A stretch of 64,000 bases of DNA, from the NCBI GenBank assembly GCA_001692895.1, contig KV748186.1, positions 2,657,785 to 2,721,784 of the forward strand, in the 5' to 3' direction. The notes beneath the pieces were generated by a model. It was given only the letters and a program-made list of their open reading frames with translations. It was not told the DNA's origin and searched no databases. This document shows positions 1-64,000 of this stretch, piece after piece. The first letter of the stretch is position 1; each line of letters opens with the position of its first letter. The position numbers and the translations under genes were made by a program. This stretch comes from Cenococcum geophilum 1.58. Its lineage: Eukaryota; Ascomycota; Dothideomycetes; Gloniales; Gloniaceae.

Positions 1-807
1 ATATTATTATATATAACCACTATTTGTGGGTTATACGCTAGGGTCTTAAAATGCCTCTATAAATATTAGCCCCTAAAGGAGTCCGTAGAAGCCCTTTTAA
101 TTAGCCTAAAAGTTTATAGAAGTTTATAGAAGCTTATAAAAGTTTATAGGAGCTCTTCTAATTAGCCTAGGAGTTTGTAGGAGATAGATATAAGATAGTT
201 AACATACCTCTGCCTCCTTAGCAATACTATTTATAATGCAATTTGCTAAATAATAGCTATAATATAGCCCAAAGCCAGATAGCGTTTTAAATACCCTCCT
301 TTTTACCCCAAAGCCTATAAGATAGATATCTATAAGCGAAGTAAAGAAATTAGACCGCTTCTTAGCTCTAAAAGAATAGATTATACTAGTAATAGTATAC
401 ACCTGCTTAACCAAAGCGTTTTAACCCTTTACCTTCTAACCTTCTACCTAATAACTTGCTTTATAGGCGCGCTAGTTACTAAGCAGCTATAGTAAAGTTA
501 TATACTATATTGGGGTAATATCTTATATAGTATAGAAGGCGACTTTAAAGTCTAAGTCCTTTATATTTGATGTCCTGTTAAATATATTAAAGTATAGCTC
601 CTAAATAAGGCGGTCTAGCTCTATAGTAAAAGACCCTACTAGTATAACTGCCCCTTAAATATAGCTAAGTTGCGGATTTTTTACAACTATATTTAATAAT
701 ACTCGCCGTCGTCTTTTAACGCGATTGTACCGACGGTGCCTGATTATAACCCCCCCATTATCTGCATCGTCTGCTCTAACCTAGATAGATAGGAATTATG
801 TAAAGCT
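1..807. other. AT-rich unidentified DNA, left flank of gypsy copy 1
   Basis: No gene is supported here. The sequence is TpA-rich and full of stops in all frames. Near 90-180 there are several imperfect copies of a unit resembling 'agtttataga', and 'taattagccta(g/a)(g/a)agttt' occurs twice; a similar motif recurs at 9349-9430. Because gypsy copy 1 has a clean target duplication, this stretch and 8822-9671 were once contiguous. It is probably an older decayed repeat, but I could not identify it. Confidence 0.5.
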
Positions 808-812
808 CTAAC

Positions 813-1233
813 TATAACAAAGCCTTATAGTAGGGACTACGGTAGACTTATTAATAGGCTAGGTGTGTAGGTATTACAAGTAAGTTAACAACGTAATAAT
901 AACTAGTGAAGTAGTTGCCTAATAGATTAACTCCAATTATATTCTAAGAATTACTATAAGAAAGGAACTATCTAGGTAGGGACTAAGGGTCCTTAAATAC
1001 ACAACCATACTCTTATAAAATCCTTCTTATACGTAATATACGTCTTATACATAAGGTACGTAAGTTCTCTTTATTCCTCTTATTTCTCTTATAGCACCTT
1101 ATATAACCTTAATTACTATTCTTTATTATATAGTTCTATAGGTTCTATTCTAGACCATGCTTATATTAACTAACTAGCTTCTTCTAACTTCTCTCCAAGT
1201 AGTTATAATATTATGCTTAAAGCGTTTATAACA
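813..1233 (-). repeat. 3' LTR of gypsy copy 1
   Basis: 421-bp LTR, lying to the right in element orientation (minus strand). It has exactly the same length as the other LTR of this element and both LTRs of copy 2. The ends correspond to the TG...CA termini of copy 2, but one end now reads TATAAC, a TG-to-TA change. CTAAC lies immediately outside. Confidence 0.9.
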
Positions 1234-4200
1234 CTATCTCCCTCCTCTTTATCTTTGTCCTTAAAAATACCTAGTATCTCCAAGTTATTTACTAAAGGTA
1301 TAATATCTGTCTAATTAATTTAGTTAATATTATTACTTATAATACCTAAAGCTTCTTCTTCTTTATACGCGTAACGTTGTGCTCGCACTATTACTATAAT
1401 ATTATCGCTTAGTAAAATAATGCTATCTCTATATTCTTATTACTTAAAGGAGGAGTTAGTATATATTACGCTAGTAAGTCCTTTATCTTAGCAACCCTCT
1501 TTTTATTTAGAGTATACTAAAGTAAATATTTAATTGTCTTATAATATTTGTTCTACTTCTAACGCTAAGTATACACGTCCTATAACTCTTAATAGTCTTT
1601 AAGTTTCTTAAGTAATTTATTATAGGGTCTTATATTTAATCTACTGCTATAAAGCTTAATAGTAACCTAGCGTAGGCCCTTATTAAGCTTAAGTATTCTT
1701 AGGATACGGAATAGAAGGCCCTAGATACTTATATCGCGGTATTTACCTATCTACTTTGCCTTAAGAAGGTGCGTAAGAAGGTTTGTTTTAAGGAGTAGAA
1801 ACTTATAAAATAAGGTCTATAGGAACTTAGTAATAAAAGAACGGATTCTCTTTTAATAGAGAAGGAAATAACTCTAAGTAGTTTAGTAGTCGCTCTTCCT
1901 AGGTCCCCCTTAGGTAGCTCGTTCTTTAGCGATTTTTCTTTATTAATATTACCTAACCTATTCTCTTCTAATACTCCTATACCTTTCCTATAACATTCTT
2001 TAAATTCTCTAGTAGTTCCTAGGTAGTCTTATTATAGCCTATTCACTTTACTTTATACTATGTTTTATTATCTATATCCTTATAATTAACGACCTTTAAA
2101 ACTTACCATTTATCTTCTTCTTACCCTCTATACGTGTTTGCCTCGTAGATTAATAGCTTAATATTTCTATATGCTGGCTCTAGTATTATAATATACTATA
2201 TAGGGTAAATCTTTATTTTAGCTGGTAGGTTTAACTTAAATATAACTAATAAAATTTTCTATATAATTTTAAAAGGTTCTAGTCTAACGTAGTCCAACTT
2301 CTTACTTAATTATTAACTCTTAAAATTTTTATATAGTAGCTATACTTTATTCCCCTCCTTAAGATCTAGTTCCTTAAATCTCTTAGCATTATAGTACCTT
2401 TTTATTCTTTACTGTACCACCTTAGCTATTTTTATAAGGTTTGCATAAAGATTTATTAAAGTCTCTATTCTTTACTTAGCTTTATTACTTATTTTCTTTA
2501 CTTAATATAGCGATAATAATGTTCTTAGCTTATATCCATAATTCGCCTTAAATAGTAATATACCTATTCCTTCCTATGGTGTTATATTATATATAAACTA
2601 TATAACTGGTAATAGCAATACCTAATTATTCTATGCGTAATTAATATAATGCCTTAGATACTACTCTAGTGTCTAGTTTAATCTTTTTATTTAACTATCT
2701 GTCTATAGATAATATACGGTAAAAGTTGCTACTTAAACTCCTTATTCCGCTAAGAATACCTCCTAGAATACTACTATAAATCTTAGATCTCTATCCAATA
2801 TAATTTTACTTAGTGCTCTATATCTTATAAATACTTCTTTAATATAGATTTTAGCAATATCTTCTGCTAAGATTTCTTCCGTATATGCTATAAAGTATCC
2901 CCACTTTATAAGCTTGTTTACTATTACTAAGATTATATTATAATCTTATCCGGTAATAGGGTCTTTTAATTTTAGTAACTTAATAATAAAGTTCTATAAT
3001 ATAACCTCCTATAGTCTCTTTGGTATTTTAATAGGTTATAGCCCTCTATACAACTTATACCTTATTAGTTTATTTCTTTAATAATCTAAACACTCTTTAG
3101 TAACCCTTTTAGCTATCCTTTAGATTCCGTTAATAATATACTCCTCTTAGAGTCTTAATACTAAGCCTATAGCGCCGTTGTGTCCTTAAGTTAATCCCTT
3201 ATAGAAGTCCTCCATAAACTACTCTGCTATATTTCTTAGGATATACTTAGCTTCTTAATTTTCGTATATATCTAACTATAGATCTTTTAGTTATACTTTT
3301 AAAATCCTTTATACTTAAAAGCTTTTTAGTATCTTATAGATCTTTTCTAACTTATTCTCTTAAGTTGCTGCGATCTTTAAATAATTATACCTAATTAATC
3401 CGTTTATGTTTTTTTGTAGTAAAGCCTCTAATAGCTTATCGTTATTTTATAGTTTAGCCTTTTAACTTAACGTATTGGCTTATATATTGTCTGTACCCTT
3501 AATATACTAAATTTCGAAATAGTACTCTATAAGCATCTCTACCTATTTAACCTGTTTTTAGTTAAGTTCCTTTATTATTAGGAATCCTATTAGGTTCTTA
3601 TAATCCGTTTTAACTATAAATAGTTTTTCTATACCTTATAAGAATGCTCTTTATTTTTTTAGTGCTATAATTATACCTAATAACTCCTTGTTATAGATGT
3701 TATAGTTTAATTCTAGTGGTGTTATCTTCCAACTATAGTATGCTACTAAATGCTATCCGTCTAGATACTTTTATATAAAGTATACTCCTAGTATAAAGTC
3801 TAATACATCTATTTCTATAACCGTCTCTAGTCCTAATTAATAGATCTTAAGAACTGGCTCCTAGGTAAATAACTCTTTAACTTTTTTAAAGAGTTCCTAC
3901 TATTCCTCTCCCTATACCTATAGTTCTTCTTTTTTTGTTAATTATATAAATAGTTTAATATCCTTTAACTATTACGCTATAAACCTTCTATAATAATTGC
4001 AAAACCCTAAGAATAATCTTAACTGCGTAACGTTCTCTAGTTCCTACCAATTTACTATAGCTTTAATCTTCTTTAGATCTATACTAAGTTAGCCTAGTTT
4101 AATAATAAATCTAACAAAATTGGTCTTCCTAGTAAAGAACTCGCATTTCTTAATTACTACTAGCATTTATTTCTCTTATAGTCTCTTTAAAACCTATTTA

Positions 4201-7200
4201 ACGTGTTCTCTATATTCTTCCTTATTTATTAAGTAGATAATAATATTATTAAGGTATACTATAATAAATTCATCTAAATGTTCTCCTAATATATCGTTAA
4301 TACGCTTCTAAAATATTACTAGTGCGTTTATAAGCCCGAATTATATAACTAATAGTTTATATAGTCCTTCCTTTAACCTAAAGGCTGCCTTTTATTTGTC
4401 GCCTTTCTTAATTCTAATTTAATAGTATGCCCATCTTAGATCTATCTTTGTAAAGATTTGCGTATTGCCTATCCTATCTTAGATTTCGCTAATTAAGGGT
4501 AAAAGATATCTATCCTTCTTAGTAATGCTGTTTAACTATCTATAGTTAATATATAGTCTTAGTTTGCTATTCTTTTTTGGTATAAATAGTACTAGATATC
4601 CTACTAATAACTGCGATAGTCTAATATATCCCTTTTATAAGTTTTCTTAGATAAACTCTTTTAATGCTCTACCTTCTTCCTTAGTAAGTTTATAGATTGA
4701 AAAGAACCTTAGACTTATTTCTAGTTTTAATTCTATCTTATAGTCCTATACTATATACTCTAATAGCTTTTTACTCTTAGGTAACCATAGTTTCTTACTA
4801 TACTTATAGTATCTTTTCGGTATATAACTTAATCCTTTTTCCGTTTCTTTATAGGTCGTTTCTACTTAGTACTATACCAGCTTAGCTTATTATTGTATCT
4901 TACGGCGTTAAGTATCTTTAATATTAACCTAACCTATAACCTAATTAATCTTTGGATTATATTTCTGTAACTAAGGCATTCCTAATACTGCCTTATTATT
5001 CCCTAATAGTAATATATTAAAAGACATCTCGACTAGTCTTCCTTTAATAGTTAACTAAATAGGTCCTGTTTTAAGATTAATAATACCTCCTCTATAGGCT
5101 ATCGGATCCCCTAAAATCGTTACTAATAGGTAAAAACATTCCTTTTGCCTATGTAGTAATCCCATTCTTTTAACTGCTACTAGCGAGATATGGTTCCTTA
5201 TTACTCTACTATCTATTAATGCCTTAAACTATTAATCTTACTATTTAACTCGTAAGTTTAGGTATTATTCTTAAATTCCCTTAAGGGTCTAAGGCTCTAC
5301 TACTAGCTCCCTCTAGTTTTATAGGCCTCTACTTTTCCTAACTACTAGCTACTAGATCCTATTTATACTTAGTCTAACTTAGGCNAATACTTAGTTCGNT
5401 TTTTGTCTTTAATATNCTATAGATAGGNATTCTCTNGANATTCCCACNATTNTTATNNATCTAGGCATTCTTCCGTAAGGAATCTTCCTAGTTAAAGTAT
5501 TAAGTCCCCTTATTTTTAAACTTCTACTAGGTACTAACTATGTATATATTTAGCGTTTTAATACTTCGCCTTATCCGTCATCCAATATATCCTTATTAGA
5601 TACTTTTAATTTTTATCCTTTAGTGCTTTATACATGTTATACGCATTATCTACGTATGCTATCCATAATAGTATATAATATGCTTAATATTTTAGGTTAA
5701 CTCTTAGCTCGTCTTTATTCTTAAGTTTAAACCTCTTTTATATTAATCTAAGCGTTACGGCTTTATTCGCAGGTATTAAGATTTATCTTTTACTTCTCTA
5801 GTCCTTTAATTACTCCTTTAGATCCTTTAACGTTATAATTAAGGCTCCTTTAATATAGGTTATAGCCTTCTCTATAATTAGGTGGTTTTAGACAACTTTC
5901 TTATCCAACCACATATAGAAATCTTTCCACTTATTATTGTGTCGTTGCCTATACTACTTTTAGTACAGCTGCTTAAGTATATATAGCTTATTTATAAGGA
6001 AATATCTCTTTATTACTGCATTGTGACAGCCTTTAGTATATCGTTCCTTAAACCTAGTAGGAATCCCTAAATCCTCTTCTTATTCTAGTTCAGTAAGCCA
6101 CTTAGCTCTTAGTATGCCTATTCTAGGCCTATTAGTGACTCTTTATACTAGCGCTCTGTCCTTTATACATCCCAATATACTAAATCTCTTATCTAGTTTC
6201 TGTTCTTGCTATAAGGTAATTCTTGCCCTAAATTCCTCTATAGTTTCTTTTACATCACGTCTTATAAGTAGGTTCTTAAAGTCTTTGTGCTTCTTAATCT
6301 TAGTATTAACTTTTTAATCTTTAGGCTAAACGCCGTGTTCTTCTAGTAAGTCCTCTAGGTCTATATATCTGTCTCCTAGTCTAATTACTATTTGTGCTAT
6401 AGATTCTCTAATCTATAAAGAAGCCTCTTACCTCTTATTTATGGGTGTCCTAATTCATACTCCAAATTCTTAACCCCTTAGATTCTTTAATCCTAAGCTT
6501 GCTTTTAACTTAAGCTTAGCCCCTACTTTAGTCTAACTAGGCTTAACTAGTGTCCTCGTCTTCTCTTAAGAGTCCTAGATCTTACTTATCTTATCTTAAA
6601 AATCTTATACCATTAGGAATTCTTACCCCAAGCTTATTTATATATTCTTAAACTAAGCTACTACTCTGCTCCATCGGTTTCTATCCGTTGTAGGTCTTTA
6701 AGCTTACCTTATCTTATCTTAAGAATCTTAGTTATCTCTTATCTCGTCTTAAGAATCTTAAGCCTTTAGCTTTTTGCCTTTATTAAGTGGTAAGCTAGCA
6801 CTAGCAGTTATTTACTTACTTAATCACTTCTAGATATTACTCCTTCCGTCTTATAAAGTAATGGATGCCGTATCTAATGGTATTATAATACCTATTACTG
6901 AACCTTACTCTATAGCGGTCTCAGTCTCTACTTCTATTACGTTATTAAGGTTTAGATACCCCTAGTTAGTTCCTTTACTATCCTTATTGCTATTAATTAA
7001 TAAGTACTCTAACTCTATTATTATTGTTACTAATCTTTATCCGCACGTTACTATAATATCTTAATCTAGCTTATAGAGTTAATCTTATTCTTTATTTAAC
7101 TCTTTAGTTCCTCTAAGTCCCTTTAACTCTAGCTCTTATAGCTAATAGCTTATACCGTACTTAGCGTCTTTATAAATTTAGTATATATTATTATAATAAA

Positions 7201-8395
7201 ATACAAAACTTCTAATTAAACATTCCTTTATTCCTCGCAGTGCACTATTATCCCTCTATACATATGTATTATATACTACTAGTCTAGTTCCCTTTATTAT
7301 ATAGTAACTCTAACTATCTTTATAATCCCTTGCGAAGTAACCCTATTTTCCGCAATTTATATAAGCTCCGTCTTTAAACTATTAACTTTATTATAGAGTC
7401 CGCCTAAACGTCTTCTGCTATTAAGATCCCTAGTTTAGCCTATACTCCTTAATCCTATAATTACTAAATCCTTAACCTCTAGGTTTTTATAGTTTCTTAC
7501 TTTATCTCTTATAGGCTTCTTTAGTACCACTTAGGTCCATTAGCTTTACGCTATACTATAGTTTCTAACTTAGCTTTAGTTATTGCGTACTCTACGTCTT
7601 ATATAACTATAGAACTCTATCCTAGCCTCTCTTAGCCTGTTCCCTTTAGAAGATCCTATTATTAATCTTAATCACTTAATCNATTAATTCCCTTAGGGTA
7701 TCCGCATCTTCTATTAGAATAATTACGTCCTAGACTTTAGCCTTAAGTNCTTGTTTATACTATGCTATAAGCGCCTTATTATTCTACTTAAGTTATATAG
7801 CTAGCGTTTAGAATTATATCGTGTACTTAATTACTAAAGTCCGTTACATTAGGTCCTAAAGCTTTTTTTCCACTATAGCTATTACTTTTAGGTCCCCAAA
7901 CATCTATATAAGTCGCTCTATAAATCTATTCTAGCTTAAAAACATAAACCGTACTTCCTAGTTTATTATTATTATTCCGTTTACTTATATCTCTATAAGG
8001 TAAGGCTTAAACTATTTAAGTGCTCTTCCTAATAAGAATAATCCTGCATATGCTACTTAATCCATAGTTATTACTAGCTTTACTTCTTCCTGCGCGACCT
8101 TAAAGTGTATTTATATAAGGAATCCTTTAAGCTTTAATCTTTCTCCTAAGAATCTTTTAATTAATAGTAACTTAACCTTTACTACTTCTATCCCATTAAT
8201 CCTATTTTTAAGTGCCGCATTATCTCCCGTTAACTAATTAACTATTATTTATAACTATCCTACTATTACAGGTTATTATAAGTTAGTGTTTGCTATACTA
8301 GTGTCGTTACCTAATCCTAACATAGTTGCCGCCGTTAATGGCGTTATAGTGGCATATTATTTAACTTATTAAAACCGTAACTGTAATAGTAATTA

Positions 8396-8816
8396 TATAA
8401 CGAAGCCTTGTAGTAGGGACTACGGTAGACTTATTAATAGGCTAGGTATATAGGTATTATAAGTAAGTTAATAACGTAATAACAACTAGTGGAGTAGTTG
8501 CCCAACAGATTAACTCTAATTATATTCTAAGAATTACTATAAGGAAGGAACTATCTAGGTAGGGACTAAGGGTCCTTAAATACACAACCGTACTCCTATA
8601 AAATCCTTCTTATACGTAATATACGTCTTATACGTAAGGTATATAAGTTCTCTTTATTCCTCTTATTCCTCTCATAGCACCTTATATAACCTTAGTTACC
8701 ATTCTTCATTATATGGTTCTATGGGTTCTATCCTAGACCGTGCTTATATTAACCAACTAGCTTCTTCCAACTCCTCTCTAAGTAGTCGTAACATTGTGCT
8801 TAAAGCGTCCGTAACA
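8396..8816 (-). repeat. 5' LTR of gypsy copy 1
   Basis: 421-bp LTR, the upstream LTR in element orientation. The internal side (minus strand) reads into TAATTACTATTACAGTTAC, matching the putative primer-binding region after the 5' LTR of copy 2. CTAAC at 8817-8821 is the target duplication. Confidence 0.9.
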
Positions 8817-8821
8817 CTAAC

Positions 8822-9671
8822 CCTTTTATTTTAGGGTATTAACTACAGCTTATAACTTCCTTACGCGCCTCTACTATTATATACTTTGGTTTAATAAGGG
8901 AGGTTTAAGCTTACTAGTATTAGGTTAGCTGTTATTATCTATCTAGTTGTCGCTATCGGAGGAATCCTTAGATATATTAATAAAGTATTTTAGCGGGCTA
9001 GAAAGAGTAGGTAGGCTAAAAAGGCTAAATAGAGGACTTTAAGTATCCTACTTGGATAGACGCCTATTAGGGGTACAATTGGGCTCTATTATGGATGCAA
9101 TATATAGAGTAAGAGATAAGCTTTTAAATAGAGGTATTAGCGAGCTAAGTAGCGCTATATTAGGGGGTAATATATAACGTTAAAGGCAATATAACTGTCT
9201 TCTACTAGTGAGGCTGTATAGCCCTTATAAAAGGCGCCTATAATCTCTTAGACCCTTAAAGAGGAATCCACCTCAGCGCTCTATAATTAGCTGCTAAAGC
9301 TAGCGTAAGCGCTAACGTCCGTGGCGTATATTAGGCTACGGCGCTGGTCGCTAATTGGCTTAGGAGTTTATAAGAGTCATAAGGGTTATAGAGGTGTAGC
9401 GGTGTCAGCCGCTAATTGGCTTAGGAGTTTGCAGGAGGTAAGGTGGATTTTCTCTCCGAGGGTCTAAGTTAACTAAGATAATAAGTTGCCACAGATTGCC
9501 GTATATTGCGGTCACGTGACGCGAAGATCTTATAAAACATCGAGCGGCGCTGCTCTTCTTCTCCTTTCCTTTCTTTAGCTTTAGATCCTCGTTTATAGAC
9601 AATCCAATCGTATAGGCTTGCGCGTCTCTCTTACTGTGCTCGCGCCTTAATTAACTAAGTCGCTAATAGCT
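8822..9671. other. AT-rich spacer between gypsy copy 1 and Harbinger
   Basis: No gene is supported. A 20-bp motif (cgctaattggcttaggagtt) occurs at about 9349 and again at about 9411, with a related version near 150-170. 9525-9600 has a TATAAAA-like box followed by a CT-rich tract and is less AT-rich than its surroundings, so it might be a decayed LTR promoter; this is a guess. The right boundary is the TTA target duplication of the Harbinger element at 9672-9674. Confidence 0.4.
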
Positions 9672-9956
9672 TTAGAGGCCGTTTAGTTACAACTTTATAT
9701 TTAATATAGAGGCTCTATATTTAACTAATATGGAGCTTAAATCTAAATATAAGGCTGTTATTTGGTAAATCTAACGACTTTTAAATATAGAGCTCCTCTA
9801 TATTGGTAAGCGCGTTAAATTTACAAGCTATACTGTATATAGTAGTTAAAATGAGGTTCTTAGCACCGTTTTAATATGCTACCCTCAAGCCTCTGTTCTA
9901 TATTCTATATTAATTTAAGCTCTTATATACGCGCTAAAGTAACGACTTCTTATAAT

Positions 9957-11127
9957 ATGGCGACTCTATATACCCTAACCGTAATACTACTATCGCATTT
10001 GTAAGCCTTATCTAATTTTATTATCTTAACCTTTATAATCGCGATAAGCTTATTTCTGGGGGGCGTCCGTACTTAGTATACCGATATACGGCGAGGAACA
10101 AAGTGGACGTCTTAGTTGCTCTACGGCTATAAGCAACAACTTATAAATCTAACTTGTATAAGGCCCGAGGTGTTTAGGAAGCTTCTTAATTAGTTATAAC
10201 TATACGGCGACTTAAAGGACATAAAGCTTCTATTAGCGGCTAAGAAGCTATTAATATTCCTAATAATATTTAGCAATAATTCGTTATATAGATTACTGAG
10301 TAAGGTAACTTAACACTTATCTACAATAATCTACTAGTAAGTATTTACCTGCTAGCTAAACTTCTAGTATTAATTTGCTGCCTTATAAAGCTGTATATAA
10401 AGTCCTTCCTAGCCTTCTAAAATTATATAAGGAAGTTATTTGGCTTCCTAAAAACTTTACTCCAGAAGAGATTACTAATAACCCTAAATAATATCCTTTC
10501 TTTACCGATTATATTAGAGCTCTTAATGGTACTTATTTACCGATTTTTATACCCGGTAGGTATACAAGGTAAGCTCTATAGCGTAGAAGGAAGGGAAGAT
10601 TATTGTAAAACATTCTTATAGTTATTAATTTCTAAATAAACTTCCTCTATATTCTAGCTAGTTGGGAGGGCTTTGCTTACAACTCTAGAGTCCTTAATTT
10701 AGCGAGAGTTAAAGGATTTAAAGCCTTACCTGGTAGATACTACGTCGTAAATACTAAGTACTCTAATACGCCTATAACCCTAACTCCCTACCGCGGTATA
10801 CGATATTATCTTTATAAGCAATTATAGGCAAATATACGGCCATAAAACGCGAAGGAGCTCTATAATCTTTAGCACGCGGTACTAAGGAATATAGTAGAGC
10901 GTACTATAGGAGTTTTTAAGTATCATTTCCGGTACTTTAAGGCTAGTAGGCGTAGTCTCCCTTTAAGTACATAGGTAGATATAGTGTACGCTTTAACTAT
11001 AGTTTATAACTTTATTAATATAAATAAACTAGATAATTTAGATAACGATCTAAAGGTAGAGAATAAGGTTATAGATAAAGAAGATATGGAGCTCGTAGAG
11101 GTAGAAAGTAATATAGTTATAAACTAA
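9957..11127 (+). pseudogene. Harbinger DDE transposase (HARBI1/DDE_Tnp_4 type), broken
   Basis: Relic of the transposase that would cut and paste the element. The first ATG at 9957 matches the start in the deletion derivative at 29419-30175. Around 10730-10830 the plus strand reads PGRYYVV, then TPYRG and IRYYL, the hallmark block of fungal Harbinger nucleases. Around 10850-10960 it reads NAKELYNL, then VERTIGVFK and FRYF, the conserved helical segment near the last catalytic acidic residue. That frame ends at TAA 11125-11127. The upstream part lies in another frame and has several stops, so an intron and/or frameshifts are present. The family call is strong; no active protein can be made. 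Confidence 0.88.
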
Positions 11128-11801
11128 AGACGCGATAAGATTATAAAGCTTATATAGGAGAGTTACTACCAGGCAATTAGTAGGCCGATTACTTAAGAAT
11201 ATATAGTAGATTTAGGTATATTTGTAATAGAAATCTATATAGTTTCCCTTATTATATTACCTACTAATTGCCTATATATAACGGCTTTAAAGAGCGACTT
11301 AAATCTTACCTAAAATCTTACCTAAAGCTTACTCTTCTATACGTCCTCCTTCCTATTAGCTAAAATATCGTTAATTAAGCTTTGCCGAAGCTCTGCAACT
11401 CCAGCTATTATAAGAAATAATTTAGTAGTAAACTCCGTCTTAAAAGCTTATAAAACAGCTAGCTACTCTATAGGATCTAGGTTACTAAACTTATAGATAA
11501 ACTCTACGGAGGCCTTCTCTTAAGGAGACTTCTAGGTAATTAACTCTCTTATAGCCCTTATCTCTCTTATTACCTTCTCTATCATCTCCTTTAGTGCCTC
11601 TGTAACTCGCTATCTTTCTTACTAGCGCTTTATACTAGATTTGGTGGCTTTAGTAGCTTACTTAATAGCCTACTTCCGTATAGCTAGTAAAGAAGGTTAA
11701 CTTAGCGTTAAGGAAAATCTAGAAGGACTAGGGCGCTTAGCTAAAGGTAAGCTTAATTAACTACCTTTAATAGAGCTTTAAGCTGACTTTAACTTAGAGG
11801 C

Positions 11802-12222
11802 TGTTACGGACGCTTTAAGTACAATGTTACGACTACTTAGAGAAGAGTTAGAAGAAGCTAATTGGTTAATATAGGCACGGACTAGGATGGAACCAGTGGA
11901 ACCATATAACGAGGAATGGTAAAGTCACGTAATGTGATCTGTATAATCTGTGTAATCTACAAGATCTATAATAGAGCGAACAGAGTAGACAGAGTAGATA
12001 GAGTAACGACTTTCTTAGGAGTACGGTTGTGTATTTAAGAACCCTTAATCCCTACCTAGATAGTTCCTTCCTTATAGTGATTTTTAGAATATAATTAGAG
12101 TTAATCTATTAGGCAACCACTCCACTAGTTATTATTACGTTGTTAACTACTATCTTTACATTTCCTATACACCTAGCCTATTAACGAGCCTATCGTAGTT
12201 CCTGCTACAAGGTTCCGTTACA
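11802..12222 (+). repeat. 5' LTR of gypsy copy 2
   Basis: 421 bp, starting TGTTACGG and ending CCGTTACA. It is followed by TAATCACTACCTAGTTAC, a candidate primer-binding region. It keeps more C/G bases than the LTRs of copy 1. Confidence 0.93.
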
Positions 12223-15200
12223 TAATCACTACCTAGTTACAGTATTAAATATAGAAAGTCGAATAACATACCACTAAAAGCAGCCACCATAACGCTATTG
12301 ACGGCGGTAACTACGTTAAGGTTAGGGGGTAACACTAATATGGCGGATACTAACTCGTAACAACCTGTAACGGTAGGACAGTTATAAGAAATAGTTAACC
12401 AGTTAATAGAAAATAATGCAGTACTTAAATAAAGGATTAACGGGATAGGCATAGTAAAGGTTAAGTTATTATCGATTAAAAGATTCTTAAGAGAGAGATT
12501 GAAGCTTAAAGGATTCCTTATATAAATATATTTTAAGGTTGCGCAAGAAGGAGCAAAGCTGGCGACACCTATAGATTAAATAGCGTACGCAGGGTTATTT
12601 CTAATAGGAAGAGCACTTAAATAGTTTAAGCTTTACCTTATAAAGATATAAGTAAACGGAATAACAACTACGAACTAAGAGGTACGGTTTATGTTTTTAA
12701 GCTAGAACGGATTTATAGAGCGACTTATATAAATATTTAGAGACCTAGAGGCAGTAACTATGGCGGAAAAAAAACTCTAAGATATTATATAGTGAACCTT
12801 AGCAATTAAGTATATAACGCAGTTTCAAACATTAGCAATATAAGTTAAGTGGAATAATAAGGCGCTTATGGCACAGTATAAATAGGGACTTAAGGCTAAA
12901 GTCTAGGATATAATTATTCTAATAGAAGATGTGGACACCCTAAGGGAACTAATAGATTAAGTAATAAAGATTAATAATAGGATCTACTAAAGGGAACAGA
13001 CTAAGAAAGGTTAGGATAGAGTTCTATAGTTATATAAGACGCAAAGCACGTAATAACCAAAGCTAAGTTAAAAACTATAGTATAGCGTAGAGCTAATAGA
13101 CCTAAGTAGTACTAAAAAAGCCTATAAGAGATGGAGTAAGAAACTATAAAAACCTAAAGGTTAAGAATTTAGTGATTACAGGACTAAGGAGCAGAGGCTA
13201 AACCAAGGATCTTAATAGCAAAAGACGTTTAGGTGGACTCCATAATAAAGTTAATGGTTTAGAGACGGAGCTTATATAAATTATAGAAAATAGGGTTACT
13301 TCGCAAGGGATTATAAAGATAGTTAGAGTTACTATATAATAAAGGGAACTAGACTAATAGCAAAAGACATATACGTATAGAGGGACGATAATATACTATA
13401 AGGAACAAAAGAGTGTTTAATTAGAAGTTTTGCGTTCTATTATAATAACATATACCAAATTTATAAAGACGCTAAGTATAGCGTAAGCTATTAGCTACAG
13501 GAGTTAACACCTATAGGATATAGAGGAACTAATAAACTAGTTTATAGATCGGATATTAAGGACGATAAATTCGACGTAGGTAAAATATTTTATAATAATA
13601 AGGCAACGAAAGTAGCTTACTAGGAGTATATAGACCTTAAAGATGTTATATTAGAGGTAGAGAATAATTCCACTATAGAATAGGGAACATTAGTAGGGAT
13701 CGAAACCCCACTAGATATAATGTCTATCGCTTCGCGAGATATAAGAGAAGTAGGATAGTAAACCACTTCGGCACTCAATAAAGGTAAAGGGCTAAAGGCT
13801 TAAGATTCTTAAGACAAGATAAGAGATAACTAAGATTCTTAAAGTGAGATAAGGTATACCTAAGGACCCACAACGGACAAAAACCGATAGAGTAGGGTAG
13901 TAGCTTAGTTTAAAGATATATAAATAAGCTCGGGATAAGAATTCCTAACGGCATAAGACTCTTAAAACAAGATAAGTGAGATTTAAGACCCTTAAGACGA
14001 GATAAGAACACTATAGACGCCTAGTTAGACTAAGGCGGGAGCTAAACTTAAGTTAGAAGCAAGCTTAGGATTAAAGAATCTAAGGGACTAAGAATTTGGA
14101 GCGCGAATTAGGACACCTATAAGTAAGAGGTAAGGAGCTTTTTTATAGATTAGAGAATCTATAGCATAAATAGCAATTAGACTAGGAGATAGATATATAG
14201 ACCTAGAAGACTTACTAGGGGAATATAGTGTTTAGCCTAAAGATTAAAAAGCCGATACTAAGATTAAGAAGTAAAAAGACTTTAAGGATCTACTTATAAG
14301 ACGCGACGTAAAGGAAATTATGGAGGAATTTAGGGTAAGAATTACCTTATAGCAAGAACAGAAACTAGATAAGAGATCTAGTATATTAGGACGTATAAGG
14401 GATAGAGCGCTAGTATAAAGGATTACTAATAGGCCTAGAGCAGGCATATTAAGAGCTAAGTAGCTTACTAAATTAGAACAAAAAGAGGATTTAGGGATTC
14501 TTACTAGGTTTAAGGAACGACATACTAAAGGCTATTATAACGTAGTAATAAAGAGATATTTCCTTACGGACGAGCTGTATATACTTAAGTAGCTATACTA
14601 AAAGTAGTATAGGCAACGATATAATAATAAGTGGGAGGATTTCTATATATGGTTAGATAAAAAAGTTATTCAAGACCACCTAATTACAGAGAAGGCTATA
14701 ACTTATATTAAGGGGGCCTTAATTATAATATTAAAGGATCTAGAGGAGTAATTAGAGGACTAGAGAAGTAAAAGGCGAATCTTAGTACCCGCAAACGAAG
14801 TTATAACGCTTAGATTAACACGAGAAAGGTTTAAACTTAAGGACAAAGATAAACTAAGAGTTAATCTAAGACATTAAGCATATTATATACTATTGTGGAT
14901 AGTATACGTAAATAATACGTATAATATATATAGAGCACCAAAAAACAAAAATTAAAAGTATTTAATAAGAATGTATTAGATGACGGATGAGGTAAAGTAT
15001 TAAAATGCTAAGTATATGCATGGTTAGCACCTAGTAGAAGTTTAAAAATAAGGGGACTTAATACCTTAACTAGGAAGATTCCTTATAGAAGAATACCTAG
15101 ATAGATAATAATAGTAGGAATATCTAGAGAACACCTATCTATAGTATATTAAAGATAAAAAATAAACTAAGTATTAGCCTAAGTTAGACTAAGTATAAAT

Positions 15201-18200
15201 GGGATTTAGTAGCTAGTAGTTAGAAAAAGTAGAGGCCTATAGAACTAAAGGGAGCTAGTAGTAAAGCCTTAGACCCTTAAAGGAATTTAAGGACAACACC
15301 TAAATTTATAAGTTAAATAGTAAAATTAATAGTTTAAGGCATTAATAGATAGTGGAGTAATAAGGAACTATATCTTACTAGTAGCAGTTTAAAAAATGGG
15401 GTTACTATATAGGTAAAAGAAACGTCTTTACCTATTAGTAACAATTTTAAGAGATCCGATAGCCTATAGAGGAGGCATTATTAATCTTAAAATAGGACCT
15501 ATTTAGCTAACTATTAAGGGAAGATAAATCGAGATGTCTTTTAATATATTACTATTAGGGAATAATAAGGCAGTATTAGGAATGCCTTAGTTATAGGAAT
15601 ATAATTTAAAGATCAATTAGATTACAGGTTAGGTTAATATTAGAAATACTTAACGCCGTAAGATGCGATAATAAGCTAAGTTAGTATAGTACTAAATAGA
15701 AGCAACCTACGAAGAAATGGAAAAAGGGCTAAGCTATATACTAAAGAGATACTATAAGTATGGTAAAAAACTATAGTTACCTAAGAGTAAAAAGCTGTTA
15801 GAGTATATAGTATAAGACTATAAAATAGAATTAGAATTAGGAATAAGTCTAAGGTTCTTTCTAATCTATAAGCTTACTAAAAAAGAAGGTAGAGCATTAA
15901 AAGAGTTTATCTAAGAAAACTTATAAAAGGAATATATTAGACCATCGTAGTTATTAGCGGGTTATCCAGTACTGTTTATACTAAAGAAGAATAGCAAACT
16001 AAGGCTATGTATTAACTATAAATAGTTAAACAGTATTACTAGAAAGGATAGGTATCCTTTACTCTTAATTAGCAAAATCTAAGACAAGATAAGTAATATA
16101 TAAATTTTTATAAAGATAAATCTGAGATGGGCGTACTATTAGATTAGAATTAAGGAAGGTAATAAATAAAAGGCAGCCTTTAGGTTAAAGGAAGGACTAT
16201 ATAAACTATTAGTTATATAATTTAGGCTTATAAACGTACTAGTAATATTTTAAAAGCGTATTAATAATATATTAGAAGAATATTTGGATGAATTTATTAT
16301 AGTATACTTTAATAATATTATTATCTACTTAATAAATAAGGAAGAACATGGAGAATATATTAAATAGGTTTTAAAGAGACTATAGGAAGAACAAATGCTA
16401 GTAGTAATTAAGAAATGCGAGTTCTTTACTAGGAAGACCAATTTTATTAAATTTATTATTAAACTAGGCCAACTTAGTATAGATCTAAAAAAGATTAAGG
16501 CTATAGTAAATTAGTAAGAACTAGAGAATATTACGCAATTAAGATTGTTTTTAGGGTTTTATAATTACTATAGAAGGTTTATAGCGCAATAGTTAAAGGA
16601 TATTAAACTATTTACGCAATTAATAAAGAAAAAAGAACCGTAGGTATAGGGAGAGGAACAGTAAGAACTCTTTAAGAAAGTTAAAGAGTTATTTACCCAG
16701 GAGCTAGTTCTTAAGATCTATTAACTAGGACTAGAGACGGTTATAGAAATAGATATATTAGACTTTGTACTAGGAGCATATTTTATATAAAAGTATCTAG
16801 ATAGATGGCATCTAGTAGTATATTATAGTTAGAAGATAATACTACCAGAATTAAACTATAATATCTATAATAAGGAGTTATTAGGTATAGTTATAGCACT
16901 AAAAAAATAAAAAGTATTCTTATAAGGTATAGAGAAACTATTTATAGTTAAAACGGATTATAAGAACCTAATAGAATTCCTAATAATAAAGGAACTTAAC
17001 TAAAGATAGGTTAGATAGGCAGAGATACTTATAGAATACTATTTTAAGATTTAGTATACTAAGGGTATAGACAATACGTAAGCTAATGCGTTAAGTTAAA
17101 AGGCTAAATTATAAAATAATAATAAGCTATTAAGGGCTTTACTACAAAAAGATATAGATGGACTGATTAGGTATAATTATCTAAAAATTATAATAACTTA
17201 AAAGGATAAGTTAGAAAAGGTCTATAAGATATTAGAAAGCTTTTAGGTATAAAGAATTCTAAAAGTATAGCTAGAAGATCTATAGTTAGATATATACGAA
17301 AATTAAAAAGCGAAGTATATCCTAAGAAGTATAGCAGAGTAGTTTATAGAGAACTTTTATAAGGGACTAACTTAAGGACATAATGGAGCTATGGGCTTAG
17401 TATTAAGACTTTAGGAGGAGTATATTATTAACAGAATTTAAAGGATAGCTAGAAAGGTTACTAAAGAGTATTTAGATTACTAAAGGAATAAACTAACGAG
17501 GTATAAGCCGTATAGAGGGCTATAACCTATTAAAACACTAGAGAGACTATAGGAGGTTATATTATAGGACTTTATTATTAAGTTACTAAAGTTAAGAGAT
17601 CCTATTACTGGATAAGATTATAATATAATTTTAGTAATAGTAGATAAGCTTATAAAGTAGGGATACTTTATAGCCTATACGGAAGAAATCTTAGCGGAAG
17701 ATATTACTAGAATCTATATTAAAGAAGTATTTATAAGATACGGAGCACTAAGTAAAATTATATTAAATAGAGATTTAAGATTTGTAATAGTATTTTAGGA
17801 GGTATTTTTAGCGGAATAAGGAGTTTAAGTAGTAACTTTTACCGCATATTATCCGCAAATAGACGGTTAAACGGAAAGATTAAACTAGACACTAGAGTAG
17901 TATTTAAGGTATTATATTAATTACGCATAGAATAATTGGGTATTGCTATTACTAGTTACACAGTTTATATATAACGTAACACTATAAGAAGGAATAGGTA
18001 CGTTACTATTTAAGGCGAATTATGGATATAAGCCAAAAACATTATTATCGCTATGTTAAGTAAAGAAAATAAGTAGTAAAGCTAAGTAAAGAATGGAGAC
18101 TTTAATAAATCTTTATGTAAACCTTATAGAAATAGCTAAGGCAGTATAGCAAAGAATAAAAAAGTACTATAATGCTAAGAGATCTAAGGAACTAGATCTT

Positions 18201-19348
18201 AAGGAGGGAGATAAAGTGTGGCTACTATACAAAAATTTTAAAAGTTAATAACTAAGTAAGAAGTTAGACTATGTTAGACTAGGACCTTTTAAAATTATAT
18301 AGAGAATTTTATTAGTTATATTTAAGTTAAACCTACTAGCTAAAATAAAGATCTACCCTATATAGTATATCGCGATGCTAGAGCCAGTATATAGGAATAT
18401 TAAGCCACTAGTTTATAAGGTAGACACGTATAAAGGTTAGGAAGAAGACAAATAGTAAGTTTTAAAGATTATTAGTTATAAGGACATTAACAATAAAATA
18501 TAGTATAAGGTTAAGTAGATAGGCTACACTAAAACTACCTAGGAGCTACTAGAGAATTTAAAGAACGCTATAGGAAAGGTATAAGAGTATTAGAAGAAAA
18601 TAGGTTAGGCAATATTAATAAAGAAGGATCGTTAAAGAATGAGTTACCTAAGGGGGACCCAAAAAGAGCGACTGCCGAACTACTTGGAGTTATTCCCCGC
18701 ACTATAGGAGGAGAGTTAGTTCTTTTATTACTAAGTTCCTATAAACCTTATTCTATAAGTTTCTACTTCTTAAAATAGACCTTCTTACGAACCTTCTTAA
18801 GACGGATTAACTAAGTGGACGCCGCAAGACAAGACTTAAGGGCCCGTTACTAAGCATTAGCAGCCTCTTATTCTATATTATAGGAACGGCATAACTCCGC
18901 CAGAGTAATAGACAGTTTATTATCTAGCCGCGTAGCAGTAGATTAAATATAAAACCTTAAGATAAATTAACTAGGGAACCAGATGACTATTAAGAGTAAT
19001 AAATTACGTATATTTAGCATTAGAGACGGAGCGAACGTTATAGGATAAACAAATATTCGCTTTAGTGCACTCTAAGTAAAAGGACGGTTACTATAAAGAT
19101 GGATTTGCTAACGCAATATAGACTAACCTCTTTTTTAAACAATAAGAATACGGAGACGGTATAATTTTACTAAAAGATAATATTGCAGCAATAGTGCGAA
19201 TACGACGAGCGGTTAAAGAAGAAGAAATTGCTTTGGGTATAATAAGCGATAATATTAACCAAATTAATTAGATGGATATTATACCTCTAGTAAACGACCT
19301 GAAGATGCTAGGTATCTTTGAGGACGAAGATAAAGAGGAGGGAAATAG

Positions 19349-19769
19349 TATTATAGACGCTTTAAGTACGATATTATAACTACTTAAAGAAGAGTTAGAA
19401 GAAGCTAGTTGGTTAATATAGGCACGGACCAGGATGGAACTAGTGGAACTATGTAACGAGGAATAGTAAAGTCATATAATATAATCTGTGTAATCTATAT
19501 AATCTACGAAATCTATAATAGAGCGAATAGAGTAAATAGAGCAGATAGAGCAACGACTTTCTTAGGAGTACGGTTGTGTATTTAAGGACCCTTAGTTCCT
19601 ACCTAGATAGTTCCTTCCTTGTAGTAATTCTTAGAATACAATTAGAGTTAATCTGTTGGGCAACCACTCCACCAGTTGTTATTACGTTGTTAACTACTGT
19701 CTTTGCATTTCCTATACACCTAGCCCATTAACGAGCCCATCGTAGTTCCTGCTACAAGGTTCCGTTACA
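19349..19769 (+). repeat. 3' LTR of gypsy copy 2
   Basis: 421 bp, ending CCGTTACA directly before the GAGGC duplication. The 5' end reads TATTATAG instead of TGTTACGG; all differences are C-to-T or G-to-A. Confidence 0.93.
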
Positions 19770-20722
19770 GAGGCCTTATCTACTTCCTCCTCGGTCTCCT
19801 CAGTCTCCTTAGTCTCCTTAGCCTCCTCTTTATCTTCCTTATCTACTAAACCTAACGCCTATAAGGCTGCCGCTAAGAGAAGTTCGGGGTCTATAGAGCT
19901 CTTAATTACTTTGTTAATTAACCTTGTATAACCGCCTATTGCTAGGACTCCGTTAAATAGCTCCTACATTAGATCTAGGAAGGTAGGCGGCGTATTATAA
20001 AACTTCTTGGCGGCAGGATTAACTTTAAAGTAGGCCTTTATAACTTCCTTACTGGCAATAGGTACGCCTTTATTTTTATTTTACCCCTAGCTAAAGAGGT
20101 TATAGAGCTCCTTCTATAGCTTCTAGTCCTTCTTATAATTATTATACTTACTCTTAATTTACTAAAGAGTAATAGGCTACTAGGTAACAGCAAGCGTATA
20201 ATTAAGAGCAATCTTCTAGCCGTTAGATTTGTAAGAGCTATCTACACAAAATCCTTTCTTAACGGCCTTAACGAGGCCTTCTAACATCGCCTCCTCTATC
20301 TCGCCTATCTATCTTATACGCGCGTTCCTGTGCCCTACGGGCGTTGCGGGCGTCGCGGGCGTTGTAAGAGTTGCTGTAGCTCTGCTACGGCTCCTACGGG
20401 AGGTGAGCGAAGGTGTAGCAAGCGTTGATCGCAGAGGGGGCGTTGGTCGAGGAGGAGGCTCCATTACTATACTAAAGTAGGGAGTCGCGATAGAGGCCTA
20501 GTGGTAGAGAGGGGCTCACTCGAATCACTTACTGACGTTAATCACGGATTGTGCGAAGCCAAATCTGGAGCCTTATATGGAGGCTACCAAACGATCGACT
20601 TAATTACATATTCAAATGGGCCGCGGTAGTAGCCGCCACTAATTACAAAACGGACGACACTAAAAGGCGTACGGATTGAACAAATATAATATGGAGCTGA
20701 TTTGCAACCGAACGGCCTCTTA

Positions 20723-21058
20723 AGCGTACGGAGCTTCTTCTTCTTCTTCTTATCTAGCTTTATAAGCTTTGTCTTTCCCCGGCTATTAGCATTTTTAGGT
20801 AAGGCTTAAATAGGTTCTTTAAGCTATAGTAGATCGGTTTTAGGTGTTAATAGGTTAATATACTTCTAGAGACGATTGTTATTTGTTTTTAACTTAATAA
20901 CCTTAATCTATTCGTCCTAATTATTTAGGCTTATAAGAATAATGGATAATATAATAATGGAAGGGGTTTCTTATTAAGAAGTTATTGTAGGTAGTTATTT
21001 ATAATTAAGATAATAATTAAAATTAATAGGAATAAAGGCTTTGGAATTAAAGATAACG
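20723..21058. other. AT-rich flank with a (CTT)n microsatellite
   Basis: No gene seen. It starts beside the Harbinger TTA duplication and has a short CTT repeat near 20731-20746. The rest is AT-rich without a recognisable product. Confidence 0.4.
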
Positions 21059-21275
21059 TAGTAAACGGACGATTAGGAATAAGAACTCTGTCTATTAAAG
21101 AGGGCTCTAGAAGCTCTTTATATATATTAGGTAGATCTAGACAACTGAGTTAAATAGGTAATAGAAAGTAGTTAATGAGACATTTGATGAGACAACTAAG
21201 ACATAGTTCGTATAGACGATCTAGGTCGTCAGACAGTAGTACGATGGTGGTAAGGAACTGCGATTCCGGTCGACA
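21059..21275. repeat. Solo LTR (Ty1/copia-like), copy A
   Basis: 217-bp sequence clearly homologous to the solo LTR at 29277-30277 (minus its internal MITE). Both share 'agaactctgtctattaaaga', 'gatctaggtcgtcaga' and 'agtagtacgatggtgg'. Here the first bases read TAGTAAACGG where the other copy has TGTTGAACGG, again G-to-A changes, and it ends GTCGACA. I do not see a matching target duplication (TAACG versus TCACC), so it may be truncated, recombined or mutated. Confidence 0.7.
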
Positions 21276-22202
21276 TCACCCATCGCTTAATCACGCTGCG
21301 CCTGCTACCTCATAAACGGACGAAAGAGCTGTACACAGAAAGCTAGTATGTCTGGCATTTGGATCTACTTGGGGATCACTAGAAAAGAATCACAATCCCA
21401 ATTTCTAACTAATTCTAGGTAGAAATCTATATTCTATTCGGCTGAAGGCTAAGTCCTTGTTTCATCCATCGGAATATACTAGACATTCATGAACTCAAAC
21501 ATGAAAATAGGGAAGGCGGTTCGCGAAAGAGATAGACTTGTGTCTCACTTTGCTCCCTCATAGGTGACCGAATCATGTTAGGATGCTAAGGAAGGATCTA
21601 TGAGAATTTTTCATAGAAATTAACGCTCACGACAGTGTTGAAGTTTAAAGTTCGGAGCCCCTTATCTGAGCCTAATTGCGCGATTTTTAAGCAAAATCAA
21701 CACTCACGAGAGCTCTGTAAAATGCTTTACGCTTAATTGCAAAATATTATTCGACCACCAAGTGTACACTTATCAAGTGGATCTTTTGGTGACGTCATAT
21801 AGGCGTGGTTGGCGTAGTTTGAGGTTATTCTAGACCCTATGTGATAACCACTTACCAATCAAATCTAGAAAGGAAGAAAAACAACGGAATAAAATGCATC
21901 TATTTTGAAGAACTCTACGACTCGTGGTATGTGTGTGGGCGTTGGTGAGCCTCTAGTAATGGCCTAATCATTTAAATATCTTTTCCGGAATGAGGCAAGC
22001 AACCCGGAAAAAGTGATACACGACTCATTCTGGAACAAGGACGGAATAAGGCAGAAATGGTCCGGAATATCATATGTACCGGTATCGGTCAGAACAAAAC
22101 TCTCAGTTCTCTTCACCACCTCTTCTCTACAACCTTCGAAACCTCCTCTCTGCCCTCCTTCGCATCACCGCCTCTACGTTAGATTTTGCGCACTCGATCA
22201 CT
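21276..22202 (+). promoter_or_regulatory. Intergenic region upstream of the retropepsin-like gene, with a CRE-like site
   Basis: The base composition returns to near balanced after the repeat block. A perfect TGACGTCA palindrome (CRE/bZIP-type site) lies at 21790-21797, about 405 bp before the chosen ATG. From about 22090 to 22200 the plus strand is C/T-rich, like a fungal 5' leader. Binding is not shown by sequence alone. Confidence 0.35.
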
Positions 22203-23096
22203 ATGGCGCCAGCCACATATAGTCACCAACCGAGCGAAGTGCTCCATCAGCTATCCCGCTCTATGGATGGCCTGTCTCCTGAACTGTCCGTACAGCTTCC
22301 CGTCTCCACTACGTGGAAGACTGCGCTTAAAGCGACCGAGGAGGCACTCGGGAACATTGATCAGCCTGTCATGATGCTTCCAAAACGATTCCGGAAGCCT
22401 AGCCAGAGACTCCGCGAAATGGCTGCTCGTGATGCCGTAGCCGCATCCTCTTCCGACAATATGCTCCCTATTCGAACGAATGTCGATGTAGCTAAGCTTC
22501 CTATGCCTCCACGACCGTGGAAGCCTCTCTCAGAGAAGTGGAAGGAGTATGCAAGACAGTCCTGCGAGTTTCGACAGCCGTACCCCGTTACTATTCGAGC
22601 TGATATTACTGAAAGAACCCTACCAGTTATTACCGGCAGCATATCCCTGAATGGCATTAATGAGGAATCGGACAATGAAGCCGTGCAGCTCGCCCAGGTT
22701 GAAATGCTCTGGGACACTGGTGCACACCGAACGATCGTTGCCCTGGAGCTCTTGCCGAAATCCTTTCAGGAATACCTCAAGAAACCAACCCACGATCCCT
22801 ATCGCGTAGTAGATGCTACCCAGGTTCAGGTCGATATGGTTGTTGCCTTGTCAAACTGTACCGTTCTGATGCGAGCTATAGCTTGGGTTGTTCCGAAGTC
22901 CAAGATTCCAAATGAAAGAGTTGGCGTTTTGTTTGGACAACTGGAATGCATTAACCGCCTCCAATATGAGAGCATTCCAGCGTCCATCTTATCCTCGGAT
23001 GGGGAGGATCTGGAGGACAATGTGTGGGGGGACTTGATTTTGAAGCGATATCTCAATGAGGATGACGAAATCGTAACTGTTGAACCTTCAGAGTAA
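22203..23096 (+). CDS. Retropepsin-like aspartyl protease domain protein
   Basis: Intronless gene of 297 aa. I start at ATG 22203 (context ATCACTATGGCG, after a C/T-rich leader) rather than at in-frame 22074, whose extra residues look like translated leader. Residues 1-150 are basic and probably disordered. At about residue 171 is WDTGAHRTIV: the D-T-G-A motif of a single-lobed retropepsin, preceded by the usual hydrophobic strand (VEMLW). The later IAWVVP/VGVLFGQLECI segment fits the second half of such a fold. The C-terminus is acidic. In fungi, proteins of this kind often derive from retroelements or Helitrons, and a PIF1-helicase fragment lies 0.9 kb downstream. The frame is intact with no RIP damage. 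The natural substrate is unknown; true protease activity is inference. Confidence 0.65.
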   Translation: MAPATYSHQPSEVLHQLSRSMDGLSPELSVQLPVSTTWKTALKATEEALGNIDQPVMMLPKRFRKPSQRLREMAARDAVAASSSDNMLPIRTNVDVAKLPMPPRPWKPLSEKWKEYARQSCEFRQPYPVTIRADITERTLPVITGSISLNGINEESDNEAVQLAQVEMLWDTGAHRTIVALELLPKSFQEYLKKPTHDPYRVVDATQVQVDMVVALSNCTVLMRAIAWVVPKSKIPNERVGVLFGQLECINRLQYESIPASILSSDGEDLEDNVWGDLILKRYLNEDDEIVTVEPSE

Positions 23097-23341
23097 TGGG
23101 GTTGCCACCCCATTAACCACATTTAGATGACAAACGTTTCCAAACTTCGCAGGCGCCGCGTACGCGCTTGTAACTGCATAAAACATGCCGGACTCAAAGC
23201 CTATACTTATTCTAGATTTGCCGGACATAAATAGCCTTCCACCTACATAAGTAGTTAGATTCTCTTCAATTTGATCCTTACACGAGTTCTGACAAACAGA
23301 GGTGCGGATCCTCGATGTCTTTCCTGGCGGTGCTATATTAG

Positions 23342-23644
23342 ATGGCTTCGACATTTTCAGTCTCGCCTTTCGGCAAGAATTGGCTAAAGGCTACCAGAAA
23401 CAACCTTTTGAAATTGCTCTATGGTCGTCGCGTCTTTCAAAGTAGAAGTGGACGCCTAGGCCTAATATCTTCTTATGCGTCACTTGGTGACAAGATCGAT
23501 ATCTTTTCAGGTGGAAGTGTTCCATACGCAATTTGGTCAGAAGGGAATACCTACAAACTTATTGGCGAGTGTTTTCCGGCTGAATTCATGCATGGAAGGA
23601 GACCCGATAGCGCAGGTCTGGAAACAAGTATAACTCTCATGTAA
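23342..23644 (+). pseudogene. C-terminal fragment of a HET (heterokaryon incompatibility) family protein
   Basis: A 100-aa open frame resembling the C-terminal block of fungal HET proteins: LLYGRRVFQSRSGRLG, then GDKIDIFSGGSVPYAIW and YKLIGECF. The same block is seen in the second HET relic at 40161-40760 (LVYILYGRRVPFLLRP, YHLVGECYVHGIMDGEA). The catalytic N-terminal HET domain is absent, and 23097-23341 shows no trace of it, so this is a remnant rather than a working gene. HET proteins trigger self/non-self cell death after hyphal fusion; nothing suggests this piece does so. The final residues diverge from the usual MDGEA end. Confidence 0.6.
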
Positions 23645-24019
23645 ACCTTAACGAACGAGCATTAATGTATTTTACTCAAGTACTACCCCCGGAAACACGG
23701 CGCGTTCCCGTCTTTGACCTTTGCTTTGCTCCCCAGAGATGAGCAAGAGGGTGCTACTCTAGGTGTGACCAGTCATTTTCGACAACCTCACCTCTAGTTC
23801 GACAGCTTAGGGAGGTACAATGTGTCCGCCGATGGCTCCATGTCGAAGGCCCTACCACAAGAGCGCCCTGCAATCCCAGTAGTAGATGAACCTCTGGTGC
23901 CAGTTGCGGAAGAGACGAATAGTGTTACAGAACCACTTCTCCAACCTGGACCGCCGTTCGGTATCGACGGCTCTACGGTCTCTGAGAACGGCCCAGCTCT
24001 AATGGAAAGCCAGGCAGGG

Positions 24020-24349
24020 AAGTCAGTGGTTTCGATATTTCGTTCAACACGAGAGTTTATCTATAACTCCGTGCAATGCACACGTACTCAATTTCCAGTA
24101 GCTGCTGCCTATGCCATTACTATCCATAAATCTCAGGGCTTGACGCTTGATCGGGCAGTTCTCGGCATCTCAGAGAGGGACCTCTCGCCAGGCCTCAGCT
24201 ATGTCGCAGTCTCCAGGGCGAAGAAACTAAGTGGTATTATGTTTGAAGAAACATTCGACTTCGAACTTTTTCAGCCGGGTGGTAGACCAAGCCCTATTGC
24301 TATGGCGAGGGAGCGTGATGCTGAAAGACGGCAGTCTCAGTATATATAA
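24020..24349 (+). pseudogene. C-terminal fragment of a PIF1-like helicase (Helitron-type)
   Basis: The frame is open from 23822, but the recognisable part begins near 24020: STREFIY, then QFPVAAAYAITIHKSQGLTL (the conserved HKSQGxT motif of the second helicase lobe), then ISERDLSPGLSYVAVSRAK (SYVAVSR motif), and it ends with a fungal Helitron/PIF1-like FEETFDFELF tail. All N-terminal ATPase motifs are missing. Residues encoded by 23822-24019 (Pro/Glu-rich) look unrelated and may be a fortuitous open stretch. Together with the hairpin plus CTGG at 24410-24442 it suggests the 3' end of a decayed Helitron. Confidence 0.75.
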
Positions 24350-24409
24350 GATGTACTCAAATAGTAATCCCATTCCATACTCAACCTAATGGGCTTGCAT
24401 GCGTGACTC

Positions 24410-24442
24410 CCTTGATGGCCCCAAAGCCCTCAAGGAATCTGG
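24410..24442 (+). mobile_element. Candidate Helitron 3' terminus (hairpin + CTRR)
   Basis: CCTTGA (24410-24415) pairs with TCAAGG (24430-24435), with inner GGC/GCC pairs. Three bases later comes CTGG (a CTRR match) followed by T. That is the expected Helitron 3' signature (short hairpin, then CTRR, insertion 5' to T) and it lies 60 bp after the helicase relic. The spacing between hairpin and CTRR is shorter than usual, so the assignment is tentative. Confidence 0.3.
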
Positions 24443-24481
24443 TAAATTTGCTGGAGTAATGTTCACAAATTACTGCAATTC

Positions 24482-24595
24482 ATACCTCACACGTGATACC
24501 TCACACCTCACACATCACACCTCACACCTAACACATGATACCTCACACCTCATACCTCCCACCTAATATCTCACATCTCATACCTTACGTTATAT
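24482..24595. repeat. CTCACAC-type tandem minisatellite
   Basis: About 110 bp of degenerate tandem units of the form 'acctcacacctcaca/acctcataccTc' with period about 7-15. It contains no coding potential. Confidence 0.8.
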
Positions 24596-25793
24596 CTACT
24601 GCCGTTTGAATCAAGCTTTAGAGCAGAGGTGTAATGCCTGGTGCCATCCAGAAGTGAAGAACCGCGAGTCATGTCCCTATGTAATCTAAGGGACACAGAT
24701 TTTGCGCAAAATTTTCAAGAGTTCCCGCTCAGAGCGCGTCGTTGGCTGTCCTATCAAAGGCAACGGCGTATCTCGGCTAACAGTAATCATAGTGACCGTA
24801 CTGCGTCCACCCAACTAGCATCTGCCCGCAGAGCTTGTATAGCACGCGGGTGCTCACCTCGCGCATGTAACTGTATGGCTCGCCGGAGGGTTCGCGCGGG
24901 AGTAGAGGTAGTCATCCATACCGACCATGTTGCTAATGGCCATGGTGATGAGAACGAGGATGCCGGCTCAGAAGGTCGGACGAGATCTAATGACATCAGC
25001 AAGTTGCGAGCAAGTTGGAATTAGAAGTAGCATTTACCTGTTGTTCTTTTTTGATTTCCATAATTCAGGCATGACTCAGTTGTCGTCATGCCTTTAACTA
25101 AACCGTCGTTGTTGGGAGGCATAGAAGACGAGACGAGTAGCGGCAAAAGAAGATGACGGAGAGAAAAGGAACTGATGCTGCCCCCGCCAACTCTAGATAC
25201 TAGACTCAGGGCAAGGCTAGCCAGCCGTGCCTTGTTCCCCTATACCCGCCCGGGCAGTACGTTGGCTATTTTCTTTGTTCCGGTCCCTGATTTCAATCGG
25301 TCGAGTCTTGTCTGGTTCTGTGGAAGACGTTGACCGTACCAAACTCGCTGAGCCTCAATGTCTATCACTGTCTCCGGTGTTAGCATTCGATCCTCGCTGA
25401 GAGAATACATGCAGGGATACCTCTGTTTGGTCGTTGGAGGAAGCTTTGAATGATCCCGACGAGGGTAAGTACAGTTGCCACAACGCCGAACACAACCGAG
25501 CAGATAACCTCTGGAGTCATGGGAAATGTATGTCTGTTGTAGCGTGCAGGTAAGTGATGGCAGAACGCCCCGAGAGGGATAGTTAGTTCATACAACCAGT
25601 CCCGTAAAATGCGGAGTCGTAGATGGTCAGGCTATCTTCTTTGATTTGAGTTCTCAAGGAGGTACGTAGAAGACTGTGTTGTGTTCGGAACCCAAAAGAG
25701 ATGAAAGCCATCTTATATACCAATAGAGATTTTTGAACAACTCTGGCCCTTTCGTGACATTCCCAGAACGATTCTCATCCTGGACAGCCCCTT
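24596..25793. other. Intergenic DNA without a supported gene
   Basis: Several open frames of 60-130 codons occur on both strands (the longest 24641-25024, plus), but none has a recognisable domain and their composition is not protein-like (Arg/Ser/Ala-rich). I leave them out. Confidence 0.4.
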
Positions 25794-26210
25794 GAGCCAG
25801 TGCTAGGAGGCGCGTGGAATCCCCGATTACGAGATTGAGCCAGTGTAGACGTTCCATGATAGATTTTGAAGTTTATGCTGGGATGAGCACTGAGCCAGTG
25901 CAAATTCTTACACTTCTTGATGCAATGAAAGCAGGATGTTGTGCGGAAGAGAGAGGCGAGAAAGCTCGGCAAGTGCGGTGCTGCCGGTGCTGCTCAAAGT
26001 GAGCCGGTGCTGCTTAAAGTAAGCCAGTGCTACTCAAAGCGGGCCGGTTCAGTAAGCCAGTGCTTAAAGCCGGTGCTGCTGTTCAAAGTGAGCCGGTACT
26101 GTCCATCGTAGATCCAACCCGGGTTCATGGAACCGGCACTGGCTCACTTTGCATCGGTGGATGCAGGCCAGTCCAATGAGCGAGTGCATCGCTCCAGTGA
26201 GCCGGTGCAA
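25794..26210. repeat. GAGCC(A/G)GTGC motif array with a ~20-bp minisatellite core
   Basis: GAGCCAGTG occurs at 25794, 25837 and 25892. From 25975 to 26102 there are about six tandem degenerate copies of a ~20-bp unit like 'agccggtgctgctcaaagtg'. A further inverted copy (GGCACTGGCTCACTTTGCA) is near 26135 and another direct one near 26199. It lies just upstream of the Crz1-like zinc-finger gene. Confidence 0.75.
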
Positions 26211-26466
26211 AGAGGGGCTAGCGCAGTTAGCCACGCCAGAATCCAGCTGGGGCAGTGCACCAAGATCCTTGACATGCATAGTTTGCAAGCAGATACATAT
26301 TATTGGGTCTGTGCTAACTGTATAAAGCGCCTGCAGACTACCGTTTGAAGTGCCATCAGGTCTTTTCAATTTTGTAGCTATTCTTCCCTTGCAGTCTTCA
26401 TCCTTACGGCATACCCAACTAGTGCTAAATCGGAGGACGGCAAACGCCATCATCGGGGCTAAACAG

Positions 26467-27368
26467 TACGAGGGAACCTGCTGGCCGCACACGTGCTCAA
26501 GCCAGCGCTCCTGCGAATCAAGAACCTGCAATCTGCAACTCCCACCAGCACGATTTGCAACAACCATTTTATTCAAATGTGATGGCTCAGTTGCCTGACC
26601 GCAGTCCAAAAAATTATGCTCGGGCACAGAAGAATCCCGCCACTTTCCAATGCTCTCTATGTCCAAGCCGTTTCACTAGAGCTTTCAACCTACGGAATCA
26701 CCTACGCATTCATACACACGAGCGACCTTTCGTTTGCAGTGTTTGCGGAAAATCTTTCTCCAGAAGCCACGACCGCAAAACCCATGAAGAGCTCCACAGC
26801 GGCGAACGCAAGTTCTGCTGCAAAGGCTTCCTAAAGAATGGCAGTATATGGGGCTGTGGGCGACGCTTTTCTCGCGCCTCGAACCTTGGACGACATTTTC
26901 GGAGTGAGACCGGTCGAATTTGCATTAAACCATTAATCGACGAAGAAGTTGCGGAGCATAATGACGCGACAACATTGACGAACACTGCAAGAATGGATCA
27001 TGCCCCAAATTCAGAAGCGCCACTACCACCGAATGTCTCCAACTCAGTAACGGCAGCGCGAATACGTACCGCCTCTCCTTCAACATATGGGCACAATGCT
27101 GGGGCCCCAGTAGTCAATGATTGAAGTTTATGGGAACGTTAGTATATCTTCAAGCAAATTGGCTTGAACTGACCAACAATTCATCCCAGGTCTATGGTCC
27201 GAGGTGCCATCCCCTGAGTCTAGGAGCAACACACAAGCAACGAAATCAAGTGATACTCTATCTCCGCACGAAAAGGTCCAATTGCTTGAAAAGATTCTCA
27301 GAGATAAAGGTCTGAACACTGCTCATACTATCGAAAGCACATTGCTGATGTTCCATGCTAGGCTTTGA
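26467..27368 (+). CDS. Crz1-like C2H2 zinc-finger protein (start uncertain)
   Basis: Three C2H2-type fingers closely match the DNA-binding domain of the calcineurin-responsive factor Crz1: NPATFQC..C..F.R..NLRNHLRIH, then RPFVCSVCGKSFSRSHDRKTHEELH, then an atypical third finger with GCGRRFSRASNLGRHFRSE and the trailing RICIKPLIDEE. The first ATG after the acceptor is 26555 (a second at 26582), but the frame stays open upstream to a possible acceptor AG at 26465-26466, so an upstream exon is possible. A likely intron is 27066-27189 (GTACCG...CCCAG); joining 26555-27065 to 27190-27368 keeps phase and gives 229 aa, ending LLMFHARL. Without splicing the frame stops at 27124 (189 aa). True Crz1 is much longer, with a Gln-rich N-terminus and calcineurin-docking sites not visible here, so this is a short paralogue or truncated copy. 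Confidence 0.6.
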
Positions 27369-27763
27369 TGTAGAAGTAGAGGTGAACTCAGAGCTTCGGG
27401 GCGCTAATCAGGCACGATCACGGTTGTCTGGTTAACAGATGGGGACTGTGGAAGAAACTGCGGCCCGGGGGAAGCCCATCGACTCTCAGGTGACCTTGAT
27501 GGTCTCTGTTTTGCAGCTGTCCAACCATCATTTCTCGATGATACGGCCGTGCCCGATTCATCTGTAGACAACCTCTTCCCCATTCCCGCTGTCTCCTCTG
27601 CCGTCTCCAGCGTCAGCGAGTAAAATGCACTCAATAACGTGTATCTCGACATCGCTGCAGTCGTAAGACCCGCAAGATGATTCCAGCGCAGATACCATAG
27701 ATCTAGATTTGAATCCATATGGATGTTGTTCGATTGTGATAAAGCTGTTCCTAAGCCGCGAGT

Positions 27764-28935
27764 TTAGCAGTCGTCCGCGACCAGGGTTGCAAATCAATCA
27801 ACTCAACTCAACTGAGGTTTCAAATTGATTGAATTGAAAGCTTTGTAAGCAGAGAGCTCAGTTGATTGAATTGATTGAATCAATATTGAAGTCTTGGCAA
27901 CTGGTTCAACTGAGTTCAACTGGTGTAGTAGTCAGCAACTATCATGAGTTCTCGGCATAGAGCTGATGCAGGACGACCTACCTAGCGATGCCTAAATCAT
28001 TTCCTACTGTCCTTCCTGTCGCCCGGCTCTCAATATAGGTCTATCGTGAGTCTTGGCATGGTGTTGACTTACCTTCTCGCCCATTAATATTGTCTCTTCC
28101 TTTGCCGATCGCTTCAACTGCCTATCTACCATATTGATAATGCCTTCCCTATCCCATGACCCTAGCGCCATTGAAGCTCCAATTATATTAGATTATAGTC
28201 GTGCGCGATTGGCAGCGAGGAGCAAGCCAGTAAGGCTAAATTCGGTAGTTAACGCGTCGGTATTGCTAATTACGCTGTGATCTGAGGCGCGCTGGAGGTT
28301 GGTAGGTACGGTAGGATCAGAACGTGCGGTAGAAAGGACTGAGGTATTCGTTTGGTCATTATCTAACGCGTTAGAAGCCATAGTAGTAGTAAAACTGGGC
28401 GGCGATATAACGGTGTAAACAATAGGCGATGCTCGGGTACAGTAAACTATTTTTGGTGGGCGAGACTAAGAAGAATATATAATATCAAAGCTTTAATATT
28501 CTTCAATCAACTCAACCCAATCGGAGCCTCCAAATTGATTGAATTGCCAAGCCAGCGAACTCTCAGTTGGTTGAATTGATTGAGTCTTGGCACCCAACTC
28601 AACTCAATACTGAAGTCTCGTTGATTGATTTGCAACCCTGTCCGCGACTTCCTCTCCGTAATTCTCTTCGCCCTTTTCATCGCCATGAGTAGAAGCGCTA
28701 GCGGCCGCCTTGTCTTCCTCCATTTTCTGTGTCAGGAAGGCATTGACTTCTGCTTGACTTCTGAGCGGAGCTTGGAGACATAGTTGGTGCATTCGTCGGT
28801 TGTGGGCACCGTAGACACGGCACGAATGGTATGCTCGAAGACTTTGGACTCGGAAGGCCTGGTGCAGGTCGCTGACGGTTTTCTTCGTGTGCGGATTTTG
28901 CCGGCTAAGATGAACCCACGAGGATTACTCAACAT
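27764..28935 (-). pseudogene. Gon7-like (EKC/KEOPS subunit) relic interrupted by a hAT MITE
   Basis: Minus-strand ATG at 28935. The protein passes through TIRAVSTVPTTDECTNYVSKLRSEVK, then shifts frame near 28750 into QAEVNAFLTQKMEEDK, an acidic linker, and ENYGEEVAD. The pattern 'YxxxLR... xxxNxxLTxxMEEDK ... EENYGEE' resembles the small fungal Gon7 subunit of the EKC/KEOPS complex, which helps make the t6A tRNA modification; this match is from memory of the family. A 859-bp hAT-type MITE (27782-28640) sits in the last codons. Skipping it, the frame ends ADDC-stop at 27764-27766. The frameshift plus insertion suggest a dead copy; a working copy should then exist elsewhere. Confidence 0.45.
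27782..28640. mobile_element. hAT-superfamily MITE (non-autonomous)
   Basis: 859 bp with a perfect 20-bp terminal inverted repeat (CAGGGTTGCAAATCAATCAA at 27782-27801, its complement at 28621-28640) and a perfect 8-bp target duplication TCCGCGAC (27774-27781 and 28641-28648). The CAGGG start and 8-bp duplication are the hAT signature. Both ends carry multiple subterminal copies of TTGATTGAATTG-like words, as expected for hAT transposase binding. The interior (28193-28381, minus) has one 62-codon frame without a recognised domain, so there is no transposase. Confidence 0.9.
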
Positions 28936-29276
28936 GGTTCGCAGTTCAGTGATACCCAGATATCTGGGGTTGTGTTTTTACAAGGCAATTTTACTGGCCT
29001 CGCTATCAGTAAGCTGTCCCAATTGCTCTACGGGACCCTAACCTTACACTATTTTTATAGATTCTACCGCTTCGGCCCGGACTGAATATTTAGGACATTA
29101 CTCTCACGCGTTGCTTCAACCGGTTAAGGTACACGTGCAGCGACTAATATTATATGGGCAGATGAGAGATTAGCTATATAGTCCAGAAGGCGAGGGTGAG
29201 GAGCATAATATAAAAATGCTCGTTGTTTATGGATTAGGGGGAGCTGGCAAGACGTTGCTGGTCCTAGATTACCTCT

Positions 29277-30277
29277 TGTTGAACGGACGATCAGGAATGA
29301 GAACTCTGTCTATTAAAGAGGGCTCTAGAAGCTCTTTTTATATACATTAGGTAGGTCCGGACAACTGAGTCAAATAGGTAATAGAAAATAGGTAATGAGA
29401 CATTCGATGAGACATTTAGGGGTCGTTCGGTTGCACCTCCATATTCAAAATGGAGGCTCCATATTTAACCGAAACGGAGCTCAAATCTGAATATGAGGTG
29501 GTCGTTCGGTAAATATGACGACTTTTGAATATGGAGCTCCTCCATATCGGTAAGCGCGTCAAATTTGCAAGCTATACTATATACGGCAGTTGAAATGAGG
29601 TTCTTGGCACCGTTTCAATATGTTGCCTCCGAGCCTCCGTTCCATATTCCATACCAATATGGAGCTCTCGTATACGCGCCAAAGTAACGACTTTTTGCGA
29701 TATGGCGACTCCACACACCCCAATCGCGATACTGCTGTCGCATTTACAAGCCTTACCTAATGTTATTATTTTGACCTTTATAATCGCAATAGGCTTATTT
29801 CTAGAGGGTGTCCGTACTTAGCATACTGATATATGGCGGGGAACAAAGTGGACGTCGCAGTTGCTCTATGGCCACGAGCAACGACTCGTAAATCTAACTC
29901 GTATAAGGCCCGAGGTGTTTAAGAAGCTTCTCAATTAGGAGTCGCGATAGAGGCCTGGTGGCAGAGAGGGGCTCACTCGACACTCACCGACGTCAATCAC
30001 GGGTTGTGCGAAGCCAAATCTGGAGCCTCATATGGAGGCTTACCGAACGATCGACTCATTTACAGATTCAAATAAGCCAGTGCAGTAGCCGCCACTAATT
30101 ACAAAACGGGTGACACTAAAAGGCGCACGGATTGAACAAATATGATATGGAGCCAATTTGCAACCGAACGTACCCTTAGTCATAAGTTGAGAGACAACTA
30201 AGACATAGTACGTAACGACGATCTAGGTCGTCAGATAGTAGTACGATGGTGGTAAAAGAATTCGATTCAGGTCGACA
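29277..30277. repeat. Solo LTR (Ty1/copia-like), copy B, carrying a Harbinger MITE
   Basis: Starts TGTTGAACGG, ends AGGTCGACA, and is flanked by a perfect 5-bp duplication CCTCT (29272-29276 and 30278-30282). Without the nested MITE and its TTA it is about 241 bp. The related copy at 21059-21275 lacks the MITE. TGTTG...CA termini and short length fit a Ty1/copia LTR; no internal region is present, so it arose by LTR-LTR recombination or belongs to a short-LTR family. Confidence 0.8.
29419..30175. mobile_element. Harbinger deletion derivative (MITE)
   Basis: 757 bp with inverted ends (GGGGTCGTTCGGTTGCA and TGCAACCGAACGTACCC) and TTA duplications at 29416-29418 and 30176-30178. The first ~518 bp match the 5' end of the full element (9675-10193) and the last ~240 bp match its 3' end (20478-20719). 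The deletion junction at about 29936-29938 falls on TAG, present at both breakpoints in the full copy (10191-10193 and 20478-20480). It keeps the transposase ATG and about 80 codons. Unlike the full copy it shows little C-to-T decay. Confidence 0.92.
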
Positions 30278-30370
30278 CCTCTAGTGCTACTAAACTAAGT
30301 ATAAAGTAACGTTCTAGATTGAAGCTAGGCGGAAGGAGTTAATTAAGCGGGATTTTATATATATATCCTA

Positions 30371-31521
30371 ATCTTAAATTTACTTTAATTAACCTATTAG
30401 TAGTAGGGGGTAGGTAGATATTTATAGGAGCTTCCTATTAGATAACGGGCCTGTGTATTAGGGTCCCGACTATCGCTATATATATAATATATATATTGTT
30501 CTACGCAGCGTTCCTAGTAGGTAAGTTAGATATCCGCTTACCTTTTTAGGATTTATTTAGCAGTTAGTGACGTAGAGCCTTTTACTCTATACTTTCTACG
30601 ACTATATAATAGCCTTACTAGTATATAGATTTGTTTTTAGTAACGACCCTACCTTATAGAGTCTCTATATATACTACTATAGAAATATATATTTAGCCTT
30701 AGATAACAAGAGAACCGCTATAGCAGCAGAGCACGCCCACCAATCCTCTAATAAAGAAATAACCATATCGAGCCAATGGCTTCAAGTCCCGAACTACCAA
30801 GTTATACTGTTCAAGAAGAATATTCCCTTCATTATCAAGGAAATTAGTTATCTATACAAGAGAATCGGTTCTTTTCTCTGGCTCAACGAATCTAAACAAT
30901 TCGCTATCTAGAATAGCCTAAGCCCTCAATGAGACCTCTACCTGAGGAAGCACCCTAACGGACAGATGAAATGGTAAGAGCAATACCTCAACTTAGAGGA
31001 AACGAACCGGCAGTGAAAAAAAATTAATACATGAAAAAGATTATTGAGCAAATGATATTAAACGAGCTTTTATTTGCATAAATGAAACGTTGACTGAAGT
31101 ATGTACCTTGGGGATTGGACCGGCGAGGCCAAGGTTAGATCATCATATGGTGGTAACCGCTCGGAACCGCATTTGTAACTCTACGTAGGCATCTCAAAAA
31201 CATCAAGCGGGCCAAACAAGATAATAGCTGGGACTGATTGCTCATTCACAAGACTTTGGAGCTCATCTATTGTAATTTTTCGTTCCGAACCTCCGTGCAA
31301 GAAAAAGCAATTGACCTCCCAATACAGTGAAGGTTTTCTCTATCCAATTGTTTATCATAAACATAAATCATGACAGATGGTTAGCCAGGCTGACCATAGC
31401 ACGCAACGCTAAGCAAGCAGGTTGGAAGGGGTAGAACACATCAAAAACCCTCCAATTTAAATCATAATAATATCCATGTCGTTGCCTTTAGTGGCTAGAC
31501 TATGAATTCTCATAGTGGCCT
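30371..31521. other. Region without a supported gene (AT-rich, then balanced)
   Basis: 30371-30720 is AT-rich and may hold further decayed NB-ARC sequence, but I cannot follow the frame. 30721-31521 has normal composition with no open frame of interest; it probably includes the 3' flank of the minus-strand gene ending at 31522. Confidence 0.4.
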
Positions 31522-32361
31522 TCAAGGTGTAGGTTTCTTGGACCCTCTCCGTGTCTGCATCGGGTGCAGTTCTCCAGAACGATCCGTGAAAGGTGAATAT
31601 GGCGCAGCAATTACATGCGTCGGAGCCCGTGTACCACCCATATCTCGTGCCGGCTCCCCGAGGCTCGGCCGCTGCCTCTGCTCTTCATGTAGTTTGTCTA
31701 ACGGCTCGCCTGCAATATGGTATTTGGCCCAGTTGACCGGTGGGCACCGGAAGATGTTCTGCGGTATGGGCATAGGAGGAAAGTTTGAGGCAGCGTGGTC
31801 CGGCGAAGGAGAGCGCGACGTGTCCGCAGAATCTCTCTGGTCTTGCTCGTTACGAGACCCATAGTCGGTCTCCATGGAATCAGGCATGGAATCACTGAGC
31901 GTCGGAGCTAGGATATCTGGTTTTGAGTCGCCCGATTGCAGTCGCCCAGCTCGCATCTCTCGTATGAAAGCCTCTGGCTCGGCTACCGCTGCAATCTTTA
32001 ACCGCTCTAACGTTTGGATGTCGCGCTTGCTCTTCTCCCGTTGCATCTGAAGCAGGGATATGGCTGACCGCAAGGCTATCGCATCAGGGTTCTCGCTCTC
32101 TGATATTGGGACTGGAGTAGGCTGTGGCATGAAGGATGTCGCTGACGGAGGCACAACATGTTCAGCGGGATCTGTCGGGGCAAGCTGCGCAAGGGTTGCA
32201 ACTGGCGTTATGGGCGAAACGGGTGGCCTTGGTGGTGAGCTTGGTCTAGAGTAGTCTTGGAAGTCGAAGTTGTATGCTGTCGGACGCGTTGTAGGGGTTG
32301 GTGCACTCGGAGAGGACGAGGTGGCATCGTTAGTCGGAGATGGTAGGGTGAGTGCAGGCAT
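31522..32361 (-). CDS. Conserved hypothetical protein, 279 aa
   Basis: Single-exon gene. The N-terminus (residues 1-90) is Pro/Ser/Thr-rich and disordered. A helical, probably coiled-coil stretch follows (ALRSAISLLQMQREKSKRDI, then QTLERLKIAAVAEPEAFIRE), then an acidic disordered region. Near the C-terminus is a strongly protein-like block (FRCPPVNWAKYHIAGEPLDK, then LHEEQRQRP) that I recall as conserved among ascomycetes, without a known function. No signal peptide or membrane segment is present. It is divergently oriented to the gene at 34575, with a 2.2-kb gap that contains a small inverted-repeat element. Base composition is that of the host, with no RIP damage. I do not recognise a function. 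Confidence 0.75.
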   Translation of the reverse strand: MPALTLPSPTNDATSSSPSAPTPTTRPTAYNFDFQDYSRPSSPPRPPVSPITPVATLAQLAPTDPAEHVVPPSATSFMPQPTPVPISESENPDAIALRSAISLLQMQREKSKRDIQTLERLKIAAVAEPEAFIREMRAGRLQSGDSKPDILAPTLSDSMPDSMETDYGSRNEQDQRDSADTSRSPSPDHAASNFPPMPIPQNIFRCPPVNWAKYHIAGEPLDKLHEEQRQRPSLGEPARDMGGTRAPTHVIAAPYSPFTDRSGELHPMQTRRGSKKPTP

Positions 32362-32690
32362 GGTGGAGACTGGCGGAGATCAGGGCCAGTGAGCGAGGCG
32401 TGGAAGATGAACTAGGGCTTAGCGTTCATGGAGGCGCCAAGCGTTGAGGGAGGAGGTGGACGTGCTGGGATACGAGAAGAGATTTGATGATGCGCCTACT
32501 CCCTCCCGGCCGCTGCGGAAATGCTCGTAGCGACAGCGATGTCACGGAGAGGAAGCCAGACGGTCTAGCTGGACCAAAGAGCACCGTGTCTTGGAAAAAC
32601 CGTGCAGCAAGTCTGTGCGTCTGTCCGGGAAGGTGCGCCGTCTGCCTAGGTATATGGCTTACGGCTGACGGCTGTCAGATGGCTCACCAG

Positions 32691-32988
32691 GTATCCCTTA
32701 ACCCATTAAAATGGGTACGCAGGTTATCGATAAGAACCCACCAATCTGGTTAGCTTGATTCGGTGCCCATGCTTAGGAATATAAAGCTTTTAATTTCATA
32801 GCAAATGGATTTAAAAGCTCAACCTTTAGAGTTGAGTCGCTCGATATGAAGTATCCAACAGTCATCGTTCCTGCAGGACGGTATTTTGCAGGCGGTGGTG
32901 TATTTAATGGTTGGTATACGCGTTGTTCTGATTTTGGTGTTCGCGCACGGGCCTTCTCCTCTGCTCGCCCAAACGGGTTAAGGGATAC
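32691..32988. mobile_element. Small inverted-repeat element (MITE-like)
   Basis: 298 bp bounded by the perfect 14-bp inverted repeat GTATCCCTTAACCC / GGGTTAAGGGATAC. A diverged relative without a clear left end lies at about 58262-58550; shared words include GTTATCGATAAGAAC, GGAATATAAAGCTTTT and GAGTT(G/A)AGTCGCT(C/T)GATATGA. No obvious target duplication was found, so the class is open. It inserted between two divergent host genes. Confidence 0.6.
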
Positions 32989-34574
32989 GGGTGCCGCCTC
33001 GGGTGGGGGGAAGAAGTCCGCTGCGTGGCTGTTTAAAGGTACGCCTGCCTTGTCCTACCATTCCAAGCTTCTCCCGCCCGCCAAGGCCTGTCCATAGCGA
33101 TCCTGTCAAATCTCGCATCGGTACGAACAGGGAATTGTCGAGATACGAGACAGCTGCAAGGCATCAATCACGCACGACACACTGCCAACCAGGATGGTCA
33201 CGACCCCAAACATCATCTCAGTAGCCCAAAGCTATGACGAAAGCGCCCCTGATCGCCGTGAGCCGTGGACGCGCCGTTGCGTTCTGTCATCCTGTGTACC
33301 TGCTTAATCCTGGGTTGCGAGAAAAGAGATAATTGGAGCGCGCGCCCTGCCGAAACATCACGGCATATGGGCCTTTCTATTGGGCGGCTGGCACGGCATA
33401 GAATTCTCCTAATTCTCCTAGGTTCGTTGTGGTCAAAGCGGCGTCATGAGCAGGGCAGGGCAAAGCGAACAACTGGGTGGGCCAAATAATAGGCCAGATA
33501 GGCCAGAAAGGCCAGTAGAAGCAGCAACGCAAGCCAGTGATATAATGCCCGCAAAGAGCCTCAGCACGCCGATCACCGATTGTCATGCTACTACCGAGCA
33601 ACTTGGACCGCTCGCCCAGCACCTGGTCGGCTCCGCAATCGCAGCCTTGCATCGCGTCCCCGTGCTCCCAGCTAAGGAGTGCCTCTGGGCGCGTGGCTTG
33701 CTACCCGCAGAGCTGGACAAGCCTTCTCCACTTGCCCATCCTGAACAAGATCGCCGCGAACGCCGAGAGCGCCAGATAAAATCACAGCCATGACATCCGT
33801 GGAGCACAGGGGTTTGCTGGTGGGGCATGGAGGGCATATATCAGGCTGAGGAACATCGGTTGCGCGCGAGGAGCATTTCATGCATACACACACACACATA
33901 CATACAGACGTGCTTCAACGACAGACAATTCCGGGCACTACGGGCATTACGAGCATTCGACGACGCAATCATCCCCCGCAAAAATCCACAGGCAACTGAC
34001 GGTCCAGATTCGGCGCCTTCCCTGTCTTTCCCTGCGATAGCCGGACAAGTCACCAAGGTTTGCCCACGTTTGGCATGGAATATCGAAGCCCGACTAGAAC
34101 TATCAACCGCCTACCAACTTTAGTTTTGAATTGGCGGGCTCCCGCAGCATACAAGACGGCTAGCCGTTAGCCGTTCTGCTGCCAGCTGCCCACCTGAAGC
34201 TGCTGGCATCCGTGCCCGAGCCGCTGTTGGCTCTGCCGTTAATACACCAAGTCTCTAGCCGGAAGTCACTGCAAGCCGTATCCTAGAACTCATTTCTCAC
34301 CATCCGTTTTGCCATGTAAGCCGCGCAAGGCCAGCACTCTTGAATTCAAACTCCGCTCTCGTCTGCTCTCATCACCTTCCCTCGACAACACCTTGCGCTC
34401 GCCGTTCACTCACCACCCGAACCTCCAAACGTCCGATGCAGCTAGTGCTGGTGGCTTGGATAACGTCCTAGAACTTTCCAGTAAGAGCAACAGTCGCTTC
34501 CTCCGGCATGACGCTAGCTGACCGTACCATCCCGCAGTCGATGAAAGATCATCCACGTTCCTGGGATATTTATC
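32989..34574 (+). promoter_or_regulatory. Long upstream region of the 34575 gene
   Basis: GC-balanced intergenic DNA. Short open frames on both strands (for example 33446-33793) have no recognisable domain. A CA/CATA microsatellite lies at about 33885-33907. From about 34290 to 34570 the plus strand is C/T-rich, compatible with a transcribed leader. No specific site is claimed. Confidence 0.35.
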
Positions 34575-36257
34575 ATGCCGCAACCAGAGCTATATGTTGT
34601 TGCTCCTCCTCGAATTCCTAAACTCGCAGTTAGAGCCCGCATGCCGGCTGATCAGGCTTCAATATCAACTTTCTCAAGCGGGGAACCAAAAAAGAGCGAG
34701 GATGGTACTTTTGCATCTTCCAGCAAAACACTGGATGCGGCCTCTTTATCAAGCGCCCCCTCAACTTCAAGCAATCCGCCGACCATTCCTGGCCGTCGAA
34801 GTTCGATTTCGCAAAGCCTAACACAGGATACAGGCCACGGAACACCGACGAAAGGCCAAAAAAAGAAAAAAGGTAATTCTATGTTTGGCTTCCTTACACT
34901 CAAGGAGCCGTCACAGTCTGCACTTGAACAGTTTGCTGAGAAGCAACGGAAACAAGCTGCCGAAAAAGGCGGAAAAGTGAGCGCAGTGGGAATCCCTAGT
35001 GTTTCTATGCAGAAGCTTCCTCTAACCGTACCCAAAGTAAACTCAAAATGGGATGGAATACCTGAGTCGCTGAAAGCAAAAGAGGCAGCACAAAAGAAAA
35101 GAGAAAACTTTCTCAACTCAGAAAAAGCAAAATTAAAATCTTTCGGTAGTCCAGAGGGTTCAGTCGTCACCTTCGAATCATCCGGCAGCCGGAATCCCCC
35201 AAACTCTATTGCATCATCCTCCAACTCATCATCGCGCTCAGCAAGACGTTCGTCGCACAGCCGAAGCATATCCAGCGAAGGAAGCCAGCCCAAAGACAAG
35301 CCTAACCGTTTTACATCCCCTCCAGGATTTAATCCATCAGCTGCTGGCCTCAAAATTCGCGCCTCGCTCAAATCACCATCAATGACGTCCTTGCCAGAGA
35401 TATCCTACTTCTTTCCAGACGAGCCAGGAGCATCAACTACGAACATGGAGGCCGAAACCCCAGGGGTTTCACCACCAGAATCATCTGATTTATTACAAGG
35501 CACGTCAAAGCTGAAGGACTCTAAACGCGCGCCTAGACCAACTTCACTACAGACGTCCAGCAATTTGGACGATATTGCGTGGGCTAGGTCACCTACTCTC
35601 GTAGAATTCCAGACCGGACATGAGGGTGTTGATACTCAAGCCGTGCTAAAACGAATCTCAAACATTCATCAAGGATTCTTAGCTGGGGAAGCGCAGGAGG
35701 TGCGATTGCCTGGAGAAGAGGAAGAAAAAGAAGAAGTCGGAGTGAATGAGCTGGAGGTAGATCAACAAGGGACACTTAGCATATCTGCAAGTACTCGACC
35801 AACCTCTCATGCTGGCCACCCCGCCACTCCGACCATCACCAACTTTAGTCGCCCACTCTCATCTCAACCACCCATCAAGCCTTTGGCCTCATCCCGTCCA
35901 TCTAACGCCGTTACCACCCTCCACTCTACGTTTCTTGAAACTCCCACTATTCCTGAGGGTTCCACGACTGAGCATGCAGCCGTCAACTTCTTACCTGCTC
36001 GCAAAGATATGCATTTGCGCAACATATCCAGGGGCGACACGATATCTATTGCCGGGTCTGTCGCTCCTTCCGTTGCACCATCCGAGATGTCTGCGCAGTG
36101 GTTTCGCTCTCCTCGCGAACGGCTCGGGCTTGGTGGACGCATCAAGAAAAGCAATGCTCTGCCTTGGGAAAATGACAGCGATGGTGGTGAGTTCGGCTCT
36201 TCGCTGAGCAAAAAGAAGAAAGGGAGACTTTCAATGTTTGTTAAAGGGGCCAGCTGA
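34575..36257 (+). CDS. Conserved disordered protein, 560 aa
   Basis: Intronless frame starting at ATG 34575 (TTTATCATGCCG). It is very rich in Ser, Pro, Lys and Glu with no membrane segment. Recognisable short conserved-looking blocks are KKKKGNSMFGFLTLKEPSQS with ALEQFAEKQRKQAAEK (about residues 95-130), PKVNSKWDGIPESLK, a Ser-rich basic tract, and C-terminal RERLGLGGRIKK followed by LPWE and a lysine-rich KKKKGRLSMF end. The pattern suggests a phosphorylated scaffold or cytoskeletal/nuclear protein, but that is inference. It converges with the minus-strand gene ending at 37242. Composition is normal for the host genes and there are no stops or shifts. I recognise it only as an ascomycete hypothetical protein. 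Confidence 0.8.
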   Translation: MPQPELYVVAPPRIPKLAVRARMPADQASISTFSSGEPKKSEDGTFASSSKTLDAASLSSAPSTSSNPPTIPGRRSSISQSLTQDTGHGTPTKGQKKKKGNSMFGFLTLKEPSQSALEQFAEKQRKQAAEKGGKVSAVGIPSVSMQKLPLTVPKVNSKWDGIPESLKAKEAAQKKRENFLNSEKAKLKSFGSPEGSVVTFESSGSRNPPNSIASSSNSSSRSARRSSHSRSISSEGSQPKDKPNRFTSPPGFNPSAAGLKIRASLKSPSMTSLPEISYFFPDEPGASTTNMEAETPGVSPPESSDLLQGTSKLKDSKRAPRPTSLQTSSNLDDIAWARSPTLVEFQTGHEGVDTQAVLKRISNIHQGFLAGEAQEVRLPGEEEEKEEVGVNELEVDQQGTLSISASTRPTSHAGHPATPTITNFSRPLSSQPPIKPLASSRPSNAVTTLHSTFLETPTIPEGSTTEHAAVNFLPARKDMHLRNISRGDTISIAGSVAPSVAPSEMSAQWFRSPRERLGLGGRIKKSNALPWENDSDGGEFGSSLSKKKKGRLSMFVKGAS

Positions 36258-37241
36258 GCCTTGGTGGCTTTAACCTAATTACGACATACATCGCCATTTT
36301 TAAAATTCTTACGATAGGAGGCGAAATGCTTACATAGCTTTCGCTTCCATTTCACGGGTTTACGGGATATGTGTTAGCTGGTAGGGCGCTTAGGGAACTC
36401 CATTGGCTAGAATATAGGACACACGGGAATTGGGAATTTCGCTGTATCATTGGGACATGGCATTTCTCCGGTGTTCAGGCTACGGTTCTGCAGGAAGAAC
36501 TTGACGATAGAGAGGATATTTACTTGCCGTCACCTTTTTTTGCTTTTACTCAAGCCTGATTTGACGTACGGATACCCCCTCAATAAGCAACGAAGAAATA
36601 TTTGAGTTTTTTTGGGGTGCATTTAATTTCTAAAAGCCTTGCTCTTAAGAACCGAGAGCCAGCTAACGATAGATAGGAGTAATATAAATTAATAGGATCT
36701 AGTCCTAATATTAATATTTATATCTTTGGACCAGAGAACTCATTTAATGCATGTGCCTGCTCAGTCAACCGCACTTGTCTCAAGACAAGAAATACTACTT
36801 GAATATGCACTGAACAAAGTAATCGTAAACCTTATGTGATGTACAAAGCATACTGACACCCATGCTGGAGTTCGGGTTAAGCCAACCCAATTGAAATCCA
36901 GTCCAATACCAGAATGCAAGCAAAATGTCCTTCCTTGACTGATATCGAAACATAACCAAGAAGAACGCCACTTCTCCTCTGCGTTATCTCCACTGCCTCT
37001 TGGCAATAGTGTGCTGCCAGAACTGAACAATCACGTTCTTTATATCCCCGCATAGCTAATGGCCAACCGGACGTTGTATTCCGAGAAAAATAGCAGAGCG
37101 CCGCCGATCGGTAGAAGCCTTGCGATCCCACGCATTAAACCGTCAAGTCGACTGTTATAGAGAAAGTCCTGTGCACCAAGTTCCACCATACGACTACAGC
37201 CATCGATGGTACTTCGACGATCTTCCTGTGCTGCGATGGTT
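36258..37241. other. Convergent intergenic region
   Basis: The 3' flanks of the two convergent genes. It contains a small palindromic AT-rich patch near 36680-36720 (TAGGATCTAGTCCTA). No gene is supported. Confidence 0.4.
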
Positions 37242-37983
37242 TTAGGATACTCTCTGGCCTGAGTGCTCTCTCCGCTGGCCCAAACAATCCAGACACCATG
37301 CATCTCCTTCCTTTCCCACCTCCTTACAGCAACTGCTACATAGTTGTCTGCCGCAGCCGCCCAAACAAGCCCTTGTGCAAATTTGACACGCCCGCTCCTC
37401 GCATTGCTGACAATCTTTGTAACCTTCCAGGTCTCTTTGTCTCGTAGGAGATTTGTGACAGACGCGGCACGGTCGTAGATCTGGCGTAGGGTGTTTTGTG
37501 CTGCCTGCAAAATTAGAGCTTTGATTAGGAGTTGTCCATGGTTGAGTAGTGTTGGGGTTTGCAGGAGCCAGAGCAGTAAGCCGAGAGAGTTTACAGGGGT
37601 GCAGCCGCCGGCGGTGTTTGGATTGTGGCAGGTCGTCCACGACAGAGAGAGGCAAGTTAGTGTTGTGCAAGGTAGAGTGGGCTGATGTGTCAAATCGCAT
37701 GTCGTCGTACGCATAGGGATCAAGAGGCGGTGAAGGCAAATGAGTGGCGTGAAAGTTGAAGATTTCGTAGTTAGAGCTCGGCACTAGAGGTGCTATTGGG
37801 GGTCTGCTTCGAAAAGAACTGTGTAGCGAGTTAGCTGCTGCTTCGATATATCGCAGAGGCCAGAGTGCCGTACTTTGAGTGAGCTGACGGGATATTGGTA
37901 GAACTCTCAGGGTCACTTTGTCTTTTCCTTTTGCCCAAGTTGCCATGNCTATGTGATGGTATCGAGGGTGGGCGTTCGGCCAT
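37242..37983 (-). CDS. Cysteine-cluster (zinc-binding) conserved protein; frameshift near N-terminus
   Basis: The main frame (ATG 37946, 234 aa) ends with a dense metal-binding module: CRVCHKSP, then DCQQCEERACQICTRACLGG, then CGRQLCSSCC and WCLDCL. The spacing fits two or more treble-clef/RING-like zinc sites. Before it lies a conserved-looking segment, SSNYEIFNFHATHLPSPPLD, then NLPLSVVDDLPQS. The N-terminus of the 234-aa frame (MATWAKGKDK...) looks unnatural, whereas the overlapping +1 frame from ATG 37983 reads LGKRKRQSDPESS and YGTLASAIYRSSS. The likely protein begins in that frame and switches near 37835, so there is a one-base frameshift: a real mutation, an assembly error (an N sits at 37948), or an unseen intron. 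Function unknown; a nuclear role is only suggested by the basic motif. Confidence 0.7.
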
Positions 37984-40160
37984 TGTGTCGCAACTCATGA
38001 AAGATGGCAGGCGTTTAGACGATGGGTATTCCGCCCCAAGGAAGAGTTCTGAGGTTATGTACATGGTGTGTCGAGGCTGGCTACGTGGAAGAAGAATGCA
38101 AGCCTGGATATCTACCTAGTAAGAGAAGTGAAGGAAAGAGGGCACGACAGGCGTTGTCAGGATGTAAATGCGAGGCAGGCCATGGTTTATTGCGAATTGC
38201 AACAGTGTAAGGAGAGGAAGGGGTGGCAGGAGCTTGGACTGTTGAACTCGGCAGTGGAAACATGAAAGTGCTGTTTGATTAACAGGCAATCATCCCTTTC
38301 CATCACCGATTCGCTCGGCAGAGGCCCAGCCTGCCAGGCAGACAGACGCCTTTCGCCCCCAGGGATGGCCACTACATTTTCCTCTCTCTACCTAATCCAG
38401 TTGCGCATACATCTACCTATGCACTCCACATCAGCCCTACAACGCATTATAATTTGATTGTGACATGCCTCGCATCTCTAGGAATAGCTAACTACTTAAC
38501 GAATTAAACATCTTTTAACCACGGCTTTAGGAGTTCACCAACTACTCAAAGAGTAGTTTGATGCATTGGGATGCTCTCATACAGTCAAGCTCTCCAATTC
38601 TTCAGTGTCATTTATTACATATTTCCTCAGCCGCTGTGATGACAGTCTAGCAACCCAGACAATAACCTATAAGCAGTTATCCGAAGTCACAGACTATGGA
38701 AGCGCTTAGGTAAGCTAAAGTGCTTCAAATTATACACGGAGGACCTCTAAGGCTCTCTTAGGTACCTAAAGCCGTCTAGAAGCAAACGACAAAGACACCG
38801 AAAATTGAGCGAACACCTCAGCGCCTGAGATAGGCCTTATGGCTATGTTACGTTTCTTGTAGATTTAATGGTTTTAATCCTCGGTTTCGTCTCCTTCCTG
38901 TCCTGCTTTACCTTCCACTTAAATATCTACACATAGATACTCACTGTCCTTTCGATATACAAGGCTCTCTTCCTAGTGAAACCTGAACACTCTTCGTTTT
39001 TAAACAGTAACTATTAGGTTACCCCTAGTCCACCCTAATCTCTCCGCATTATGTGTTGACGTCAGTTGTGCTGTACCTTTATACATCTTCTTGCGGCATC
39101 AAACATCAAACCTGCAGGCTTGAACAACAACTGAACAACCATTTTTTATATCACGCTCCTTCCTCTTTCTACTGTCCTCTTCATTCTCAAAAGCCCGTCT
39201 TCGTCACTGATACTAGCTATCCTGTCATACCAAGTGCGACCGGGATGGCGATGCTGTCAATATTGGTAAACAACAAGAGAGGCAATAATTGTACCAGCAA
39301 GAAACTCGAAGCCCCTCATACCGAGCAGTAGGGAGAGTGCCAATACACCCGTTGCAAGTCATGCAAATAGGTCTTGCTTCGGTAGATTATTATGGTTCCG
39401 ATACGCAGATGGGGCTTATCTCCACCTTTTTAAGGACATTTCTCTCAAGGTTATGAGACGTCGGCATAGGCGCCAATCAGGGTGCTATTTCTTTGCGTAC
39501 TTGTAATACGATACACTCCTAACTATCTCGTAGCGCATCAGCAATCAGGGGAGCATAGGGTTCTTTCTTTCTGCACCACTTATTTACTATCCTGCGACAA
39601 GCAGTAAGAACCTTTTTCATACTTTTCTTTATCCTTCCCTAATTTTCATTTTAACTATTAAAATACTATCAATACTAGTTTCTAGGCAAAAGTTTACATT
39701 TGACCTCTATTGACAAAGTAGTTCATTCGACGCTGGACAGACTTACCACAACAGTCACCGGCCTTGTCCCAGATTGCAAAATTGCCACCGGATAGTGCCC
39801 AAAAAATACGAGTACGCCCTTTCTAAGAATTACGACGCCATTCTCAAGAAACTGTCACTCCTAGAACGACGTGTAGCATGCTCCCCAATACTTTTTCATT
39901 CATCCTCGCATCATTTAGTGTGGCTCTTTTAACCGTGACCTGATCTCCTTAGCATTTGAATGGCTACGGAAATGCAGCTATTGTAACAGCACGCGCAGGA
40001 AGAATTTACAGGGATAAATCTCCTTTGAAGGCTCTTGGAAAATTGTGAATTACGACAAATTTAGCACAGGTGTGTAGTTACGAATATTTCATGAACTTCT
40101 GGGTCGGAGGTGCTCCGCGTCTAGAGCGATTTTGGTGAATATTCCGAGGACGCCAGATCT
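37984..40160. other. 2.2-kb region without a supported gene
   Basis: Mixed composition. The longest frame (39053-39331, plus, 92 codons) has no domain or conserved look. No repeat boundary, tRNA or other RNA gene was recognised. Confidence 0.45.
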
Positions 40161-41460
40161 TTAGTTTTTCCCCTTTTGACGATTTGGTAAAGAGAACCCA
40201 GGTGCAGGGCAATAGGATACTAAATCTCCGTGGACCTCGAAACTAGCTTCTGAAAGCCGCCTAGCTTCTAGCATCGTAATCGCTTCACCATCCATGATTC
40301 CGTGAACGTAGCATTCACCGACTAGATGATAGAAATTATTCTTTGGTCGTAGGAGAAATGGAACCCGTCTGCCATAAAGAATGTATACTAGATCGTTCTC
40401 CATGCATGCCGGCCCAACCCCGAAATACCCCTTCTCAGTAATGAAGAATTTTCGGGCGCGAGATACTATCTCTGTGGCTTTCTGAAAGTCTCCATTACTG
40501 CCATCAACGACCTCGACTGACGCGAAATATCTTCGCTTATCTTGCTCGAACTCTGATCCATTTGACATTTCGAGGCTTTGATAAGGTTGTGACCGGTAAT
40601 AAATGAAGTCTAGGTGGATTCTAGGCCGAAGCTTTAATACGTATTCGCAGTCATCTCGATCAGCGTAGATGCGGCCGTCACTGGTCAAGGTGTGCTGGAA
40701 AGCTTCGATAAGAAGTTCTCCCGTAATATATGTATGTATCGGAAAAGTTCGTGCTGCCATAGCTTTCCCACAGTTTGTTTATCAATACTCTCTGAGGATT
40801 CAAGAGATCTTTAATATCGATGAGTTCTGAATGACGCACTACATGGTCAAAGAGCATCCCTCCAATCCTCATTACTCCACTACTTCCCGAGATGGTTATT
40901 TTAGGCTCCTTGCTTATTGCAGTTCTGAAATGACTGAACTCGGGTTCACCTAGACCGGTTGATTGACCCAAACTCCCATCGAGGAACCCACGAGGGAGAC
41001 CCGTCAAACTGGTCGAAGTCCACATGTGGCGCGTGCTCTACGACAGATAGTAATTCGAGATGGTGTCCTAGTGTCCTGAGGAGTTCTTTTACTAATTCTT
41101 GATACACTTCCAAGACTGGTTTAGTGTAATCCACTTGGGCGATCACTCTTTTACGTAAAAGGTTCCGAGCACTTGGATGCGAGGAGTAATGCAAACACCT
41201 CGTCCCTTGGATCTGCTGCTTGGTTGCGGGCTTCGTAGATAACCTTGAGGAAAGGGACATCGGATTCCTTACTAAGAATCTGTACATTATTCACTTGATC
41301 GATCCAAATAGCATCAGCCCATAAAAGTCAACCGTTGCTAGAATCTCTCAGTCGTTTGAGAACTGCATAGAGGTTGACCGTTATTCGTACGATCTTCCCG
41401 TTACACAAAATCTTTATTGTGGTTGATAAATCCCCCCAGGCATAAGATATGGCCTCATAG
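40161..41460 (-). pseudogene. HET-domain (heterokaryon incompatibility) pseudogene
   Basis: Three pieces in different frames follow the order of a HET protein. 41460-41290 gives YEAISYAWGDLSTT, a strand-helix linker, then LRDSSNG(stop)LLWADAIWIDQVN: the first two HET motifs with an in-frame stop. About 41270-41190 gives DPRDEVFALL, then a shift into VDYTKPVLEVYQELVKELL and LPSWVPRW-like PSWVPRWEF (41150-40950). The last piece, 40760-40161, holds the C-terminal block ending YHLVGECYVHGIMDGEA. The ~150-250 residues normally between IDQ and DPRDKVFALLG are absent, so there is an internal deletion plus at least two frameshifts. HET proteins trigger vegetative incompatibility; this copy cannot. 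The N-terminus before YEAISY is also missing. Confidence 0.85.
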
Positions 41461-41726
41461 GTTCACCAACAGCCAGCGGTGGCGAGCTGCAGGCTACCAT
41501 CCATCGCCTCTGCACTTAGCTATTCATCAAAGAGACTTCTCTAATAAATATTTCTAGCCACGGCGACGAGGACGCGTGCAGTAGGACTTCGTGGCCCCAG
41601 TCGGTATACAAGGCTGTGACCGACAGGTCGGCCACCCTCCTTGTTTGTGGTGGCGACATGCATGCTTACGCATCTCGATTAGTTCCGCATTGGCAATATC
41701 GTTGTATTATATTAAATAAAGCAGCA

Positions 41727-44269
41727 TCAAAGTCCTATCTTTATGTTCTCTATTTCCCACTCACTTAAATCTTCAAGAGAATACTCTGTGTCAGGATGAT
41801 GAGGGCCAAGGATCCGTTCCTGTAACTGGAAGCATGCTTTCATCAGTGAGATAGCCTCCTCATTCCGGCTTTGGGACTTTAACGTAAATGCGAGGTTGGC
41901 CATGCAGGTCAGCGTGGAAGGATGCTCCGCCCCAAGCACCCTCTTTCTCGTCTCCATCACTTGCACCTCCAGCTCTTCGGCCTCCTTCCACCACCCTTGA
42001 TCCCTATACGTCGACGCCAGGTTGGCCATGCTGGTCAGCGTAGAAGGATGCTCTGCCCCAAGCACCCTCTTTCTCGTCTCGATCACTTGCACCTCCAGCT
42101 CTTCGGCCTCCTCACACCGCCCTTGATCCCTATACGTCGACGCCAGGTTGGCCATGCTGGTCAGCGTGGAAGGATGCTCCGCCCCAAGCACCCTCTTTCT
42201 CGTCTCCATTACTTGTACCTCCAGCTCTTCGGCCTCCTTCCACCGCCCTTGATTCCAAAACGTCAACGCCAGGTTGGCCATGCTGATCAGTGTATGTGGA
42301 TGCTCCACCCCAAGTACCCTCGAGTTCGTCGCCATTACTTCCACCCCTAGCTCTTCAGCCTCCCTCAACCGTCCTTGATTCCTATACGTTGACGCCAGGT
42401 TGTCCATACTAGTTAGCGTGTGTGGATGCTCTGCCCCAAGCACCCTCTTAAACGTCTCTATCACTTGCACCTCCAGCTCTTTAGCCTCCTTCCACCGCCC
42501 TTGATTCCTATACGTCGACGCCAGGTTGCCCATGCTGGTCAGCGTGTGTGGATGCTCCGCCCCAAGTACCCTTGAACTCGTCTCTACTACTTGCACGTCT
42601 AGCTCTTCGGCCTCCTTCCACTGCCCTTGATCCCTATATGTCGACGCCAGGTTGGCTATGCTGGTCAGCGTGTCTGGATGCTCCGCCCCAAGTACCCTTG
42701 AACTCGTCTCCATCACTTGCACCTCTAGCTCTTCGGCCTCCTTCCACTGCCCTTGACTCCAAAACGTCGACGCCAGGTCGGCCATGCTGGTCAGCGTGTC
42801 TGGATGCTCCTCTCCCAGTATGGCCTTTCTAGACTCAAGTGTTCGTTGGTGCAGCCTCTCAGCCTTAGCATAGAGTCCTTGACAGCCCAAAACTTGTCCA
42901 AGGAGCTCTAAGGCATTAAGCGTGTTAACATCATCGTTTCCGTTTAGAATTCGGCGACCTTCCACCAATCTGCGAATCACTTCCTCCGCGGACTTGTATC
43001 TTCCTTGGTCCATAAGTACATCTCCCAATTCATATAGTATGCCCAAAGTCTCAGAGTGGCTAATCCCGAACAAAACCTCCGCCCTAGATAGTTCTTCTCG
43101 CAGACGCTCTTCGTCTACTTGTTTATACCGATACCACACAGAACCTGTTACAGGATGTCCTATTTCTAGCGGTAGCGCAGATCCAGGGAGACATGGCTGT
43201 ACCGATGCCGATTGGCCTTGGAAAGCGCTTGGAGTGGGAAGAGAGCCTAGAAACAAGCTTGGAAGCGGACGGTAGGTAGGAGCCGGACTTTGTCCAGCAA
43301 AAGTGCTGCTTTGAGACCGAATTATGCTTGAGACCGAAAGGGTAGGAGAGAACATTTGGGGACTCTGGGCGATGGAAATGATATCTCCTGGTGAGAGGAC
43401 TGAAGCTGTAGCTGAGTATGCGGGACTCGGAACCGGAGAACCACGTTCGGAAATAGTCTGACAGCACACAGCGGATGGGGTGGCTTCAGCATGTTAGTAT
43501 CGCATGTAGATAGTATCTATTGTAGGTTGACTTACATGCCGCGGGACTAGGAGCATACAAGAAGCTTTCAGGGACGTCGTTCCTCTTTATCCATCGGTCG
43601 ATCTTCTGTGGCTCTACTTTACTGCCCCGAACCGTGAAGACCAGCTCCCTTTTGTCACTCTCGACGAGTTTCCTTCGCTGTCGTTTCCTGACGATTGCTT
43701 TCATCTCCTCCGGCTTGATATTCTTGTCCAGGCGCCATTGGCCTATGCGTGTTCGATATTGTCGTAGCCTTTAAAGCATAATTGTATTAGCACATTAGAA
43801 GTCTCCCTTGCTCTACCTTAAAAAGAGAGACGTACTCAGCGGTAAAGCCAAATTCCTTCGTAATATTCTCCTTAACTTCCCGAAGCGGTAGCCCTTGCCG
43901 AATATGGAGCTCGACGATTCGAGCTTTATACGGCTCCCAAGCGTCGGCGCGTAGTGTCGGAGCCTTTCTCTTTCGTGGCTTGGTGGGCGGGCCCATGGGA
44001 ATTGCGGGCATGGCTTGGGCATCGCCGAAAGATTCCACAATATGGGGCGCATGGATGTGAAGTGCTGGAGATGGATGGAACGAATGCAGTATATGGGTTT
44101 GGCCGGCCGTTAGCTGCCCATCTAAGGGTTGCATTTGCAAGGCCGAACCATTAAGCGCTAGGCGGCTACCATAGAGCCCGTAGGCTTGCTGTGAGACGTA
44201 GGGATTCTGCATGGAATATGAAAGATCGAGCTCGCCGAAAACAGGCGGATTGGCGGTCGAGGGATTCAT
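41727..44269 (-). CDS. Clr5-domain protein with C-terminal kinesin-light-chain-type TPR repeats
   Basis: Three exons: 44269-43836, 43768-43536, 43483-41727. Introns (67 and 52 nt) have GTACGT/GTAAGT donors, CTAAT/CTAAC branch sites and AG ends; the total is 2424 nt, encoding 807 aa in phase. Residues about 108-162 form the Clr5 domain (WEPYKARIVELHIRQGLPL, then TAELRQYRTRIGQWRLDKN), with intron 1 inside it. A Ser/Pro-rich linker follows. From about residue 390 there are eight 42-residue TPR units (NLASTYRDQG.WKEAEEL pattern, ending RVLGAEHPxTL), seven of them almost identical at DNA level (126-bp units, about 41880-42820). The Clr5 domain is typically N-terminal in fungal proteins of unknown role; TPRs bind proteins. 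Near-identical repeats imply recent duplication or conversion. No NB-ARC/NACHT lies between the domains. Intact and not RIP-mutated. Confidence 0.92.
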
Positions 44270-44540
44270 ATCGACGTCTCTTCGCGCCTAGGCTGTGTCA
44301 GTCAGCAAAACTACCTTGTTGGTCGAAACTCGAAAGCAAACGTACCTGCTCGGGAGGAAGAGGGAAAATGGAGAATGGGGGTGATGCTGCATGTTTCGTT
44401 GGCAATGATTGTGAAGATATATGGCAAACAGCAGAGAGAGTAAAAGCTAATCGGTCAAGAGTTGATTGGACGAAGGTCAAAAGTCCCATTGTTGCCAAGT
44501 GCGGCTGAGCGTGCATATATGATCCATCGCGCGGGTGATA

Positions 44541-47500
44541 ACGTATTCTACAAGCGAGTGAGCCACACAAGCGAGTGAGCCATCACCAAAAATTGGAAAA
44601 ATCGCACCTTAATATCTCGACAACCACTTAATAATAAATTCTAAAAATTTATATTTAGGCTCGCCCGCGAAGCCCTACTGCACGCGTCCACGTCGCCGCG
44701 GGTGGAAACATCATCGGGAAATTATTCCTTATGATGGCTAAGTGCAGAGGCGATGGAGGAGAGCCGTCGCAGCGCGCGCAGCGCGCTGGTGTTGCGACTC
44801 TGTGGTGTTGAGCCTGCGACGCGTACATCGCCCTTAATAACACCAGGAGTCCTACTGCCCCCGCTTGGGGCTCCTGCTATACCATCCAGGGGGGCCATTA
44901 AGGGAAACTGGGATATGAAAACCGCCCGACGTATGACTACCTGGCTCGCAGCCAGGCCCGAAACTGGCCTTATTTAGCCAGTTGACATAAACGCGCCCTA
45001 GGCGTACGACAGGACACCCTTGGGCTTACACTAGCTCTGAGACCAAGAGGATACGGCGAGGGCGTAGGGAACCTCTTTTTATAAAAACTTGTTAAGGTTA
45101 ACGCGTCGCAGATACTTTGTATAAAACTTATTAAGGCCCTAAGGCCACCATAAAGAACTTATTAAGGCCCTGCCTAGAGAACTTATTAAGGCCCCTCTAT
45201 AAGGGCCTATTTGGTATCTAGTATACCTAGGTAACTTAAAAGAGGGTCTTAATAGGCGTAGTGCGCGCGACCTGGATGATGGCGACGTGCCAGCAACGCG
45301 ACGGCAACGTAATGGCGACCGGACGGCGACTAGACGGCTTAACGAGGNGGAAATATAGGTAAAGCTCTAGGCAGCGGAAACACAGGCCAGCTTTAACGGC
45401 CCTATAGCGTTCAACTTATAGTTAACTTATAGTTAACTTACGGTCGACTTATAGGCGACTTATAGGAGGGTTTTAATAGGCGTAGTGTACGTAACCTAAT
45501 GCGTATATATATAAGGCGACTTATAGAAGGGTCTTAATAGGCGTAGTGTATGCAACCTAATGCATATATATAGGGGAGGCTATAGGGGAAACACAGGCCA
45601 GTTAGATAAGGACTTAATAGTTAGAGATATAGGCCAGCTTATAAAAAGGGGGGATACAAGCTTAGTTAGTAGGAGGGGGAAAAGTAGGTCGCCTGGTGCG
45701 GGACCTGGTCTTTACGGCCCCCCTTCTACAAGACACAGTTGGCCTGTTATAAGGAGACTTTTATAGGTAACGCGAAACGGGAACTAGTAGTATATAGGGT
45801 ATTACGCCCCTATATTACTACTAGCTTCCCGCGGGGTATAGTATATAGTAGCCACTGCTAGCTTTAAGGACCTTATCCCTTAACTAGGCTCTGACCTTTA
45901 GTATACCTAGTAGGTAGGTAGGATTATACCCTAGCCAGAGAAACTACTATGTGGCTTAAGAAAATGGATACGCGTGTTAGTATATTAACAGACAGAACCG
46001 TTTGCCTCTAGGGCGGCTTACTAGTAAGATATACTTAAGAAGTAAACAGGAGTTACTTAGGCGAGAGAGGTAGTAGCTTAGCCTTATCCGTAGAAGGTAT
46101 ACCTAACTATATTACAGGATGCAGCTATAACGCCTCTGTAGGATTACGTTAGTAGGCGTAAAAATAGGAGTTGCGACCCCTAGAAATGGTAGCTTATACC
46201 CACGCCAGCGGAAATAATAAAGAAGGCGTAAAACTAGAGGCTATAAAAGGCTCCTAAGCTGTATAAAAGTATACCAACTCTAGAAGGAAACTCTTATATA
46301 GACTACTAGGGGGTAAACTAGTACTCGGGTAATACTATTATAAGATATCTAAAAGAACTGGTAAAATTCCCTATAATTAGTAGTGGCAGCCAACTGCTTA
46401 TAGTTTGGGACTAAAGCACTAGAAAACTAGGGTAGAGGCCTAAATAAGTAGGTATATTAAACTCTATTATATTACTAGCTAATATATAACTACCTGCCAC
46501 ACCTTCCGCCCCTATAAAGATTAGGTAAAATACTAGCTATAAGCAACAATGATAAGAAGGCAAAGATCCTTATAGAAAGATTTTTCCCTTAACTAGTTTT
46601 AGTAGACCTTAGNNATATNATANGNAAAGNACNAGTAACTCGCCTAAGGGTNNANANCGATATAANAACNAAAGAAATGGCCAGAACTATTAGCCGCCTT
46701 TTAAATAATATAGTACTAGGACTAGATGGGATCCTAAACAAAGCCCTAAAGACCTACGGACCACTAATAGCACCTTAGCTTATAGATATAGCTAAAGTAT
46801 ACTTTATAATAGGCTACTACCTAAGACTTAGAAGAGTTATAACAACGTTTATCCTACGTAAAGAAGGTAAAGCAGACTACTTACTCCTAGGGAGCTACCG
46901 CCCTATTACCTTAGAGAATACCCTTAGTAAGATCTTAGAAAGGGTAATAGCGGACCATATAGCAGACACGGCTAAGGAATACGCCCTACTACTATAAAGC
47001 TAAATAGGGGTAAGAAAGAACCGCTTAATACTATTAGCACTTACGCTACTTACTACCACCATTAAATCTATATAGGTGATGCGAAGGGACTTTATAGTAT
47101 TAATGCTTAGCCTAGATATTAGTAGCGCCTATAATAATATACCCTATAAGCGTCTCCTATATATCCTTAGGGTAAAAGGCTTTTTAGAATAGATTATATA
47201 ATTTATTTAAGGGTTTANAGGTTANAAAGAAATATTACTANTCTTTAGCNNATACTANAGCCCCCCTATTATAGTTGTAACAGAAATACTATAAGGATTA
47301 CCCCTCTCGCCTATACTCTTCCTTTTCTTTATAAGCAACCTACTTAATTTCTTTAAGAAAGGGGCGACTTAGGGAATAGGCTTTATTAATAATATAAACC
47401 TAATTATATACAGGCTAATAGCCATAAAGAATTGCAGAACACTAGAGAAAGCTTATAATACCTATATAGAATAGGCAAGGCGATATAGAGTCTAATTCTT

Positions 47501-49331
47501 ACTAAAGAAATATTAGCTAATCCATTTTATAAGAAAACGCAATTAATCTATAGATCTTTAGCATATAATTTATATTTAAGGCTTTGGGGGTTAACCAGTT
47601 TAGGGCCTAAGAGTATTAGAAGTATAGGTAGATAATAAGCTTTAATAGAGCGTATATACGGCGTAAGTGGCCTATAAGGGCTAAGTATAGTATAGCGCAT
47701 TATCTAGGATTGTTAATTCTATATAGGGTCTATACTTCTAGAGGTCACGCCTACTATATACAGTAGTTATCCGGCCAACTATAATATATAGGTCCAGTAT
47801 TTGGGCTATTAGAGAATCTAAAAAAGGCCCCCCTAAATTACTCCTTAAACTACTTTAAAAGGTCTAAACAGCCTGCCTCTAGAGTATAATAGGCGGATAT
47901 AAGCGAACGGCTATAGTACTGCTCGAGAAGGAAGCTAATATTCCCCCCCTATAACTATATATTAAAGCCGCTGTAATATAAAGGGCATAAAAGGAACGCA
48001 ACTCTAACGTTATAAAGTATATTAAGACACGCCTAAATAAACTATAGAGGGACCTTAGGGCGCCTTATAGGAGAATAAACTAATAACCCTAAAGTAGGGA
48101 AGATATATTAGAGAAATAGGTAAAGAAAGTAGAAGAAAAATAGTGCTACTTTAGGGCCCAGGCCTATATAGAGGAGAAAGGGAGATGTATAAGAGGCCAG
48201 TAAGGATAATAGTAAGAGAGAGAAAGGAGCTAAAGCAGAGTATAAAAGAATACTAGGAAACTATCTATAGTAATGTAATACTAGCTAGACTAACGCTAGA
48301 GAGGTATATAGGAGTTAAAGGTATAGAGGCTAACTAAGGCAAGAGGAACCTAAGCTATAGCATGGCTAACGCTATAGGGGATAAACACTTTAGGGCTCCG
48401 AAAAGGCCTAATAAAGGCAGAAAATATAATAGTAATACTTTTAAGAATAGGAATAATAGGACTAAAAGACTGGCTCTACTAGGTAGGTGTCCTAGTAGGT
48501 AGCCTAAGATGCGAATATAGCTGGCTAAGATAGACACCAAAACACGTAATACTATTATGCCCCTTACGCACTAACTAAGAAGTAATACTCTTAGTAGCTG
48601 GTATAGAGAACTATAAGACACTGCTCTTAATATAAAAAGGCCTTAAGGCGGTTACCTAGTAGCTTATTAGCTAAAATATACTAAACTAGTTCCAGGTTAT
48701 AAAGGAAATGGTAATAGAGGGCGGGGGGGCGAGCAACGGGCGCCCCCTAATGACTCTATAGTAGTAGAGTAAAGTTTATAATACTAGCGCGTCCGTAGGC
48801 TTGTTACGGCAGTAGTGGTTCCTAAGGAGGTTAAAAAGTAAAATAGTAGGAGCACCACAGGTGACTCGCAGGCGCCTTGTAGGCGCCTTGTAGGCGAGTC
48901 CTAAAAGGCGGGGAGATAGATTACGGGGTTTTCTTAAATAGAGTTTTCTCCCCATATATATATAAGGAGTAGTCCGCGTAGGCCCAATAGGGATCCAAAT
49001 CGGACGTTAAGCAATGAATTATTATTATTATTATTATATTTAGGCTTTTATATATACTCTATAGCTTCTATTAAGGTTATATAGTAAATAGTTTAGTAGT
49101 TTTTAAGATATAGTAGTTTAGCCTTAGTTTAGCCACTGAAATTTAATATCTTAAAAACTACTAAACTATTTACTATATAACCTTAATAGAAGCTATAAAG
49201 TATATATAAAAGCCTAAATATAAATTTTTAGAATTTATTATTAAGTAGTTGTCGAGATATTAAGGTGCGATTTTTCCAATTTTTGGTGATGGCTCACTCG
49301 CTTGTGTGGCTCACTCGCTTGTGGAATACGT
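44541..49331. mobile_element. Foldback MITE 1 (TA duplication, ACGTATTC ends), split by a LINE
   Basis: Without the LINE and one copy of its duplication, this is a ~406-bp near-perfect palindrome (44541-44661 plus 49047-49331) with ends ACGTATTC...GAATACGT and flanking TA at 44539-44540 and 49332-49333. The outer arms share the double word AAGCGAGTGAGCCACACAAG and the run down to 'tatatttaggc'. The inner arms (about 49047-49112 and 49148-49217) continue the pairing around a ~35-nt loop. TA duplication suggests a Tc1/mariner-pogo host transposase; class assignment is inference. Confidence 0.8.
44662..49033 (+). mobile_element. Non-LTR retrotransposon (LINE, Tad-like), full-length, RIP-mutated
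   Basis: About 4.37 kb, ending in an (ATT)n tail and flanked by a perfect 13-bp duplication TTATATTTAGGCT (44649-44661 and 49034-49046). The 5' part (44662-45100) is GC-rich; the rest is AT-rich with many stops. Reverse-transcriptase motifs are readable on the plus strand at about 46680-47560: LGLDGI, YRPITLENTLSKILE, LSLDISSAYNNIP, and GLPLSPILFLFFISN at about 47296-47340. The catalytic pair reads FINN (about 47382) instead of FxDD. Near 48470-48570 there is a C-terminal block (VGVLVGS...TPKHVILLCP) matching the Cys/His end found in fungal LINEs. N bases occur at 45347, 46612-46670 and 47218-47260. Not autonomous now. Confidence 0.88.
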
Positions 49332-49366
49332 TAAAGACAGCCTGACTAAATTGTAGGTTTGCACTA

Positions 49367-49706
49367 ACGTAGGTAACGGGGTTTTGACCGACACCCTAGT
49401 TTTGACCGTGCTAGCGTACCGCCTGCTATTTTAAGTAAAGTTTTATTGTTCTGCCAAAATTAAAGTAACACATACACCCTCTCGTCAATTCCGGTGGTTA
49501 GCGCAGCTACGTCTGCACGGCCTTTTTGTAGGGGAAGTTTTGGTATTTTTGCTGTTTAAGAGAAAGCTAATAAAACACGCTAACCACCGGAATTGACGAG
49601 GGGTTTACTTGAATTTTGGCAGAACAATAAAACTTTACTTAAAATAGCAGGCGGTACGCTAGCCCGGTCAAAACTAGGGTGTCGGTCAAAACCCCGTTAC
49701 CTACGT
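49367..49706. mobile_element. Foldback MITE 2 (TA duplication, ACGTAGGTAACGGGG ends)
   Basis: 340 bp whose halves are inverted copies of each other over about 135 bp (49367-49505 versus 49575-49706). Ends are ACGTAGGTAACGGGG / CCCCGTTACCTACGT, flanked by TA at 49365-49366 and 49707-49708. It has no coding capacity. Its first five bases (ACGTA) equal those of MITE 1, hinting that both use related transposases. Confidence 0.88.
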
Positions 49707-49810
49707 TATCCCGAATTGAGATGGTACTTTTGCAAACACGAGGAGCACCTTCCAGCTAGTGGTCAGGCTTGCGCCCAGACGCTCGCGTACGTCATGGTTC
49801 CTGCCATCAG

Positions 49811-51991
49811 GGCTTTCTTCCCTATGCCTAATGCAGTAATGAGACGGTTAGAGGCGCACTTGGCCGCAACGGAAACTATTTCCTTCCATTCTTTCCTATC
49901 CTGACGTGTTTTTCCAATGGTGTTTCGAGCCATAACGTGGCGCCATGGCCGCCCGGACGCACATTCCCCAGCCTTCCCCAGAAAAGCCTGGAAATATAGC
50001 CTTTATTTCCTTTTTCCTCTTCTGCTCAATATTCCGGTTATCTGCTGCTTTCGAAAACTGTCCGCTTCTAGGGCCAGTCTTCCCACCACCTTCAAACATT
50101 AGTTCCGGTCTGCAAGATGCCTTCTCGAGCCTTACTCAAGCTCTGGGTCGGGCTATCACCTCGTGGAATAGTACCCATGGCCTAGTAAACAATCAAATAT
50201 CTTACTGTCCAATTTTTTTCCGTAAACGAGAGAAGGCCGCTCTTCGAATACTATTACACTACCCCTTCCTCCTATGGGGTCTAAAAAGTGGACAGTGATA
50301 CCGTGTATCGAATCGCGAGAATCTCCAAATTACTTACGGTATATACTCTTTTGGAGATTGGTGATAAATATTGGGACAGGGCTGTTACGGATTTTGTTCC
50401 CGAGCTGCGAGCTCTTGTTCCAAAGAGTCGATCCGACCCAATTGGCTTTACTGTATGGGATGAGGTACCCTTAGGTCACTAGCGGGGCAGGTTTCGGGGG
50501 TTACTCGAGATCGTATGTGTTTTTCCTTATCTAGTCAGAGATTACCAAGGGGACTTGGTAGCCTACTTGAAAGTACTTCGAAGGATGGACTGAAAGCTGA
50601 AGCACCCTGCAGTCTGATGAATGATACCCTGGAAGGGCTATACCATACTTCGAGTATAAAAGGGCTGACTACTAGTGTATATAGTGGTATCTGGTGGTGA
50701 ACTGTATAAAGTGTTATCTACACAAAACCCCACTCAATTCGGCTTACCATTGCTTGACTCTTCAGAACTTCCGCCATGTTTGCAAAACACAACGAACATG
50801 TGTAATAGGAAAGGTAAAGCTTCTTAGCATAAGGTATCTATAGTACGAGCTAACTAACATTTATTTCAGAATTTTTCAAAGTAATGGTTACCCGATAACC
50901 AACATACGCTCCTAGTACAATCCTAATATACTACAACACTGCTTTCCAGATCCTTGCATATGCGTTGGAAAGCATCGTCGACCATTCGAGAAGATGCTGA
51001 AACGAAGCCTTTTGGATCCATTGAATCTGACAGGGACAAGCTACACAACACCTGACGATGACGCGGAGTAATTCCTATTGATCCTTTAACGAGTCTCTGG
51101 AATTATTAGTTGGGGGAATCTACACTGTAAGTTTGATTTGCTTCTCTCCCCACAGACGAAATACTACCGAGCTAACAAAACGCAGCATGAGCGGGATCTA
51201 TTCGACGGCAAATGACCTTTCCGTTCTCGGCCGCTCCATCTTCTCTTACACTCTTCTTTCGCCCAACACTACCCGGGGCTGAATGAAACCGACCACTCAA
51301 ACCTCATCCCTTACCGGATCTGTTGGTCCCTGGAAATTTGTCGTCTTGTCCTCCCCCAGCCCGATAACCGTGTCACCGACATTTATACCAAGAGCGGTTC
51401 ACTGGGCTTGTACACCTCTATTCTGGCCTTGCTTCCAGACTACAGGGTCGGCCTCGTAACACTTGCTGCTGGGCAGGGCAGTCACGTCGCTCTAGATGGG
51501 CTGATTGCCGATATAGTCCTCCCAGAGCTTGAGACCATTGCCAGGAAGGAAGCCGATAGTGTTTATGAGGAACTTATACCGCAAGCAATAGTCTAAACTC
51601 GAGCATAACGCTCACCACAGATCCGTCGAAGCCGGGCCTTGGTATCTTATCCTGGATTAGTAACGGCACTGACTTGTTTGCTGTCCTTGCAGCGTTGCAA
51701 AGCATCAGCAAGGACGAGCTAAGCATCCGACTATATCCGACCAACCTCGAGTCTACGGGTAACAGCACTGCTGGTGGCCGGCATATTGCTTTCAGAGGCG
51801 TAGGAGAGGTGACCTCTGGTTTTCAGGATCATGGAGTTTTCTCTTCGTGTAGGACATGGTTTGGCGTGGATGGGAACTCGTGGGGGAATTGTCCGGTAGA
51901 CGAATTAATCTTTTCATTGAGCGACGACGGGAATAAGGCTATCAGCGTTACCCCAAAGTTTCTGAAGGTGAATTTGGAGGGGAGCGGATGA
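49811..51991 (+). pseudogene. Secreted beta-lactamase/transpeptidase-like protein, decayed
   Basis: ATG 49945 opens a frame with a hydrophobic N-terminus (IAFISFFLFCSIFRLSAA), a likely signal peptide, then FENCPLLGPVFPPPSN and a helix. After a frameshift near 50260 comes SDTVYRIARISKLLTVYTLL (50291-50350), the SxxK region of serine beta-lactamase-like enzymes; the expected catalytic Ser two residues before S-K is Arg. Further pieces: FQILAYALESIV (about 50945), LLDPLNLTGTSYTTPDDD (about 51005-51065), SGIYSTANDLSVLGRSIF (51190-51240), a TGA at a Trp position near 51280, a shift, GLYTSILALLPDYRVGLVTL (51405-51465), and a C-terminal part (FAVLAALQSISKDELSIRLY, VEELIFSL-like) to 51991. The fungal family is extracellular and poorly characterised. 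Multiple lesions make this a pseudogene. 49811-50105 is repeated at 59080-59346. Confidence 0.85.
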
Positions 51992-52827
51992 CATCGGTGG
52001 AATTAGTTCTTGTGTGTGGGCAAGTTTTAGGAATTTTTCAGCCCTTCATTCATAGTATCTTAAAGGTTGCGGTAAAGCTATATTACTCCCTATTATAGAG
52101 CTAGATTTTAAAGTCGAAAAGGGCTTGTTGAGTATACCTCCTCTCTATATATTTGTTCATTCCATAGCTTTATATAATATTCGCCTTAATACCTCAAGGA
52201 CGATGACGAATGAGAATTGAGAACATAAGTACTCATTTTCGGGTCGTATTTATTTTCGCCTGGAGATCGACTTTGGTAAGCTGCATCCCGACCATTCCGC
52301 CGCAAAGCATGAAAGGCACCGAGTGAAGATTGTGCTGAAACCGACCTGGATCACGAATATGGAAAAATCCGATATATTAGTACGGTATAATGCCACTGGA
52401 GATTGAATGGTACGTATACCAGCAGGAATAGGGGTTTGTAGCGCCATGAGCAATTTATCCGTCTAAGACCATCCATGTAAACAGGTCTATTGTGGCAGTA
52501 GGAAAGGATCAGATGCAGGTGAAATAACAGGTGTCATTTTTTCTAGAACCATCTCCGGACCCCCTGTGCGGGTGTATGCTGAGGCTGAAGAGGCGGGGCG
52601 GCACGAATTCACCAATCACCGCTTGACGCCTTCGCAGTCCGCCTTCGCTTTGGAAGCTTGCTCTTCGACCACGAAATTGAAATCTGTCCATTTTGGAAGC
52701 TCCCTGCCACAACTGCACCTTTTAAACAACCCGACCCGTCTTCTCCCTATCCACCTAAAAACTGAACCTCTCCACCTCCTTAGCATTGTGAAGTCCTCTG
52801 CCAGACAGTAGGCAAATCAAAGCCACA
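51992..52827 (+). promoter_or_regulatory. Calnexin upstream region
   Basis: Intergenic. A CCAAT box (52612-52616) lies about 215 bp before the calnexin ATG, in a more GC-rich stretch. No canonical unfolded-protein-response element was recognised by eye. 52020-52200 is AT-rich with no gene. Confidence 0.4.
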
Positions 52828-54784
52828 ATGCGTTTCGCTGTTGTTGCTACGGCCCTCCTGTCTGCTGCCATTGTGAGCGCAGACGTCGCCGACGATCTTA
52901 AAGATGCCTCTTCATCAGTCTCTTCTGCTGTAGAGTCTGCCACATCTTCTGCCGTCGAGAAGCCTACTTTCACTGTACGTGCTTGCTATGTTGCGCATCG
53001 TAAGCTGCGGAATGTGCCTGCTAACATCTTCACAACAGCCCACCACCCTCAAAGCCCCATTCCTCGAACAGTTCACCGATGATTGGGAATCAAGGTGGAA
53101 GCCTTCCCATGCGAAGAAGGAGAATGATAAATCTACAGAAGAAGAATGGGCCTATGTTGGCACATGGGCAGTTGAAGAGCCATCTGTCCTGAAAGGCATG
53201 GAAGGTGATAAGGGTTTGGTCATCAAGGACAAGGCTGCTCATCATGCAATCTCCGCCAAGTTCCCCAAGGTCATTGATAACAAGGGCAAGACCCTAGTGG
53301 TTCAGTATGAAGTAAAGCTTCAGAGTAAGATAATTGTCACTCTCCTGCTTATATGTGATACTGATTTATTGCAGATGGTCTCGAGTGCGGTGGAGCTTAC
53401 ATGAAACTTCTCCAAAATAACAAGGCCCTCCACGCCGAAGAGTTTTCCAACGCATCTCCATACATCATTATGTTCGGTCCTGACAAGTGCGGTGCCACTA
53501 ACAAGGTAAGCTTGTACTAGACAGTTAGGAGCCCGCATGATTTGCTAATTCAGTTAAGGTACATTTCATCTTCAGGCACAAGAACCCCAAGACAGGTGAA
53601 TATGAGGAGAAACACCTGAAAAACCCGCCCATGGCTCGCATCGTCAAGACTACCTCCCTGTACACACTCATCGTCAAGCCGGATAATTCCTTCGAGATCA
53701 AGATTGACGGCGAATCACTCCGCAACGGCACCCTCCTTGAAGATTTCACCCCATCTGTCAATCCTGAAAAGGAAATTGATGACCCCAAGGACAAGAAACC
53801 AGATGATTGGGTCGACGAGGCTCGTATCCCAGACCCTGAGGCCAAGAAGCCTGAAGATTGGGACGAGGAAGCGCCATTCGAGATTGTCGATGAGGAAGCT
53901 ACGCAGCCCGAAGACTGGCTTGAGGACGAGCCCACTACCATTCCAGACCCAGAGGCCGAGAAGCCGGAAGATTGGGATGATGAAGAGGACGGTGACTGGA
54001 TCGCTCCTACCGTACCTAACCCCAAATGCGATCAGGTGTCCGGCTGTGGAAAGTGGGAACCACCCACGAAGAAGAACCCAGACTACAAGGGCAAATGGAG
54101 TGCGCCCTTCATCGACAACCCAGCTTACAAGGGTGTCTGGGCCCCAAGGAAGATTAAGAACCCCGACTACTTTGAGGACAAGACTCCTGCCAAGTTCGAA
54201 CCTATGGGTGCTGTAAGTCTTGTCAATGTTTTGGGGAGACGTAAAGATACTAATCAATTATATAGATTGGTTTTGAAATCTGGACTATGCAGAATGATAT
54301 TCTTTTCGATAACATCTACATTGGTCACTCCATTGAGGACGCTGAAAAGCTAAAGAGCGAGACCTTTGATCTTAAGATCGCTGCTGAGAAGACAGAGGAA
54401 GAGGCCAGCGCTCCTAAGCCATCTGACAAGCCTGAATCTCCTATGGATCTGAACTTCAAGGAGGACCCAGTACATTATATCAAGGAGAAATTCGACCTTT
54501 TCCTAACCATTGCCAAGAGGGATCCTATCGAGGCCATCAAGTTTGTACCTGAAGTTGCTGGCGGTCTCGGTGTTCTTGCCGTCACTGTACTCGCCATTGT
54601 GATATCTTTAGCTACTATGGGCAGTGGAGCAGCTCCCACTAAGGAGCAAGTCAAGGATGCCGCTAAGAAGGCGAAGGATGTCACAGTAGAGGCGAAGGAT
54701 AAGGCCGCTGAGGCAGTTGCCAGCGGTGCGGAGAAAGCTCAGGCGGAGGCTAACAAGCGCGCCACTCGTTCATCGGCGACGTAG
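52828..54784 (+). CDS. Calnexin (ER lectin chaperone)
   Basis: Five exons: 52828-52974, 53039-53324, 53375-53505, 53559-54212, 54266-54784; 578 aa with all phases consistent and GT...AG introns of 50-64 nt. It has a signal peptide ([18 protein letters not shown]), a Ser-rich stretch, then the lectin domain ([19 protein letters not shown] with GPDKC as the likely disulfide partner). The proline-rich P-domain arm at about residues 260-395 has four KPEDW/KPDDW/QPEDW repeats, then [17 protein letters not shown], the ERp57-type binding arm. [16 protein letters not shown] closes the lectin fold. One membrane helix (about 505-524, [15 protein letters not shown]) precedes a 54-residue Ala/Lys-rich cytosolic tail. 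It binds monoglucosylated N-glycans of folding glycoproteins in the ER. Neighbour of the dehydrogenase gene 0.5 kb downstream; no functional link is evident. Confidence 0.98.
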
Positions 54785-55295
54785 GAAGGTGAACAATTAA
54801 ACAAAGGTGAGTAGACACGATAGAGGGATGTGACTGAAAAAGCCTGATCTTTTGTGGAGGGTGGTGCAGAGAATGAGAGCTGCTATATGCTTGGATTATT
54901 CGAGGTATTTTCGAGGTATTATCAAACATATCGCTGCAGGCGTCAATGGTGCTATGATGTATTATAGCGCTCGTATCGAGGGATGGAATTTTTCACGATG
55001 TCTCTCTGCTTTTGCACTGCTTGAATCTTAATGATCAGTGACACCCGAGGGTCGGAAGATACATGTTGCAGGATATCTCTTTCTGTGACTTGGCGTTGCT
55101 CGGTTTTCGTCGGCAGCTCGGCTTTAACCCCCGTGGGATCCCCGGAGGCAAATAAGCGGATAACAACAATCCTAGAATTCTATTCTCCATATTCTAATGG
55201 CAAAATAATATCAAGACTCTCTTCAAGAGTGATTGAGCAATTAATTCAACCCTTCGGAGTCCAAGAGTGCTGTTCTTACCCATCAAATCTCCACA
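54785..55295. promoter_or_regulatory. Calnexin 3' flank and promoter of the dehydrogenase gene
   Basis: 511 bp between two plus-strand genes. It must hold the calnexin polyadenylation signals and the next promoter. A repeated GAGGTATT word lies near 54901-54920. No other gene is visible. Confidence 0.5.
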
Positions 55296-57196
55296 ATGGC
55301 TGCGCGTCGAGCTCTAACGCCCAACCTCGCAACTTTAGCCACCCGCTCATCCGTACCTCGAATTGCTTCCCTATCCTCAAGAATATCTTCACCTTCGTCT
55401 AGCACAAGCAAGATAGCTTCGAGGCGTCTGCACGCCACTGCAAAGCACCTTCGACCTGCTACAACAACAGCTGCCTCCACCGCCGATTCGTACCCACTCT
55501 CCCATGACCTTATTGAGTCACCGGTAGACACCCAAAACTTCCTCGACAACAAATCCGTACCTTCAAAAGCCACGACATGGTTAGATTTATACGACCCAGC
55601 AACGAACAATCTGGTAACAAGGGTACCTCAGAGCACGGATTCGGAGCTCAAGGCCGCCGTCGAAAGTGCACAGAAAGCCTTCCCTGGGTGGAGGGAGACT
55701 AGCTTGTTACACAGACAGCAAATCATGTTCAAGTATGTTGCACTTATCCGGGAGAATTGGGACAGGCTCGCTGCCTCGATTACGCTGGAGCAGGGTAAAA
55801 CGCTTGCGGATGCCAAGGGTGATGTATTGAGAGGGCTGCAGGTCGCTGAGACGGCCTGTGGCATCACTACGCAGATGGCTGGTGAGGTGCTGGAGGTGGC
55901 AAAGGACATGGAGACGAGGAGCTACAGAGAGCCCTTGGGTGTTGTGGCAGCAATTTGTCCATTCAGTAAGTATTCCAGGAGACGTGCTTCTGAGGTGTAT
56001 CCGCGGCTAATTGCTGTGTAGATTTCCCTGCTATGATCCCCCTCTGGTCTATTCCAATCGCTACTGTCGTCGGAAACACAATTGTCGTTAAGCCTTCGGA
56101 GCGTGACCCCGGCGCCTGTATGATTCTAGCTGAGCTGGCGGAGAAGGCTGGTTTCCCACCGGGCGTTGTGAACATTGTACATGGTGCTGCGCGGACTGTT
56201 GACTTCATCCTCGACGAGCCTCTCATCAAAGCCGTGAGCTTCGTTGGAAGCAACAAAGCAGGCGAATATATATATTCGCGAGCGTCATCAAATGGTAAAC
56301 GTGTCCAGGCAAATCTGGGTGCTAAGAACCATGCTGCCGTATTGCCGGATTGCAACAAGAACCATGCATTGAATGCCATTGCGGGCGCTGCTTTTGGCGC
56401 TGCTGGCCAGAGATGTATGGCCTTGAGCACATGCGTTATGGTTGGCGAGACAAGGGAGTGGGTGTCAGAAATTGCGGAAAGAGCAAAGTTACTTAAGATG
56501 AACGGCGGATTTGAGGAGGGCGCAGATTTAGGCCCCGTGATTAGTCCCGAAGCTAAGAAGAGGATTGAGGATATAATCGCCAGCGCTGAGGAGGAGGGTG
56601 CGACAATTTTGCTTGATGGCCGGGGTAAGAAGCCAGAGAAGTATCCTAATGGCAATTGGGTAACTAATCCCTTTCCTTCATCAACGCTCTGGAAAGGTTT
56701 GAACTAATATATTTAATATAGGTTGGCCCAACGATCATTGCCAACGTAAAACCACACATGCGATGCTACACTGAGGAGATCTTCGGGCCCGTTCTCGTTT
56801 GCCTCAACGTTGAGACCATCGACGATGCTATTGAGCTCATCAACAAGAACGAATATGGAAACGGTACTGCCATCTTTACCCGTTCCGGTGCCACCGCCGG
56901 GCGCTTCCAGCGTGAGATCGAGGCCGGCCAGGTTGGTATCAACGTCCCCATCCCTGTGCCTGTAAGTAGATATTCTCTGTTACTGACCCCAATAATCAGA
57001 TCTGCTGACATTGTAGTAGCTCCCTATGTTCAGCTTCACTGGTAATAAGAAGAGCATTGCAGGTGGAGGTGCGAACACATTTTATGGAAAGCCAGGACTT
57101 CAGTTCTATACTCAGCAGAAGACTGTGACTAGTTTATGGAGGAGTGAAGATGCGGTAGCGACGAAGGCTAGTGTAAATATGCCGACACACAGCTAG
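55296..57196 (+). CDS. Methylmalonate-semialdehyde dehydrogenase (acylating), mitochondrial
   Basis: Four exons: 55296-55965, 56022-56659, 56722-56961, 57020-57196; 574 aa, introns of 56-62 nt, all in phase. The N-terminus is Arg/Ser/Ala-rich without acids ([19 protein letters not shown]), a mitochondrial presequence. It is an aldehyde dehydrogenase of class 6: [20 protein letters not shown] in the cofactor-binding region, [10 protein letters not shown], the catalytic motif GQRCMALST with Cys355, [13 protein letters not shown] and the class-typical [21 protein letters not shown] end. The enzyme converts methylmalonate semialdehyde (and malonate semialdehyde) with CoA and NAD+ to propionyl-CoA (acetyl-CoA), in valine, thymine and beta-alanine breakdown. 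The start is chosen because it supplies the targeting peptide after AATCTCCACA. Intact and ordinary. Confidence 0.97.
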
Positions 57197-58261
57197 GTTC
57201 AAGGCGAGTCAGAACAAGGTTCACTCGTGTGGTGGTAAGAGACACGCCCTGGCGTACTCAATTTTTAATTGAATTAATCTAAAGGTTTCTGATGTAGGTA
57301 GGATGTAAAAATTGAAGATATGAGAGTTCGATTGGCAAAAAAATAAAAATCACCACAGCTAGCTTGAGTTGTGTCCTAGCCTTTCTAATCAACTTTAAAG
57401 TAAGGACTTCGTATATGGAGAGATGTTAGAGTTGTCTCATGCGTCATCGATGCATCCACTCAACTTCCGACGTGCTAGTCATGCCCTTTTTGATGGTTTC
57501 AAACACTTAACGGAACTATGGAGATCTCTGTGTTTTGGTTTTACAGCACTTCGGATTCTCGTCTAGAATCTACATGGACTGGCCTGGACCTAGTAAATGG
57601 TCACTATTTGTACGCCTTCATAGGCCATTCGTGGGATAAACCGGGAGTCCAAAGCCAAATGCGGATAATAGGAGAGCCCCAAGACCATCAAATGACAAAT
57701 TCTGTCCTAACTAGCATCGACGTCGAGATATAGTGCTGTAATAGATGCCTGACATTACTTTATTCAAGGCTTAAAAGCAAACTGAGAAAAAAGTGCTGTA
57801 TTACAATGGTTGTTATACCCATCGATTTGGCTTCGATGACCAAAGGAAAGCGCGGTAGTAGCGTACGTTGCTTCTCACGTTTGGTTATCTGGTGTGACGG
57901 TACTATTACGCCCAGTCAGGCTGCCATGCGAAAGCCTATTTTTATCTTCCTAGAGAAGGGCCGGGGTGTCTTTCTGGCGCGTGGAGGCGATTGCAATGGC
58001 GTTTTGAGGTGAAACATGGCGGTGCCACACAAGGCTTATTCCCACGCAGCTCGACGAAAGGCACAGCAGAGGGATTGGTTATGGGCACAGTCTGCGTTGA
58101 AATACGAGTAAACAGATATCGCTATCGAAAACGTGTTTTCTGAGGTTGGGCAAGCTGATGACCAGGTTGATGAGGTAATTGTGACGTTCCCGGCGCTAAC
58201 ATGTGCCACCGCATTACACGGTTTAAGCTAGCTTTCACATTGACCAGTCAATTCGCGTCGA
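57197..58261. other. Intergenic region without a supported gene
   Basis: Open frames of about 70 codons at 57518-57733 and 57806-58012 have no domain or conserved look. Nothing else was recognised. Confidence 0.45.
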
Positions 58262-58550
58262 ACGGTTATCGATAAGAACTAGCCAATCAATCGGGCTGAA
58301 TTTAACGCCCGTACTGAGGAATATAAAGCTTTTGATTATATAGTAATTTGATATACACGCCTAATTTTGGGAGTTAAGTCGCTTGATATGAGGTTTCTGG
58401 CACTTACCCTTCCTGTAGAACCGTATTTTGCATTGTAGTAAGTAATTAATTGATGGAATCTATATAGAAACACGCGTTGTTTAAAAAATTGGTGTTTGCG
58501 CACGGACCACTTACTCGTGGGACACTGACGGGTCAAGGGAGGGATACGTA
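58262..58550. repeat. Diverged copy of the 32691-32988 repeat
   Basis: Shares GTTATCGATAAGAAC, GGAATATAAAGCTTTT, AGTCGCTTGATATGAGG and GTGTTTGCGCACGGACC-like words with the element at 32691-32988, in the same order and spacing. The right end (GGGTCAAGGGAGGGATAC) resembles the other copy's terminal repeat; the left end is not clear. Confidence 0.6.
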
Positions 58551-58857
58551 CCTCGTGCTTACCGCCGCGCTCTTTTTCTGGACCTTGGTATTTCAACATT
58601 GGTTTTTTGACCAGAAACCCCGGGGAGTCAGGTTGAAGATACATAGCCGCAAGAACTGTACATCAAACAAGTCGGTTTAGCCTAGACATGAAAGCGTGGT
58701 GGCGGCGATGGTGGGAGAATGCCCTGACTGTCTTGTAAGACACAAGCATTACCACAGTCACAATTCATGGTAGAAGGTCCTTTTATGCAATCAAGGTGCC
58801 GCAGGTCCAGAGTGGGAGGGGGCGAAACTCGATGGGCATGTTGTATTACCCTTAGAT

Positions 58858-59346
58858 TTAGAGTGGGCAGTGGCCAAATACATAGCTGTCCAGCAGCTTA
58901 TCTGCAAAGAAGTCTCCCATAAGTCCTGATTTGGAAAAGCAGGAAAAGAAGGCAGAGCAGGCATCAGCAACCAACCCTAGCCCGGGTAAATTGGGTTGAA
59001 GTCCATGTGCATTAATACACGACCGATAAGGCTGGGAGTTGGTAAAAAAAAGCCTGGGTAGCTCCCACAACCTTGGATCCAACTAATGTTTGAAGGTGGT
59101 GTGAAGACTGGCCCTAGAAGTAGACAGTTTTCGAAAGAGCAGAAGAGGAAAAAGGAAACAAAGGCTATATTTCCAGGCTTTTCTGGGGAAGGCTGGGGAA
59201 TGTGCGTCCAAGCAGCCACGGCGCCACGTTATTGATGTATGGCTCGAACACGTTAGGATAGGAAGGAACGGAAGGAAAGAGTTTCCGCTGTGGCCAAGTG
59301 CGCCTCCAACCGTCTCAGCGCTGCATTAGGCATAGGGAAGAAAGCC
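58858..59346 (-). pseudogene. 5' fragment of a second beta-lactamase-like gene copy
   Basis: The minus strand of 59080-59346 repeats 49811-50105 (most bases identical), including the start codon (here 59219), the signal peptide IAFVSFFLFC and FENCLLLGPVFTPPSNIS. It differs by a ~22-bp deletion after TTCTGCTC and a short insertion before the ATG. Homology ends at ATTAGTT, after which the sequence is unrelated (a second minus frame reads GLGLVADACSAFFSCFSKSG, unidentified). Only the secretion signal and a few residues remain, so it cannot be an enzyme. Confidence 0.75.
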
Positions 59347-59509
59347 ATATGGATAATCCATCGCGCGGGTGAAGACAGCCTTTTAGAATTTTACGATAGT
59401 TAAATTTAGGCACAATTGCTATTTATTTATTATCGCGGGCCTAGAATGCGCAAAATACCTGATTAAAAAAATTGGCCTGTTTTCAAAACCGGCGGCCTTC
59501 GTATGTATA

Positions 59510-59592
59510 CACGTGACTGCACGTGATGTCACGTGTAGACATATGATGATAAGATAAGAGAATTTCTGCTACGACCTAACTTTGTGCACGTG
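59510..59592. promoter_or_regulatory. Cluster of CACGTG E-boxes with exact 10-bp spacing, plus GATA sites
   Basis: CACGTG occurs at 59510, 59520 and 59530 (one helical turn apart) and again at 59587. GATAAGATAAG (59549-59559) gives two HGATAR-type sites next to them. The sequence is plain; any role is inference. The nearest features are the minus-strand beta-lactamase fragment (59346) and the Ulp1-type gene downstream. Confidence 0.5.
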
Positions 59593-60421
59593 CTATATGT
59601 CGGCGCTGGAGCTCCGCAGCGCTCCTGGCGTCAAATCATTATTTTGGTAGATGGAGTGGATTTGCCTTCAGACCCGCTCCACTCCGGTCCAAATAGATCA
59701 CCGCACCGCAATCCTAATGCCAGGACTTTCTGTCAAAACCATACGCCGTAAGCTTATACCTAGATGGTTAGCATGGATTTCGAGACAAGGTCACTCTAAA
59801 GGTCAACCTTACGAAATTCCAAACCAAAGTGTCTTGTCCATTCACTTGTTTGATCTCATCTGGCGTTCGATTACGCACTCCATATTTATTGGGGAGTCTG
59901 TAAAGAAGACCAATAAGTGGGCCTGTGCCTGTATTTAATTTAGACGTCAGCAGGGTTGGCAGTTCAGAGGATGAGGGGGGAATAGGATAAAGGGAAAATG
60001 ATGATCGCTTAGCCTATCAAGCATTCTCTCGAGCACTACGCAAGCCTATTCCCTAAGTTCATCAGCATCATCATCGTGGTCGTTGTTATCGTCATGTTCG
60101 TCACTTGCGTCATCCTCGTCGTCTTCGCTGTCACACTGGTAGAATCTATGTAGTGATGGTTGACTAGTAGCCGTTGGCTTTAGACATGAGCGTGATCCTT
60201 CGACATGATAGTCGAACACTTAGCGCCTAAGTGGTACTGTCGGTCTCGCTTTCCGTAGTAGAGGTATTAGAAATCGTTCGCGGTCTGCCCTTGCTGGAAA
60301 TATAAATGGAGGTGCAGGAATATCTTGTCGTGATTTCGGATATTGGACCAGCTAGATGCTTCGTCAATTGATTATTGGCAACCTTGCCGGAGCGGTATTA
60401 CCATTTGACGCCATGGAAGAT
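59593..60421. other. 3' flank of the Ulp1-type gene with an acidic minus-strand open frame
   Basis: The minus strand from about 60222 to 60050 is open and reads SLHRFYQCDSEDDEDDASDE followed by more Asp/His/Asn before a stop. It could be an alternative last exon of the Ulp1-type gene, or a relic; I found no splice pair that keeps phase. A 95-codon plus frame at 59651-59938 has no recognisable domain. Confidence 0.35.
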
Positions 60422-63400
60422 TCACCCATCATCGTTTTCCAGCTCCCTATCATCGTTACTCTGCTCTTCATTCGTAGGTCGGCCGGGTTTAGCGGTCTTC
60501 TTCTGCTGCGCCTGCCTTTTCACGCGGTTTAACTCTCTCTGACGGCATGACTTGCATTTCCGATCTGACCCTCTACCGTAGAATCTTGGTCTATTGTTGA
60601 GGCCGCATACGAGACAGATTTCACCGGTTGCTTTCGTACGCTCGACACGCACGCGATTATAACACGACCGGCATAGCCGCTGCTGCGGTGGCTTACCGAA
60701 CCAATCAGCTGATTTGGTAGCGGAGCATACGGAACAGACATTGGTCGCTGCGATAGTTTTATTCCTTTTCGGAACAGGCACATTAGCGGCGATATTGTCA
60801 TTTGGTTCTGGTCGGGATCTTTTTGACGGTGCTTTCGCGCCTTTAAAGTTAGTGGCACTTGGTCCGGAAGGCGTTATTGGCGCAGAGCCAGAATCAGGGT
60901 CGGAATCGGAGTCGGAATCGGAGTTGGAATCGGAGCCATGTATCTCTTCACGCCGCTCGTCGATTGGTACCACCGGGACACATTCCGAGCATATGATATT
61001 CTCAGCATCTAATGCTCCACGATGCCAGATGCCGGCGGTAACCTCATTGCACCTCTCACATAGCCGTTCATTGCGATGTGAGAGGCTGACACGGTTCCGA
61101 AATCCCACATTCCTCGTGAGGTACCCTGCGTAACTGAAGCTCTGATTTGCTTCCCGCATGCCACTTATTGTTTTCTGAGACTCTTTCATATCACTAATTT
61201 CATAGAATGTGGCAATCAAACGTCCGTGCTTGGGATCCCTCTTCAGCATTTCTTCAATGCTGTGCCGACGGAGGTCGTCCAGTATCCTAACTTCGAAATG
61301 TGCCCAGCAGGATGCGCCCCTCGCCTTGAAGACTTTGGGGAAAGTCGCGCCCATTTTAAGAGATGCGGCAATGGTCAAGTGAAAATTTATGCTTGGCCAT
61401 TGTCGGTGGAGGTTTCCCCAACTGTCATTAAGCGTTGTGGATCCATCAAGGCCAGTCTGCAATATTAGAACATTGCATCGTCGATTCCTGTAGTTATAGT
61501 TGTCATTGATGGTCTCCAGAAGCTGGTTAACATTTACATCTTCCGTGTAGGTTGATTTGCGTAATTCACAGTTGCTGAATAGGAGGTTGTTGCTGCTTGC
61601 TGCCACGCAGTGCGAAAATCGTGATCGTGTCCCATATTCCCATTCACTCGGGTCCGTAACCCGAGTATGCTCTTCGATATGCTGACCGAACCTAGAGAAC
61701 CAACTCTTGTACAATTTGTCTGTACGGTCTTCGGTTTTATCCCCCTCGTTTTCAAAGCCACCATGCTGTTTTTTCGAACTTATACGGTAGAGACAAATAA
61801 CCAGGTCGAAGCTATGCTGGATGTCATCAGCTTGATCGTCCGCGATATGACGATCGGATGAAAACAAAAGATCCGAATCCATGTCCCAGAATCTATGTTT
61901 CTCATCAAGTTCCCAGAGTCCGTTGTCCCGCGCGATAAAGCACTGCGAGGACTCGAGTAACTTCTTGATACAATTGCGCGCGGATTTTCTTGCGGTTACC
62001 ATTCTTTTGCCCATCCTCTGCATATATTTATCGACAATAGCAGTAAGGGAGAGCGAATGTTCGGACCCCTTCAGAATTGACGCAATGGCACTCTTGTAGG
62101 TTATGCCTTGGACCCATTCGGCATGTGCTTCTTCCATCTCGTCCTCCGAACTCAAATCACTGATACTGTCATTGCCAGCATAAGTGTCTAACGGCTTGTC
62201 TTCAAGCATGGCTAGAAATTCGCCGAGATAGTGAGCTCGATATCGACGAGCATAATCGGTTGGATCGCCAATATCCATTGACATAAGCACAGCATCGCTC
62301 AGTAGAGCCCTGCAATTGTGAATAGCAAAGATGCCGCAGTCATCGCGGTGTTGTTTTACACAAGGACCAAGAACCGGAATTGGCCAATCTCCAAAAAATA
62401 CCGGGTGGTAATATCCTAGGAGCGTCATAAACGCCTGTAGCTCCTGCGTAGCACATTCCCATGTTCCTTCATGACATTCGGAACCAATGCGGAATGAATC
62501 GTATACGATAATAGTCCGGATTGGAGAATTGCTGGCCTTAATAATAATCCAGTGGCGCCCAGTTGGGTTGTAGGGAAACAGAACGGTTTCCACACCCTCA
62601 GAAAGTAATGGATCGAACTGGAAGTCGAGAATGCCGTTATTTATCATTGCATCCCCAATCGTATCGTTAAGTTTTTGAGCAACACTCAGTTGCTGCCCGG
62701 CCTCGTCCCAGGATCTTCCAAGTATCCCCACTGTGGGAGACTGAAAAGGTAGGTATGCCGTTTTCCCATCTCCAGCGAGCGTTTCCGTAGAGTTGATGAC
62801 AAAATAATCGATAACCTGCTCATATAACCACTCTCCCGAATAGATCATGTCCTCAATATTGCTAAATGTCAATCCCTCATATAAATATCCAAGGGGCTTG
62901 CGGCGAATGAGAGCTGCATCTTGGTTTAGAGGTAGATTTTTCGCGTCGTTGAGGTAATGTTGAGAGATTTGGTAGATATAAGACGCAGCCCTCTGAAACA
63001 TGGGCGAATTGCCGCAGTCATGAAAAATTTTCGCCTTGTTTTTTACCTGGATAAGCCAATTTCGGCGTTTTTGGCTTGGTTCTTCGGGCTAAAATAACAT
63101 ATGTTAGCGTACTACTAGCAAAGGAACAGTATTATAGAGAGAGGTGTAAGAAGGTCTGCAGGGAAAGACGATAGCGCTTCATATAGTTGCAGAATTACAA
63201 GAAATCAGAAGAGAACGACTTACGGCGTAAGACGTGGCATGTGTATCTCTAGTCGAATCTGCTAACGATTCGAAGTCTTCCATATCATTCCTGTCGAAAA
63301 CCTGCGTCTATCTTAGCCCAAGCCTTATATGAGAGGGTCTTGGCGAGTCGGGGTATACATGATGGCGCGATTGAACTCTCTGGGCGTGGGTGTATCGTTT

Positions 63401-64000
63401 ATGTGGATGACTTACCAAAGAGTCATCGCCAACTTCCCCGTCGTCGGCGATCAAACTGAAGCCCTCCGTTTGCCCACTCAACCCTCCATTGGGTGCGGCA
63501 TCATCATTCAGCGAAGCCTGGACCGGAGTATCCTGCTGGCGCGCTGGAAGGGATTGAAACACCGCGGTGATATCCACTAGCACATTACGATCGCGAAGTG
63601 CCTTCTCTAGCAGCCTAATGGTAGACTGTACCACGTCTAAATCCCTCTGCGTAGATACCATATCAGACGGTACGGTCACGCTAACGGAAGAGAGAGGAAG
63701 AACGGCGTTCGCATTTGTGGCTGTAATGAAACGATTAATTAGCCGTTGAAGGATCTTTAAGGTGTACCGGACGCACCAGAACTGCCAGTGGTTGTGTCAT
63801 TAGCCACAGAAGGAGGACTTTTCGACGGCGAGGTGGCTGGGGTGCTTTCTCCTATAAGGGGTAGTACTCCGTTAACAATCCGGAAACAGGTAGTTGGTGG
63901 GTTACAGGAGGGCTTACCGAGAGCACCTCGTATCACTTTAATTGGTGAAGATAACGAATATTGAGATATACTTAGACCCTTTGATGATGATGCTGATGGG
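60422..64000 (-). CDS. Ulp1/C48 cysteine-protease protein with three GATA-like zinc fingers (5' end outside window)
   Basis: Five exons seen, all in phase: >64000-63918, 63851-63777, 63720-63416, 63301-63224, 63088-60422 (introns 66, 56, 114, 135 nt). The N-terminus is Ser/Thr-rich. The Ulp1 domain spans roughly the first 250 residues after Met 63001: GRHWIII (catalytic His), IVYDSF (Asp), then KQHRDDCGIFAIHNCRALL with the catalytic Cys and its oxyanion Gln, so the triad is complete. A winged-helix-like segment follows (SLSLTAIVDKYMQRMGKRMV, then NCIKKLLESSQCFI), an unassigned middle, a Ser/Asp repeat, and three CxxC-x(16-19)-CxxC fingers (CERC...CSEC, CSVC...CRSC, CLVC...CKSC). Ulp1 enzymes cleave SUMO/ubiquitin-like tags; many fungal relatives are linked to DNA transposons. 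No transposase is seen here. Function and substrate are inferred only. Confidence 0.85.

Follow-up and report, generated by a model that had tools for sequence, protein, structure and literature searches.

The stretch of DNA analysed here (hereafter the window, 64,000 nucleotides of Cenococcum geophilum 1.58) ends within a minus-strand gene spanning 60422..64458, of which 458 bases lie past the window edge and were read from the continuation of the contig. Four exons joined in phase by GT-AG introns give a predicted protein of 1243 aa (Table 1). Exon 1 totals 227 codons plus 1 base and returned no Pfam match; a second in-phase donor, at 63917, is an alternative. The first-pass annotation had proposed five exons splicing in phase. 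In-phase splicing stood, but the count did not, as the predicted model has four exons and its first ATG lies outside the window, at 64458. From its N-terminus, the protein comprises a low-complexity segment, a C48/Ulp1-type protease domain, a winged helix, a region of about 265 aa, and three modules of the form CxxC-x(16-19)-CxxC. A residue of the exon-4 open reading frame carries the full-length number minus 355.

Table 1. Exons and domains of the minus-strand gene at the end of the window
Feature	Position in window	Strand	Remarks
Exon 1, in-window part	63777..64000	-	Runs on to ATG at 64458 (L006 position 7243); low-complexity
Exon 2	63416..63720	-	GT-AG introns on both sides (56 and 114 nt); no Pfam match
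Exon 3	63224..63301	-	26 codons; 135-nt intron to exon 4
Exon 4	60422..63088	-	888 codons plus stop; all recognisable domains inside
C48/Ulp1-type cysteine protease domain	62279..62836	-	From WL motif GEWLYEQVID (by eye) to end of Pfam match
Winged-helix domain	61871..62104	-	By sequence closest to Forkhead (under the Pfam cut-off)
Middle region, ~265 aa	61061..61858	-	No Pfam family (residues 400-700 scanned: 0)
Zinc-finger-like module 1, C-x2-C-x19-C-x2-C	60980..61060	-	Weak DUF7573 match, E 0.013, below cut-off
Zinc-finger-like module 2, C-x2-C-x17-C-x2-C	60662..60736	-	GATA-like, 18.3 bits against a cut-off of 26.8
Zinc-finger-like module 3, C-x2-C-x16-C-x2-C	60545..60616	-	Cys spacing

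The reading frame of exon 4 is far longer than base composition would give, the longest open run in 500 base shuffles of this stretch being 199 codons versus 888 in the real sequence. Its codon usage is host-like. Indeed, it correlated at 0.89 with that of six other frames pooled, and those six gave 0.71-0.86 when each was left out in turn. The reference set consisted of five window frames, two of which overlap within a single dehydrogenase-like gene, together with the frame of an Ulp1-like gene found elsewhere in the genome. Downstream of the gene, at 59499-59546, lies a 24-nt near-palindrome (83%) with three CACGTG boxes.

Scanned over the whole 888 aa, the C48 family of Pfam (PF02902) matched with E 0.002 and 18.4 bits, under the cut-off of 20.7. 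Residues 1-310 of the exon-4 protein alone reached E 2.1e-4 and 21.6 bits, which is over that cut-off. The catalytic residues were found in order, His534, Asp552, Gln601, and Cys606 (full-protein numbering), and the earlier statement that all four are present was thus borne out. The Gln, however, is at C-5, one residue nearer the Cys than in three other aligned C48 domains (L001, L002, and L004), where it is at C-6. An hhalign match between the window domain and an alignment of three further C48 domains from this genome extended over 85 columns with E 1.2e-4 and a probability of 55%. It paired GRHW, YDS, and DCGIF, and it placed Gln601 beside a one-residue gap, so that its oxyanion geometry is only putative. 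With such a shift of one residue, the Gln could be misplaced and activity may be lost. In the N-terminal half of the protease, outside the Pfam match, GEWLYEQVIDYF by eye resembled IGWLNDEIINAY in the Ulp1-like gene. A phmmer search of the PDB with the C48 domain gave SENP5 as its sole match, at a non-significant E of 0.91. As compared with Ulp1, Ulp2, and SENP proteases (MEROPS C48), the window domain shares the WL motif (by eye), the His-Asp-Gln-Cys order, and the DCG motif, but it scores much weaker and has its Gln one residue closer to the Cys.

The genome searched (177.2 Mb, 162 contigs) gave five C48 family matches at four places, and the window gene was not among them. Judging from their translations, these were an Ulp1-like gene (L001), a Den1/SENP8-like gene (L002), an Ulp2-like gene in two pieces (L003 and L005), and an odd one (L004). 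Since all of these lie at other places, the window gene is a further, divergent C48-like gene. The Ulp1-like domain scored 68 bits and the Den1-like one 47 bits, versus 18.4 or 21.6 for the window gene, depending on whether the whole exon-4 protein or the fragment was scanned. The window gene also has the winged helix and its three fingers, whereas none were noticed by eye in the Ulp1-, Ulp2-, and Den1-like stretches read; Pfam scanning of the comparison loci covered the C48 parts of L001 and L002 only. The odd locus (G000:C57:924981-925322) has a C48-like domain of 26.3 bits with a stop within the matched stretch and is unlike the Ulp1-, Ulp2-, and Den1-like genes.

Downstream of the protease in the protein, the sequence resembles a forkhead. 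The Forkhead family (PF00250) matched the whole exon-4 protein under its cut-off, with E 0.0066, and the fragment with E 5.6e-4 and 20.4 bits against a cut-off of 27. In the genome, a Forkhead search gave eight matches at seven places, two rows being the halves of one gene, and the window gene was the weakest at 20.2 bits. The window winged helix has the helix-2/helix-3 pattern in common with forkheads, and its NCIKKLLESSQCF pairs without gaps with NSIRHNLSLSKAF of a forkhead locus of the same genome (L014). A wing Trp is possible, with two candidates, one in GLWELD (by eye) and one in RFW (MAFFT alignment). In contrast, the RH pair of the forkhead NSIRHNL motif is replaced by KK. The structural model of the fragment had a mean pLDDT of 56.6, a low confidence that makes it usable for the order of elements alone, and this order was that of a winged helix. 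Foldseek ranked a cullin WHB domain first for this model (E 0.022) and placed its leading forkhead at rank 13 (E 0.37), and the VIA-align list was likewise headed by Cdt1 and cullin WHB domains with forkheads behind. Winged helices bind proteins as well as DNA. The earlier description of a winged-helix-like segment therefore holds as far as the fragment match and the order of elements in a low-confidence model go, but the Forkhead score stays below cut-off. HARE-HTH was considered as the winged-helix family and dropped (E 0.17, no match in the genome). A further locus (L020, G000:C38:1468128-1468355) has a degenerate forkhead-like domain, scoring 28.6 bits, and after it an apparent C2H2 finger (by eye), in a 246-aa frame that adjoins a retropepsin-like frame (by eye); it is another unusual winged-helix and finger protein of this genome.

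The three finger-like modules are beyond chance. Indeed, when the residues of exon 4 (887/888) were shuffled 20,000 times, one module arose in 60 shuffles and two or more in none. Their Cys spacing is right for a putative four-Cys zinc site, and CxxC pairs can also be protein-binding. Their assignment to the GATA family was less straightforward. GATA (PF00320) matched the whole exon-4 protein below cut-off (E 0.01), and modules 1 and 3 gave no Pfam GATA match on the fragment. A genome search with PF00320 returned 16 matches, seven of them over cut-off, and module 2 came tenth with E 0.07. Sub-threshold matches to PF00320 occurred in 3/14 prokaryotic control genomes as well; given this and its rank, module 2 is not significant as a single module. 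It shares with GATA fingers the C-x2-C-x17-C-x2-C spacing and a Trp/Leu-Cys pattern, but it lacks the LCNACG motif of GATA zinc fingers. Thus, of the three GATA-like fingers first described, the CxxC modules are all present, but the GATA match concerns module 2 only and is below cut-off. With E up to 10, 10 families matched the C-terminal 229 aa; the other weak ones (such as DUF7573, SEEEED over a Ser/Asp tract, DUF5318, and FYVE) were all sub-cut-off and were set aside. Because the choice of fragments raises Pfam scores somewhat, we consider C48 to be well supported jointly with its motifs, and Forkhead and GATA to be fold-level resemblances. It is the middle region that may hold the real function of the protein. 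The model of the whole exon-4 protein had a mean pLDDT of 33.7.

Searches for relatives outside the genome were negative. Pattern scans of viral and prokaryotic contigs gave 1 and 12 matches, respectively, none of which was a relative, and PDB sequence searches gave nothing significant. NCBIfam returned two low-complexity matches only and PHROGs none. No Ulp1-forkhead-GATA protein was named among the matches listed from open-access PMC titles and abstract starts, and no self-addressing SUMO protease was found among those same listed matches. In PMC12730594, protease and finger terms had no occurrence. We read the protein as a new combination of known parts.

We consider it an even bet that the gene belongs to the host and encodes a nuclear protease for ubiquitin-like proteins, of C48 (Ulp1/SENP) type, which DNA-binding modules of its own would bring to particular sites on chromatin. 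Judging from similarity, the winged helix and the C-terminal fingers, which stand beside basic stretches, would hold the protein on DNA. The C48 domain, in which the Cys-His-Asp triad and the Gln are seen, would then cleave SUMO or a related modifier off nearby DNA-bound proteins, and local transcription or silencing would change as a result. SUMO, NEDD8, and ubiquitin are all candidates for this modifier. We infer proteolysis, DNA binding, and metal binding from the sequence, which also supports the earlier suggestion that a protease of this architecture would act on chromatin-bound substrates. The intact frame, the in-phase GT-AG introns, and the C48 fragment match over cut-off argue for this host protease, as do the hhalign match, the Forkhead match and order of elements of the winged helix, the three finger-like modules, the single copy found in the genome, the host-like codon usage, and the whole-gene RIP indices. 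Against it, all domain matches are weak, those to Forkhead and GATA lie under the Pfam cut-offs, the Gln is shifted, winged helices and CxxC pairs can bind proteins, the 5' 1.4 kb alone crosses the RIP thresholds, and the middle region may hold the real function. That it would be a DNA-addressed deSUMOylase, whose own winged helix and fingers find the sites where the tag is stripped, perhaps regulating repeat silencing, is a tentative idea that we think rather unlikely. The weak C48 score, set against those of the Ulp1- and Den1-like domains, and the shifted Gln would also suit a pseudo-protease, a chromatin protein whose C48 domain binds SUMO or a relative without catalysis and whose winged helix and fingers do the work. 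Yet the motifs HW, YDS, and DCGIF retain His, Asp, and Cys, which would hardly be expected had activity been lost long ago, and we regard the pseudo-protease as doubtful.

A transposon origin had also been put forward, either as a domesticated protein or as one component of an undescribed DNA transposon that would continue past 64000. The KDZ transposon group has Ulp1 domains, and in it, as in Ginger1, Mutator, and oomycete Crypton elements, an Ulp1-type protease sits on or beside a DNA-binding protein, as would be the case in the window gene. Ulp1/C48 domains accompany transposases or recombinases in elements of the Ginger1 and Mutator kinds (PMC2836005) and in oomycete Crypton elements (PMC3212892). 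Unlike these, the window gene had no DDE transposase or tyrosine recombinase matched by Pfam in exons 1, 2, and 4 or in fragments of exon 4 (the scan left out the 26 aa of exon 3). None of the nine pairs of inverted repeats of at least 14 nt in L006 (window coordinates 57216-67215, reaching 3.2 kb past the 3' end of the gene and 2.8 kb past its 5' end) surrounds it. Five protein queries of the genome (all of exon 4, the protease, the middle region, the C-terminal fingers, and exon 1) found the gene itself and no second copy. A DNA search with 6.9 kb around the gene recovered this locus and, besides it, a single match of 63 bases, 79% identical, to the stretch upstream of the gene. These searches scored the best candidates only (one in four of the protein searches, two in the fifth, and three in the DNA search), so that the copy number is a lower bound.

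PMC5023957 gives the C. geophilum genome as 178 Mb with 81% repeats, and we computed RIP indices along the window. For the whole gene, the product and substrate indices were 0.75 and 1.17, that is, no signature. The 5' 1.4 kb alone (exons 1-3 with introns) gave 1.08/0.92, which speaks against a host gene, although the indices are probably noisy on short, low-complexity stretches. The RIP thresholds are a product index above 0.89 and a substrate index below 1.03; both were crossed by the 5' stretch and one by the flank at 57000-60400 (0.93/1.14). Two neighbour genes at 53000-57000 gave 0.68/1.38, and the repeats at window 1-8000 gave 1.66/0.36. At 883-8603 and 12011-19695, the window holds two copies, in opposite orientation, of one long element that is strongly RIP-like by dinucleotide indices; its arms measure 5073 nt (88%) and 1224 nt (85%), and 138-nt repeats recur near the ends of the copies. 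Beyond the gene, L007 6500-10000 is AT-rich and RIP-like and by eye resembles a decayed non-LTR reverse transcriptase. On balance, the evidence from copy number, repeats, RIP, and codon usage fits a resident gene.

A still mobile, undescribed DNA transposon, for which the domain mix alone speaks, therefore looks very improbable: one copy was found, no transposase was matched in exons 1, 2, and 4, and no enclosing inverted repeats of 14 nt or more were found within the reach of L006. The extension past 64000 that had been proposed as a check turned up no such repeats around the gene in the 2.8 kb past its 5' end, and no transposase match in exon 1. It is more conceivable, yet still improbable, that the gene descends from a DNA transposon that once encoded an Ulp1-type protease with DNA-binding fingers and has become a single-copy host gene. 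The Ulp1/C48 domains of Ginger1, Mutator, and oomycete Crypton elements and the repeat-rich surroundings, RIP-like at window 1-8000 and 12000-19000 and in L007 beyond the gene, would fit such a domestication. However, exons 1, 2, and 4 matched no transposase or recombinase, no second copy or relic appeared among the best candidates scored, and none of the inverted repeats in L006 encloses the gene, all of which stands against it. Domestication was thus left with published Ulp1 domains in several transposon groups, and nothing else found pointed there.

Our preferred reading, a chromatin-directed host protease, bears on how SUMO proteases choose their substrates, since their specificity comes partly from localisation, according to PMC3216068. 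If it is true, the gene would provide a natural protease with its own DNA-binding modules, and hence a direct test of specificity given by localisation. It could also become a tool for SUMO removal at chosen loci. If the gene is merely a divergent, lineage-specific one, it would add modestly to the domain fusions already catalogued.
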